64,000 nt of DNA from Mimachlamys varia (taxonomy: Eukaryota > Mollusca > Bivalvia > Pectinida > Pectinidae), in the NCBI GenBank assembly GCA_947623455.1, contig OX392543.1:19280757-19344756 (forward strand). Reading direction: 5' to 3'. The notes below the pieces were generated by a model. It was not told the origin of the DNA, searched no databases, and worked only from the letters and a program-made list of their open reading frames with translations. The position numbers and the translations under genes are program-made. Below are positions 1 through 64,000 of this stretch, one piece after another; position 1 is the first letter of the stretch, and each line of letters begins with the position of its first letter.

Positions 1-2279
1 TCTATAACCAAAAACCCGTGTCCAGTACCTAGGATCCTATAACCAGAAACCCGTACCCAGGACCATGTATTCTATAACCAGAAACCCTTACCCCGTACCA
101 AGTATTTTATAACCACAATTCGATACTCGGTACCTAGTATCCTATAACAAAAAAACCCGTGTCCGGTACCTAGGATCCAATAGCCAGAAACCCGTACCCG
201 GTACCTAATACCCTATAACCAAAAACCCGTACCCGGTAACAAGTATCGTTTAACAGGAAACCAGTACCCTGTACCTTGCATCCTATAACCAGAAAATCGT
301 ACCCAGAACCTAGCATCCTATAACAAGAAACCCGTACCCGGTACCAAGTATTCTTTAACTAGAAACCCTTACCCTGTACTTTGTATCCTATAACCAGAAA
401 CCAGTACCCGATAACAAGGATCCTTTAACAGGAAACTCGTACCCAGTACCATGTATTCTATAACCAAAAACCCGTGTCCAGTACCTAGGATCCTATAACC
501 AGAAACCCCTACCCTGTACCATGTATTCTATAACCAGAAACCCTTACCCCGTACCAAGTATTTTATAACCACAATTCGATACTCGGTACCTTGTATCCTA
601 TAACAAAAAAACCCGTGTCCGGTACCTAGGATCCTATAGCCAGAAACCCGTACCCGGTACCTTGTATCCTATAGCCAGAAACCCGTACCCGGTACCTTGT
701 ATCCTATAACCAGAAACCCGTGTCCGGTACAAAGTATTCTATAAACAGAACCCCTTACCCGATACCTTGTATCCTATAACCAGAAACTCGTTCCCAGTAC
801 CTAGTATCCTATAACCAAAAACCCGTGCCCGGTACCAAGGAACCTATAGCCAAAAACCCGTGTCCGGTACCTAGGATCCTATCGCCAGAAACCTGTACCC
901 GGTTTCTAGTATCCTATAACCAGAAACCGGTACCCGATAACAAGGATCCTTTAACAGGAAACCAGTACCTTGTACCTTGTATCCTATAACCAGAAATCCG
1001 TACCCGATATCTTGTATCCTTAACCAGAAACCCGTGTCCGGTACCAAATATTCTATAACTATAAACCCTTACCAGGTTTCCTATAACCATAAACCTGTAC
1101 TCGGTACCTTGTATCCTATAACCAGTAACCCGCACCTGGTACCTTGTATCCTATAACCAGAAACCCGTACCCGGGACCTTGTATCCTATAATCAAAAACC
1201 CGTGTCCGGTACCAAGGAGCGTATAGCCAGAAACCCGTACCCGGTACCTTGTATCCTATAACCAGAAACTCGAACCCAGTACCTAATATCCTATTACCAA
1301 AAACCCCTGTCCAGTACCTAGGATCCTATAGCCAGAAACCCGTACCCGGTTTCTAGTACCATATAACCAGAAACCCGTACCCGATAAAAAGGATCCTTTA
1401 ACCAAAAACCCGTACCCGGTATCTAGTATCATTAACCGAAAACCCATGTCCGGAACCAAGTATTCTATAACTAGAAACCCTTACCCGGTACCTTGTATCC
1501 TATTACCAGAAACCTGTACCCGGTACCAAGGATCCTATAACCAGAAATCCGTACCCAGTATCAAGTATCCTATAACCAGAAACCCGTACCCTGTACCTTG
1601 TATCCTATAACCAAAAACCCGTACCAGGTACCTTGTATCCTATAACCAGAAACCCGTACCCGGTTTCTAGTATCCTATAACAAGAAACCCGTACCCGGAA
1701 CCAATGATCCTATAACTAGAAACCCGTACCCTGTACCTTGTATCCTATAACCAAAAACCCGTACCAGGTACCTTGTATCCTATAACAAGAAACCCGTACC
1801 CGGAACCAATGATCCTATAACTAGAAACCCGTACCCTGTACCTTGTATCCTATAACCAGAAACCCGTACCCGATACCTTGTATCCTATAACCAGAAACCC
1901 GTACCCGGAACCAATGATCCTATAACTAGAAACCCGTACCCTGTACCTTGTATCCTATAACCAAAAACCCGTACCCGGTACCTAGGATCCTATAGCCAGA
2001 AACCCGTACCCGGTTTCTAGTATCCTATAACCAGAAACCCGTACCCGATACCTTGTATCCTATAACCAAAAACCCGTGTCTGGTACCTAGGATCCTATAG
2101 CCAGAAACCCGTACCCGGTTTCTAGTATCCTATAACCAGAAATCCGTACCCGATAACAAGGATCCTTTAACAGGAAACCCGTACCCTGTACCTTGTATCC
2201 TATAACCAGAAATCCGTACCCGATAACAAGGATTCTTTAACAGGAAACTCGTACCCAGTACCATGTATTCTTTAACTAA
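1..2279. repeat. 35-bp satellite, first (partly divergent) higher-order copy, left part
   Basis: Tandem monomers of about 35 bp, built from GGTACCTTGTATCC, TATAACCAGAAACCC and GTACCC, with variants such as AAGGATCC or AAGTATTC in place of TTGTATCC. Bases 1 to about 1590 match 3958 to about 5545 almost base for base. From there to 2279 the monomers are ordered differently: short blocks containing CCAATGATCC recur at about 1680-1930 and do not appear in the later copies. No gene is supported. The open frame at 914-1135 (minus) recurs with every higher-order copy and simply follows the repeat. Confidence 0.97.
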
Positions 2280-3022
2280 CAAGAGGCCCAATGGGGCTGC
2301 ATCGCTCACCTGGTATCAATCTCTGACTCATATTATAGTGTAACCCTAAAGTCCCCTAAAATCTTTTACTGTAAGACATTTAGAAGAACATGTTAAGATT
2401 TAAACATATTTTACCCCTGTGACCTTATAAGAAAACATTATTTTCATTTTCAAATTTTGTTTGGCTTCATCCCAGGATGCTACCAGCCAAATATCATGTC
2501 TCTAGGCATTTGGGTTTAACAGAAGAAGTCGCTCAAAGTTTTTAACCGATTTGACCACTGTGACCTTGAATATAGGTCAAGCTCATTTCTTTTCGCAAAC
2601 TTTGTTGAGCTTCATCCAAGGAACCTTTCAGCCAAAAATCATGCTTCTAGGGCTTTTGGTATTTCAAAAGAAATCGTTTAAAGGTTTTAACAGATTTAAC
2701 CTCACTGTGACCTTGAATATAAGTCTAGGTCATTTCTTTTCGCAAACTTTATTCGGCTTCATCCGAGGAAGCTACTGGTCAAATATGAGGTCTCTATGCC
2801 TGAGGGTATTTTAGAAGAAGTTGTTTGAAGGTTTCGACATTTTTGACCCCTGTGACTCCTTCCAAGTAAGCCACCAGCCAAATTTCATGTTACTAGGCCT
2901 TTCGGTATTTTAGAAAAAGTCGTTTAAAGGGAAAAGTTGACGGACGCAGGACGGACGGACGGACGGACGACGGACGCTGCACCATCACATTCAATGGGCG
3001 CCTCTTCTTCGGGCCAGGTGAG
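2280..3022. mobile_element. 743-bp interspersed repeat inserted in the satellite
   Basis: This non-satellite block is flanked on both sides by CTAA (2276-2279 and 3023-3026), a likely 4-bp target duplication; removing it with one CTAA restores a normal monomer context. It starts CAAGAGGCCCAATGG and ends GGCCAGGTGAG. The motif CTCACCTGG lies near the left end and, as its complement, at the right end. Inside are three to four diverged direct repeats of roughly 140 bp with shared phrases such as CTTCATCC, CCAGCCAAATATCATG, TGTGACCTTGAATATA and AAGTCGTTTAAAGG. A GGAC tetranucleotide tract lies at about 2942-2975. I recognise this architecture from bivalve interspersed repeats. It encodes nothing: the 87-codon frame at 2551-2814 runs across the internal repeats. 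The class (MITE or SINE-like) is not settled. Confidence 0.85.
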
Positions 3023-3957
3023 CTAAAAACCCTTACCCGGTACCTTGTATCCTATAACCAGAAACCCGTACCCGGTACCAAGGATCCTATAGCCAGAAAT
3101 CCGTACCCGGTACTTTGTATCCTATAACCAAAAACCTTTATCCGGTACCAAGGATCCTATAGCCAGAAACCCGTACCCGGTACTTTGTATCCTATAACCA
3201 GAAACTCGTACCCAGTACCTAGTATCCTATAACCAAAAACCTGTGTCCGGTACCAAGGATCCTATAGCCAGAAACCCGTACCCGGTACTTTGTATCCTAT
3301 AACCAGAAACTCGTACCCAGTACCTAGTATCCTATAACCAAAAACCCGTGTTCGGTAACAAGGATCCTATAGCCAGAAACCCATACCCGGTTTCTAGTAT
3401 CCTATAACCAGAAACCCGTACCCGATAACAAGGATCCTTTAACAGGAAACCAGTACCCTGTACCTTGTACCTATAACCAGAAAACCGTACCCGGTGTCTA
3501 GTATCCTTAACCAGAAACCCGTGTCCGGTACAAAGTATTCTATAGCCAGAAACCCTAACCCGATACCTTGTATCCTATAACCAGAAACTCGTTCCCAGTA
3601 CCTAGTATCATATAACCAAAAACCCGTGCCCGGTACCAAGGAACCAATAGCCAAAAACCCGTGTCCGGTAATTAGGATCCTATAGCCAGAAATCTGTACC
3701 CGGTTTCTAGTATCCTATAACCAGAAACCAGTACCCGATAACAAGGATCCTTTAACAGGAAACCCGTACCCTGTACCTTGTATCCTATAACCAGAAATCC
3801 GTACCCGATATCTAGTATCCTTAAGCAGAAACCCGTGTCCGGTACCAAGTATTCTTTAACTATAAACCCTTACCCTGTACTTTGTATCCTATAACCAGAA
3901 ACCAGTACTCGATAACAAGGATCCTTTAACAGGAAACTCGTACCCAGTACCATGTAT
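3023..3957. repeat. 35-bp satellite, first higher-order copy, right part
   Basis: The same 35-bp monomers resume after the inserted element. Bases 3023 to about 3440 are a local series with alternating AAGGATCC and TTGTATCC monomers not seen in the other copies. From about 3445 to 3957 the sequence matches 6945-7457 with few differences. This first copy therefore has both edges of the standard unit but a replaced centre. Confidence 0.95.
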
Positions 3958-6900
3958 TCTATAACCAAAAACCCGTGTCCAGTACCTAGGATCCTATAAC
4001 CAGAAACCCGTACCCAGGACCATGTATTCTATAACCAGAAACCCTTACCCCGTACCAAGTATTTTATAACCACAATTCGATACTCGGTACCTAGTATCCT
4101 ATAACAAAAAAACCCGTGTCCGGTACCTAGGATCCAATAGCCAGAAACCCGTACCCGGTACCTAATACCCTATAACCAAAAACCCGTACCCGGTAACAAG
4201 TATCGTTTAACAGGAAACCAGTACCCTGTACCTTGCATCCTATAACCAGAAAATCGTACCCAGAACCTAGCATCCTATAACAAGAAACCCGTACCCGGTA
4301 CCAAGTATTCTTTAACTAGAAACCCTTACCCTGTACTTTGTATCCTATAACCAGAAACCAGTACCCGATAACAAGGATCCTTTAACAGGAAACTCGTACC
4401 CAGTACCATGTATTCTATAACCAAAAACCCGTGTCCAGTACCTAGGATCCTATAACCAGAAACCCCTACCCTGTACCATGTATTCTATAACCAGAAACCC
4501 TTACCCCGTACCAAGTATTTTATAACCACAATTCGATACTCGGTACCTTGTATCCTATAACAAAAAAACCCGTGTCCGGTACCTAGGATCCTATAGCCAG
4601 AAACCCGTACCCGGTACCTTGTATCCTATAGCCAGAAACCCGTACCCGGTACCTTGTATCCTATAACCAGAAACCCGTGTCCGGTACAAAGTATTCTATA
4701 AACAGAACCCCTTACCCGATACCTTGTATCCTATAACCAGAAACTCGTTCCCAGTACCTAGTATCCTATAACCAAAAACCCGTGCCCGGTACCAAGGAAC
4801 CTATAGCCAAAAACCCGTGTCCGGTACCTAGGATCCTATCGCCAGAAACCTGTACCCGGTTTCTAGTATCCTATAACCAGAAACCGGTACCCGATAACAA
4901 GGATCCTTTAACAGGAAACCAGTACCTTGTACCTTGTATCCTATAACCAGAAATCCGTACCCGATATCTAGTATCCTTAACCAGAAACCCGTGTCCGGTA
5001 CCAAATATTCTATAACTATAAACCCTTACCAGGTTTCCTATAACCATAAACCTGTACTCGGTACCTTGTATCCTATAACCAGTAACCCGCACCTGGTACC
5101 TTGTATCCTATAACCAGAAACCCGTACCCGGGACCTTGTATCCTATAATCAAAAACCCGTGTCCGGTACCAAGGAGCGTATAGCCAGAAACCCGTACCCG
5201 GTACCTTGTATCCTATAACCAGAAACTCGAACCCAGTACCTAATATCCTATTACCAAAAACCCCTGTCCAGTACCTAGGATCCTATAGCCAGAAACCCGT
5301 ACCCGGTTTCTAGTACCATATAACCAGAAACCCGTACCCGATAAAAAGGATCCTTTAACCAAAAACCCGTACCCGGTATCTAGTATCATTAACCGAAAAC
5401 CCATGTCCGGAACCAAGTATTCTATAACTAGAAACCCTTACCCGGTACCTTGTATCCTATTACCAGAAACCTGTACCCGGTACCAAGGATCCTATAACCA
5501 GAAATCCGTACCCAGTATCAAGTATCCTATAACCAGAAACCCGTACCCGGTACCTTGTATCCTTTAACCAGAAACTCGTACCCGGTACATTGCATCCTGT
5601 AACTAGAAACTCTAACCCGGTACCAAGTATTTCATAACCAGAAACCGATTCCCGGTACCTTGCATCCTATAACAAGAAACTCTTGTCCGGTACAAAGGAT
5701 GCTATAACAAGAAACTCGTACCAGGTACCTTGTATTCTATAACTAGTAACCTGTACCCTGTACCTTGTATCCTATAACCAGAAACCCGTACTCGGTACCA
5801 AGGATCCTATAACCAGAAACCCGTACCCGGTACCACGGATCCTATCACCAGAAACCCGTACCCGGTACCTTGTATCTTATAACCAGATATTCGTACCCGG
5901 TACCTTGTATTATATAACAAAAAACCCTTTACCCGGGACTTTGTATCCTATAACCAGAAACCCGTACCCGGTACCTTGTATCCTATAACCAGACACGTAC
6001 CCGGTACTTTGTATACTATAACAAGAAACCCGTACCCTGTACCTTGTATCTTATAATCAGACACGTACCCGGTACTTTGTATTCTATAACCATAAACCCG
6101 TGTCCGGTACCAAGGATCCTATTGCCAGAAACCCGTACCCGGTTTCAAGTATCCTATAATCAGAAACCCGTACCCGATAACAAGGATCCTTTAACAGGAA
6201 ACTCGTACCCAGTACCTAGTATCCTATAACCAGAAATCCGTACCCGGTACCAAGTATTTCATAACCACAAACCGATACCCAGAATTTTGTATCCTTTTAC
6301 CAGAAACTCTAACCCGGTACCAAGTATTTCATAACTAGAAACCGATACTAGGTACCTTGCATCCTATAATCAGAAACCCTCACCCGTTACAATGTACCAA
6401 GTATTTCATAACCAGAAACAAGTACCCGGTACCTTGTATCATATAACCAGAAAACCGTACCCGGTACCATGTATTCTCTAACCAGAAACCCTTACCCAGT
6501 AATAAGTTATTCATTACTAGAAACCGATACCTGGTACCTTGCATCCTATAATCAGAAACCCTCAACCGGTACAATGTACCAAGTATTTCATAACCAGAAA
6601 CAAGTACCCGGTACCTTGTATCATATAACCTCAAACCCTTTCCCGATACCACGTATTTCATAACCAAAATCCGTACCCTGTACCTAGTATCCTATAACCA
6701 GAAACCCTGTCAGGTACAAAGGATGCTATAACAAGAAACTCGTACCAGGTACCAAGGATCCTATAACCAGAAACCCGTACCCGGAACCTTGTATCTTATA
6801 ACAAGATATCCGTAACCGGTACCTTGTATTCTATAACTAGAAACCCGTACCCTGTACCTTGTATCCTATAACCACAAAACAGTACCCGGTACCTTGTATC

Positions 6901-7457
6901 CTATAACCAGAAACCCGTACCCGGTACCTTGTATCTTATAACCAGATATCCGTACCCTGTACCTTGTATCCTATAGCCAGAAAACCGTACCCGGTGTCTA
7001 GTATCCTTAACCAGAAACCCGTGTCCGGTACAAAGTATTCTATAAACAGAAACCCTAACCCGATACCTTGTATCCTATAACCAGAAACTCGTTCCCAGTA
7101 CCTAGTATCCTATAACCAAAAACCCGTGCCCGGTACCAAGGAACCTATAGCCAAAAACCCGTGTCCGGTACCTAGGATCCTATAGCCAGAAACCTGTACC
7201 CGGTTTCTAGTATCCTATAACCAGAAACCAGTACCCGATAACAAGGATCCTTTAACAGGAAACCCGTACCCTGTACCTTGTATCCTATAACCAGAAATCC
7301 GTACCCGATATCTAGTATCCTTAAGCAGAAACCCGTGTCCGGTACCAAGTATTCTTTAACTATAAACCCTTACCCTGTACTTTGTATCCTATAACCAGAA
7401 ACCAGTACTCGATAACAAGGATCCTTTAACAGGAAACTCGTACCCAGTACCATGTAT
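3958..7457. repeat. Satellite higher-order repeat unit, copy 2 (3,500 bp)
   Basis: The unit starts at TCTATAACCAAAAACCCGTG and is 3,500 bp, exactly 100 times the 35-bp monomer length. Diagnostic variant monomers (for example TTTCCTATAACCATAAACC near 5035, and GTAATAAGTTATTCATTAC near 6500) recur at the same offset in the next two copies. Open frames of 61-95 codons on both strands recur at the same offsets, so they reflect the repeat and are not genes. Confidence 0.95.
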
Positions 7458-10400
7458 TCTATAACCAAAAACCCGTGTCCAGTACCTAGGATCCTATAAC
7501 CAGAAACCCGTACCCAGGACCATGTATTCAATAACCAGAAACCCTTACCCCGTACCAAGTATTTTATAACCACAATTCGATACTCGGTACCTAGTATCCT
7601 ATAACAAAAAAACCCGTGTCCGGTACCTAGGATCCAATAGCCAGAAACCCGTACCCGGTACCTAATACCCTATAACCAAAAACCCGTACCCGGTAACAAG
7701 TATCGTTTAACAGGAAACCAGTACCCTGTACCTTGCATCCTATAACCAGAAAATCGTACCCAGAACCTAGCATCCTATAACAAGAAACCCGTACCCGGTA
7801 CCAAGTATTCTTTAACTAGAAACCCTTACCCTGTACTTTGTATCCTATAACCAGAAACCAGTACCCGATAACAAGGATCCTTTAACAGGAAACTCGTACC
7901 CAGTACCATGTATTCTATAACCAAAAACCCGTGTCCAGTACCTAGGATCCTATAACCAGAAACCCCTACCCTGTACCATGTATTCTATAACCAGAAACCC
8001 TTACCCCGTACCAAGTATTTTATAACCACAATTCGATACTCGGTACCTTGTATCCTATAACAAAAAAACCCGTGTCCGGTACCTAGGATCCTATAGCCAG
8101 AAACCCGTACCCGGTACCTTGTATCCTATAGCCAGAAACCCGTACCCGGTACCTTGTATCCTATAACCAGAAACCCGTGTCCGGTACAAAGTATTCTATA
8201 AACAGAACCCCTTACCCGATACCTTGTATCCTATAACCAGAAACTCGTTCCCAGTACCTAGTATCCTATAACCAAAAACCCGTGCCCGGTACCAAGGAAC
8301 CTATAGCCAAAAACCCGTGTCCGGTACCTAGGATCCTATCGCCAGAAACCTGTACCCGGTTTCTAGTATCCTATAACCAGAAACCGGTACCCGATAACAA
8401 GGATCCTTTAACAGGAAACCAGTACCTTGTACCTTGTATCCTATAACCAGAAATCCGTACCCGATATCTAGTATCCTTAACCAGAAACCCGTGTCCGGTA
8501 CCAAATATTCTATAACTATAAACCCTTACCAGGTTTCCTATAACCATAAACCTGTACTCGGTACCTTGTATCCTATAACCAGTAACCCGCACCTGGTACC
8601 TTGTATCCTATAACCAGAAACCCGTACCCGGGACCTTGTATCCTATAATCAAAAACCCGTGTCCGGTACCAAGGAGCGTATAGCCAGAAACCCGTACCCG
8701 GTACCTTGTATCCTATAACCAGAAACTCGAACCCAGTACCTAATATCCTATTACCAAAAACCCCTGTCCAGTACCTAGGATCCTATAGCCAGAAACCCGT
8801 ACCCGGTTTCTAGTACCATATAACCAGAAACCCGTACCCGATAAAAAGGATCCTTTAACCAAAAACCCGTACCCGGTATCTAGTATCATTAACCGAAAAC
8901 CCATGTCCGGAACCAAGTATTCTATAACTAGAAACCCTTACCCGGTACCTTGTATCCTATTACCAGAAACCTGTACCCGGTACCAAGGATCCTATAACCA
9001 GAAATCCGTACCCAGTATCAAGTATCCTATAACCAGAAACCCGTACCCGGTACCTTGTATCCTTTAACCAGAAACTCGTACCCGGTACATTGCATCCTGT
9101 AACTAGAAACTCTAACCCGGTACCAAGTATTTCATAACCAGAAACCGATTCCCGGTACCTTGCATCCTATAACAAGAAACTCTTGTCCGGTACAAAGGAT
9201 GCTATAACAAGAAACTCGTACCAGGTACCTTGTATTCTATAACTAGTAACCTGTACCCTGTACCTTGTATCCTATAACCAGAAACCCGTACTCGGTACCA
9301 AGGATCCTATAACCAGAAACCCGTACCCGGTACCACGGATCCTATCACCAGAAACCCGTACCCGGTACCTTGTATCTTATAACCAGATATTCGTACCCGG
9401 TACCTTGTATTATATAACAAAAAACCCTTTACCCGGGACTTTGTATCCTATAACCAGAAACCCGTACCCGGTACCTTGTATCCTATAACCAGACACGTAC
9501 CCGGTACTTTGTATACTATAACAAGAAACCCGTACCCTGTACCTTGTATCTTATAATCAGACACGTACCCGGTACTTTGTATTCTATAACCATAAACCCG
9601 TGTCCGGTACCAAGGATCCTATTGCCAGAAACCCGTACCCGGTTTCAAGTATCCTATAATCAGAAACCCGTACCCGATAACAAGGATCCTTTAACAGGAA
9701 ACTCGTACCCAGTACCTAGTATCCTATAACCAGAAATCCGTACCCGGTACCAAGTATTTCATAACCACAAACCGATACCCAGAATTTTGTATCCTTTTAC
9801 CAGAAACTCTAACCCGGTACCAAGTATTTCATAACTAGAAACCGATACTAGGTACCTTGCATCCTATAATCAGAAACCCTCACCCGTTACAATGTACCAA
9901 GTATTTCATAACCAGAAACAAGTACCCGGTACCTTGTATCATATAACCAGAAAACCGTACCCGGTACCCTGTATTCTCTAACCAGAAACCCTTACCCAGT
10001 AATAAGTTATTCATTACTAGAAACCGATACCTGGTACCTTGCATCCTATAATCAGAAACCCTCAACCGGTACAATGTACCAAGTATTTCATAACCAGAAA
10101 CAAGTACCCGGTACCTTGTATCATATAACCTCAAACCCTTTCCCGATACCACGTATTTCATAACCAAAATCCGTACCCTGTACCTAGTATCCTATAACCA
10201 GAAACCCGTGTCAGGTACAAAGGATGCTATAACAAGAAACTCGTACCAGGTACCAAGGATCCTATAACCAGAAACCCGTACCCGGAACCTTGTATCTTAT
10301 AACAAGATATCCGTAACCGGTACCTTGTATTCTATAACTAGAAACCCGTACCCTGTACCTTGTATCCTATAACCACAAAACAGTACCCGGTACCTTGTAT

Positions 10401-10958
10401 CCTATAACCAGAAACCCGTACCCGGTACCTTGTATCTTATAACCAGATATCCGTACCCTGTACCTTGTATCCTATAGCCAGAAAACCGTACCCGGTGTCT
10501 AGTATCCTTAACCAGAAACCCGTGTCCGGTACAAAGTATTCTATAAACAGAAACCCTAACCCGATACCTTGTATCCTATAACCAGAAACTCGTTCCCAGT
10601 ACCTAGTATCCTATAACCAAAAACCCGTGCCCGGTACCAAGGAACCTATAGCCAAAAACCCGTGTCCGGTACCTAGGATCCTATAGCCAGAAACCTGTAC
10701 CCGGTTTCTAGTATCCTATAACCAGAAACCAGTACCCGATAACAAGGATCCTTTAACAGGAAACCCGTACCCTGTACCTTGTATCCTATAACCAGAAATC
10801 CGTACCCGATATCTAGTATCCTTAAGCAGAAACCCGTGTCCGGTACCAAGTATTCTTTAACTATAAACCCTTACCCTGTACTTTGTATCCTATAACCAGA
10901 AACCAGTACCCGATAACAAGGATCCTTTAACAGGAAACTCGTACCCAGTACCATGTAT
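7458..10958. repeat. Satellite higher-order repeat unit, copy 3 (3,501 bp)
   Basis: This copy is nearly identical to 3958-7457. Differences noticed by eye are single changes, such as CCATGT to CCCTGT near 9968 and a one-base gain near 10208 (CCCGTG where copy 2 has CCTG). Such low divergence over 3.5 kb implies recent amplification or homogenisation. Confidence 0.95.
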
Positions 10959-13900
10959 TCTATAACCAAAAACCCGTGTCCAGTACCTAGGATCCTATAA
11001 CCAGAAACCCGTACCCAGGACCATGTATTCTATAACCAGAAACCCTTACCCCGTACCAAGTATTTTATAACCACAATTCGATACTCGGTACCTAGTATCC
11101 TATAACAAAAAAACCCGTGTCCGGTACCTAGGATCCAATAGCCAGAAACCCGTACCCGGTACCTAATACCCTATAACCAAAAACCCGTACCCGGTAACAA
11201 GTATCGTTTAACAGGAAACCAGTACCCTGTACCTTGCATCCTATAACCAGAAAATCGTACCCAGAACCTAGCATCCTATAACAAGAAACCCGTACCCGGT
11301 ACCAAGTATTCTTTAACTAGAAACCCTTACCCTGTACTTTGTATCCTATAACCAGAAACCAGTACCCGATAACAAGGATCCTTTAACAGGAAACTCGTAC
11401 CCAGTACCATGTATTCTATAACCAAAAACCCGTGTCCAGTACCTAGGATCCTATAACCAGAAACCCCTACCCTGTACCATGTATTCTATAACCAGAAACC
11501 CTTACCCCGTACCAAGTATTTTATAACCACAATTCGATACTCGGTACCTTGTATCCTATAACAAAAAAAACCCGTGTCCGGTACCTAGGATCCTATAGCC
11601 AGAAACCCGTACCCGGTACCTTGTATCCTATAGCCAGAAACCCGTACCCGGTACCTTGTATCCTATAACCAGAAACCCGTGTCCGGTACAAAGTATTCTA
11701 TAAACAGAACCCCTTACCCGATACCTTGTATCCTATAACCAGAAACTCGTTCCCAGTACCTAGTATCCTATAACCAAAAACCCGTGCCCGGTACCAAGGA
11801 ACCTATAGCCAAAAACCCGTGTCCGGTACCTAGGATCCTATCGCCAGAAACCTGTACCCGGTTTCTAGTATCCTATAACCAGAAACCGGTACCCGATAAC
11901 AAGGATCCTTTAACAGGAAACCAGTACCTTGTACCTTGTATCCTATAACCAGAAATCCGTACCCGATATCTAGTATCCTTAACCAGAAACCCGTGTCCGG
12001 TACCAAATATTCTATAACTATAAACCCTTACCAGGTTTCCTATAACCATAAACCTGTACTCGGTACCTTGTATCCTATAACCAGTAACCCGCACCTGGTA
12101 CCTTGTATCCTATAACCAGAAACCCGTACCCGGGACCTTGTATCCTATAATCAAAAACCCGTGTCCGGTACCAAGGAGCGTATAGCCAGAAACCCGTACC
12201 CGGTACCTTGTATCCTATAACCAGAAACTCGAACCCAGTACCTAATATCCTATTACCAAAAACCCCTGTCCAGTACCTAGGATCCTATAGCCAGAAACCC
12301 GTACCCGGTTTCTAGTACCATATAACCAGAAACCCGTACCCGATAAAAAGGATCCTTTAACCAAAAACCCGTACCCGGTATCTAGTATCATTAACCGAAA
12401 ACCCATGTCCGGAACCAAGTATTCTATAACTAGAAACCCTTACCCGGTACCTTGTATCCTATTACCAGAAACCTGTACCCGGTACCAAGGATCCTATAAC
12501 CAGAAATCCGTACCCAGTATCAAGTATCCTATAACCAGAAACCCGTACCCGGTACCTTGTATCCTTTAACCAGAAACTCGTACCCGGTACATTGCATCCT
12601 GTAACTAGAAACTCTAACCCGGTACCAAGTATTTCATAACCAGAAACCGATTCCCGGTACCTTGCATCCTATAACAAGAAACTCTTGTCCGGTACAAAGG
12701 ATGCTATAACAAGAAACTCGTACCAGGTACCTTGTATTCTATAACTAGTAACCTGTACCCTGTACCTTGTATCCTATAACCAGAAACCCGTACTCGGTAC
12801 CAAGGATCCTATAACCAGAAACCCGTACCCGGTACCACGGATCCTATCACCAGAAACCCGTACCCGGTACCTTGTATCTTATAACCAGATATTCGTACCC
12901 GGTACCTTGTATTATATAACAAAAAACCCTTTACCCGGGACTTTGTATCCTATAACCAGAAACCCGTACCCGGTACCTTGTATCCTATAACCAGACACGT
13001 ACCCGGTACTTTGTATACTATAACAAGAAACCCGTACCCTGTACCTTGTATCTTATAATCAGACACGTACCCGGTACTTTGTATTCTATAACCATAAACC
13101 CGTGTCCGGTACCAAGGATCCTATTGCCAGAAACCCGTACCCGGTTTCAAGTATCCTATAATCAGAAACCCGTACCCGATAACAAGGATCCTTTAACAGG
13201 AAACTCGTACCCAGTACCTAGTATCCTATAACCAGAAATCCGTACCCGGTACCAAGTATTTCATAACCACAAACCGATACCCAGAATTTTGTATCCTTTT
13301 ACCAGAAACTCTAACCCGGTACCAAGTATTTCATAACTAGAAACCGATACTAGGTACCTTGCATCCTATAATCAGAAACCCTCACCCGTTACAATGTACC
13401 AAGTATTTCATAACCAGAAACAAGTACCCGGTACCTTGTATCATATAACCAGAAAACCGTACCCGGTACCATGTATTCTCTAACCAGAAACCCTTACCCA
13501 GTAATAAGTTATTCATTACTAGAAACCGATACCTGGTACCTTGCATCCTATAATCAGAAACCCTCAACCGGTACAATGTACCAAGTATTTCATAACCAGA
13601 AACAAGTACCCGGTACCTTGTATCATATAACCTCAAACCCTTTCCCGATACCACGTATTTCATAACCAAAATCCGTACCCTGTACCTAGTATCCTATAAC
13701 CAGAAACCCGTGTCAGGTACAAAGGATGCTATAACAAGAAACTCGTACCAGGTACCAAGGATCCTATAACCAGAAACCCGTACCCGGAACCTTGTATCTT
13801 ATAACAAGATATCCGTAACCGGTACCTTGTATTCTATAACTAGAAACCCGTACCCTGTACCTTGTATCCTATAACCACAAAACAGTACCCGGTACCTTGT

Positions 13901-14460
13901 ATCCTATAACCAGAAACCCGTACCCGGTACCTTGTATCTTATAACCAGATATCCGTACCCTGTACCTTGTATCCTATAGCCAGAAAACCGTACCCGGTGT
14001 CTAGTATCCTTAACCAGAAACCCGTGTCCGGTACAAAGTATTCTATAAACAGAAACCCTAACCCGATACCTTGTATCCTATAACCAGAAACTCGTTCCCA
14101 GTACCTAGTATCCTATAACCAAAAACCCGTGCCCGGTACCAAGGAACCTATAGCCAAAAACCCGTGTCCGGTACCTAGGATCCTATAGCCAGAAACCTGT
14201 ACCCGGTTTCTAGTATCCTATAACCAGAAACCAGTACCCGATAACAAGGATCCTTTAACAGGAAACCCGTACCCTGTACCTTGTATCCTATAACCAGAAA
14301 TCCGTACCCGATATCTAGTATCCTTAAGCAGAAACCCGTGTCCGGTACCAAGTATTCTTTAACTATAAACCCTTACCCTGTACTTTGTATCCTATAACCA
14401 GAAACCAGTACCCGATAACAAGGATCCTTTAACAGGAAACTCGTACCCAGTACCATGTAT
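10959..14460. repeat. Satellite higher-order repeat unit, copy 4 (3,502 bp)
   Basis: This copy is near-identical to the two preceding ones. A one-base gain in an A-run near 11563 accounts for part of the length difference. The same diagnostic monomers and the same repeat-borne open frames recur at the expected offsets. Confidence 0.95.
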
Positions 14461-17390
14461 TCTATAACCAAAAACCCGTGTCCAGTACCTAGGATCCTAT
14501 AACCAGAAACCCGTACCCAGGACCATGTATTCTATAACCAGAAACCCTTACCCCGTACCAAGTATTTTATAACCACAATTCGATACTCGGTACCTAGTAT
14601 CCTATAACAAAAAAACCCGTGTCCGGTACCTAGGATCCAATAGCCAGAAACCCGTACCCGGTACCTAATACCCTATAACCAAAAACCCGTACCCGGTAAC
14701 AAGTATCGTTTAACAGGAAACCAGTACCCTGTACCTTGCATCCTATAACCAGAAAATCGTACCCAGAACCTAGCATCCTATAACAAGAAACCCGTACCCG
14801 GTACCAAGTATTCTTTAACTAGAAACCCTTACCCTGTACTTTGTATCCTATAACCAGAAACCAGTACCCGATAACAAGGATCCTTTAACAGGAAACTCGT
14901 ACCCAGTACCATGTATTCTATAACCAAAAACCCGTGTCCAGTACCTAGGATCCTATAACCAGAAACCCGTACCCTGTACCATGTATTCTATAACCAGAAA
15001 CCCTTACCCCGTACCAAGTATTTTATAACCACAATTCGATACTCGGTACCTTGTATCCTATAACAAAAAAACCCGTGTCCGGTACCTAGGATCCTATAGC
15101 CAGAAACCCGTACCCGGGACCTTGTATCCTATAGCCAGAAACCCGTACCCGGTACCTTGTATCCTATAACCAGAAACCCGTGTCCGGTACAAAGTATTCT
15201 ATAAACAGAACCCCTTACCCGATACCTTGTATCCTATAACCAGAAACTCGTTCCCAGTACCTAGTATCCTATAACCAAAAACCCGTGCCCGGTACCAAGG
15301 AACCTATAGCCAAAAACCCGTGTCCGGTACCTAGGATCCTATCGCCAGAAACCTGTACCCGGTTTCTAGTATCCTATAACCAGAAACCGGTACCCGATAA
15401 CAAGGATCCTTTAACAGGAAACCAGTACCTTGTACCTTGTATCCTATAACCAGAAATCCGTACCCGATATCTAGTATCCTTAACCAGAAACCCGTGTCCG
15501 GTACCAAATATTCTATAACTATAAACCCTTACCAGGTTTCCTATAACCATAAACCTGTACTCGGTACCTTGTATCCTATAACCAGTAACCCGCACCTGGT
15601 ACCTTGTATCCTATAACCAGAAACCCGTACCCGGGACCTTGTATCCTATAATCAAAAACCCGTGTCCGGTACCAAGGAGCGTATAGCCAGAAACCCGTAC
15701 CCGGTACCTTGTATCCTATAACCAGAAACTCGAACCCAGTACCTAATATCCTATTACCAAAAACCCCTGTCCAGTACCTAGGATCCTATAGCCAGAAACC
15801 CGTACCCGGTTTCTAGTATCATATAACCAGAAACCCGTACCCGATAAAAAGGATCCTTTAACCAAAAACCCGTACCCGGTATCTAGTATCATTAACAAAA
15901 AACCCATGTCCGGAACCAAGTATTCTATAACTAGAAACCCTTACCCGGTACCTTGTATCCTATTACCAGAAACCTGTACCCGGTACCAAGGATCCTATAA
16001 CCAGAAATCCGTACCCAGTATCAAGTATCCTATAACCAGAAACCCGTACCCGGTACCTTGTATCCTTTAACCAGAAACTCGTACCCGGTACATTGCATCC
16101 TGTAACTAGAAACTCTAACCCGGTACCAAGTATTTCATAACCAGAAACCGATTCCCGGTACCTTGCATCCTATAACAAGAAACTCTTGTCCGGTACAAAG
16201 GATGCTATAACAAGAAACTCGTACCAGGTACCTTGTATTCTATAACTAGTAACCTGTACCCTGTACCTTGTATCCTATAACCAGAAAACCGTACTCGGTA
16301 CCTAGGATCCTATAACCAGAAACCCGTACCCGGTACCACGGATCCTATCACCAGAAACCCGTACCCGGTACCTTGTATCTTATAACCAGATATTCGTACC
16401 CGGTACCTTGTATTATATAACAAGAAACCCTTTACCCGGGACTTTGTATCCTATAACCAGAAACCCGTACCCGGTACCTTGTATCCTATAACCAGACACG
16501 TACCCGGTACTTTGTATACTATAACAAGAAACCCGTACCCTGCCCCTTGTATCTTCTATAACCATAAACCCGTGTCCGGTACCAAGGATCCTATGGCCAG
16601 AAACCCGTACCCGGTTTCAAGTATCCTATAATCAGAAACCCGTACCCGATAACAAGGATCCTTTAACAGGAAACTCGTACCCAGTACCTAGTATCCTATA
16701 ACCAGAAATCCGTACCCGGTACCAAGTATTTCATAACCACAAACCGATACCCAGAATTTTGTATCCTATTTCCAGAAACTCTAACCCGGTACCAAGTATT
16801 TCATAACTAGAAACCGATACTAGGTACCTTGCATCCTATAATCAGAAACCCTCACCCGTTACAATGTACCAAGTATTTCATAACCAGAAACAAGTACCCG
16901 GTACCTTGTATCATATAACCAGAAAACCGTACCCGGTACCATGTATTCTATAACCAGAAACCCTTACCCAGTAATAAGTAATTCATTACTAGAAACCGAT
17001 ACCTGGTACCTTGCATCCTATAATCAGAAACCGTCAACCGGTACAATGTACCAAGTATTTCATAACCAGAAACAAGTACCCGGTACCTTGTATCATACAA
17101 CCTCAAACCCTTTCCCGATACCACGTATTTCATAACCAAAATCCGTACCCTATACCTAGTATCCTATAACCAGAAACCCGTGTCCGGTACAAAGGATGCT
17201 ATAACAAGAAACTCGTACCAGGTACCAAGGATCCTATAACCAGAAACCCGTACCCGGAACCTTGTATCTTATAACCAGATATCCGTAACCGGTACCTTGT
17301 ATTCTATAACTAGAAACCCGTACCCTGTACCTTGTATGCTATAACCACAAAACAGTACCCGGTACCTTGTATCTTATAACCAGATATCCG
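14461..17390. repeat. Satellite higher-order repeat unit, copy 5, diverged and truncated
   Basis: It begins like the other copies but collects more changes (for example TAGTATCATATAACC near 15823 where the others have TAGTACCATATAACC). About one monomer is missing near 16545, where the TTATAATCAGACACG segment is absent. Homology to the 3.5-kb unit ends near 17.35-17.4 kb. The last part, about 16.9-17.4 kb, also matches 24.28-24.75 kb and 35.22-35.70 kb, so it is the junction between the two organisational domains of the array. The end coordinate is approximate. Confidence 0.85.
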
Positions 17391-20300
17391 TACCCGGTAC
17401 CTTGTATTCTATAACAAGAAACTCGTACCCGGTACCAAGGATCCTATAACCAGAAACCCGTACCCGGTACATAGTATCTTATAACAAGAAACTTAAACCC
17501 GGTATCTAGTGTCTTATAACCAGAAACCCGTATCCGGTACCTTGCATCCTATAACTGGAAACCCGTACCTGGTACCAATTATTCTATAACCAGAAACCAC
17601 ACCAGGTACCAAGGATCCTATAAATAGAAACCCGTACCAGGTAACTTGTATCCTTTAACCAGAAATCCGTACCCGGTATCTAGTATCCTATAACCAGAAA
17701 CTCGTACCCACTATCTAGTTACCTATAACCAGAAACCCGTGTCCGGTACCAAGTATTCTATAACCAGAAACCCGTACCCGGTACCTTGTATCTTATAAAC
17801 AAAAACCCGTGTCCGGTACCAAGTATTCTATAACCAGAAACCCGTACCCGGTACCTTGTATCCTATAACCAGAAACTCGTACCCAGTATCTAGAAACCTA
17901 TAACCAGAAACCCGTACCCGGTACCTTGTATCCTATAACCAGAAACCCGTACCCGTTACCTTGAATCCTATAACAAGAAACCCGTTCCCGGTACTTTGTA
18001 TCCTATAACCAGAAACCCGTACCCAGTACTTTGTATGCTACAACCAGAACCCCGTACCCGGAACCAAGGATCCTATAGCCAAAAACCCGTACCCGGTACC
18101 TTGTACTCTATAACCAGAAACACGTACCCGATAACAAGGATCCTATAACCAGAAACTCGTACCCGGTACCAAGTATTTCATAACAAGAAACCCTTACCCG
18201 ACACCTTGTATCATATAACAAGAAACCAGTACCCAGTACCAAGGATCCTATAACCAGAAACCCGTCCCCAGTACCTTGTTTCCTATAACCAGAAACCCGT
18301 ATCCGGTATCTAGTATCCTATAACCAGAAACCCGTACCAGGTACCTTGTATCATATATTTAGAAACACGTATCCGGTAACTTGTGTCCTATAACCAGAAT
18401 TACGTACCCGGTACTTTGTATCCTATTACCAGAAACCTGTATCCGTTACCTTGTATCCTATCACCAGAAACCCGTACCCGGATCCTAGTATCCTGCAACC
18501 AGAAATCCGTACCCGGTACCATGTATTCTATAACCAGAAACCCTTACCCGGTACCAAGTATTTCATAACTAGAAACCGATACCTGGTACCTTGCATCCTA
18601 TAATCAGAAACCCTCACCCGGTACAATGTACCAAGTATTTCATAACCAGAAACCCTTACCCGGTACCACGTATTTCATAACCAGAAATCCGTACCCTGTA
18701 CCTAGTATCCTATAACCAGAAACCCGTGTCCAGTACAAAGGATGCTATAACAAGAAACCCGTACCAGGTACCAAGGATCCTATAACCAGAAACCCGTACC
18801 CGGAACCTTGTATCTTATAACCAGATATCCGTAACCGGTACCTTGTATTATATAACAAGAAACCTTTTACCCGGTACTTTGTATCCTACAACCAGAAACC
18901 CTTACCAGGTACCAAGTATTCTATAACCAGAAACCTTTACCCGGTACCTTGTATCCTATAACCAGAAACCCTTACAAGGTACCAAGGATACTATAACCAG
19001 AAACCCGTACCCGGTACCTTGTATCCTATAACCAGAAACACGTACCCGGTACCAAGGATCCTATAACAAAAAACCCGTACCCGGTACCAAGTATTCTATA
19101 ACCAGAAACCTTTACCCGGTACCTTGTATCCTATAACCAGAAACCCGTACCCGTTACTTTGAATCATCAAACCAGAAACCCGTTCCCGGTACTTTGTATC
19201 CTACAACCAGAACCCCGTTCCAGGTACCAAGGATCCTATAGCCAAAAACCCGTACCCGGTACCAAGTATTTCATAACAAGAAACCCTTACCCGACACCTT
19301 GTATCATATAACCAGAAACCAGTACCCAGTACCGTGGACCCTATAACCAGAAACCCGTACCCAGTACATTGTAGCCTATAACCAGAAACCCGTCTCCGGT
19401 ATCTTGTATCCTATAACCAGTAACCCGTAGCCGGTACTATGGATCCTATAACCAGAAACCCTTTACCCGGTACCAAGGATCCTATAACCAGAAACCCGTA
19501 CCCGGTACCTTGTATCTTATAACCAGATATCCGTAACCGGTACCTTGTATTCTATTACAAGAAATCCTTTACCCTGGACTTTGTATCCTATAGCCAGAAA
19601 CCCGTACCCGGTACCTTGTATCCTATAACCAGAAACCCGTACCCGTTACCTTGAATCCTATAACCAGAAACTCGTTCCCGGTGCTTTGTATCCTATAACC
19701 AGAAACCCGTACCCGGTACCTTTTATCCTATAACCAGAAACCCGTACCCGGTACATAGTATCTTATAACAAGAAACTTAAACCCGGTATCTAGTGTCCTA
19801 TAACAAGAAACCCGTACCCGGTACCTTTTATCCTATAACCAGAAACTCGTACCTGGTTCCAAGTATTCTATAACCAGAAACCCACAGCAGGTACCAAGGA
19901 TCCTATAAATAGAAACCCGTACCAGGTAACTTGTATAATTTAACCAGAAATCCGTACCCTGTATCTAGTATCCTATAACCAGAAACTCGTACCCACTATC
20001 TACTTACCTATAACCAGAAACCCGTACCCGGTACTTTGTATCCTATACCCAGAAACCCGTACCCGGTACTTTGTATCCTACAACTAGAACCCCATACCCG
20101 GTACCAAGGATCCTATAGCCAGAAACCCGTACCCGGTACCTTGTATCCTATAACCAGAAACACGTACCCAATAACAAGGATCCTATAACCAGAAACCCGT
20201 ACCCGGTACCAAGTATTTCATAACAAGAAACCCTTACCCGACACCTTGTATCATCTAACCAAAAACCCGTACCCAGTACCTTGTATCCTATAACCGGAAA

Positions 20301-23300
20301 CCCGTATCCGGTATCTGGTATCCTATAACCAGAAACCTGTACCCGGTACCTTGTATCATATAACTAGAAACTCGTATCCGGTAACTTGTGTCCTATAACC
20401 AGAATTACGTACCCGGTACTTTTTATCCTATTACCAGAAACCTGTATCCGTTACCTTGTATCCTATCACCAGAAACCCGTACCCGGATCCTAGTATCCTG
20501 AAACCAGAAATCCGTACCCGGTACCTTGTATCCTATAACCAGAAACCCTTACCCGGTACCAAGTATTTCATAACTAGAAACCGATACCTGGTACCTTGCA
20601 TCCTATAATCAGAAACCATCACCCGGTACAATGTACCAAGTATTTCATGACCAGAAACAAGTACCCGGTACCTTGTATCATATAACCAGAAACCCTTACC
20701 CGGTACCACGTATTTCATAACAAGAAATCCGTACCCTGTACCTAGTATCCTATAACAAGAAACCCGTGTTCGGTACAAAGGATGCTATAACAAGAAACTC
20801 GTAACCGTTACCTTGTATTCTATAGCCAGAAACCTTTACCCATTCTATAACCAGAAACCTTTACCCGGTACCTTGTATCCTATAACCAGAAACCCTTACC
20901 AGGTACCAAGGATCCTATAACCAGAAATCCGTATCCGGTACCTTGTATCCTATAACAAAAAACTCGTACCCGGTAACAAGTATCCTATAACCAGAAACCT
21001 GTTCCCGATACTTTGTATCCTACAACCAGAACCCCGTACCCGGTACCAAGGATACTATAGCCAGAAACCCGTACCCGGTAACAAGTATTTCATAACAAAA
21101 ATCCCTTACCCGACACCTTGTATCATATAACCAGAAACCAGTACCCAGTACCAAGGACCCTATAACCAGAAACCCGTACCCAGTACCTTGTATCCTATAA
21201 CCAGAAACCCGTCTCCGGTATCTAGTATCCTATAAACAGTAACCAGTACCCGGTACCAAGGATCCTATAACCAGAAACCCGTACCCGGTACCTTGTATCT
21301 TATAACCAGATATCCGTAACCGGTACCTTGTATTCTATTACAAGAAATCCTTTACCCGGGACTTTGTATCCTATAACCAGAAACTCGTACCCGGTACCAA
21401 GTATTCTATAACCGGAAACCCTTATCAGGTACCAAGTATCCTATAACCAGAAACCCGTACCCGGTACCTTGTATCCTATAACCAGAAACCCGTACCCGTT
21501 ACCTTGAATCCTATAACCAGAAACTCGTTCCCGATACTTTGTATACTATAACCAGAATCCCGTACCCGGTACGTTGTATCCTATAACCAGAAACCCGTAC
21601 CCGTTACCTTGTATCCTATAACCAGAAACCCGTACCCGTTACCTTGAATCCTATAACCAGAAACTCGTTCCCGGTACTCTGTATCCTATAACCAGAAACC
21701 CGTACCCGGTACCTTGTATCCTATAACCAGAAACCCGTACCCGGTACATAGTATCTTATAACAAGAAACTTAAACCCGGTATCTAGTGTCCTATAACAAG
21801 AAACCCGTACCCGGTACCTTTTATCCTATAACCAGAAACCCGTACCTGTATCCAAGTATTCTATAACCAGAAACCCACACCAGGTACCAAGGATCCTATA
21901 AATAGAAACCCGTACCAGGTAACTTGTATAATTTAACCAGAAATCCGTACCCTGTATCTAGTATCCTATAACCAGAAACTCGTACCCACTATCTAGTTAC
22001 CTATAACCAGAAACCCGTACCCGGTACTTTGTATCCTATAACCAGAAACCCGTACCCGGTACCTTGTATCATATAACTAGAAACTCGTATCCGGTAACTT
22101 GTGTCCTATAACCAGAATTACGTACCCGGTACTTTTTATCCTATTACCAGAAACCTGTATCCGTTACCTTGTATCCTATCACCAGAAACCCGTACCCGGA
22201 TCCTAGTATCCTGAAACCAGAAATCCGTACCCGGTACCTTGTATCCTATAACCAGAAACTCTTACCCGGTACCAAGTATTTCATAACTAGAAACCGATAC
22301 CTGGTACCTTGCATCCTATAATCAGAAACCATCACCCGGTACAATGTACCAAGTATTTCATGACCAGAAACAAGTACCCGGTACCTTGTATCATATAACC
22401 AGAAACCCTTACCCGGTACCACGTATTTCATAACAAGAAATCCGTACCCTGTACCTAGTATCCTATAACAAGAAACCCGTGTTCGGTACAAAGGATGCTA
22501 TAACAAGAAACTCGTAACCGGTACCTTGTATTCTATAGCCAGAAACCTTTACCCATTCTATAACCAGAAACCTTTACCCGGTACCTTGTATCCTATAACC
22601 AGAAACCCTTACCAGGTACCAAGGATCCTATAACCAGAAATCCGTATCCGGTACCTTGTATCCTATAACAAAAAACTCGTACCCGGTAACAAGTATCCTA
22701 TAACCAGAAACCTGTTCCCGATACTTTGTATCCTACAACCAGAACCCCGTACCCGGTACCAAGGATACTATAGCCAGAAACCCGTACCCGGTAACAAGTA
22801 TTTCATAACAAAAATCCCTTACCCGACACCTTGTATCATATAACCAGAAACCAGTACCCAGTACCAAGGACCCTATAACCAGAAACCCGTACCCAGTACC
22901 TTGTATCCTATAACCAGAAACCCGTCTCCGGTATCTAGTATCCTATAAACAGTAACCAGTACCCGGTACCAAGGATCCTATAACCAGAAACCCGTACCCG
23001 GTACCTTGTATCTTATAACCAGATATCCGTAACCGGTACCTTGTATTCTATTACAAGAAATCCTTTACCCGGGACTTTGTATCCTATAACCAGAAACTCG
23101 TACCCGGTACCAAGTATTCTATAACCGGAAACCCTTATCAGGTACCAAGTATCCTATAACCAGAAACCCGTACCCGGTACCTTGTATCCTATAACCAGAA
23201 ACCCGTACCCGTTACCTTGAATCCTATAACCAGAAACTCGTTCCCGATACTTTGTATACTATAACCAGAATCCCGTACCCGGTACGTTGTATCCTATAAC

Positions 23301-26300
23301 CAGAAACCCGTACCCGTTACCTTGTATCCTATAACCAGAAACCCGTACCCGTTACCTTGAATCCTATAACCAGAAACTCGTTCCCGGTACTCTGTATCCT
23401 ATAACCAGAAACCCGTACCCGGTACCTTGTATCCTATAACCAGAAACCCGTACCCGGTACATAGTATCTTATAACAAGAAACTTAAACCCGGTATCTAGT
23501 GTCCTATAACAAGAAACCCGTACCCGGTACCTTTTATCCTATAACCAGAAACCCGTACCTGGTTCCAAGTATTCTATAACCAGAAACCCACACCAGGTAC
23601 CAAGGATCCTATAAATAGAAACCCGTACCAGGTAACTTGTATAATTTAACCAGAAATCCGTACCCTGTATCTAGTATCCTATAACCAGAAACTCGTACCC
23701 ACTATCTAGTTACCTATAACCAGAAACCCGTACCCGGTACTTTGTATCCTATAACCAGAAACCCGTACCCGGTACTTTGTATCCTACAACCAGAACCCTA
23801 TACCCGGTACCAAGGATCCTATAGCCAGAAACCCGTACCCGGTACCTTGTATCCTATAACCAGAAACACGTACCCAATAACAAGGATCCTATAACCAGAA
23901 ACCCGTACCCGGTACCAAGTATTTCATAACAAGAAACCCTTACCCGACACCTTGTATCATATAACCAAAAACCCGTACCCAGTACCTTGTATCCTATAAC
24001 CGGAAACCCGTATCCGGTATCTAGTATCATATAACTAGAAACTCGTATCCGGTAACTTGTGTCCTATAACCAGAATTACGTACCCGGTACTTTTTATCCT
24101 ATTACCAGAAACCTGTATCCGTTACCTTGTATCCTATCAACAGAAATCCGTACCCGGATCCTAGTATCCTATAACCAGAAATCCGTACCCGGTACCGTGT
24201 ATTCTATAACCAGAAACCCTTACCCGGTACCAAATATTTCATAACTAGAAACCGATACCCGGTACCTTGTATCATATAACCAGAAAACCGTACCCGGTAC
24301 CATGTATTCTATAACCAGAAACCCTTACCAGTAATAAGTAATTCATTACTAGAAACCGATACCTGGTACCTTGCATCCTATAATCAGAAACCCTCAACCG
24401 GTACAATGTACCAAGTATTTCATAACCAGAAACAAGTACCCGGTACCTTGTATCATATAACCTCAAACACTTTCCCGATACCAAGTATTTCATAACCAAA
24501 ATCCGTACCCTGTACCTAGTATCCTATAACCAGAAACCCGTGTCCGGTACAAAGGATGCTATAACAAGAAACTCGTACCAGGTACCAAGGATCCTATAAC
24601 CAGAAACCCGTACCCGGAACCTTGTATCTTATAACCAGATATCCGTAACCGGTACCTTGTATTCTATAACTAGAAACCCGTACCCTGTACCTTGTATGCT
24701 ATAACCACAAAACAGTACCCGGTACCTTGTATCTTATAACCAGATATCCGTACCCGGTACATTGTATTCTATAACAAGAAACTCGTACCCGGTACCAAGG
24801 ATCCTATAACAAGAAACTCGTACCCGGTACCAAGGATCCTATAACCAGAAACCCGTACCCGGTACATAGTATCTTATAACAAGAAACTTAAACCCGGTAT
24901 CAAGTGTCTTATAACCAGAAACCCGTATCCGGTACCTTGCATCCTATGACTAGAAACCCGTACCTGGTACCAATTATTCTATAACCAGAAACCACACCAG
25001 GTACCAAGGATCCTATAAATAGAAACCCGTACCAGGTAACTTGTATCCTTTAACCAGAAATCCGTACCCGGTATCTAGTATCCTATAACCAGAAACTCGT
25101 ACCCACTATCTAGTTACCTATAACCAGAAACCCGTGTCCGGTACCAAGTATTCTATAACCAGAAACCCGTACCCGGTACCTTGTATCTTATAAACAAAAA
25201 CCCGTGTCCGGTACCAAGTATTCTATAACCAGAAACCCGTACCCGGTACCTTGTATCCTATAACCAGAAACTCGTACCCAGTATCTAGAAACCTATAACC
25301 AGAAACCCGTACCCGGTACCTTGTATCCTATAACCAGAAACCCGTACCCGTTACCTTGAATCCTATAACAAGAAACCCGTTCCCGGTACTTTGTATCCTA
25401 TAACCAGAAACCCGTACCCGGTACTTTGTATGCTACAACCAGAACCCCGTACCCGGAACCAAGGATCCTATAGCTAAAAACCCGTACCCGGTACCTTGTA
25501 CTCTATAACCAGAAACACGTACCCGATAACAAGGATCCTATAACCAGAAACTCGTACCCGGTACCAAGTATTTCATAACAAGAAACCCTTACCCGACACC
25601 TTGTATCATATAACAAGAAACCAGTACCCAGTACCAAGGATCCTATAACCAGAAACCCGTCCCCAGTACCTTGTTTCCTTTAACCAGAAACCCGTATCCG
25701 GTATCTAGTATCCTATAACCAGAAACCCGTACCCGGTACCTTGCATCATATATTTAGAAACACGTATCCGGTAACTTGTGTCCTATAACCAGAATTACGT
25801 ATCCGGTACTTTGTATCCTATTACCAGAAACCTGTATCCGTTACCTTGTATCCTATCACCAGAAACCCGTACCCGGTACCATGTATTCTATAACCAGAAA
25901 CCCTTACCCGGTACCAAGTATTTCATAACTAGAAACCGATACCTGGTACCTTGCATCCTATAATCAGAAACCCTCACCCGGTACAATGTACCAAGTATTT
26001 CATAACCAGAAACAAGTACCCGGTACCACGTATTTCATAACCAGAAATCCGTACCCTGTACCTAGTATCCTATAACCAGAAAACCGTGTCCGGTACAAAG
26101 GATGCTATAACAAGAAACCCGTACCAGGTACCAAGGATCCTATAACCAGAAACCCGTACCCGGAACCTTGTATCTTATTACCAGATATCCGTAACCGGTA
26201 CCTTGTATTATATAACAAGAAACCCTTTACCCGGTACTTTGTATCCTACAACCAGAAACCCGTACCCGGTACCAATGATCCTATAACCAGAAACCTTTAC

Positions 26301-29300
26301 CCGGTACCTTGTATCCTATAACCAGAAACCCTTACCAGGTACCAAGGATCCTATAACCAGAAACCCGTACCCGGTACCTTGTATCCTATAACCAGAAACA
26401 CGTACCCGGTACCAAGGATCCTATAACAAAAAACCCGTACCCGGTACCAAGTATCCTATAACCAGAAACCCGTCTCCGGTATCTAGTATCCTATAACCAG
26501 TAACCCGTAGCCGGTACTATGGATCCTATAACCAGAAACCCTTTACCCGGTACCAAGGATCCTATAACCAGAAACCCGTACCCGGTACCTTGTATCTTAT
26601 AACCAGATATCCGTAACCGGTACCTTGTATTCTATTACAAGAAATCCTTTACCCGGGACTTTATATCCTATAACCAGAAACCCGTACCCGGTACCAAGTA
26701 TTCTATAACCAGAAACCCTTATCTTGTACCAAGGATCCTATAACCAGAAATCTGTACCCAGTATCTTGTATCCTATAACAAGAAACCCGTACCCGGTACC
26801 AAGTATCATATAACCAGAAACCCGTACCCGGTACGTTGTATCCTATAACCAGAAACCAGTACCCGTTACCTTGTATCCTATAACCAGAAACCCGTACCCG
26901 TTACCTTGAATCCTATAACCAGAAACTCGTTCCCGGTACTTTGTATCCTATAACCAGAAACCCGTACCCGGTACCTTGTATCCTATAACCAGAAACCCGT
27001 ACCCGGTACATAGTATCTTATAACAAGAAACTTAAACCCGGTATCTAGTATCCTATAACAAGAAACCCGTACCCGGTACCTTTTATCCTATAACCAGAAA
27101 CCCGTACCTGGTTCCAAGTATTCTATAACCAGAAACCCACACCAGGTACCAAGGATCCTATAAATAGAAACCCGTACCAGGTCACTTGTATCATTTAACC
27201 AGAAATCCGTACCCTGTATCTAGTATCCTATAACCAGAAACTCGTACCCAATATCTAGTTACCTATAACCAGAAACCCGTACCCGGTACTTTGCATCCTA
27301 TACCCAGAACCCCATACCCGGTACCAAGGATCCTATAGCCAGAAACCCGTACCCGGTACCTTGTATCCTATAACCAGAAACACGTACCCAATAACAAGGA
27401 TCCTATAACCAGAAACCCGTACCCGGTACCAAGTATTTCATAACAAGAAACCCTTACCCGACACCTTGTATCATATAACCAAAAACCCGTACCCAGTACC
27501 TTGTATCCTATAACCGGAAACCCGTATCCGGTATCTAGTATCCTATAACCAGAAACCTGTACCCGGTACCTTGTATCATATAACTAGAAACTCGTATCCG
27601 GTAACTTGTGTCCTATAACCAGAATTACGTACCCGGTACTTTTTATCCTATTACCAGAAACCTGTATCCGTTACCTTGTATCCTATCAACAGAAATCCGT
27701 ACACGGATCCTAGTATCCTATAACTAGAAATCCGTACCCGGTACCGTGTATTCTATAACCAGAAACCCTTACCCGGTACCAAGTCTTTCATAACTAGAAA
27801 CCGATACCTGGTACCTTGCATCCTATAATCAGAAACCATCACCCGGTACAATGTACCAAGTATTTCATAACCAGAAACAAGTACCCGGTACCTTGTATCA
27901 TATAACCAGAAACCCTTACCCGGTACCACGTATTTCATAACAAGAAATCCGTACCCTGTACCTAGTATCCTATAACAAGAAACCCGTGTTCTGTACAAAG
28001 GATGCTATAACAAGAAACTCGTAACCGTTACCTTGTATTCTAATGCCAGAAACCTTTACCCATTCTATAACCAGAAACCTTTACCCGGTACCTTGTATCC
28101 TATAACCAGAAACCCTTACCAGGTACCAAGGATCCTATAACCAGAAATCCGTATCCGGTACCTTGTATCCTATAACAAAAAACCCGTACCCGGTAACAAG
28201 TATCCTTTAACCAGAAACCCGTTCCCGGTACTTTGTATCCTACAACCAGAACCCCGTACCCGGTACCAAGGATACTATAGCCAGAAACCCGTACCCGGTA
28301 ACAAGTATTTCATAACAAAAATCCCTTACCCGACACCTTGTATCATATAACCAGAAACCAGTACCCAGTACCAAGGACCCTATAACCAGAAACCCGTACC
28401 CAGTATCTTGTATCCTATAACCAGAAACCCGTCTCCGGTATCTAGTATCCTATAACCAGTAACCCGTAGCCGGTACTATGGATCCTATAACCAGAAACCC
28501 TTTACCCGGTACCAAGGATCCTATAACCAGAAACCCGTACCCGGTACCTTGTATCTTATAACAAGATATCCGTAACCGGTACCTTGTATTATATTACAAG
28601 AAATCCTTTACCCGGGACTTTGTATCCTATAACCAGAAACTCGTACCCGGTACCAAGTATTCTATAACCGGAAACCCTTATCAGGTACCAAGTATCCTAT
28701 AACCAGAAACCCGTACCCGGTACCTTGTATCCTATAACCAGAAACCCGTACCCGTTACCTTGAATCCTATAACCAGAAACCCGTTCCCGGTACTTTGTAT
28801 CCTATAACCAGAATCCCGTACCCGGTACTTTGCATCCTACAACCAGAACCCCGTACCCGGTACCAAGGATCCTATAGCCAGAAACCCGTACCCGGTACCT
28901 TGTATTCTATAACCAGAAACCCGTACCCGGTACCAAGGATCCTATAACCAGAAACCCGTACCCGGTACATAGTATTTTATAACAAGAAACTTAAACCCGG
29001 TATCTAGTGTCCTACAACCAGAACCCCGTACCCGGTACCAAGGATCATATAGCCAGAAACCTGTACCCGGTACCAAGTATTTCATAACAAAAATCCCTTA
29101 CCCGACACCTTGTATCATATAACCAGAAACCAGTACCCAGTACCAAGGACCCTATAACCAGAAACCCATACCCAGTACCTTGTATCCTATAACCAGAATC
29201 CCGTACCCGGTACTTTGCATCCTACAACCAGAACCCCGTACCCGGTACCAAGGATCCTATAGCCAGAAACCCGTACCCGGTACCTTGTATTCTATAACTA

Positions 29301-32300
29301 GTAACCCGTACCCTGTACCTTATATCATATAACCACAAAACAGGACCCGGTACCTTGTATCCTATAAATAGAAACCCGTACCAGGTAACTTGTATCCTTT
29401 AACCAGAAATCCGTACCCGGTATCTAGTATCCTATAACCAGAAACTCGTACCCACTATCTAGTTACCTATAACCAGAAACCCGTGTCCGGTACCAAGTAT
29501 TCTATAACCAGAAACCCGTACCCGGTACCTTGTATCTTATAAACAAAAACCCGTGTCCGGTACCAAGTATTCTATGACCAGAAACCCGTACCCGGTACCT
29601 TGTATCCTATAACCAGAAACCCGTACCCGTTACCTTGAATCCTATAACAAGAAACCCGTTCCCGGTACTTTGTATCCTATAACCAGAAACCCGTACCCGG
29701 TACTTTGTATGCTACAACCAGAACCCCGTACCCGGAACCAAGGATCCTATAGCCAAAAACCCGTACCCGGTACCTTGTACTCTATAACCAGAAACACGTA
29801 CCCGATAACAAGGATCCTATAACCAGAAACTCGTACCCGGTACCAAGTATTTCATAACAAGAAACCCTTACCCGACACCTTGTATCATATAACAAGAAAC
29901 CAGTACCCAGTACCAAGGATCCTATAACCAGAAACCCGTCCCCAGTACCTTGTTTCCTATAACCAGAGACCCGTATCCGGTATCTAGTATCCTATAACCA
30001 GAAACCCGTACCAGGTACCTTGTATCATATATTTAGAAACACGTATCCGGTAACTTGTGTCCTATAACCAGAATTACGTACCCGGTACTTTGTATCCTAT
30101 TACCAGAAACCTGTATCCGTTACCTTGTATCCTATCACCAGAAACCCGTACCCGGATCCTAGTATCCTGCAACCAGAAATCCGTACCCGGTACCATGTAT
30201 TCTATAACCAGAAACCCTTACCCGGTACCAAGTATTTCATAACTAGAAACCGATACCTGGTACCTTGTATCCTATAATCAGAAACCCTCACCCGGTACAA
30301 TGTACCAAGTATTTCATAACCAGAAACCCTTACCCGGTACCACGTATTTCATAACCAGAAATCCGTACCCTCCACCTAGTATCCTATAACCAGAAACCCG
30401 TGTCCGGTACAAAGGATGCTATAACAAGAAACCCGTACCAGGTACCAAGGATCCTATAACCAGAAACCCGTACCCGGAACCTTGTATCTTATAACCAGAT
30501 ATCCGTAACCGGTACCATGTATTATATAACAAGAAACCCTTTACCCGGTACTTTGTATCCTACAACCAGAAACCCTTACCAGGTACCAAGTATTCTATAA
30601 CCAGAAACCTTTACCCGGTACCTTGTATCCTATAACCAGAAACCCTTACCAGGTACCAAGGATACTATAACCAGAAACCCGTACCCGGTACCTTGTATCC
30701 TATAACCAGAAACACGTACCCGGTACCAAGGATCCTATAACAAAAAACCCGTACCCGGTACCAAGTATTCTATAACCAGAAACCTTTACCCGGTACCTTG
30801 TATCCTATAACCAGAAACCCGTACCCGTTACTTTGAATCATCAAACCAGAAACCCGTTCCCGGTACTTTGTATCCTACAACCAGAACCCCGTTCCAGGTA
30901 CCAAGGATCCTATAGCCAAAAACCCGTACTCGGTACCAAGTATTTCATAACAAGAAACCCTTACCCGACACCTTGTATCATATAACCAGAAACCAGTAAC
31001 CAGTACCAAGGACCCTATAACCAGAAACCCGTACCCAGTACCTTGTATCCTATAACCAGAAACCCGTCTCCGGTATCTTGTATCCTATAACCAGTAACCC
31101 GTAGCCGGTACTATGGATCCTATAACCAGAAACCCTTTACCCGGTACCAAGGATCCTATAACCAGAAACCCGTACCCGGTACCTTGTATCTTATAACCAG
31201 ATATCCGTAACCGGTACCTTGTATTCTATTACAAGAAATCCTTTACCCGGGACTTTGTATCCTATAGCCAGAAACCCGTACCCGTTACCTTGTATCCTAT
31301 AACCAGAAACCCGTACCCGTTACCTTGAATCCTATAACCAGAAACTCGTTCCCGGTGCTTTGTATCCTATAACCAGAAACCCGTACCCGGTACCTTGTAT
31401 CCTATAACCAGAAACCCGTACCCGGTACATAGTATCTTATAACAAGAAACTTAAACCCGGTATCTAGTGTCCTATAACAAGAAACACGTACCCGGTACCT
31501 TTTATCCTATAACCAGAAACTCGTACCTGGTTCCAAGTATTCTATAACCAGAAACCTTTACCCGGTACCTTGTATCCTATAACCAGAAACCCTTACCAGG
31601 TACCAAGGATCCTATAACCAGAAACCCGTACCCGGTACCTTGTATCCTATAACCAGAAACACGTACCCGGTACCAAGGATCCTATAACAAAAAACCCGTA
31701 CCCGGTACCAAGTATTCTATAACCAGAAACCTTTACCCGGTACCTTGTATCCTATAACCAGAAACCCGTACCCGTTACTTTGAATCATCAAACCAGAAAC
31801 CCGTTCCCGGTACTTTGTATCCTACAACCAGAACCCCGTTCCAGGTACCAAGGATCCTATAGCCAAAAACCCGTACCCGGTACCAAGTATTTCATAACAA
31901 GAAACCCTTACCCGACACCTTGTATCATATAACCAGAAACCAGTACCCAGTACCAAGGACCCTATAACCAGAAACCCGTACCCAGTACCTTGTATCCTAT
32001 AACCAGAAACCCGTCTCCGGTATCTTGTATCCTATAACCAGTAACCCGTAGCCGGTACTATGGATCCTATAACCAGAAACCCTTTACCCGGTACCAAGGA
32101 TCCTATAACCAGAAACCCGTACCCGGTACCTTGTATCTTATAACCAGATATCCGTAACCGGTACCTTGTATTCTATTACAAGAAATCCTTTACCCGGGAC
32201 TTTGTATCCTATAGCCAGAAACCAGTACCCGTTACCTTGTATCCTATAACCAGAAACCCGTACCCGTTACCTTGAATCCTATAACCAGAAACTCGTTCCC

Positions 32301-35300
32301 GGTGCTTTGTATCCTATAACCAGAAACCCGTACCCGGTACCTTGTATCCTATAACCAGAAACCCGTACCCGGTACATAGTATCTTATAACAAGAAACTTA
32401 AACCCGGTATCTAGTGTCCTATAACAAGAAACACGTACCCGGTACCTTTTATCCTATAACCAGAAACTCGTACCTGGTTCCAAGTATTCTATAACCAGAA
32501 ACCCACACCAGGTACCAAGGATCCTATAAATAGAAACCCTTACCAGGTAACTTGTATAATTTAACCAGAAATCCGTACCCTGTATCTAGTATCCTATAAC
32601 CAGAAACTCGTACCCACTATCTAGTTACCTATAACCAGAAACCCGTACCCGGTACTTTGTATCCTATAACCAGAAACCCGTACCCGGTACTTTGTATCCT
32701 ACAACTAGAACCCCATACCCGGTACCAAGGATCCTATAACCAGAAACACGTACCCAATAACAAGGATCCTATAACCAGAAACCCGTACCCGGTACCAAGT
32801 ATTTCATAACAAGAAACCCTTACCCGACACCTTGTATCATATAACAAAAAACCCGTACCCAGTACCTTGTATCCTATAACCGGAAACCCGTATCCGGTAT
32901 CTGGTATCCTATAACCAGAAACCTGTACCCGGTACCTTGTATCATATAACTAGAAACTCGTATCCGGTAACTTGTGTCCTATAACCAGAATTACGTACCC
33001 GGTACTTTTTATCCTATTACCAGAAACCTGTATCCGTTACCTTGTATCCTATCAACAGAAATCCGTACCCGGATCCTAGTATCCTATAACTAGAATTCCG
33101 TACCCGGTACCGTGTATTCTATAACCAGAAACCCTTACCCGGTACCAAGTCTTTAATAACTAGAAACCGATACCTGGTACCTTGCATCCTATAATCAGAA
33201 ACCATCACCCGGTACAATGTACCAAGTATTTCATAACCAGAAACAAGTACCCGGTACCTTGTATCATATAACCAGAAACCCTTACCCGGTACCACGTATT
33301 TCATAACAAGAAATCCGTACCCTGTACCTAGTATCCTATAACAAGAAACCCGTGTTCGGTACAAAGGATGCTATAACAAGAAACTCGTAACCGGTACCTT
33401 GTATTCTATAGCCAGAAACCTTTACCCATTCTATAACCAGAAACCTTTACCCGGTACCTTGTATCCTATAACCAGAAACCCTTACCAGGTACCAAGGATC
33501 CTATAACCAGAAATCCGTATCCGGTACCTTGTATCCTATAACAAAAAACTCGTACCCGGTAACAAGTATCCTATAACCAGAAACCTGTTCCCGGTACTTT
33601 GTATCCTACAACCAGAACCCCGTACCCGGTACCAAGGATACTATAGCCAGAAACCCGTACCCGGTAACAAGTATTTCATAACAAAAATCCCTTACCCGAC
33701 ACCTTGTATCATATAACCAGAAACCAGTACCCAGTACCAAGGACCCTATAACCAGAAACCCGTACCCAGTACCTTGTATCCTATAACCAGAAACCCGTCT
33801 CCGGTATCTAGTATCCTATAAACAGTAACCCGTAGCCGGTACTATGGATCCTAAAACCAGAAACCCTTTACCCGGTACCAAGGATCCTATAACCAGAAAC
33901 CCGTACCCGGTACCTTGTATCTTATAACCAGATATCCGTAACCGGTACCTTGTATTCTATTACAAGAAATCCTTTACCCGGGACTTTGTATCCTATAACC
34001 AGAAACTCGTACCCGGTACCAAGTATTCTATAACCGGAAACCCTTATCAGGTACCAAGTATCCTATAACCAGAAACCCGTACCCGGTACCTTGTATCCTA
34101 TAACCAGAAACCCGTACCCGTTACCTTGAATCCTATAACCAGAAACTCGTTCCCGATACTTTGTATACTATAACCAGAATCCCGTACCCGGTACGTTGTA
34201 TCCTATAACCAGAAACCCGTACCCGTTACCTTGTATCCTATAACCAGAAACCCGTACCCGTTACCTTGAATCCTATAACCAGAAACTCGTTCCCGGTACT
34301 CTGTATCCTATAACCAGAAACCCGTACCCGGTACCTTGTATCCTATAACCAGAAACCCGTACCCGGTACATAGTATCTTATAACAAGAAACTTAAACCCG
34401 GTATCTAGTGTCCTATAACAAGAAACCCGTACCCGGTACCTTTTATCCTATAACCAGAAACCCGTACCTGGTTCCAAGTATTCTATAACCAGAAACCCAC
34501 AGCAGGTACCAAGGATCCTATAAATAGAAACCCGTACCAGGTAACTTGTATAATTTAACCAGAAATCCGTACCCTGTATCTAGTATCCTATAACCAGAAA
34601 CTCGTACCCACTATCTAGTTACCTATAACCAGAAACCCGTACCCGGTACTTTGTATCCTATAACCAGAAATCCGTACCCGGTACTTTGTATCCTACAACT
34701 AGAACCCCATACCCGGTACCAAGGATCCTATAGCCAGAAACCCGTACCCGGTACCTTGTATCCTATAACCAGAAACACGTACCCAATAACAAGGATCCTA
34801 TAACCAGAAACCCGTACCCGGTACCAAGTATTTCATAACAAGAAACCCTTACCCGACACCTTGTATCATATAACCAAAAACCCGTACCCAGTACCTTGTA
34901 TCCTATAACCGGAAACCCGTATCCGGTATCTAGTATCCTATAACCAGAAACCTGTACCCGGTACCTTGTATCATATAACTAGAAACTCGTATCCGGTAAC
35001 TTGTGTCCTATAACCAGAATTACGTACCCGGTACTTTTTATCCTATTACCAGAAACCTGTATCCGTTACCTTGTATCCTATCAACAGAAATCCGTACCCG
35101 GATCCTAGTATCCTATAACCAGAAATCCGTACCCGGTACCGTGTATTCTATAACCAGAAACCCTTACCCGGTACCAAATATTTCATAACTAGAAACCGAT
35201 ACCCGGTACCTTGTATCATATAACCAGAAAACCGTACCCGGTACCATGTATTCTATAACCAGAAACCCTTACCAGTAATAAGTAATTCATTACTAGAAAC

Positions 35301-38300
35301 CGATACCTGGTACCTTGCATCCTATAATCAGAAACCCTCAACCGGTACAATGTACCAAGTATTTCATAACCAGAAACAAATACCCGGTACCTTGTATCAT
35401 ATAACCTCAAACACTTTCCCGATACCAAGTATTTCATAACCAAAATCCGTACCCTGTACCTAGTATCCTATAACCAGAAACCCGTGTCCGGTACAAAGGA
35501 TGCTATAACAAGAAACTCGTACCAGGTACCAAGGATCCTATAACCAGAAACCCGTACCCGGAACCTTGTATCTTATAACCAGATATCCGTAACCGGTACC
35601 TTGTATTCTATAACTAGAAACCCGTACCCTGTACCTTGTATGCTATAACCACAAAACAGTTCCCGGTACCTTGTATCTTATAACCAGATATCCGTACCCG
35701 GTACATTGTATTCTATAACAAGAAACTCGTACCCGGTACCAAGGATCCTATAACCAGAAACCCGTACCCGGTACATAGTATCTTATAACAAGAAACATAA
35801 ACCCGGTATCTAGTGTCTTATAACCAGAAACCCGTATCCGGTACCTTGCATCCTATAACTAGAAACCCGTACCTGGTACCAATTATTCTATAACCAGAAA
35901 CCACACCAGGTACTAAGGATCCTATAAATAGAAACCCGTACCAGGTAACTTGTATCCTTTAACCAGAAATCCGTACCCGGGATCTAGTATCCTATAACCA
36001 GAAACTCGTACCCACTATCTAGTTACCTATAACCAGAAACCCGTGTCCGGTACCAAGTATTCTATAACCAGAAACCCGTACCCGGTACCTTGTATCTTAT
36101 AAACAAAAACCCGTGTCCGGTACCAAGTATTCTATAACCAGAAACCCGTACCCGGTACCTTGTATCCTATAACCAGAAACTCGTACCCAGTATCTAGAAA
36201 CCTATAACCAGAAACCCGTACCCGGTACCTTGTATCCTATAACCAGAAACCCGTACCCGTTACCTTGAATCCTATAACAAGAAACCCGTTCCCGGTACTT
36301 TGTATCCTATAACCAGAAACCCGTACCCGGTACTTTGTATGCTACAACCAGAACCCCGTACCCGGAACCAAGGATCCTATAGCCAAAAACCCGTACCCGG
36401 TACATTGTACTCTATAACCAGAAACACGTACCCGATAACAAGGATCCTATAACCAGAAACTCGTACCCGGTACCAAGTATTTCATAACAAGAAACCCTTA
36501 CCCGACACCTTGTATCATATAACAAGAAACCAGTACCCAGTACCAAGGATCCTATAACCAGAAACCCGTCCCCAGTACCTTGTTTCCTATAACCAGAAAC
36601 CCGTATCCGGTATCTAGTATCCTATAACTAGAAACCCGTACCCGGTACCTTGTATCATATATTTAGAAACACGTATCCGGTAACTTGTGTCCTATAACCA
36701 GAATTACGTACCCGGTACTTTGTATCCTATTACCAGAAACCTGTATCCGTTACCTTGTATCCTATCACCAGAAACCCGTACCCGGTACCATGTATTCTAT
36801 AACCAGAAACCCTTACCCGGTACCAAGTATTTCATAACTAGAAACCGATACCTGGTACCTTGCATCCTATAATCAGAAACCCTCACCCGGTACAATGTAC
36901 CAAGTATTTCATAACCAGAAACAAGTACCCGGTACCACGTATTTCATAACCAGAAATCCGTACCCTGTACCTAGTATCCTATAACCAGAAAACCGTGTCC
37001 GGTACAAAGGATGCTATAACAAGAAACCCGTACCAGGTACCAAGGATCCTATAACCAGAAACCCGTACCCGGAACCTTGTATCTTATAACCAGATATCCG
37101 TAACCGGTACCTTGTATTATATAACAAGAAACCCTTTACCCGGTACTTTGTATCCTACAACCAGAAACCCGTACCCGGTACCAATGATCCTATAACCAGA
37201 AACCTTTACCCGGTACCTTGTATCCTATAACCAGAAACCCTTACCAGGTACCAAGGATCCTATAACCAGAAACCCGTACCCGGTACCTTGTATCCTATAA
37301 CCAGAAACACGTACCCGGTACCAAGGATCCTATAACAAAAAAACCGTACCCGGTACCAAGTATTCTATAACCAGAAACCTTTACCCTGTACCTTGTATCC
37401 TATAACCAGAAACCCGTACCCGTTACTTTGAATCATCAAACCAGAAACCCGTTCCGGTACTTTGTATCCTACAACCAGAACCCCGTTCCAGGTACCAAGG
37501 ATCCTATAGCCAGAAACCCGTACCCGGTACCAAGTATTTCATAACAAGAAACCCTTACCCGACACCTTGTATCATATAACCAGAAACCAGTACCCAGTAC
37601 CAAGGACCCTATAACCAGAAACCCGTACCCAGTACCTTGTATCCTATAACCAGAAACCCGTCTCCGGTATCTAGTATCCTATAACCAGTAACCCGTAGCC
37701 GGTACTATGGATCCTATAACCAGAAACCCTTTACCCGGTACCAAGGATCCTATAACCAGAAATCCGTATCCGGTACCTTGTATCCTATAACAAAAAACTC
37801 GTACCCGGTAACAAGTATCCTATAACCAGAAACCTGTTCCCGGTACTTTGTATCCTACAACCAGAACCCCGTACCCGGTACCAAGGATACTATAGCCAGA
37901 AACCCGTACCCGGTAACAAGTATTTCATAACAAAAATCCCTTACCCGACACCTTGTATCATATAACCAGAAACCAGTACCCAGTACCAAGGACCCTATAA
38001 CCAGAAACCCGTACCCAGTACCTTGTATCCTATAACCAGAAACCCGTCTCCGGTATCTAGTATCCTATAAACAGTAACCCGTAGCCGGTACTATGGATCC
38101 TATAACCAGAAACCCTTTACCGGTACCAAGTATTCTATAACCAGAAACCCTTATCTTGTACCAAGGATCCTATAACCAGAAATCTGTACCCAGTATCTTG
38201 TATCCTATAACAAGAAACCCGTACCCGGTACCAAGTATCATATAACCAGAAACCCGTACCCGGTACGTTGTATCCTATAACCAGAAACCCGTACCCTTTA

Positions 38301-41300
38301 CCTTGTATCCTATAACCAGAAACCCGTACCCGTTACCTTGAATCCTATAACCAGAAACTCGTTCCCGGTACTTTGTATCCTATAACCAGAAACCCGTACC
38401 CGGTACCTTGTATCCTATAACCAGAAACCCGTACCCGGTACATAGTATCTTATAACAAGAAACTTAAACCCGGTATCTAGTATCCTATAACAAGAAACCC
38501 GTACCCGGTACCTTTTATCCTATAACCAGAAACCCGTACCTGGTTCCAAGTATTCTATAACCAGAAACCCACACCAGGTACCAAGGATCCTATAAATAGA
38601 AACCCGTACCAGGTCACTTGTATAATTTAACCAGAAATCCGTACCCTGTATCTAGTATCCTATAACCAGAAACTCGTACCCAATATCTAGTTACCTATAA
38701 CCAGAAACCCGTACCCGGTACTTTGTATCCTATACCCAGAACCCCATACCCGGTACCAAGGATCCTATAGCCAGAAACCCGTACCCGGTACCTTGTATCC
38801 TATAACCAGAAACACGTACCCAATAACAAGGATCCTATAACCAGAAACCCGTACCCGGTACCAAGTATTTCATAACAAGAAACCCTTACCCGACACCTTG
38901 TATCATATAACCAAAAACCCGTACCCAGTACCTTGTATCCTATAACCGGAAACCCGTATCCGGTATCTAGTATCCTATAACCAGAAACCTGTACCCGGTA
39001 CCTTGTATCATATAGCTAGAAACTCGTATCCGGTAACTTGTGTCCTATAACCAGAATTACGTACCCGGTACTTTTTATCCTATTACCAGAAACCTGTATC
39101 CGTTACCTTGTATCCTATCAACAGAAATCCGTACACGGATCCTAGTATCCTATAACTAGAAATCCGTACCCGGTACCGTGTATTCTATAACCAGAAACCC
39201 TTACCCGGTACCAAGTATTTCATAACTAGAAACCGATACCTGGTACCTTGCATCCTATAATCAGAAACCATCACCCGGTACAATGTACCAAGTATTTCAT
39301 AACCAGAAACAAGTACCCGGTACCTTGTATCATATAACCAGAAACCCTTACCCGGTACCACGTATTTCATAACAAGAAATCCGTACCCTGTACCTAGTAT
39401 CCTATAACAAGAAACCCGTGTTCTGTACAAAGGATGCTATAACAAGAAACTCGTAACCGTTACCTTGTATTCTATAGCCAGAAACCTTTACCCATTCTAT
39501 AACCAGAAACCTTTACCCGGTACCTTGTATCCTATAACCAGAAACCCTTACCAGGTACCAAGGATCCTATAACCAGAAATCCGTATCCGGTACCTTGTAT
39601 CCTATAACAAAAAACCCGTACCCGGTAACAAGTATCCTATAACCAGAAACCCGTTCCCGGTACTTTGTATCCTACAACCAGAACCCCGTACCCGGTACCA
39701 AGGATACTATAGCCAGAAACCCGTACCCGGTAACAAGTATTTCATAACAAAAATCCCTTACCCGACACCTTGTATCATATAACCAGAAACCAGTACCCAG
39801 TACCAAGGACCCTATAACCAGAAACCCGTACCCAGTATCTTGTATCCTATAACCAGAAACCCGTCTCCGGTATCTAGTATCCTATAACCAGTAACCCGTA
39901 GCCGGTACTATGGATCCTATAACCAGAAACCCTTTACCCGGTACCAAGGATCCTATAACCAGAAACCCGTACCCGGTACCTTGTATCTTATAACCAGATA
40001 TCCGTAACCGGTACCTTGTATTCTATTACAAGAAATCCTTTACCCGGGACTTTGTATCCTATAACCAGAAACTCGTACCCGGTACCAAGTATTCTATAAC
40101 CGGAAACCCTTATCAGGTACCAAGTATCCTATAACCAGAAACCCGTACCCGGTACCTTGTATCCTATAACCAGAAACCCGTACCCGTTACCTTGAATCCT
40201 ATAACCAGAAACCCGTTCCCGGTACTTTGTATCCTATAACCAGAATCCCGTACCCGGTACTTTGCATCCTACAACCAGAACCCCGTACCCGGTACCAAGG
40301 ATCCTATAGCCAGAAACCCGTACCCGGTACCTTGTATTCTATAACCAGAAACCCGTACCCGGTACCAAGGATCCTATAACCAGAAACCCGTACCCGGTAC
40401 ATAGTATCTTATAACAAGAAACTTAAACCCGGTATCTAGTGTCCTACAACCAGAACCCCGTACCCGGTACCAAGGATCATATAGCCAGAAACCCGTACCC
40501 GGTACCAAGTATTTCATAACAAAAATCCCTTACCCGACACCTTGTATCATATAACCAGAAACCAGTACCCAGTACCAAGGACCCTATAACCAGAAACCCA
40601 TACCCAGTACCTTGTATCCTATAACCAGAATCCCGTACCCGGTACTTTGCATCCTACAACCAGAACCCCGTACCCGGTACCAAGGATCCTATAGCCAGAA
40701 ACCCGTACCCGGTACCTTGTATTCTATAACTAGTAACCCGTACCCTGTACCTTATATCATATAACCACAAAACAGGACCCGGTACCTTGTATCCTATAAC
40801 TAGAAACCCGTACCCGGTACCTTGCATCTTATATCCAGATATCCGTACCCGGTACCTTGTATTCTATAACCAGAACCTCGTACCTGGTACCAAGGATCAT
40901 ATAACCAGAAACCCGTAACCGGTACATAGTATCTTATAACAAGAAACTTAAACCCGGTATCTAGTGTCCTATAACCAGAAACCCGTACCCGGTACCAAGG
41001 ATCCTATAACCAGAAACACGTACCCGGTACATAGTATCTTATAACAAGAAACTTAAACCCGGTATCTAGTGTCCTATAACCAGAAACCCGTACCCGGTAC
41101 CTTGTATCCTATAACCAGAAACCCGTACCTGGTACCAAGTATTCTATAACCAGAAACCCACACCAGGTACCAAAAATCCTATAAATAGAAACCCGTACCA
41201 GGTAACTTGTATTCTTTAACCAGAAATCCGTATCCGGTATCTAGTATCCTATAACCAGAAACTCGTACCCACTATCTAGTTACCTATAACCAGAAACCCG

Positions 41301-43306
41301 TACCCGGTACCTTGTATCCTATAACCAGAAACCCGTACCCGGTACTTTGTATCCTAGAACCAGAACCCAATACCCGGTACCAAGGATGCTATAGCCAGAA
41401 ACCCGTACCCGGTACCTTGTATCCTATAACCAGAAACACGTACCCAATAATAAGGATCCTATAACCAGAAACCCGTACCCGGTACCAAGTATTTCATAAC
41501 AAGAAACCCTTACCCGACACCTTGTATCATATAACCAGAAACCCGTACACAGTACCTTGTATCCTATAACCAGAAACCTGTACCCGGTACCTTGTATCAT
41601 ATAACCAGAAACCCGTACCTGGTACCAAGTATTCTATAACCAGAAACCCACACCAGGTACCAAGGATCCTATAAATAGAAACCCGTACCAGGTAACTTGT
41701 ATAATTTAACCAGAAATTCGTACCCTGTATCTAGTATCCTATAACCAGAAACTCGTACCCACTATCTAGTTACCTATAACCAGAACCCCATACCCGGTAC
41801 CAAGGATCCTATAGACACAAACCCGTACCCGGTACCTTGTATCCTATAATCAGAAACACGTACCCAATAACAAGGATCCTATAACCAGAAACCCGTACCC
41901 GGTACCTTGTATCTTATAACCAGATATCCGTAACCGGTACCTTGTATTCTATTACAAGAAATTCTTTACCCTGGACTTTATATCCTATAACCAGAAACTC
42001 GTACCCGGTACCAAGTATTCTATAACCAGAAACCCTTATCAGGTACCAAGTATCCTATAACCAGAAACCCGTACCCGGTACCTTGTATCCTATAACCAGA
42101 AACCCGTACCCGTTACCTTGAATCCTATAACCAGAAACTCGTTCCCGGTACTTTGTATCCTATAACCAGAAACCCGTACCCGGTACTTTGCATCCTACAA
42201 CCAGAACCCCGTACCCGGTACCAAGGATCCTATAGCCAGAAACCCGTACCCGGTACCTTGTATTCTATAACTAGTAACCCGTACCCTGTACCTTATATCC
42301 TATAACCACAAAACAGTACCCGGTACCTTGTATCCTATAACCAGAAACCCGTACCCGGTACCTTGTATCTTATAACCAGATATCCGTACCCGGTACCTTG
42401 TATTCTATAACCAGAAACCCGTACTCGGTACCAAGGATCCTATAACCAGAAACCCGTACCCGGTACATAGTATCTTATAACAAGAAACTTAAACCCGGTA
42501 TCTAGTGTCCTATAACCAGAAACCCGTACCCGGTACCTTGTATCCTATAACCAGAAACCCGTACCTGGTACCAAGTGTTCTACAACCAGAAACCCGTACC
42601 CGGTACCTTGTATCCTATAACCAGAAACTCGTACCCGGTACCAAGTATTCTATAACCAGAAACCCTTATCAGGTACCAAGTATCCTATAACCAGAAACCC
42701 GTACCCGGTACCTTGTATCCTATAACCAGAAACTCGTACCCAGTACCTAGTATCATATAGCCAGAAACCCGTACCCGGTACCATGTATCCTATAACCAGA
42801 AACCCGTACCCTGTACCTTGTATCATATAACCAGAAACCCGTACCCGGTACCATGTATCCTATAACCAGAAACTCGAACCCAGTACCTAGTATTCAATAA
42901 CCAGAAACCCGTACTCGGTACCTTTTATCATATAACCAGAAACTTGTACCCGATATTTAGTATCCTATAACAAGAAACTCGTACCCGGTATCTAGTATCC
43001 TATAACCAGAAACCCGTACCCGGTACCAAGGATCTTATAACTAGAAACCCGTACCCGGGACCAAGGATTCTTTAACCAGAAACTAGTATCCGGTACCAAG
43101 AATCCTATTACGAGAAACCCGTACTCAGGATCTAGTATCCTATAACAAGAAACCCGTACCCGGTACCTTGTATCCTATAACCAGAAACCCGTGTCCGGTT
43201 CCAAAGATCATAAGCTAGAAACCAGTAACCGAGACCAAGGACCCTATAGCCAGAAACTCGTACCCGGTACTTTGTATCCTATAACCAGAAATTCATAACC
43301 AGTACC
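17391..43306. repeat. 35-bp satellite, mosaic domain with longer duplications
   Basis: Same monomer family, but no regular 3.5-kb unit. Blocks are shared over several distances: about 20.34-22.05 kb is repeated at 22.05-23.77 kb (offset 1,713 bp, about 49 monomers); about 30.60-31.54 kb at 31.55-32.49 kb (offset about 947 bp, 27 monomers); 24.06 kb and 24.27 kb at 35.00 kb and 35.22 kb (offset 10,944 bp); 25.78 kb at 36.69 kb (10,909 bp); 18.38 kb at 30.06 kb (11,674 bp). Towards 43 kb the monomers become more degenerate, as is usual at an array edge. No gene or non-satellite insertion was seen. Confidence 0.93.
20340..23765. repeat. 1,713-bp tandem duplication within the satellite
   Basis: Two head-to-tail blocks with an offset of 1,713 bp. 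Matching landmarks are the GGATCCTAGTATCCTGAAACC segment (about 20.49 and 22.20 kb), the TTTACCCATTCTATAACC junction (about 20.84 and 22.55 kb) and the GTAACAAGTATTTCATAAC segment (about 21.09 and 22.80 kb). Block edges are approximate because they fall inside monomers. Confidence 0.8.
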
Positions 43307-43308
43307 TA

Positions 43309-44169
43309 CAGACCCGTACACGTTCGCTGTTCCATCTTAGACGCAAACGGTACGGAAGTGCTTCGGAAGCGCTACACAAATGTTACGGAAATGCTACGCA
43401 AACGGTACAGAAGTGCTACGGAAATGCTACACGAACGGTACGTAAGTGCTACGGAAATGCTACTCAAACGGCACGGAAATGCTACACAAACGGTACGGAA
43501 ATGGTACGGGTGACGCTTGCAAACGGTCGATCCACACAATCACACATACAAACGAAACGAAATACCCATCGGGAAACGTGTGCTGAAACCGAAAGTGGAG
43601 ATCCAGCGTACATGCGTACGATTGGTATGAGAGTGAAACAAACAGACATGCCTTAAAAGTAATTGAGAACAATATCAAATATCGGTAATATTGGAACATG
43701 TATTAATTTTTTCCGTCAAGAATACTGGCTGGGGCATATGACCTTGATATTTTATTTAATTCAATTAAATTTCATGTTAAATTTTGAGAGATTCATACAT
43801 ATTGATAAAAGCCATGTTTTTTGTTTTGTTAATTTTTGAGACTGAGATTATTTACAAAATTCTGAGTTTATGCAGCTTATAAAACATGAACTATTCGTTT
43901 CGTCAGATTTATTCCGTAAAATTTTCAACCGAACGTTTCGCAAACGCTTTGTAAATGACGCTAGTGCTACGGAAATGGTACGGTAGTGCGACGCAAATGC
44001 TACGGTAATGCTACGGAAATGCTACGCAAACGGTACGGAAATGCTACGATAATGGTACGGAAGTGCTACACAAACGGTACGCAAATGCTACGGTAATGGT
44101 ACGGAAGTGCTACGGAAATGCTACGCAAACGGTACGCTTAAAGTGGAACAGCAAACGTGTACGGGTCTG
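43309..44169. mobile_element. TA-flanked terminal-inverted-repeat element, family A copy 1 (861 bp)
   Basis: It begins CAGACCCGTACACGTTCGCT and ends with the near-perfect complement (AGCAAACGTGTACGGGTCTG), giving inverted repeats of about 28 bp. TA flanks both ends (43307-43308 and 44170-44171). Removing the element and one TA restores satellite sequence, so this is a clean insertion. Inside each end is a run of imperfect 11-bp repeats (types GCTACGGAAAT, GCTACGCAAAC, GGTACGGAAAT; about 43340-43510 and 43965-44140) in the same orientation. They surround an AT-rich core (43550-43950). No transposase frame is visible, so the element is non-autonomous. TA duplication and a CAG start suit Tc1/mariner-type mobilisation, but the superfamily is inferred only. 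The 79-codon minus frame at 43460-43699 is not supported as a gene. Confidence 0.9.
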
Positions 44170-44171
44170 TA

Positions 44172-44372
44172 GTTTCCTGTAATCAGAAACTCGTACCCAG
44201 TACATTGTATCCTATAACCAGAAACCCGTACCCGGTACCAAGGATCGTATTACCAGAAACTCGTACCCGGTACCTGGTATCCTATAACTAGAAACACGAA
44301 CCCTATATATAGTATCCTATAACCAGTAAGCCGTACCCGGTACCAAGGATCTTATAACTAAACACCCGTACA
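44172..44372. repeat. Degenerate terminal monomers of the 35-bp satellite
   Basis: Five to six decayed monomers continue directly from the sequence left of the inverted-repeat element, so the array originally ended here and not at 43.3 kb. Decay is visible as TATATATAGTATCC, CAGTAAGCCG and AAACACCCG variants. Satellite similarity stops at about 44372. Confidence 0.9.
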
Positions 44373-44376
44373 GGTA

Positions 44377-44455
44377 CAGACCCTGGCCCGTTTTTCTTGT
44401 CTGTTTTAACGCAAACGCATCGAAAACGGAACGGAAACGCAACGCAAGCTCACAC
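44377..44455. mobile_element. Possible one-ended relic related to family A
   Basis: Right at the satellite edge, TA (44375-44376) is followed by CAGACCCTGGCCCG. After a short gap comes a run rich in AACGCAAACGCATCGAAAACGG-like short repeats. This mirrors the order in family A elements: TA, CAGACCC, then about 11-bp repeats containing GCAAACG and ACGGAA. No matching right end (GGGTCTG followed by TA) was found downstream, so if real it is truncated. Confidence 0.4.
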
Positions 44456-46050
44456 AAATTGTTTGGTTATAACGCAGTTTATTCGCCAGATAACAGACTT
44501 GAATAGATGTACTTGTTCATGGAAGCGTGGCGGTCTCTGACCCTAACTCTGAACCGTGTTTACCAATACAGCGGTCCCGTGTTATTTGCATAGGGGCCAA
44601 AAGTGAGTGTTTTTTTGTTCGCAGAAATCTTTTTTCTATGATTTCTTAGATACTATTACAACATTTCCATCTTGAAATTTTGAATATGCACTCCTCAATT
44701 GTTTTATCAATATAACTTAGCAGAAACAAAAGGCCCATCATTCCATCCATGTGGGGATGCTTCCTAGCTGTGTACAGTACCGGGTTTTGGCCCATAGTTG
44801 CAATCCTGTTCCGTGTTACAGGACAACACGGAACAAAATGATGTTTAGTGCTTTTGATATATTTGTATTTGCCCATTTGTTTTGATAATAAAGTTCTATT
44901 TATATTCTACATTGAACGGCCAACAGTCATTATCGGTCAGCTATGACTCATGCTCATTTTAAAATGTAGAACATCGTCATTCCTGTTATTACAAATTGTG
45001 CCTTGTACATTGACAACATTCAAATTATGTGTTCCTGGTTCTGGATCCTGACGAATGCTTTATTAAACATTAACTTAATTCTTACATGTAGCCATTTAAA
45101 AAGTTGGGCACGTGCTGTGTTTCTAGTCCCACGGATTAAATGCCCATTTCGAGCTCATTAAACATGGCGTTGATAATATTTGACGCACCACGTGACGTGC
45201 AATCTTTCAAAATATGCGGATCGGCATCCGTTTAACTGTTATAACTGTTTTAATTTTGAACAATGAATAACCTTATCCGTTCACTTCCGTCCGATAGAAA
45301 GTGAACTTCGAAGTTTATATGTTAGTCTAATAACCAACAACGAATAACTGTCTGATTTACTTTGCTCTTTCCTACAGAGAACGACAATAGTTCTTGCCGT
45401 ATGATTAATCATCGATGTCATTCAATGTGTGTCCTGTTTTTCTAAGCTCGAAAAATCATTGATATATTAAAATAAACTATCTTTTGAACAATCTGTTTGA
45501 TACAATTTGCTTTGAAATCTACGATAAAGAATGTTTCATTTTAATATTTACTGTTTTTAGTGAAGACTTATTCAATATCAATTGTAAGCCATATATTTAC
45601 ATATGGATACAGAGGCAAGACAAAGTAAATATAATAAAAAACATACCTTTGATTGGACTGGTTTCTTTTACCGGCGTCGCAGATGTGTCTTTTCCTGTTG
45701 GTTCTGTTTATGAAATAGCAATAACAGTGTTAATTTGTATTAATGATTTTCCAACTGCTGAAAGGACCAATTGTTATAGTTATGGCTTATGACCACATGG
45801 TGAAAGACCTATTATTATTGTTCTACATTTTCAGTGTACAAAAAATCTTAAAAACCGTAAAAGGTATGTCAATGTACTTTTATTGTGTTGCATGGCAAGG
45901 ATTGAAGATGTAACAATACCGTTTTTAAGTAGGTGAAAAATGTGAGAAGAACGCCATTTCGTCATATAAAAAAAACGTTTAAAACATCCTATCTCGACAA
46001 TTATCGATTGTACAGAGTGTGTGTATTTATATTGTTTATAATAAATATCC
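44456..46050. other. AT-rich sequence without a supported gene
   Basis: No satellite, no recognised element and no convincing coding exon. Two open frames exist, 44646-44876 (minus, 76 codons) and 45484-45792 (plus, 102 codons), but neither has a motif I recognise or a clear splice context. A minus-strand stretch near 45.70-45.75 kb has CAG and GTAAAA signals around a 33-base block, but it is too short to support. Confidence 0.5.
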
Positions 46051-46895
46051 GTTAATGATAAAGACGCTGACCTACCTTGTCTTTATTTGATCCCTAAACT
46101 ACACAAGGATCCTTATAAACAACGTTTTATCGGTGGCTCGTCTCATCGCTCACCCAAGCCATTATCAAAACTTCTTACTACCGTTCTTAGAACCGTTAAA
46201 TCAGTGTTTCAGTCTTATTGTGACAATGTATACTCCAGGAGTGGCAATAATGGGATGTTGATTTTGATAAACTCAAACCATCTTCTGATCAGACTTGATA
46301 ACCTTTTCAAAAACGTTTCCTCCATCAAAACATTTGATTTTTCCACCTTGTACACTACCATACCACATACCAAACTGAAAAAAGTCTTCGGTCTCTCATT
46401 ATGAGAGCTCTCTGTTCAAAGAAAGGTGTACAACGATATATATACATGATTGTGAGATATCATTGTGAAAAGCACAACAAAAGCTAGGTTGAAACATATT
46501 GAAGAAATATATTACGAATAATTGAATTCGTGATTGGCAATATCTTTGTTTAGTTCGGAGGAAACAATTTCCAACAGACTGTTGGCATTCCAATGGGTAC
46601 TAACTGTGCCCCACTTTTGGCTGACTTTCCCTTTCTTGGTCGTATTATTCCTGCTTCTTCATCCCATGGTGTTTACATGTCGCAGTTGATTCGTTATTCT
46701 AGGGCTTGCTCTGAATATCAAGATTTTCGTGATAAATGTCAACTGCTGACGAACAAACTTACGGCACAGGGATTCGTGAGATGCATATTGATGATAACTA
46801 TGGGCACGTTTTATGGTTGCCATTATGATTTCATCGAGAAATATTTTTTATATTGGTGTGATATGAAGATGGCTGTTTTTGAGTTTGCTTATTAG
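46051..46895 (+). pseudogene. Broken Penelope-like reverse transcriptase
   Basis: This is the remnant of a retroelement polymerase. The first piece (46051-46404) reads LPCLYLIPKLHKDPYKQRFI, and later TFDFSTLYTTIPH, which is the fingers/palm region with the first aspartate-bearing motif. Coding then shifts frame near 46398 and is interrupted by stops (for example at about 46482 and 46553). It resumes as FQQTVGIPMGTNCAPLLAD (46566-46625), the conserved motif ahead of the active site. The next residues are already the thumb-side segment (GVYMSQLIRYSRACS and on to FYGCHYDFIEKY). The intervening part, which should carry the YxDD active site, is missing. The element is therefore dead. The Penelope-like assignment rests on these motifs from memory; a retroelement RT is certain. 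No GIY-YIG endonuclease was seen. Confidence 0.85.
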
Positions 46896-47610
46896 TGTGT
46901 TTACTTGTTATGATTTACAATGTTGACCCCGGTCTCATTTTTAGGATTAATGTTTACTTGGATGTGGCCAAGTTTTACATGGCGAGTGTCGTCGATGAAG
47001 CAGAAGACGCTTAATCTTTTGGAACACCTGGTCTTATGCTCTTTTGCTTTTACGAGGGTTTCTATGTCAATATTTCCCTTGTTCCTATTTGCCTCTAGTC
47101 AAAATCGATTTTGAGTTCGGATTATGGTTTTGTTGACGCTTTTTTTTGTTGATAATTGGCATATCTTGTTTTCCCAAAAAATTCAAAAAATGAAAAAAAA
47201 AGTTTAATTATCTTGAAATTTGTTTTTTTTTCAAATCAATGCAAAATGTCATTCTAATGAATTTGATGTTTTCAGTGACACATACGGTATCCGTTGAACG
47301 CAATTTTGAAAATTCCCTTATATGCCGACATTTTGATAATGTTTCATTAACCTTGTTCTAGACGTAAAACTTGATACTTTCATTTCGTTAACTTGTTTTG
47401 GAAATGTTATCTCTTTTTTTCAAAACAAATCTATCAAAACCTCTAACGCTATCAAAACTTTGAAATCACCCTTTTCTGTAACATTACTGTTGTTCTCTGC
47501 TCTAGACCAAGCCGAAAGGATGAGAAAATAGAATTGCTGGAACTGAATACTGACAATTTGTTAGTTGTTAAATCACCAAGGCTCTGAATTCCTGACATTG
47601 ATACATTAGT
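46896..47610. other. AT-rich spacer between two transposon relics
   Basis: T-rich sequence with A/T homopolymer runs around 47150-47240. An open frame at 46920-47114 has no recognisable motif. It may include the decayed 3' part of the Penelope-like element, but nothing further can be supported. Confidence 0.5.
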
Positions 47611-47612
47611 TA

Positions 47613-48624
47613 CAGACCCGTACACGTTCGCTGTTCCATCTCAGACGCAAACGGTACGGAAGTGCTTCGGAAATGCTACTCAAATGATACGGAAATTCTA
47701 CGCAAACGGTACGGAAATGCTACAGAAATGCTACGCGAACGGTACGGAAGTGCTACTCAAATGGTACGGAAATGCTACGGAAATGCTACACAAACGGTAC
47801 GGAAATGCTACGGGTGACGCTTGCAAACGGTCGATCACATTTACGGATTTTTATAAAAACGGATCCACATAATCACACATACAAACGAAACGAAATACCC
47901 ATAATGCATTGGGAAACGTGTGCTGAAACCGAATGTGGAGATCCAGCATGTACACATGCGTACGATTGTTTTTTAATGTTTGCTTTGCCATTAAGATAAT
48001 GGAATGAGAGTGAAACAAACAGACATGCCTTAAAAGTAATTGGGAACAATATCAAATATCGGTAATATTGGAACATGTATTAAATTTTTCCGTCATAGAG
48101 ATCTGACGTACGCTGACAGGTAGCCATGGGCATCAGTCGGAACACCTCGGGTATTCTCTTCCGAGCTTGCCGGAGAGGCCCGATGTTGTCCGACTGGCTG
48201 GGGCATATGACCTTGATATTTTTATTTTATTTTATTTAATGTTAAATTTAGTCAGATTCATACATATTGATAAAAGCCTTGTTTTTTGTTTTGTAAATTT
48301 TTGAGACTGAGATTATTTACAAAATTCTGAGTTAATGCAGCTTATAAAAACAAGAACTATTCGTTTCGTCAGATTTATTCCGTAAAATTTCCAACCGAAC
48401 GTTTCGCGAACGCTTTGTAAATGACGCTAGTGCTACGGAAATGGTACGGTAGTGCGACGCAACTGCTACGGTAATGCTACGGTAGTGCGACGCAAATGCT
48501 ACGGTAATGCTACGGAAATGCTACGCAAACGGTACGGAAATGCTACGGTAATGGTACGGAAGTGCTACGGAAATGCTACGCAAACGGTACGCTTAAAGTG
48601 GAACAGCGAACGTGTCCGGGTCTG
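47613..48624. mobile_element. TA-flanked terminal-inverted-repeat element, family A copy 2 (1,012 bp)
   Basis: Same ends as 43309-44169 (CAGACCCGTACACGTTCGCT and a complementary right end), flanked by TA at 47611-47612 and 48625-48626. The left and right arms are again runs of the 11-bp GCTACGGAAAT-type repeats (about 47645-47830 and 48425-48590). The AT-rich core is almost the same as in copy 1. Copy 2 is longer mainly because of extra bases near 47835-47865 and an 80-bp palindromic block at 48126-48206 that copy 1 lacks. No transposase is encoded. The repeat-borne frames at 47684-47872, 47772-47999 and 48452-48643 are not genes. Confidence 0.9.
48126..48206. repeat. Long imperfect hairpin inside element copy 2
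   Basis: The left arm, ATGGGCATCAGTCGGAACA followed by CCTCGGG, pairs with the right arm, CCCGATGTTGTCCGACTGGC followed by TGGGGCAT. An inner stem, CTCTTCCG against CGGAGAG, sits under a short loop. Copy 1 lacks almost all of it but keeps the outer right edge CTGGCTGGGGCATATG, which suggests a deletion in copy 1 and not an insertion in copy 2. Confidence 0.7.
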
Positions 48625-48626
48625 TA

Positions 48627-49400
48627 TTACATGGGCATCTTAAATGTTTCCTCACTTTTGAGCAAGAGGTTAGTTTCTACAAGTGTAGAGCCAGGCCCAG
48701 AAATCTTACATTTCTGAATGTCGATTGTAATTGTTCGTAAAATTGTAAGTTATGGATATGGTTATGTTTTTCGATCTCTGCCCTTTCGAAATCAAGCTTC
48801 AGAAGCATTATTTATGGCCTTTTCTTTTTATGCTTATAATGTATATGTTACAATTAATGTATTTCAAAAGGTCAAATAGAGGACTTATTACACCGATGCC
48901 GAGCTGATATCGTTCTTCTTCGGGTGACATATCTGAATTTCCATTTTTCAGGAACGATACATCATTGTATTTACCTGTATACAGGTCAATTACTGATTTA
49001 AGACTCACATAGGATTGCAGTCACTATTGAAAATATGTTCCAACTGAATCAGCGCATCTGAGAAATTTAAATAAGTAATAAGTTTTCTTATAAAATTCAT
49101 CGCTAGTGACCTTTTAAAACACGTATACTATTGTTAGCTTTGAGTATGTGTTTTGGATAGTTATAGGGTCAAATGTTCCCTTGATACTTTTTCACTGCGG
49201 ATGTTTAATACAGACGCCTGTAATGTTCTTAACTGCCACTGAACTCACCAAAAACGTGCGAGTAAATTTAGTCGATGAAATTTTTTATTCAGTCTTGTTT
49301 TACATATCAGGTTTCATTCACTAATTCATAGCACGATCAAACATGTCTATGAAGACATAGGAGTTACTTCAGTAAACATCGCTTTTTAGCAGGATTGCCT
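48627..49400. other. Unassigned AT-rich sequence
   Basis: No recognised element. A minus-strand frame at 48808-49008 (66 codons, containing SDMSPEEERYQLGIG) has a composition that could be coding or a transposon relic. No splice signals or family could be assigned. Confidence 0.4.
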
Positions 49401-49404
49401 GACA

Positions 49405-50220
49405 GAAGGAGAAACAAGATGGTGGTGGCTCTAGCAACGAGTCTCGGAAGCAGAGACAACGACCTCCTGGTAGCAGAATAGGCTCTAAAACAACAGAGAA
49501 GGGGCAACAGGATGGCTCAAGCTCAATGGAAAGTCATGAGAATATCCTAGAATTCGCATCAACATAAAATAGTGAGGCGAAAGCGCCGAGAACCAATGGA
49601 ATTGCAGGCTATGCCAGGATGTATTCACGGATACCGAAGCAAAAAAATGCTTGAATGTGAGAGATGCACGTCACACTTCTGCATCAGCTGCCTTAGTAAA
49701 TCAAGCAAGAAATATGCCTTTTTACAGGAATCGGACTCAATGTGGTTTTGCAATCAAGAAGATTGAGGAATTGTCAATAGCAGTACCACAAAATGTGACG
49801 AAGAAAGAACAAAAGAACCAAACGTCCAACAGGCTAAAGCCAAGGAACCTGGAAATGTGGAAACAATCATGACCGAAATAAATGAGAGGAAATCACGGGA
49901 ATGTAATGTAGTTATATATGGGGTAGAGGAAAAGGACACCAATTTAAGAGAACAGAGAATATCCAACGATACTACGGCTGCAAACAGAATTATCAGCAAA
50001 AGTAAAGTTAGAAATAATGATAAAGTAAACTGTATCAGGCTTGGGGAGATTCACCAAAGAGGATGATAAAATAAAAACCAGGCCCTTACTGGTATCATTA
50101 GCAACCCCTGAAGTGAATAAAAAAACTGTTCAAAAATATAAGATCACTTGGAGAACATCAGGACTTTAAATTAGAGCAGAAAGAAGAGGAAAGGTTATGG
50201 GAAGAACAGGGTAATAACTC
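49405..50220 (+). pseudogene. CR1-like non-LTR retrotransposon ORF1 relic with PHD-type zinc finger
   Basis: Three frames carry pieces of one ORF1-like protein. At 49572-49766 a PHD-like cysteine finger is visible: LECERCTSHFCISCL, then about 16 residues later WFCNQ. Next, in other frames, come a lysine-rich linker and, at 49857-50066, a segment RKSRECNVVIYGVEE, matching the conserved start of the RNA-binding region of such ORF1 proteins. It is followed by RPLLVSLATPEVNKKTVQKY (about 50080-50140). The frame changes near 49760, 49857 and 50060 show it is inactive. It sits directly upstream of, and in the same direction as, the ORF2 relic at 50256. Confidence 0.75.
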
Positions 50221-50255
50221 ATCGGGGGAATACATATAAACGTCAGAGGCCCACC

Positions 50256-50915
50256 ATGGGCAAGGAAAGTAATAAAAGTAAAAAGGAACGGCCAGTAAAC
50301 CAGAAGCATCTTCAACAGGAACGATTAATTTTGTTCTATACAAATGCAGATACACTCAAAAACAAGTTATTAGAACTCAACTCTAGGATAAAAGACACTA
50401 AACAAGACAGTATAGGCATCACAGAAGTAAAATCCAAGAACAGGCATCAGGATAAAGGAGAAGATACAATAAAACTGCAAAAAGACTTAGATAGTACGTG
50501 CAACTGGAGTGAGGATTGGCCTCTGAAAATACACCCGGATAAATGCAAGGATATGCATATAGGAAGATCAACAGATCTGGCCACATATCATCTTAATACT
50601 AAAGAACTACAAAAAGCATGTAAGGATAAAGATATAGGAGTTACCTTTGAGCCAGAATTAAGTTTTGAAAACCATATAAGCGAAAATGTAAAATAGAACT
50701 AACTCAATGTTTGGTATGCTTAGAAGAACTTTCCAGTTTATGAACATGAAAGTATTTATACCATTATATAAATCTCTCGTCATATCTCAGCTTAGTTACG
50801 CAAGTGCAGTAGGGTTTCCTTATAAATATAAACATATCGATCTTATTGAAAACGTCAAGAGAAGAGCCACACGATGCATACCTGGTCTACATAATTCAAC
50901 ATATGAAGAAAGATT
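50256..50915 (+). pseudogene. CR1-like ORF2 relic: endonuclease start fused to RT end
   Basis: The open frame 50256-50696 begins with the first strand of an APE-type endonuclease (LILFYTNADTLKNKLLEL, then SIGITEVKSKN). It then passes within about 20 residues to the far end of the reverse transcriptase (NWSEDWPLKIHPDKCKDMHI, DIGVTFEPELSFENHI). Nearly the whole endonuclease and the catalytic RT core are deleted, with the junction near 50450-50480. After a stop at 50695 the post-RT segment continues at 50707-50915 (MLRRTFQFMNMKVFIPLYKS, then ENVKRRATRCIPGL and YEERL). There it is split by another repeat. Not functional. Confidence 0.85.
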
Positions 50916-50924
50916 AACAAGAGC

Positions 50925-51625
50925 ACCGCAAGCGGAGGCCTGATACACCTGTCGTATTCTATCGGAAGTATAATTGTATGGAAGCAAAAAAAGATCGGAC
51001 ACTTTCTACAGAATGCCCGAAATTGCATTAGATACGCAGTTCCAAAGGGCCATAACTGTCATTCATGAAAACAACACAATTTGGTGTCACGATGATTAAG
51101 CCTACCAAGTTTGAAAGATATCAGTTGAAAACTGCAGAAGATCTCGGGACAAAACAACAGTTTATGACAGAAATACATTTTCTACATAGTGCCTGTATCT
51201 AACTATGAAACGCTGTTACGCGAAAAGTTGAATTAACTCAACAAAACCCGTAATATACGTTAAATATAATAGATTTTCGAAGTACCATACCGAATTTTAG
51301 AGGAATTAAAGAAAACACAAAAATGTTCTGACATTTTCTACATAAAGCCCAAAATTGCATTCCAAATGGCAATAACTAGTGAATATTGTCGAATCAAACT
51401 GTCGTTCAGGAAAACACAATTTCATGCCATAGTGGTGAAGCCTAGCAAGTTTGAAAGAAATCGGTTGAAAAATGTAGGAGGAGATCTCCGGACAAATAAA
51501 AGTTTACGACGGACGGACGGACGGACGGACGGACGGACGGACGGACGGACGGACGGACGGACGGACGGACGGACGGACGACGCCATACCATAATTCGTCC
51601 CGTCATCTTAAATGGTAATATAAAA
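50925..51625. mobile_element. Interspersed repeat nested in the CR1-like relic
   Basis: This block separates YEERL of the ORF2 relic from its continuation PTLSYRRVRGDM, so it inserted later. It starts about AAGAGCACCGCAAGCGG and holds two diverged direct copies of a roughly 180-bp segment (about 51000-51180 and 51333-51515) with shared phrases such as CTACCAAGTTTGAAAGA, ATCGGTTGAAAA and GGACAAA. It then runs into a long GGAC tract and ends about CCATACCATAATTCGTCCC plus a short tail. I recognise the style from other bivalve interspersed repeats. Exact ends and target duplication could not be fixed. Confidence 0.7.
51511..51580. repeat. GGAC tetranucleotide microsatellite
   Basis: About 17 uninterrupted GGAC repeats form the 3' part of the nested element. 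The same motif in a shorter run (about 2942-2975) ends the unrelated 743-bp element in the satellite. The repeated RRTDGRTDGR-type frame here is an artefact of the tract. Confidence 0.97.
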
Positions 51626-51626
51626 A

Positions 51627-52110
51627 ACTTTAATTACCTACTTTATCATACAGGCGAGTGAGGGGAGACATGATCGAATTATACAAAATGATCAGTGGAG
51701 TGTACGACCAAGAATGCTGTACCCTCATAAAATTGTGGTCCAAAATGTCAGATAAGAACAGTGTTAGAGGAAATTCTACAAAAGTTTTTCCACAAAGAGC
51801 AATGTCTTCTCTCAGAAGAAATTATTTCTCTTTGAGAGCAGCAAGGATCTGGAATTCTATGCCGGAAACTGTGACACAAATTGTTTAAAAAACAAACTTG
51901 ATTAATTCTGGTTAAATCCAGATATCATTTATAATTACAGAGCCGATATATCAATATAAATGTTCAGATAGTAATTAACGGAACTGAACACTAACTATTT
52001 TATTATGATGTGTACATACCTTATTATTTTATCATTCGTGTATATATATATATTGTATGTTGAGTCCAGTACAGAGGATTAATCAATCCTAATCTGGAAT
52101 AATTGATGTT
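51627..52110 (+). pseudogene. CR1-like ORF2 C-terminal end and 3' tail
   Basis: This continues the element interrupted at about 50915. The frame 51658-51888 begins RGDMIELYKMISGVYDQECC and includes RNYFSLRAARIWNSMPETV, the conserved C-terminal region after the RT of CR1/L2-type elements. A shifted frame after 51888 still reads INSGLNPDIIYNYRADIS-like residues, the usual last residues. The AT-rich tail with TTGAGTCCAGTACAGAGG is likely the 3' UTR. Its end near 52110 is estimated. Confidence 0.75.
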
Positions 52111-52856
52111 GCAATCATGAAAGACGAGAAAAAAATGTGATAGAAAAATATCGTGGATACCTCTTTTGTATGCAGGTAAACTCATTAGGCAGCAATGTAC
52201 AGATCTTACGTTAAACAGGGGTGATATTTTGTACAAGTAGTAATCCGTAAATCATATAACAGTTTTTCCTTAACAAAAAATCTGTGAAATAATCAACAAA
52301 AACTGGCTATTTGTTTTTTCCTCAGCACATAAACGTAAACTGTGCATATTCTTTGAAATGATTTATGTGTGGAATGGAGTAGGTACGTACTAACAGAAGA
52401 CCAGATTAGGAATCAAAGGCTCATTGCGAGGGTCACATTTTGGGTTCGAGGGTTTTCTTGTTTTTTAGTTTGCATTGATTTGTGTTTGTTCTAGAAATAA
52501 AAGATCAAGGGGGATCTTGGCGCCAACCATCGATGATTTTAATTTGTTCTTAAAAAGTTAGAAAGAAAAGTTCCCTTCTTTTTTTGTTTTCTTTTATCTA
52601 AATCTTTAATCCTAGTTATTTGAAATTTGAGAATTTCCCTCAAAAATGATAATAGTTGTATGAAGGTCTCTTGTATACTTTCATAGTCAAATACAAGATG
52701 GCTTCCTGTCAGTCATAATGCTTTTCGGATTACCCTGGTAGCTCACAACTGAACATTGTACAACAACCGCACTATTTCATCATATCTTATGTTAATCCTA
52801 TTTATGATGGCAAAAACTGATATGAAATCTTGTTCAAGGCTCGATTCCAGATCTGT
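52111..52856. other. AT-rich spacer with a short interspersed-repeat fragment
   Basis: No gene. At about 52500-52580 a phrase AGATCAAGGGGGATCTTGGC followed by GCCAACCATCGATGATTT resembles 58590-58620 (AATCTTGGCGTCCACTTTTG then ATGATCTTGAT). I have met this phrase as a common bivalve repeat, but only a fragment is present. Confidence 0.4.
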
Positions 52857-52858
52857 TA

Positions 52859-53799
52859 CAGTTGTGGTATCGCACAACGCACCAAAAACTACGTGCATGC
52901 ATCGTGCATACATCGTGCACACATCGTTCGCCCATGGTGCGCCCAACTGGGCGATCTAACGATCGTGCGTTTATGTGTGCGATTAGATCGCACACACGCA
53001 CAATTTGGTACAATTGGTCGATACATATTACGGAATGAAAAACATATGGAACCCTCTTGTCCAAAAACTATATAAATTCGCATCATATTTATTGGGATTA
53101 TGTCAATTTAACAATAAAGAGTAAACAGTATTACAGTGACCACGAGACAGCCGAATGCGGGTTTAGCTACCAGGTAACAGAAAAGATAAATAACATGCCA
53201 GAGTTTTACCTGTCCCGTGTGCGGCGATACGCTACGACAGCCATTACCGAGCGACCGTTATGAAAACAAACTGGATTCTTAATAATAATTAGTTATTTGA
53301 AAACCACCTCCCGTTCCAACCCTTTTACCTGCGTTTTCACACCTAGGCGAGTTTTGTAAGTGCCCCGGGCCAGATACATCTACATATATTGTCCATGTAC
53401 AGATGCAGTGTATAACTTGGTAAAAACTGGCAATATTTACTTGAATGAGAACTTGGCAATATGTGTTGAAAGTTTACATGTGTCTATTTCGTTTGTTTCA
53501 AAACCTACAGAAAGATTATTACTAATTTTAAGAAATATATAGACAGAACTATTAGCTAATGTAAATAGTTAAAATATAGAAATATATTTAAAACAACTAA
53601 CGCGAAACCGTATATATTTTTAAACCATTTCTAAATTTACATCAACCACGATTGTCATCGCACAATGTTAGTTTATCGTGCGCCCACATGTGCGTTAGAA
53701 ATAATCGCCCAGGATCGCATCGTTCGCACATCGTGCATACACCGTTCGCCCATCGTGCGCCCACCGCACATCGTGTAACGTTGTGCAATCCCACAACTG
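52859..53799. mobile_element. TA-flanked terminal-inverted-repeat element, family B (941 bp)
   Basis: The left end is CAGTTGTGGTATCGCACAAC and the right end is its near complement (GTTGTGCAATCCCACAACTG), preceded and followed by TA (52857-52858 and 53800-53801). One more flanking base is also symmetrical (GTTACAG/CTGTAAC), so the true tip may be two to three bases further out. Both arms contain runs of short repeats of the type ATCGTGCAC, CATCGTTCGCCC and TGGTGCGCCC (about 52895-53005 and 53650-53785), arranged as inverted copies. The centre is AT-rich and has no transposase. Open frames near both ends follow these short repeats. It is built like family A (TA target, CAG tip, GC-rich minisatellite arms) but shares no sequence with it. 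Confidence 0.85.
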
Positions 53800-54026
53800 T
53801 AACATCATATGCTAATCAATTTAAATTTTTGAAAAACTTCATGAAATCGATGTGCAATGTTAACAGACGTACATTGTAACATATTCATCGTACAAAAAGC
53901 AAACTAAAAGGAAACGGTATAAGTATATATATATAATATATCAACCATTTGTAAAGGAGATAAACACGTGTCTTTACTCATATCATCATCGGCAAGTTTA
54001 CCTGCGACATACATGATTACAAAACA

Positions 54027-54032
54027 TTTATT
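54027..54032 (-). terminator. Candidate poly(A) signal AATAAA
   Basis: AATAAA on the minus strand, within AAATAAATGTTTTG, directly after the candidate stop codon. The hexamer is common by chance in AT-rich DNA, so its support comes only from its position after the last exon. Confidence 0.35.
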
Positions 54033-54036
54033 TAAA

Positions 54037-54095
54037 TCAATATACTTTAGAGTAAACGTAGTTCAAACTTTTCGAATAAAACTTTAAACTATACG
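54037..54095 (-). CDS. Candidate terminal exon with stop
   Basis: After the acceptor GTCTTTACAG the phase-1 frame runs 18 codons (YSLKFYSKSLNYVYSKVY) to TGA at 54037-54039. An AATAAA poly(A) signal sits five bases later at 54027-54032. The combination makes a plausible gene end. The encoded tail has no recognisable feature, and a later exon further left could exist instead, so this is tentative. Confidence 0.35.
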
Positions 54096-54147
54096 CTGTA
54101 AAGACCTAAAGCGTATACATGTCGTATCAATACAGAGCGATACGTAC

Positions 54148-54450
54148 CAATGCTTATCCGAACGAACGTTTTGCTGCTACATCCTGTTCCATTAGTATTT
54201 GTAGCCCGACAAATATACCATCCTTGATCCTCAACATTGACATTCCGGATGATGAGAGAAGGTGACAGCTCGCAACCTCCATAGTAGGTCTTGCCATCTA
54301 TTTCTATCAACGTCTCGCTATCCTCATCGTTTATCTTAAACCACTCGACTGACGAAGCTGGTGGTGACGAGATGATATATGTTTGCAAGATGACAGAATC
54401 GCTCTTTGAAGCGGAAAACTCTTGCTGACTGATGTGAACAAGTGGGATAT
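54148..54450 (-). CDS. Exon 7: second immunoglobulin domain, unusual cysteines
   Basis: A 303-base phase 1-1 exon, acceptor TTGTTTCAG, donor GCATTG followed by GTACGTA. It encodes residues of about 378-478. The Ig pattern is clear: SSPPASSVEWFKINDED with the core tryptophan, then SPSLIIRNVNVEDQGWYICR, the D.G.Y.C signature. However, the position where the B-strand cysteine belongs is Thr (VILQTYIISSPP). Other cysteines occur at YYGGCELS and NGTGCSSK, so the usual disulphide cannot form, which would suit a cytosolic domain. The GKTYYGG...SPSL and ATNTNGTG features parallel the KKFFGG...SPTL of the first Ig domain, suggesting the two are related. Confidence 0.85.
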
Positions 54451-54530
54451 CTGAAACAACGATGTGAATTATGAGTTTTCGATTTAAATGGACGTTAATA
54501 GAAAGTCCATAAATTTATGTTGGAACATAC

Positions 54531-54719
54531 CGTTTTCAGACATAATCTCTGGTGTTATTTGGATGCTTGCCCCATCTACTTCTAAAATGTCATATGGTTC
54601 CTCTGATAAGTGGAGTCCACTGTCCAACATATAACGCTTGAACTGTTCAGCTAGACAGACTGCAGGCGCGTCGGACAGACTATTGGCGGCCTCGATTTTC
54701 ATACGAACTCGTATACAAT
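54531..54719 (-). CDS. Exon 6: second half of the alpha/beta module
   Basis: A 189-base phase 1-1 exon, acceptor ATATTTCAG, donor GAAAACG followed by GTATGTT. It continues with a strand (CIRVRMKIEAAN), a helix (AVCLAEQFKRYMLDSGLHL) and a final strand (DGASIQITPEIM). Together with exon 5 it makes about 114 residues. It is unlike the Ig domains on either side. No catalytic motif was seen, so a binding or oligomerisation role is the likeliest inference. Confidence 0.65.
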
Positions 54720-55021
54720 CTGAAATATATAATTATATTTTCCTGTATGAAATTATCTCAAGATACCAATATGGCGAGATATTTGTTCAGCATGACATTT
54801 TAACTAAAAATAGCATGTAATTTGATTGAATAAAAAAATTGTTGATCGTGTTCTTGTACGAAATAGCTGTTATAATAGCATTTTTTGATCCAACTTTCTA
54901 AAATCTAAAAAAAACAGTGTTTGATATTCATATGTCAATTTACTTAACATAAAAACCAAATCGTATAGTGTTACATCAAGGTTGATTTATCAATTTTACC
55001 TAATTAAAACGGGAATCTTAC

Positions 55022-55174
55022 TTTTCTCCAAATCAAGTTGTTCTATTCGTTCTTCGCCAGTAGCTGCACGGAATCCATATTTTATAATTGAGTATGCTTT
55101 TTCTAGTTCGTGGTAATTGGTAATAGTGAACTTCATTTCACAACTGGACATCAAAATGTGAAGCTCTGCAACCT
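55022..55174 (-). CDS. Exon 5: first half of an unassigned alpha/beta module
   Basis: A 153-base phase 1-1 exon, acceptor CTTTTAAAG, donor GAAAA followed by GTAAGAT. It encodes AELHILMSSCEMKFTITNYH, then ELEKAYSIIKYGFRAATGEE and so on: a beta strand, a helix led by HELEKAYSII, and a charged stretch leading into the next exon. The beta-helix-beta rhythm recalls ferredoxin-like or TRADD-N-like modules seen next to death domains in molluscs, but I cannot assign a family from sequence alone. Confidence 0.65.
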
Positions 55175-55700
55175 CTTTAAAAGAACAGCAAATTTCACAT
55201 CAATATGCAACCTCTGAATTCATTTACTTATGATATATCGATATAATATTTACATCGTTTGTATGACAATAAGCTTAAATGGCTTAATAACCTGATAGAA
55301 AACAAATAGATGAACATGTTTGATTAATTTTGATCGTAAATGTTAACATAACATTGCGATTTTGCTTGCAGTTTTGATAGCACATCAATTGCCATCCTTA
55401 AAGTACACATTTTTAAACCAAAGCATTGTCTTCCATTTTGGAAATATTCATATGTTACTTCGTGCCACAGCGCTTTATTACTGCTTTGTTTTTTTATGCA
55501 TAAAATTTGGTGTGTTAATATCGTCTGTTTAATTAATGCGGTGACCCTATCTGTACAAGTACAACAACTAATCCGTCTATTTTCTTGCATTTTAAAAATA
55601 GATCATGTAAATAATGCAAGCATTCACGTTTTTTAAAGCAAAGACATAAAACATAAAATTCATCAATACAAACAGCTTTGTTATATGTTTTAATGCTTAC

Positions 55701-55744
55701 CTTTCCTACTTTGTTCCGCTGGAAGCCTATCCTCTTGTGAGCAA
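55701..55744 (-). CDS. Exon 4: 44-base linker microexon
   Basis: Acceptor TTTCTTTACAG and donor GGAAAG followed by GTAAGC, both strong. It contributes CSQEDRLPAEQSRK in the only phase that joins the exons on either side (phase 2 in, phase 1 out). Its odd length exactly compensates the phase change left by exon 3, which argues that both are real. Confidence 0.65.
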
Positions 55745-56061
55745 CTGTAAAGAAACAAAGTTATCCAAACCGAAGATCGTTCATAATATTCGATAGTCTT
55801 ACCAGCAGAGTGGGGCAGTATATTTTGTCAAATTTTCTCAATACGGGTTAAGTGCATTATAACTCCAATATGAAATGATGTTTGATTTGGACTTTTTTCA
55901 GTTTGTTGTTCCTACAGTGATGAATTGGAAAACGTTATCTGTTGGTCATTATTGCCATTGGAGTGGCGACATACCGATGGTATGATATTTATGGTCTTAA
56001 TGCTTAGTAATAGGAATACAATATGCCTGTTAACAAGTACTTTGACGATGTCTATTTTTAC

Positions 56062-56206
56062 CTGCCAGATTGTATGTGACGATTCTGAGAACCATTGCTT
56101 GATTTGCTGTTTCTATCACTGTGCGCCCCTCGTGCTTCTAAAGCTGTTGCAGAGTTGGATTGATGTTGTGTCCCATGTATATGGCTCCCTTTGTTTTCAT
56201 TAGAAT
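56062..56206 (-). CDS. Exon 3: polar low-complexity linker
   Basis: A 145-base exon, phase 1 to phase 2, acceptor TTTGTAG and donor GGCAG followed by GTAAAAA. It encodes about 48 residues rich in Ser, Asn, Gln and His (for example GTQHQSNSATALEARGAHSD, SKSSNGSQNRH) with no hydrophobic core, so it is probably a flexible spacer between the first Ig domain and the alpha/beta module. It is supported by having no stop in the one phase-compatible frame and by fitting the following 44-base exon. Confidence 0.65.
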
Positions 56207-56791
56207 CTACAAACATATATATATATATCTATATATAATAAAGTATCTGTACTAAGCACGTCATGAATACAGTATATATAAACTTTTTTTGGTAATAATT
56301 TGATATGTTACCGTAGTTCAAAAGGAAACACTTATTTTTGAAACACGCTTTCGAATTTGCAGTTTTTTAACGATCGATCTTCAAGTTAAACATCATGGAG
56401 CTACTCATATTATTACGCAATACTCATTTGTAAACTGTCTTATTTACAAATGACATATTCGGTTTTGTTTTTTTTTGCTGATTTGCTATATGTTGTGGAG
56501 TTATGTGAAAGTCAAGCAAGGATCCTTCATATCAACATTAGTTAAATAGTGCTACATCACAGATGCTTTTAATAAGACATTTAGCACTAGTACAGTAAAA
56601 ATAAAGACAAAGGAAGAGTATTTAAAAAAATAAATACATATTGTACATTATCAAATAAAAACAGTTACCAAAATAAAACTGGCTGAATCAAATGTGTAAT
56701 GCTTTCTGAATTTCAATCGGGTTTTTCACCTCAAAGACAATCTGCACTATAACGATACAAAGAAAGTTGAATATCACTTTTCTGAGCTTAC

Positions 56792-57088
56792 CAACTCTTA
56801 ATTCAGCAGCATCTCCTTCGACCTCCGTCTCTCTATCCTTGGCAGTACATTTGTAGTAGGCCTCATCTCTTTTCTCTGCTTCCTTTATCACAAGTGTTGG
56901 TGAAGATGATCCGCCACCAAAGAATTTTTTATTGTCTACAATGATTCTCTGGTTAACTTTGTTTATTTCTCCCTTTTCCCAGACGACACTAATCGGATTA
57001 GGATCCACACTGCATTCTAGGAAAGCTGCAGAACCCTCTTTTACTTCGCAAACCGTTTGCTTCATGTACACCACCATTTTATTTTCAC
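56792..57088 (-). CDS. Exon 2: first immunoglobulin domain
   Basis: A 297-base phase 1-1 exon between TTTAACAG and GTTG followed by GTAAGC, the typical symmetrical form of an exon coding one whole Ig domain. It encodes about residues 102-200. Visible hallmarks are AAFLECSVDP (B-strand cysteine), SVVWEKGE (core tryptophan), SSSPTLVIKEAEKRDEAYYK with the following C (the L.I...D.A.Y.C signature), and a G-strand ending ELRVG. It looks like an I-set domain. A second cysteine (TVCEVKEG) lies in the A-strand. The exon directly follows the death-effector exon in phase. Confidence 0.85.
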
Positions 57089-57245
57089 CTGTTAAAGTAA
57101 AAATCGTGGAAAAATCATAGATGTTGAATTTTAAGATTTCATTGGGATAACTTCTCTCTCTTGTACAACTTTTCCCCCTTGTAATAGATTATTGTGTGCT
57201 GTTATATGCAGCATGTAAAATATCGGTACTTAGGCTGAGACATAC

Positions 57246-57299
57246 CAGAGTCTCTGACAATGGTAGTTACTACTCCCTGCTTGACGCTCAACATTGATG
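57246..57299 (-). CDS. Possible optional exon or alternative first exon
   Basis: On the minus strand this 54-base block ends at GACTCTG followed by GTATGTC, a good donor in phase 1, exactly the phase needed by the Ig exon that follows. Its frame reads MLSVKQGVVTTIVRDSG from an ATG at 57294. If the preceding AAG is the acceptor it would be an in-frame internal exon, but the pyrimidine tract is poor. If the ATG is a start it would give a protein lacking the death-effector domain. Only transcript data could decide. Confidence 0.3.
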
Positions 57300-57387
57300 C
57301 TTATTGGATAGTTTTACTCTGTCTTAAACGGATTTGAATTCAATGAACTTATCGAAATAGGATATATCACGGAATGTTATATGTATT

Positions 57388-57483
57388 GGTTACATCATAG
57401 GAACCGAACAATAAGTCAGTTATTGTACGAGAGGGGCGGTGCTACTTCTCGAGCGCGGAGAAGTTAGTTCCTATGATGTAACC
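57388..57483. repeat. 96-bp block with perfect 17-bp inverted repeat
   Basis: GGTTACATCATAGGAAC (57388-57404) and its exact complement GTTCCTATGATGTAACC (57467-57483) enclose 62 bases that are locally GC-rich (GGGGCGG, TCTCGAGCGCGGAG). It lies in the first coding intron of the DED-Ig gene, about 110 bases before the candidate plus-strand exon. It could be the ends of a very small MITE or a palindromic promoter element. No target duplication was found. Confidence 0.8.
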
Positions 57484-57590
57484 GACGTGTCGCATGAAGT
57501 GTCACGTGACAATTTCAAGTGAAAATTTTGTCATTATCAAAAAAACATTACAACATGTCGGACTTAGTTTTTTAGGCCAGTTTTCGCACC

Positions 57591-57753
57591 ATGATGACAG
57601 ACGATTTGGCCGATCAATTGAGTAATCGCCATGAAAGTGACCCGGACCTTAGTCCTACCGATTTCGGAATGCTTGACCTTTTCCCCACTATAATGGTGAT
57701 CAAAGAGAAGCAGGAAATACCTACTAAAACCGCTTCCCTGATTCCGTTCGAAG
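57591..57753 (+). CDS. Hypothetical first exon on the plus strand
   Basis: The ATG at 57591 opens an acidic stretch (DDLADQLSNRHESDPDLSPT, then DFGMLDLFPTIMVIKEK) ending at CGAA followed by GTAAGCC, a good donor. Upstream lie a GC box-like GGGGCGG, an E-box-like CACGTG (57502-57507) and the 96-bp inverted-repeat block, a promoter-like arrangement. No acceptor or second exon was identified downstream, and the family is unknown. It could be an antisense host gene, a captured exon in a transposon, or chance. Confidence 0.3.
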
Positions 57754-59716
57754 TAAGCCTGATATTCTTAAAATGTGTTTAAACTGTCATGTTCATTTTA
57801 ATTTAAAGACTGTTCATGCTGAAAGTTTACGTTACCATATGAAAAAAGATAACATGTCTGTAACACAGGGATCTGAGAATTTGTTACAGTTTTTGGGGGT
57901 TTAGATCGATTTTCGATAAAAATGTGCCCTCCCCATGCTATTTTAGGGGCATTTTTAAAATTGATCTACAGCACCCCCCCCCCCCCCCAAAAAAGTGCAA
58001 AATTAATTTTAAACACCCCAGTTAAGTCCCAAAACTAGCTGTATCAAATTGTCAGGTTCCTGTGGTCTGCAATGGTGAAATGTATTAAATTGTTTGCAAC
58101 AACGTTGCAGAACGTTTTGTAGGCCTATTTCCCACGGTGTCCATTGGCCATGTTTCACTTTCATTGACTGGCAAATGAGATTCCGAATTCTTTTGTAATC
58201 GTTCAAGGGGAGGAGCCTCACTAATGCCATATGGTATTAGTAAAACTGTGGAAAATTAGTTGGTTATACCATAGCTAGATTACAGGAAAAGTGACACGTC
58301 TATGAGACAATAGACATTAATTTCAATACTTGTCAGTGAGTAATAATGATATGAATAGTTATTATTTTATTAGGATAAAGTGGTGGTTACATTTCTGTTT
58401 TTGATATTTAATAGTAAACAATTTTTTTTTAATTTGAAATATTCTTCGTTATTTTCTCTGCTTTACCTAAGTTTATTCTGACCGTTTAGAAAAAATATTA
58501 GCATATTGCTCGAACGTGACTAAATAAAAAAGGTCATCTGTGTGGTTATAAAATATTTATGAAACAGTTAAAAAGATGAGATCACAGAGCAATCTTGGCG
58601 TCCACTTTTGATGATCTTGATATACTCTATTTTCTCCTCTTCCTTCGTCTTACTTGCTATAACTATATGGAATTTTGGAGTTCCACATAAGAAACAGTAA
58701 AACTGTTGTAATCCATTAATCGTTGAATCAAAGATTGTCACATGAAGGCAATTCAATTCTCGTTTGCTGATCAGTCTCATAAACAAAAGGGCACAAGAGC
58801 CGTCCAAGGAATTAAATTGGTGAAAGACACATCTTGTTTTTAACTTTTAGAGTCACAATCGAAGATGCTACCGGTCATTTTATTTCTTTTTGTAGTATTG
58901 AAGATTGTAGATTTGAAATTATACAGTACTAATTCAATTATACAGTACTAACTCATGTTTTCCAAGTTTATGATTTAAAGATGTTTTACGCACCTGACCT
59001 CTTTGCTGTCACATTAGTTAAAGAAAAAAAATGACTCCCACCTTCCTTCCCTAGCATCACTTACGAGATCAAAAAGGACGAAAAAGCTGTATGATGTAGT
59101 TTAGTTCATTTTTTTTGGCATGCTGTATCTTTTTACTAAATTGAAAAGGTGCAGCATGTGTTTGTGTAACGTCATTTCCCGAGACGATCCAATATCCTGA
59201 GGACACACAACTATTGACAAGGGTGAACCTATATGTGAAATTTGGGAAATTTCCATTGTGTATTTCTCAAGAAATAGCCACACCAGTCTTTCATAGTTTA
59301 AATACAATTCATCCGCCTGTCGGCCGAATTGTTTTTTTTTTGGTAAGTGTGTAGTGACTGTTATGAATTCAAAGCAGGAGCAGACGAACAGTAACTAACA
59401 TATTCAGAGCACACGTTTTGACAAACGGATTCTTTTTGCATCAACTTAACATGGTGTCAGATTCGAGTTAAATGTAGATAAGGATGTGGTAAGACAACAC
59501 CAGGTGATTAACGTAACACGATAACGCTGATGTAACAGATAAAATAGAGAAGTTTACGCCACAAGAGGGAAACAACGTATCGCGTACTATTACATTGCTT
59601 CGAAACTCACAAAGATGACGATGCAAGTAAGTGTCTTTATTTACGCCATTTGAAAACATGTCGAAAACGTGTTCAAATCATTCGCGTTTACAAAATTCGA
59701 AACTCTCCTGGAATAA

Positions 59717-59955
59717 TTCGATGCATACTTTGTACTTAAACGAAATGTGATCCAGTAGAAATCTAGATTTCCTATGAGAACTCAAAGCCCTGGAGAGTCC
59801 ATTGAGGCATTTGTACGTGTGCTATACGAGATAGCTGAGAAGTTTGATTTTACCAGTAATGACGAACAAATAAAGCACAGACTAGTGATCAGAATATCAG
59901 ACAAGGCAAAAATCGATGCTATGCCAAAAGTATTACTAAAATTTAAAAGAATATA
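59717..59955 (+). pseudogene. Ty3/Gypsy-type gag fragment
   Basis: One frame reads FDAYFVLKRNVI, a TAG at 59756-59758, then MRTQSPGESIEAFVRVLYEI and EQIKHRLVIRISDKAKI. This matches the conserved gag core of Ty3/Gypsy LTR retrotransposons (Fe.yF..krN, R.Q.pgEs.e.fv..L, IrdRlv.gi.d). Only about 80 codons survive; protease, RT and integrase are absent. A TGGTGTCAG at 59452-59460 has the look of a tRNA-Leu primer-binding site, which would put a 5' LTR just upstream. No LTR pair was found, so this is a weak inference. The relic is antisense in the intron of the DED-Ig gene. Confidence 0.75.
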
Positions 59956-59956
59956 G

Positions 59957-61612
59957 CTGTAACTAATCATTTAGCGAACTTGATTTACTTGAATGAAAAA
60001 TTGGCAAGAAACCCGAATGGCCGCAACACTCACATGGAAGCAGTTGTATCTATGCCAGCATGGCAAATATACTGCAGGGCTACTTCTGGACGACAAAACT
60101 AAATGCATAATGTAACAAGGTGAAGCAACTTAATTAAATATGATCTTATTCATACATTTTCCCATTTTTTCGGCTGTGTTATTTTCACTCACATTACATA
60201 AAACAAAGAGTTTTAATTGACCTAGCAATATTGAAGAAGGACCAAGACAATCTCATTAATATCAACTAACTTACGTGATAAGCTTTAATCTAGAAATAAA
60301 TTAGAACCCTCTTTATATGTAAAATACATAAAGTTTACTAATATAGATTTTTAAACGTAGTCCTTTCACTAATTAGATAATATCAAATTATTACTTATTT
60401 GAAATCAATTTAGTATTAAAGGACGAAATGAACCATTAATATGTTTTTATACATAACAAGTTAATTTTGAAAAACAAAATCTTTTGATATATATATATAT
60501 ATGCAAGCCTTTTTCATCTTAACTACATTTGTAAGTCTATAATTAACGTATTGTGGTATTTTTGCTCTTAACTGTTACGCGAAGTGATAGGAGGGGACTG
60601 TTTCTAGATAATTAGTTATATTCGTAAATCACATCATAATGCCTGTAACGGCTAATTGATTTGATTACTTCCATGTTATATTAAGTATAGTTATCAGTAA
60701 TCATTGGCTTTGGAACTATACCTGGCGACGGGTACTATAACTTTTATTTCGAACGTGGGGAAGGTAGCTTGAAGTTCTTGTTGAAATCCTTTTTTTAACC
60801 TCTGTCGTCTACAAAAAAATGGCAATATTTGGTACGGGAGATGCCGATTACTTTATAGCGACTCATTAAAATCGTAAAATGACACTAAATCGATGTCCCT
60901 TTCCCTTGTGAACAATTTTCTGATAGTGTTGTCTGGGGAGGCTCGGACACTATGACACCCTATAAGATGACGTAACTTACACACATAAGATACAGTATGT
61001 CGATAAAATGATGTAAACTGAATCATACTGCTGTTTCGTCCTTCTAGGACTCGTCAGTGATGCTAGCGGCCAAACATGTTGGAATTGAATGTTTTTAAAC
61101 TAATGTAGAAGCAGGGTTAGGTGCGTACAACCTCTTTAATTTATAAACAACGCAATTCCTTCTGAATAGTAATTTGACACACATTATCAGAATGACGACA
61201 TTTATTTCCTACCGAGTAATAACTTTTTAAGTTAAACCTAACGGAAACAAAGTTTGAAAAAGGCCCAAAAAGACACGGTAAGTAGCCTTATAAATGGGGA
61301 ATGAATTGCGAGTTTCAACCTAGCCTCGTTCTTGATTTAAGATACATTCATATCTAATTGCATCAAACTGAAAATGCACAAATAAAGGCTTTCCTGCGAA
61401 AACAAACGCGTAGAGAAAGCTTTAGATAGATGCCCCTATATCATTTTACGTGCCATTTATTCAGGATTTACAAAAAACAAAGATTTGTGTCTTGAACTGA
61501 TAAGGAACGTCATTGATCTCTCTATCTAGTCAATTTTAAACTCATGAAAACAAAATTATATCGGTAAACTTACACGCTTATCACCCTTTACGTATATGAA
61601 AATTACACTTAC
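59957..61612. other. Remainder of first coding intron
   Basis: AT-rich, with a TA microsatellite at about 60488-60503. A phrase at 61025-61070 (GTTTCGTCCTTCTAGGACTC then GTCAGTGATGC) resembles a recurrent bivalve repeat. A purine run AGTGATAGGAGGGGAC followed by TGT at 60586 resembles a polypurine tract next to an LTR, but no partner LTR was found. No exon was identified. Confidence 0.4.
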
Positions 61613-61916
61613 CTGACTTACTCTCCATGATATCCCTTTTGGCATCGTTGATCATATCAAGAAGTTGTTTTTTGCCATTCGGTGCACTTTGTACACATTT
61701 CTCTAGAATATCGAAGTTTTCCCAACTTATAACTCCTTCTCCTTCCAAATTTGCACATATCTGCAGAAACGTAAGGTTTTCATATTGACCTGGACCAGAT
61801 AAATAGGCCGAAGCCTCAGTTCTGAAGTTTTCGAGGTTTTCGACCATGCTGGCAGAGTAATATGCCTTACTCATTTCGGTCTTGAGGTGAGCGTATATAC
61901 CTTTTGGAGACGTCAT
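61613..61916 (-). CDS. Exon 1 (coding): death-effector-like domain
   Basis: The ATG at 61916 opens 101 codons plus one base, ending at a strong donor (TCAG followed by GTAAGTG). Death-effector domains are six-helix modules that bind each other in apoptosis and NF-kB pathways. Here the visible hallmarks are the central block FLQICANLEGEGVISWENFD (residues 50-69), matching the IC..LE..G.IS..N pattern of the DED third and fourth helices, and KKQLLDMIN (82-90), in the place of the RxDLL motif but with the arginine replaced. The length (about 90 residues) suits one DED. No caspase or kinase domain follows. A CARD or other death-fold member is possible but less likely. Confidence 0.7.
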
Positions 61917-61948
61917 TGCTAGAGCTTTTATTTTCTATAACCTGCTAT
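61917..61948 (-). other. 5' UTR segment preceding the DED exon
   Basis: On the minus strand a pyrimidine-rich tract ending TTGGTTTCAG lies directly upstream, an acceptor consensus. The 32 bases before the ATG are therefore probably the end of a 5' UTR spliced to a non-coding first exon further upstream (above 61.95 kb), which I could not locate. No promoter can be assigned. Confidence 0.5.
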
Positions 61949-62135
61949 CTGAAACCAATAGAAAATGAAAGATAAGCACTATAAAATATTAATAAAATGA
62001 GAAAATATTTGAGAAGGATCTGACAACACCCCATAAGGATCATGTTCTGGTGACTTTTGTAGCCTCCTTACTTCAAACTCCAATAAAATTATGTAACTGA
62101 TGACAGTTGACGCTGTCACTTATAGTATGTCATTT

Positions 62136-62237
62136 TGTCAAAACATGCACATTAGCTTGTTGTGACGAAATGACTGAACGCACAAATGTCAAAACATGCA
62201 CATTACCTTGTTGTAACGAAATGACTGAACGCACAAA
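62136..62237. repeat. 51-bp tandem duplication (two copies)
   Basis: TGTCAAAACATGCACATTAG (62136 on) is repeated 51 bases later, and the two units (62136-62186, 62187-62237) differ at only about two positions. The length is a multiple of three, so the surrounding plus-strand frame 62107-62367 stays open, but nothing else supports that frame as a gene. It lies just upstream of the DED-Ig gene's 5' UTR segment. Confidence 0.9.
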
Positions 62238-64000
62238 TGAAGCATGCAAGCTTTGTCGCCGACAAACATCTATATTCATGGTTCTGAAAGCGGTAATTCG
62301 ATTGACTGATGAGAAAGTTCAGCAGAAAATGACACTTTATTGGATTTATCATAATATATACATTTGAAGAAATTTGTGTGAATTGATATAATAGTTTCAT
62401 GTTTACAATATTTATATATTTGTAACTTTCTATCACCGTTAGCATTCAACTTGACTGTCGGTATAGTAATTGCATTGTATCAAAGAATAATGAAGCCCCT
62501 CGTTTGATTGTGGTCACTGGCTAATTTTTCTATATTAATAAAAGTAAAAAGTATGTGATCATTTTGGTTTAGAATTTAATGTAAATAGCACATACATGAT
62601 TTTAAAAAGCCTTATATTTACCGCTTTTCTGACATTACTAAGTCATGTAAGTGTATGTTAATTGATACACTTCACACAACGTTATTTTTCAAATTATGTC
62701 ATTGTAAAAAAAAAACAATTTAAACCATAATCAGTGTTTACCTCAGCCTAGTCACAATAAATTTGTTATTAGCTTGGTATAAGTCTTATTGGGTATTGGG
62801 TACATGTACACGATCATGTTAAATCGAATTTATGAATAGATAGAGACTTGAAACGTCAATCGATTATTAGATAATATATAATGAATAAACTATAATTGCT
62901 ACACGTTAGTTAATACCATCATATATCATTAATTCTCTAATACACATGATGCAATTGTACACATAACAGTAAATTACACATTAAAGTTCGCAACTAAAAA
63001 AGTACTGTTTATGTCTTCAGACGAACTAATTCAACAGAAATAAAAAATTACTATGATATACATTACCTAAAATACCAAGTAGTTGAAAACGTATGTTAAG
63101 CCCGACAAGGTTTTATTGGGAATTCATTGTAAATTCTTTTGTTATAACTCATTTTTTTATGTTTAGTGACTTTAAAGACTTGGTGTGCTTTACAATGTTA
63201 GACAAATGGGCCTAGCTGACGACGGTGTTTGTACAATAGCACAAGGGTACGGTGTGGTCTGAATGTGCACGTACCATGACATTGGGATACAATGGACTCG
63301 TAAAATGTTGAACGTAGAATATACGATTACCATGTTTTTTTATATTCAATTATTATGTATGTGTATGTAAAGCAATACGGGCACAATATTGTGTTACTTT
63401 GTGTAACAACATATTAACAGATTACGAGGTGTCTCCCTCCCTGCAATCTATTGCTATATGTGTGAATGAACACTTGTATATTTTAGTTTTCGTTGGTTAC
63501 AAATAAAATGTAGAAACAAACGTTTTATAAAATAAATTTTGTATCCTGATTGGATTTTAAGATAGGTGTAAAAATAAATTACGTCTGCAGATGATCCATG
63601 TGTTTATATTTAATGACGTGAACGTAGGTATAATGATATGCACACAATACATATTAATATTGCAATATAATAACGTGCAGGTAAACTGTTGCATATACTG
63701 GCATATGTAATGATACAAAATGTCAACCAAACTAATTATTTCTTCTAGGCCTACTGAAAATAGACAAACCAGCCTTCACCATTTTGACTGATAGATAGTC
63801 TCAGTGGCATAGGAAACTACGACTGGTCAATTTCCTATTCGCCAAAAGTACTTAAAATATATTTTGTAAATAACCAATAAATTGATTTGCAACTAATAAA
63901 ATCAAATCTGTACACAGTACCTTAGGACAAGCCGGGGTCTCGACTCCACGACCCATACAGCTGAAACCTTTGTATATATTATAAAAGCATCACACCAAAG
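62238..64000. other. AT-rich flank without supported genes
   Basis: No coding exon or recognised element. Near the right edge (63929-63950) GCCGGGGTCTCGACTCCACG resembles a tRNA B-box (GGTTCGANTCC), as in tRNA-derived SINEs. No A-box or second half could be matched, so it is noted only as a possible SINE fragment. The unseen non-coding first exon and promoter of the DED-Ig gene may lie here. Confidence 0.4.

Follow-up and report, generated by a model that had tools for sequence, protein, structure and literature searches.

A satellite on chromosome 17 of the scallop Mimachlamys varia has units of 100 members built from a 35-bp monomer. The array, ~49.5 kb in total at one locus, was analysed in a window (the whole stretch of 64,000 nucleotides) and in the flanking sequence on the left, where the array ends ~5.1 kb outside the window, at about window coordinate -5123. 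Tandem-repeat analysis, suggested by a first-pass annotation of this DNA, recovers the 35-bp array at 2-43291 (TRF, 1,235 copies, score 41,893). The annotation had assigned the satellite to 1-17390; in fact it continues to 43,308 and resumes beyond an inserted MITE (Table 1). No inverted (minus-strand) self matches were found in 1-43308. Along the array, a domain of 3.5-kb units passes gradually into a duplication mosaic and finally into an edge where higher-order structure is slight. Examples from the mosaic, among the BLAST matches listed of at least 350 bp and at least 95% identity, are the duplications 26665-29452 = 38097-40884 and 20256-22070 = 21969-23783, both 99.0% identical.

Table 1. 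Coordinates of the array, its domains and units, and the elements inserted in it (window positions).
Feature	Position	Strand	Remarks
35-bp satellite array, monomers head-to-tail	1..43308	+	consensus CTATAACCAGAAACCCGTACCCGGTACCTAGTATC
Variant unit with insert, 3,957 bp	1..3957	+	1-1653 and 3453-3957 canonical, middle replaced
~750-bp dispersed element in variant unit	2278..3026	.	duplicated along with the unit
Canonical higher-order unit	3958..7457	+	100 monomers, 3,500 bp
Canonical higher-order unit	7458..10958	+	100 monomers, 3,501 bp
Canonical higher-order unit	10959..14460	+	100 monomers, 3,502 bp
Fifth unit, truncated, 31-bp deletion	14461..17468	+	leaves the unit pattern at ~17,468
Mosaic domain, overlapping long-range duplications	17469..41000	+	boundaries approximate
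Right edge, 35-bp monomers with little higher-order structure	41001..43308	+	boundary approximate
MITE inside array	43309..44169	.	terminal inverted repeats CAGACCCGTACACGTT..., TA target-site duplication
Array remainder beyond the MITE	44172..44371	+	TRF 44170-44371, 5.8 copies

Pairs of identical 30-mers within 1-43,400 have offset peaks at 3502, 3500 and 3501. Cutting the units into monomers via cyclic alignment to the monomer consensus gave 100 monomers in each of three adjacent canonical units, with variant units on both sides; 84, 85 and 85 of the 100 are 35 bp long and the others 28-42 bp. Each pairwise alignment of the canonical units shows 1-3 substitutions and 1-2 gap columns. The identity of homologous monomers between units is 0.9989-0.9994, whereas monomers within one unit have a mean identity of 0.76 (sd 0.08). 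The tandem 100-monomer units of the annotation, near-identical to each other yet internally diverged, are thus confirmed, and since homologous monomers agree so much better than those inside units, the equal similarity within and between units that it had named as speaking against its reading is absent. These identities also support its view of a recent kilobase-scale amplification on an older, diverged monomer layer. Its series of landmark copies, from 1 to 14461, stands for 3958, 7458 and 10959; position 1, however, is merely the first base of the window, the interval that follows it is a variant unit of 3,957 bp, and the fifth copy carries a deletion. The insert-bearing stretch recurs once, incomplete, further left at a lag of 3957-3958, and the two copies agree at 759/760 bases counted from the start of the insert, which presumably resembles common mollusc interspersed repeats. 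The final ~900 bp of the fifth unit show 97% identity to the canonical unit, and part of them also 98.6% to the mosaic domain. With related monomers head-to-tail, whole-number units in tandem (3/3 canonical units) and low divergence between units vs high divergence within them (identity 0.999 vs 0.76), the array is a clear example of an already known kind of satellite.

In all likelihood the array yields no product and evolves locally as a tandem block. In its part within the window, no start-to-stop ORF of at least 120 aa was found (frames running off the ends left out), and 35 bp is indivisible by three; a coding repeat was therefore rejected. Stop-to-stop frames of up to 127 aa in the left part of the array (left flanking sequence) and of up to 248 aa in one 14-bp heptad array (see below) count against this rejection, but we take them for chance openness of the repeat. 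A single-strand structure was also rejected, as four successive monomers (+ strand, DNA) showed no folding advantage over shuffled sequence (z 0.43). No known RNA family reached the gathering score in 44372-64000, and a 22-mer of the satellite gave 0 matches in viral_contigs and 0 in genome_contigs. The MITE at 43309 was considered as the carrier of the array and rejected, its TA duplication marking insertion into the array.

The annotation had called units of 100 members unusual. This holds against the largest reported primate alpha-satellite unit, a 59-mer in orangutan (PMC11276891, in part), but there are precedents in human DYZ1 and deer satellite I. According to excerpts of PMC4022460, DYZ1 (HSat3A6) has a 3.6-kb unit in a satellite likely derived from CATTC pentamers, i.e., a kilobase unit from a satellite begun as a very short repeat; it differs in its megabase array, its location on the Y chromosome and its pentamer, where the scallop array has a heptad and a 35-mer, and LINE-linked relatives are not mentioned in those excerpts. 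Cervid satellite I similarly packs a short subrepeat in a larger monomer (31 bp in 0.8-1 kb; excerpts of PMC7288315), but it is centromeric and family-wide, and 20-21 subrepeats were detected in three ~0.72-kb clones vs 100 here. In the alpha-satellite cascading HORs, divergence is 22.4% within and 0.1% between units (passages of PMC11276891), close to the 24% and 0.1% of the scallop array; these HORs, in contrast, are centromeric and built from a 171-bp monomer (PMC4585704, in part). A 100-member unit can thus arise without a monomer of the 171-bp type. This satellite is not named in the titles and abstract openings of the literature searched, and no paper on a 35-bp bivalve satellite turned up there.

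What is new here is the make-up of the 35-mer from five degenerate heptads, giving three nested levels of 7, 35 and 3,500 bp. The consensus matches itself at 21/35 positions at lag 7 and at 20/35 at lag 14; among 20,000 shuffles, a fraction of 0.00015 reached 21 at some lag between 1 and 17. Autocorrelation of the array at lags 7, 14, 21 and 28 is 0.47-0.50. Related heptad arrays, all short, were found on at least seven other chromosomes (2, 3, 6, 12, 14, 16 and 19; counts from the chromosome search are lower bounds). The 12 segments tested, which include two from chromosome 17, all show a lag-7 signal of 0.40-0.58 with the same strand C-rich.

Some of these heptads are carried by a LINE. In all six examined copies that reach the start of a 1.4-kb region, heptads on the sense strand lie directly before it, thus ~1.4 kb ahead of the endonuclease/reverse-transcriptase frame, and a truncated copy starting inside the region has none (0/1); the chromosome 19 copy has EEP and RT matches. 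Four of the six were found via their heptads, and only the copies at 15.2 Mb of chromosome 16 and 11.4 Mb of chromosome 17 are independent (best 35-mers 27/35 and 28/35). The heptad block is internal to the LINE because an ORF1-like frame, putatively ORF1, precedes it in two of the six copies; Pfam matches of this frame are all below cutoff. Such a frame lies ahead of heptads at 4.2 and 23.9 Mb of chromosome 14 and 34.7 Mb of chromosome 16, the 23.9-Mb locus having no match to the 1.4-kb region, and a remnant of it, 75% identical, likewise lies ahead of the heptads on chromosome 6. The idea that heptads form the 5' end of the LINE was rejected, as the longest copies share the ORF1-like side upstream. 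Three of the four LINE arrays searched contain 35-mers of the same subfamily as the satellite, matching it at 31/35 (28-29/35 for the best in the fourth, on chromosome 2), whereas 300 heptad-order shuffles of the chromosome 14 array never exceeded 26/35. The 14-bp heptad arrays on chromosomes 3 and 12 reach up to 27/35 against the satellite 35-mer, near 31; no LINE frame appears there in the ORF listings and no ORF1-side match was found; heptads thus also occur outside the LINE.

It is proposed, and on balance considered probable, that the three-level satellite was seeded by LINE-type heptads and amplified monomer by monomer and then by long duplications in register. One 35-bp phase would have expanded by single monomers and then diverged; later, long stretches would have been duplicated through unequal sister-chromatid exchange or break-induced replication, the last stage proceeding in 3.5-kb steps. 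The exchange mechanism is suggested by array structure: in-register exchange predicts the whole monomer numbers per unit despite 15-16 odd-length monomers, and local duplication predicts that insert-bearing units adjoin each other and insert-free ones likewise. Tandem repeats within mobile elements (LINE untranslated regions, central repeats of oyster Helentrons) are a known satellite source in the excerpts of PMC12628747 and PMC7492417; the scallop LINE is alike in having them but differs in that its heptad block is internal and that no carrier adjoins the large array. The EEP/RT frames have no match in the window or the immediate flanking loci of the array, nor do the 1.4-kb region and ORF1 side in the window or flanking loci fetched; the border thus lacks source-element remains there, which counts against seeding in place. 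The same absence, with the LINE-free arrays of chromosomes 3 and 12, favours the reverse direction, in which heptad satellites are older and one of them supplied the LINE family with its internal block. This is considered somewhat unlikely. The chromosome 17 array itself looks derived, because its heptads are CTATAAC and CGGTACC, while the LINE, chromosome 3 and chromosome 12 arrays have CTGTACC and little or no CGGTACC (the chromosome 6 array is intermediate, with CTATAAC and CTGTACC), and the LINE arrays are heterogeneous heptad mixtures rather than pieces of a single satellite.

If an excised circle were copied by rolling circle and the concatemer re-inserted, three consecutive near-identical units with whole numbers of monomers would likewise result. 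The grouping of variant units (insert-bearing at the left end, deleted at the right) and the grading of the 3.5-kb domain into the adjoining mosaic make this improbable, as local exchange accounts for the pattern without a circle. An assembly artefact in the number of units, through false duplication or collapse, is scarcely credible. Units differing by 1-3 substitutions are near the level of assembler confusion and the source DNA had an average length of 12-20 kb after shearing (as stated in part of PMC11252643), but the assembly QV is 64.4, the domain is framed by the insert and the 31-bp deletion ~13.5 kb apart, a distance single reads can reach, and the mosaic has independent duplications. 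This clean assembled locus allows three amplification scales to be read together, while the dispersed short relatives suggest the origin of the first repeats; satellite beginnings become testable through comparison of pectinid genomes.

The array lies near the chromosome middle (19.28 of 41.66 Mb) and abuts, on the left, another satellite of at least 34.9 kb with ~1.2-kb spacing; a third, 55-bp satellite lies within 27 kb. This setting might suggest the functional centromere of chromosome 17, as might be read from the annotation's mention of a centromeric or other heterochromatic block. Such a role is very doubtful: the array is small, Ig-domain exons lie ~10 kb away, and large arrays were found at this one locus rather than on most chromosomes, the others having short relatives (counts being lower bounds). 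A broader scheme, in which the internal heptads of the LINE seed satellite loci genome-wide, one such seed on chromosome 17 gave rise to the three-level array, and the array with its two neighbours forms functional pericentromeric chromatin, is speculative and decidedly unlikely; if true, internal repeats of a retrotransposon would turn into chromosome-structure DNA. As a general observation on centromeres, large arrays on most chromosomes are not necessary for every one of them.

The 35-bp satellite forms a single array from 2 to 43,291 in the window according to TRF, and cyclic alignment of 1–44,372 to the TRF consensus gave 1,220 monomers outside two inserts, 1,104 of them 35 bp long. The array begins 5.1 kb outside the window, at L009:4877 in the left flanking locus, and ends at 44,371. 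The first-pass annotation had described three units with 100 monomers each, and its numbers were right (see table). The three units differ pairwise by 1–3 substitutions and 1–2 gap columns. The mean monomer identity is 0.76 for pairs inside a unit versus 0.999 for homologous monomers across units, which supports the recent amplification over diverged monomers that had been proposed; by the usual criteria, the array is a higher-order repeat. The exact 100 × 35 bp length is partly luck, because the 15–16 monomers per unit with other lengths cancel out.

Below the monomer lies a further level of repetition. The 35-bp consensus can be read as five heptads (CCCGTAC, CCGGTAC, CTAGTAT, CCTATAA, and CCAGAAA), and it matches itself at 21/35 positions when shifted by 7, a value that a fraction of 0.00015 of 20,000 shuffles attain at some lag between 1 and 17. 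Self-identity of the array is 0.47–0.50 at lags 7, 14, 21, and 28, and about 0.15–0.24 at lags not adjacent to a multiple of seven. Monomers of 42 and 28 bp fit the gain or loss of one heptad; they occupy corresponding places in the units and may originate from single events. The same amplification logic is found in DYZ1, deer satellite I, and alpha-satellite cascades, and the class is already known. The growth of higher-order units from subrepeats is discussed for a scallop satellite in a section of one article (PMC5874043), and satellite seeds borne by transposable elements, including LINE untranslated regions, are treated as an established idea in part of another (PMC12628747). This locus contributes a hierarchy of 7, 35, and 3,500 bp, its top-level unit having 100 members, together with heptads carried by a LINE as a candidate seed of the satellite.

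The higher-order structure varies along the array. An insert-bearing version of the unit starts near −2,500, and its repetition, at a lag of 3957–3958 bp, extends to about 1,600. The two copies of its ~750-bp insert agree at 759/760 bases, counted from the insert start; therefore, the element inserted first and was then duplicated along with the unit. The fifth unit, which carries a 31-bp deletion, fades out at 17,468. Between that point and about 41 kb, long duplications form a mosaic, with 95–99% identity and many different offsets among the matches listed (BLAST, thresholds 350 bp and 95% identity), and the final 2 kb ahead of the MITE show little higher-order structure.

Coordinates of features in and around the array and at related loci (plain numbers, window positions; L009, L010, L022, L023, and L024, flanking loci; L016, LINE locus on C14; C, chromosome)
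Feature	Location	Remarks
Higher-order unit	3958–7457	100 monomers
Higher-order unit	7458–10958	100 monomers
Higher-order unit	10959–14460	100 monomers
MITE interrupting array	43,309–44,169	TA duplication, inverted ends
Second MITE copy	47613–48624	94% identical to array MITE apart from gaps; 11-bp internal repeats; TA duplication
Immunoglobulin-type exons	54089–54514, 56688–57188	minus strand; about 10–13 kb from array
Left repeat	L023, L022, L010, L009:1–4877	abuts 35-bp array; spacings ~1,220, ~1,024, ~685 bp recurring in order
55-bp satellite	L024:7073–10000, right of array	53.6 copies, 88% matches; continues beyond retrieved end
LINE copies with heptads	C14:4.2, C19:28.3, C16:34.7, C2:64.6, C16:15.2, C17:11.4 Mb	six copies
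Fragment of another RT element	L016:2706–4304 (C14:4.2)	RVT_1 match; splits heptad block; C19 copy continuous there

Relatives of the array were sought in a genome of 975,302,275 bases in 71 contigs; the published assembly, as given in part of its description, is slightly larger (975,381,475 bp, 82 scaffolds, chromosome 17 of 41.66 Mb; PMC11252643). A 401-bp array piece has at least 55 matches genome-wide, no fewer than 30 in the vicinity of the array on C17 and the rest on C6, C3, C19, C14 (two places), C16, C12, and C2. A lag-7 signal of 0.40–0.58 and the same C-rich strand were found in 12/12 segments tested (two from C17), a set taken apart from four further short matches. Derived periods are 14 bp and its multiples on C3 and C12, 35 bp (about 16 monomers) and 50 bp on C6, and mixtures elsewhere, with 84 bp included at C19, C14, and C2. 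On C6, frame L011:7642–9102, adjacent to the short 35-bp array, encodes a putative run of C2H2 zinc fingers.

Downstream of the heptad block on its C-rich strand lie, at C19, C14, C16, and C2, a ~1.4-kb region and then LINE reading frames, which in the C19 copy match Exo_endo_phos and RVT_1. The 1.4-kb region is 90–97% identical to the C14 copy, C2 retaining only pieces, and a query covering most of it gave 19 matches. The upstream side was examined at seven of these places. Heptads lie directly upstream in 6/6 copies with a match extending to where the region begins; the heptads themselves had led to four of these copies, leaving two independent. No heptads were found upstream of the C19:33.7 Mb copy, whose match begins at position 122 of the region. 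An ORF1-like frame immediately preceding the heptads is common to C14:4.2, C16:34.7, and C14:23.9 Mb, the last having frame and heptads without the 1.4-kb region; Pfam gave this frame coiled-coil and other matches only, all below cutoff. A 75% identical remnant of this frame lies upstream of the C6 50-bp heptad array, and none was found in the retrieved sequence of the other four LINE copies. Short heptad blocks without the ORF1-like side (about 250 bp at C16:15.2, about 800 bp at C17:11.4 Mb) are what 5′ truncation within the block would produce.

The best 35-mers match the C17 consensus at 32/35 positions on C6, 31/35 in the C14, C19, and C16 arrays (two in tandem at C14 and at C19), 30/35 at C14:23.9 Mb, and 28/35 or 29/35 on C2, depending on the search. 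The corresponding values are 27 and 28 for the two independent LINE copies, 27/35 for free 14-bp arrays, at most 26/35 for heptad-order shuffles of the C14 array (300 trials), and 18–20/35 for non-heptad DNA. CTATAAC is common to C6 and C17, and CTGTACC to C6, the LINE, and 14-bp arrays; C17 has mainly CGGTACC in its place. The simplest reading would be an order of descent from the LINE through C6 to C17. Neither side of the LINE was found beside the C17 array within the retrieved sequence.

The window lies at C17:19,280,757–19,344,756 of 41,658,273 bp, and the setting of the array is a satellite-rich stretch near the chromosome middle, with which a pericentromeric reading would be compatible. 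The unrelated tandem repeat on the left covers at least 34.9 kb (99% self-coverage across the entire 34.9 kb retrieved), and its ordered spacings look like a separate higher-order pattern. To the right are transposon-like fragments, the second MITE copy, and two Ig-domain exons. Frames at 46045–46895, with no Pfam match, show a putative resemblance to Penelope-type reverse transcriptase.
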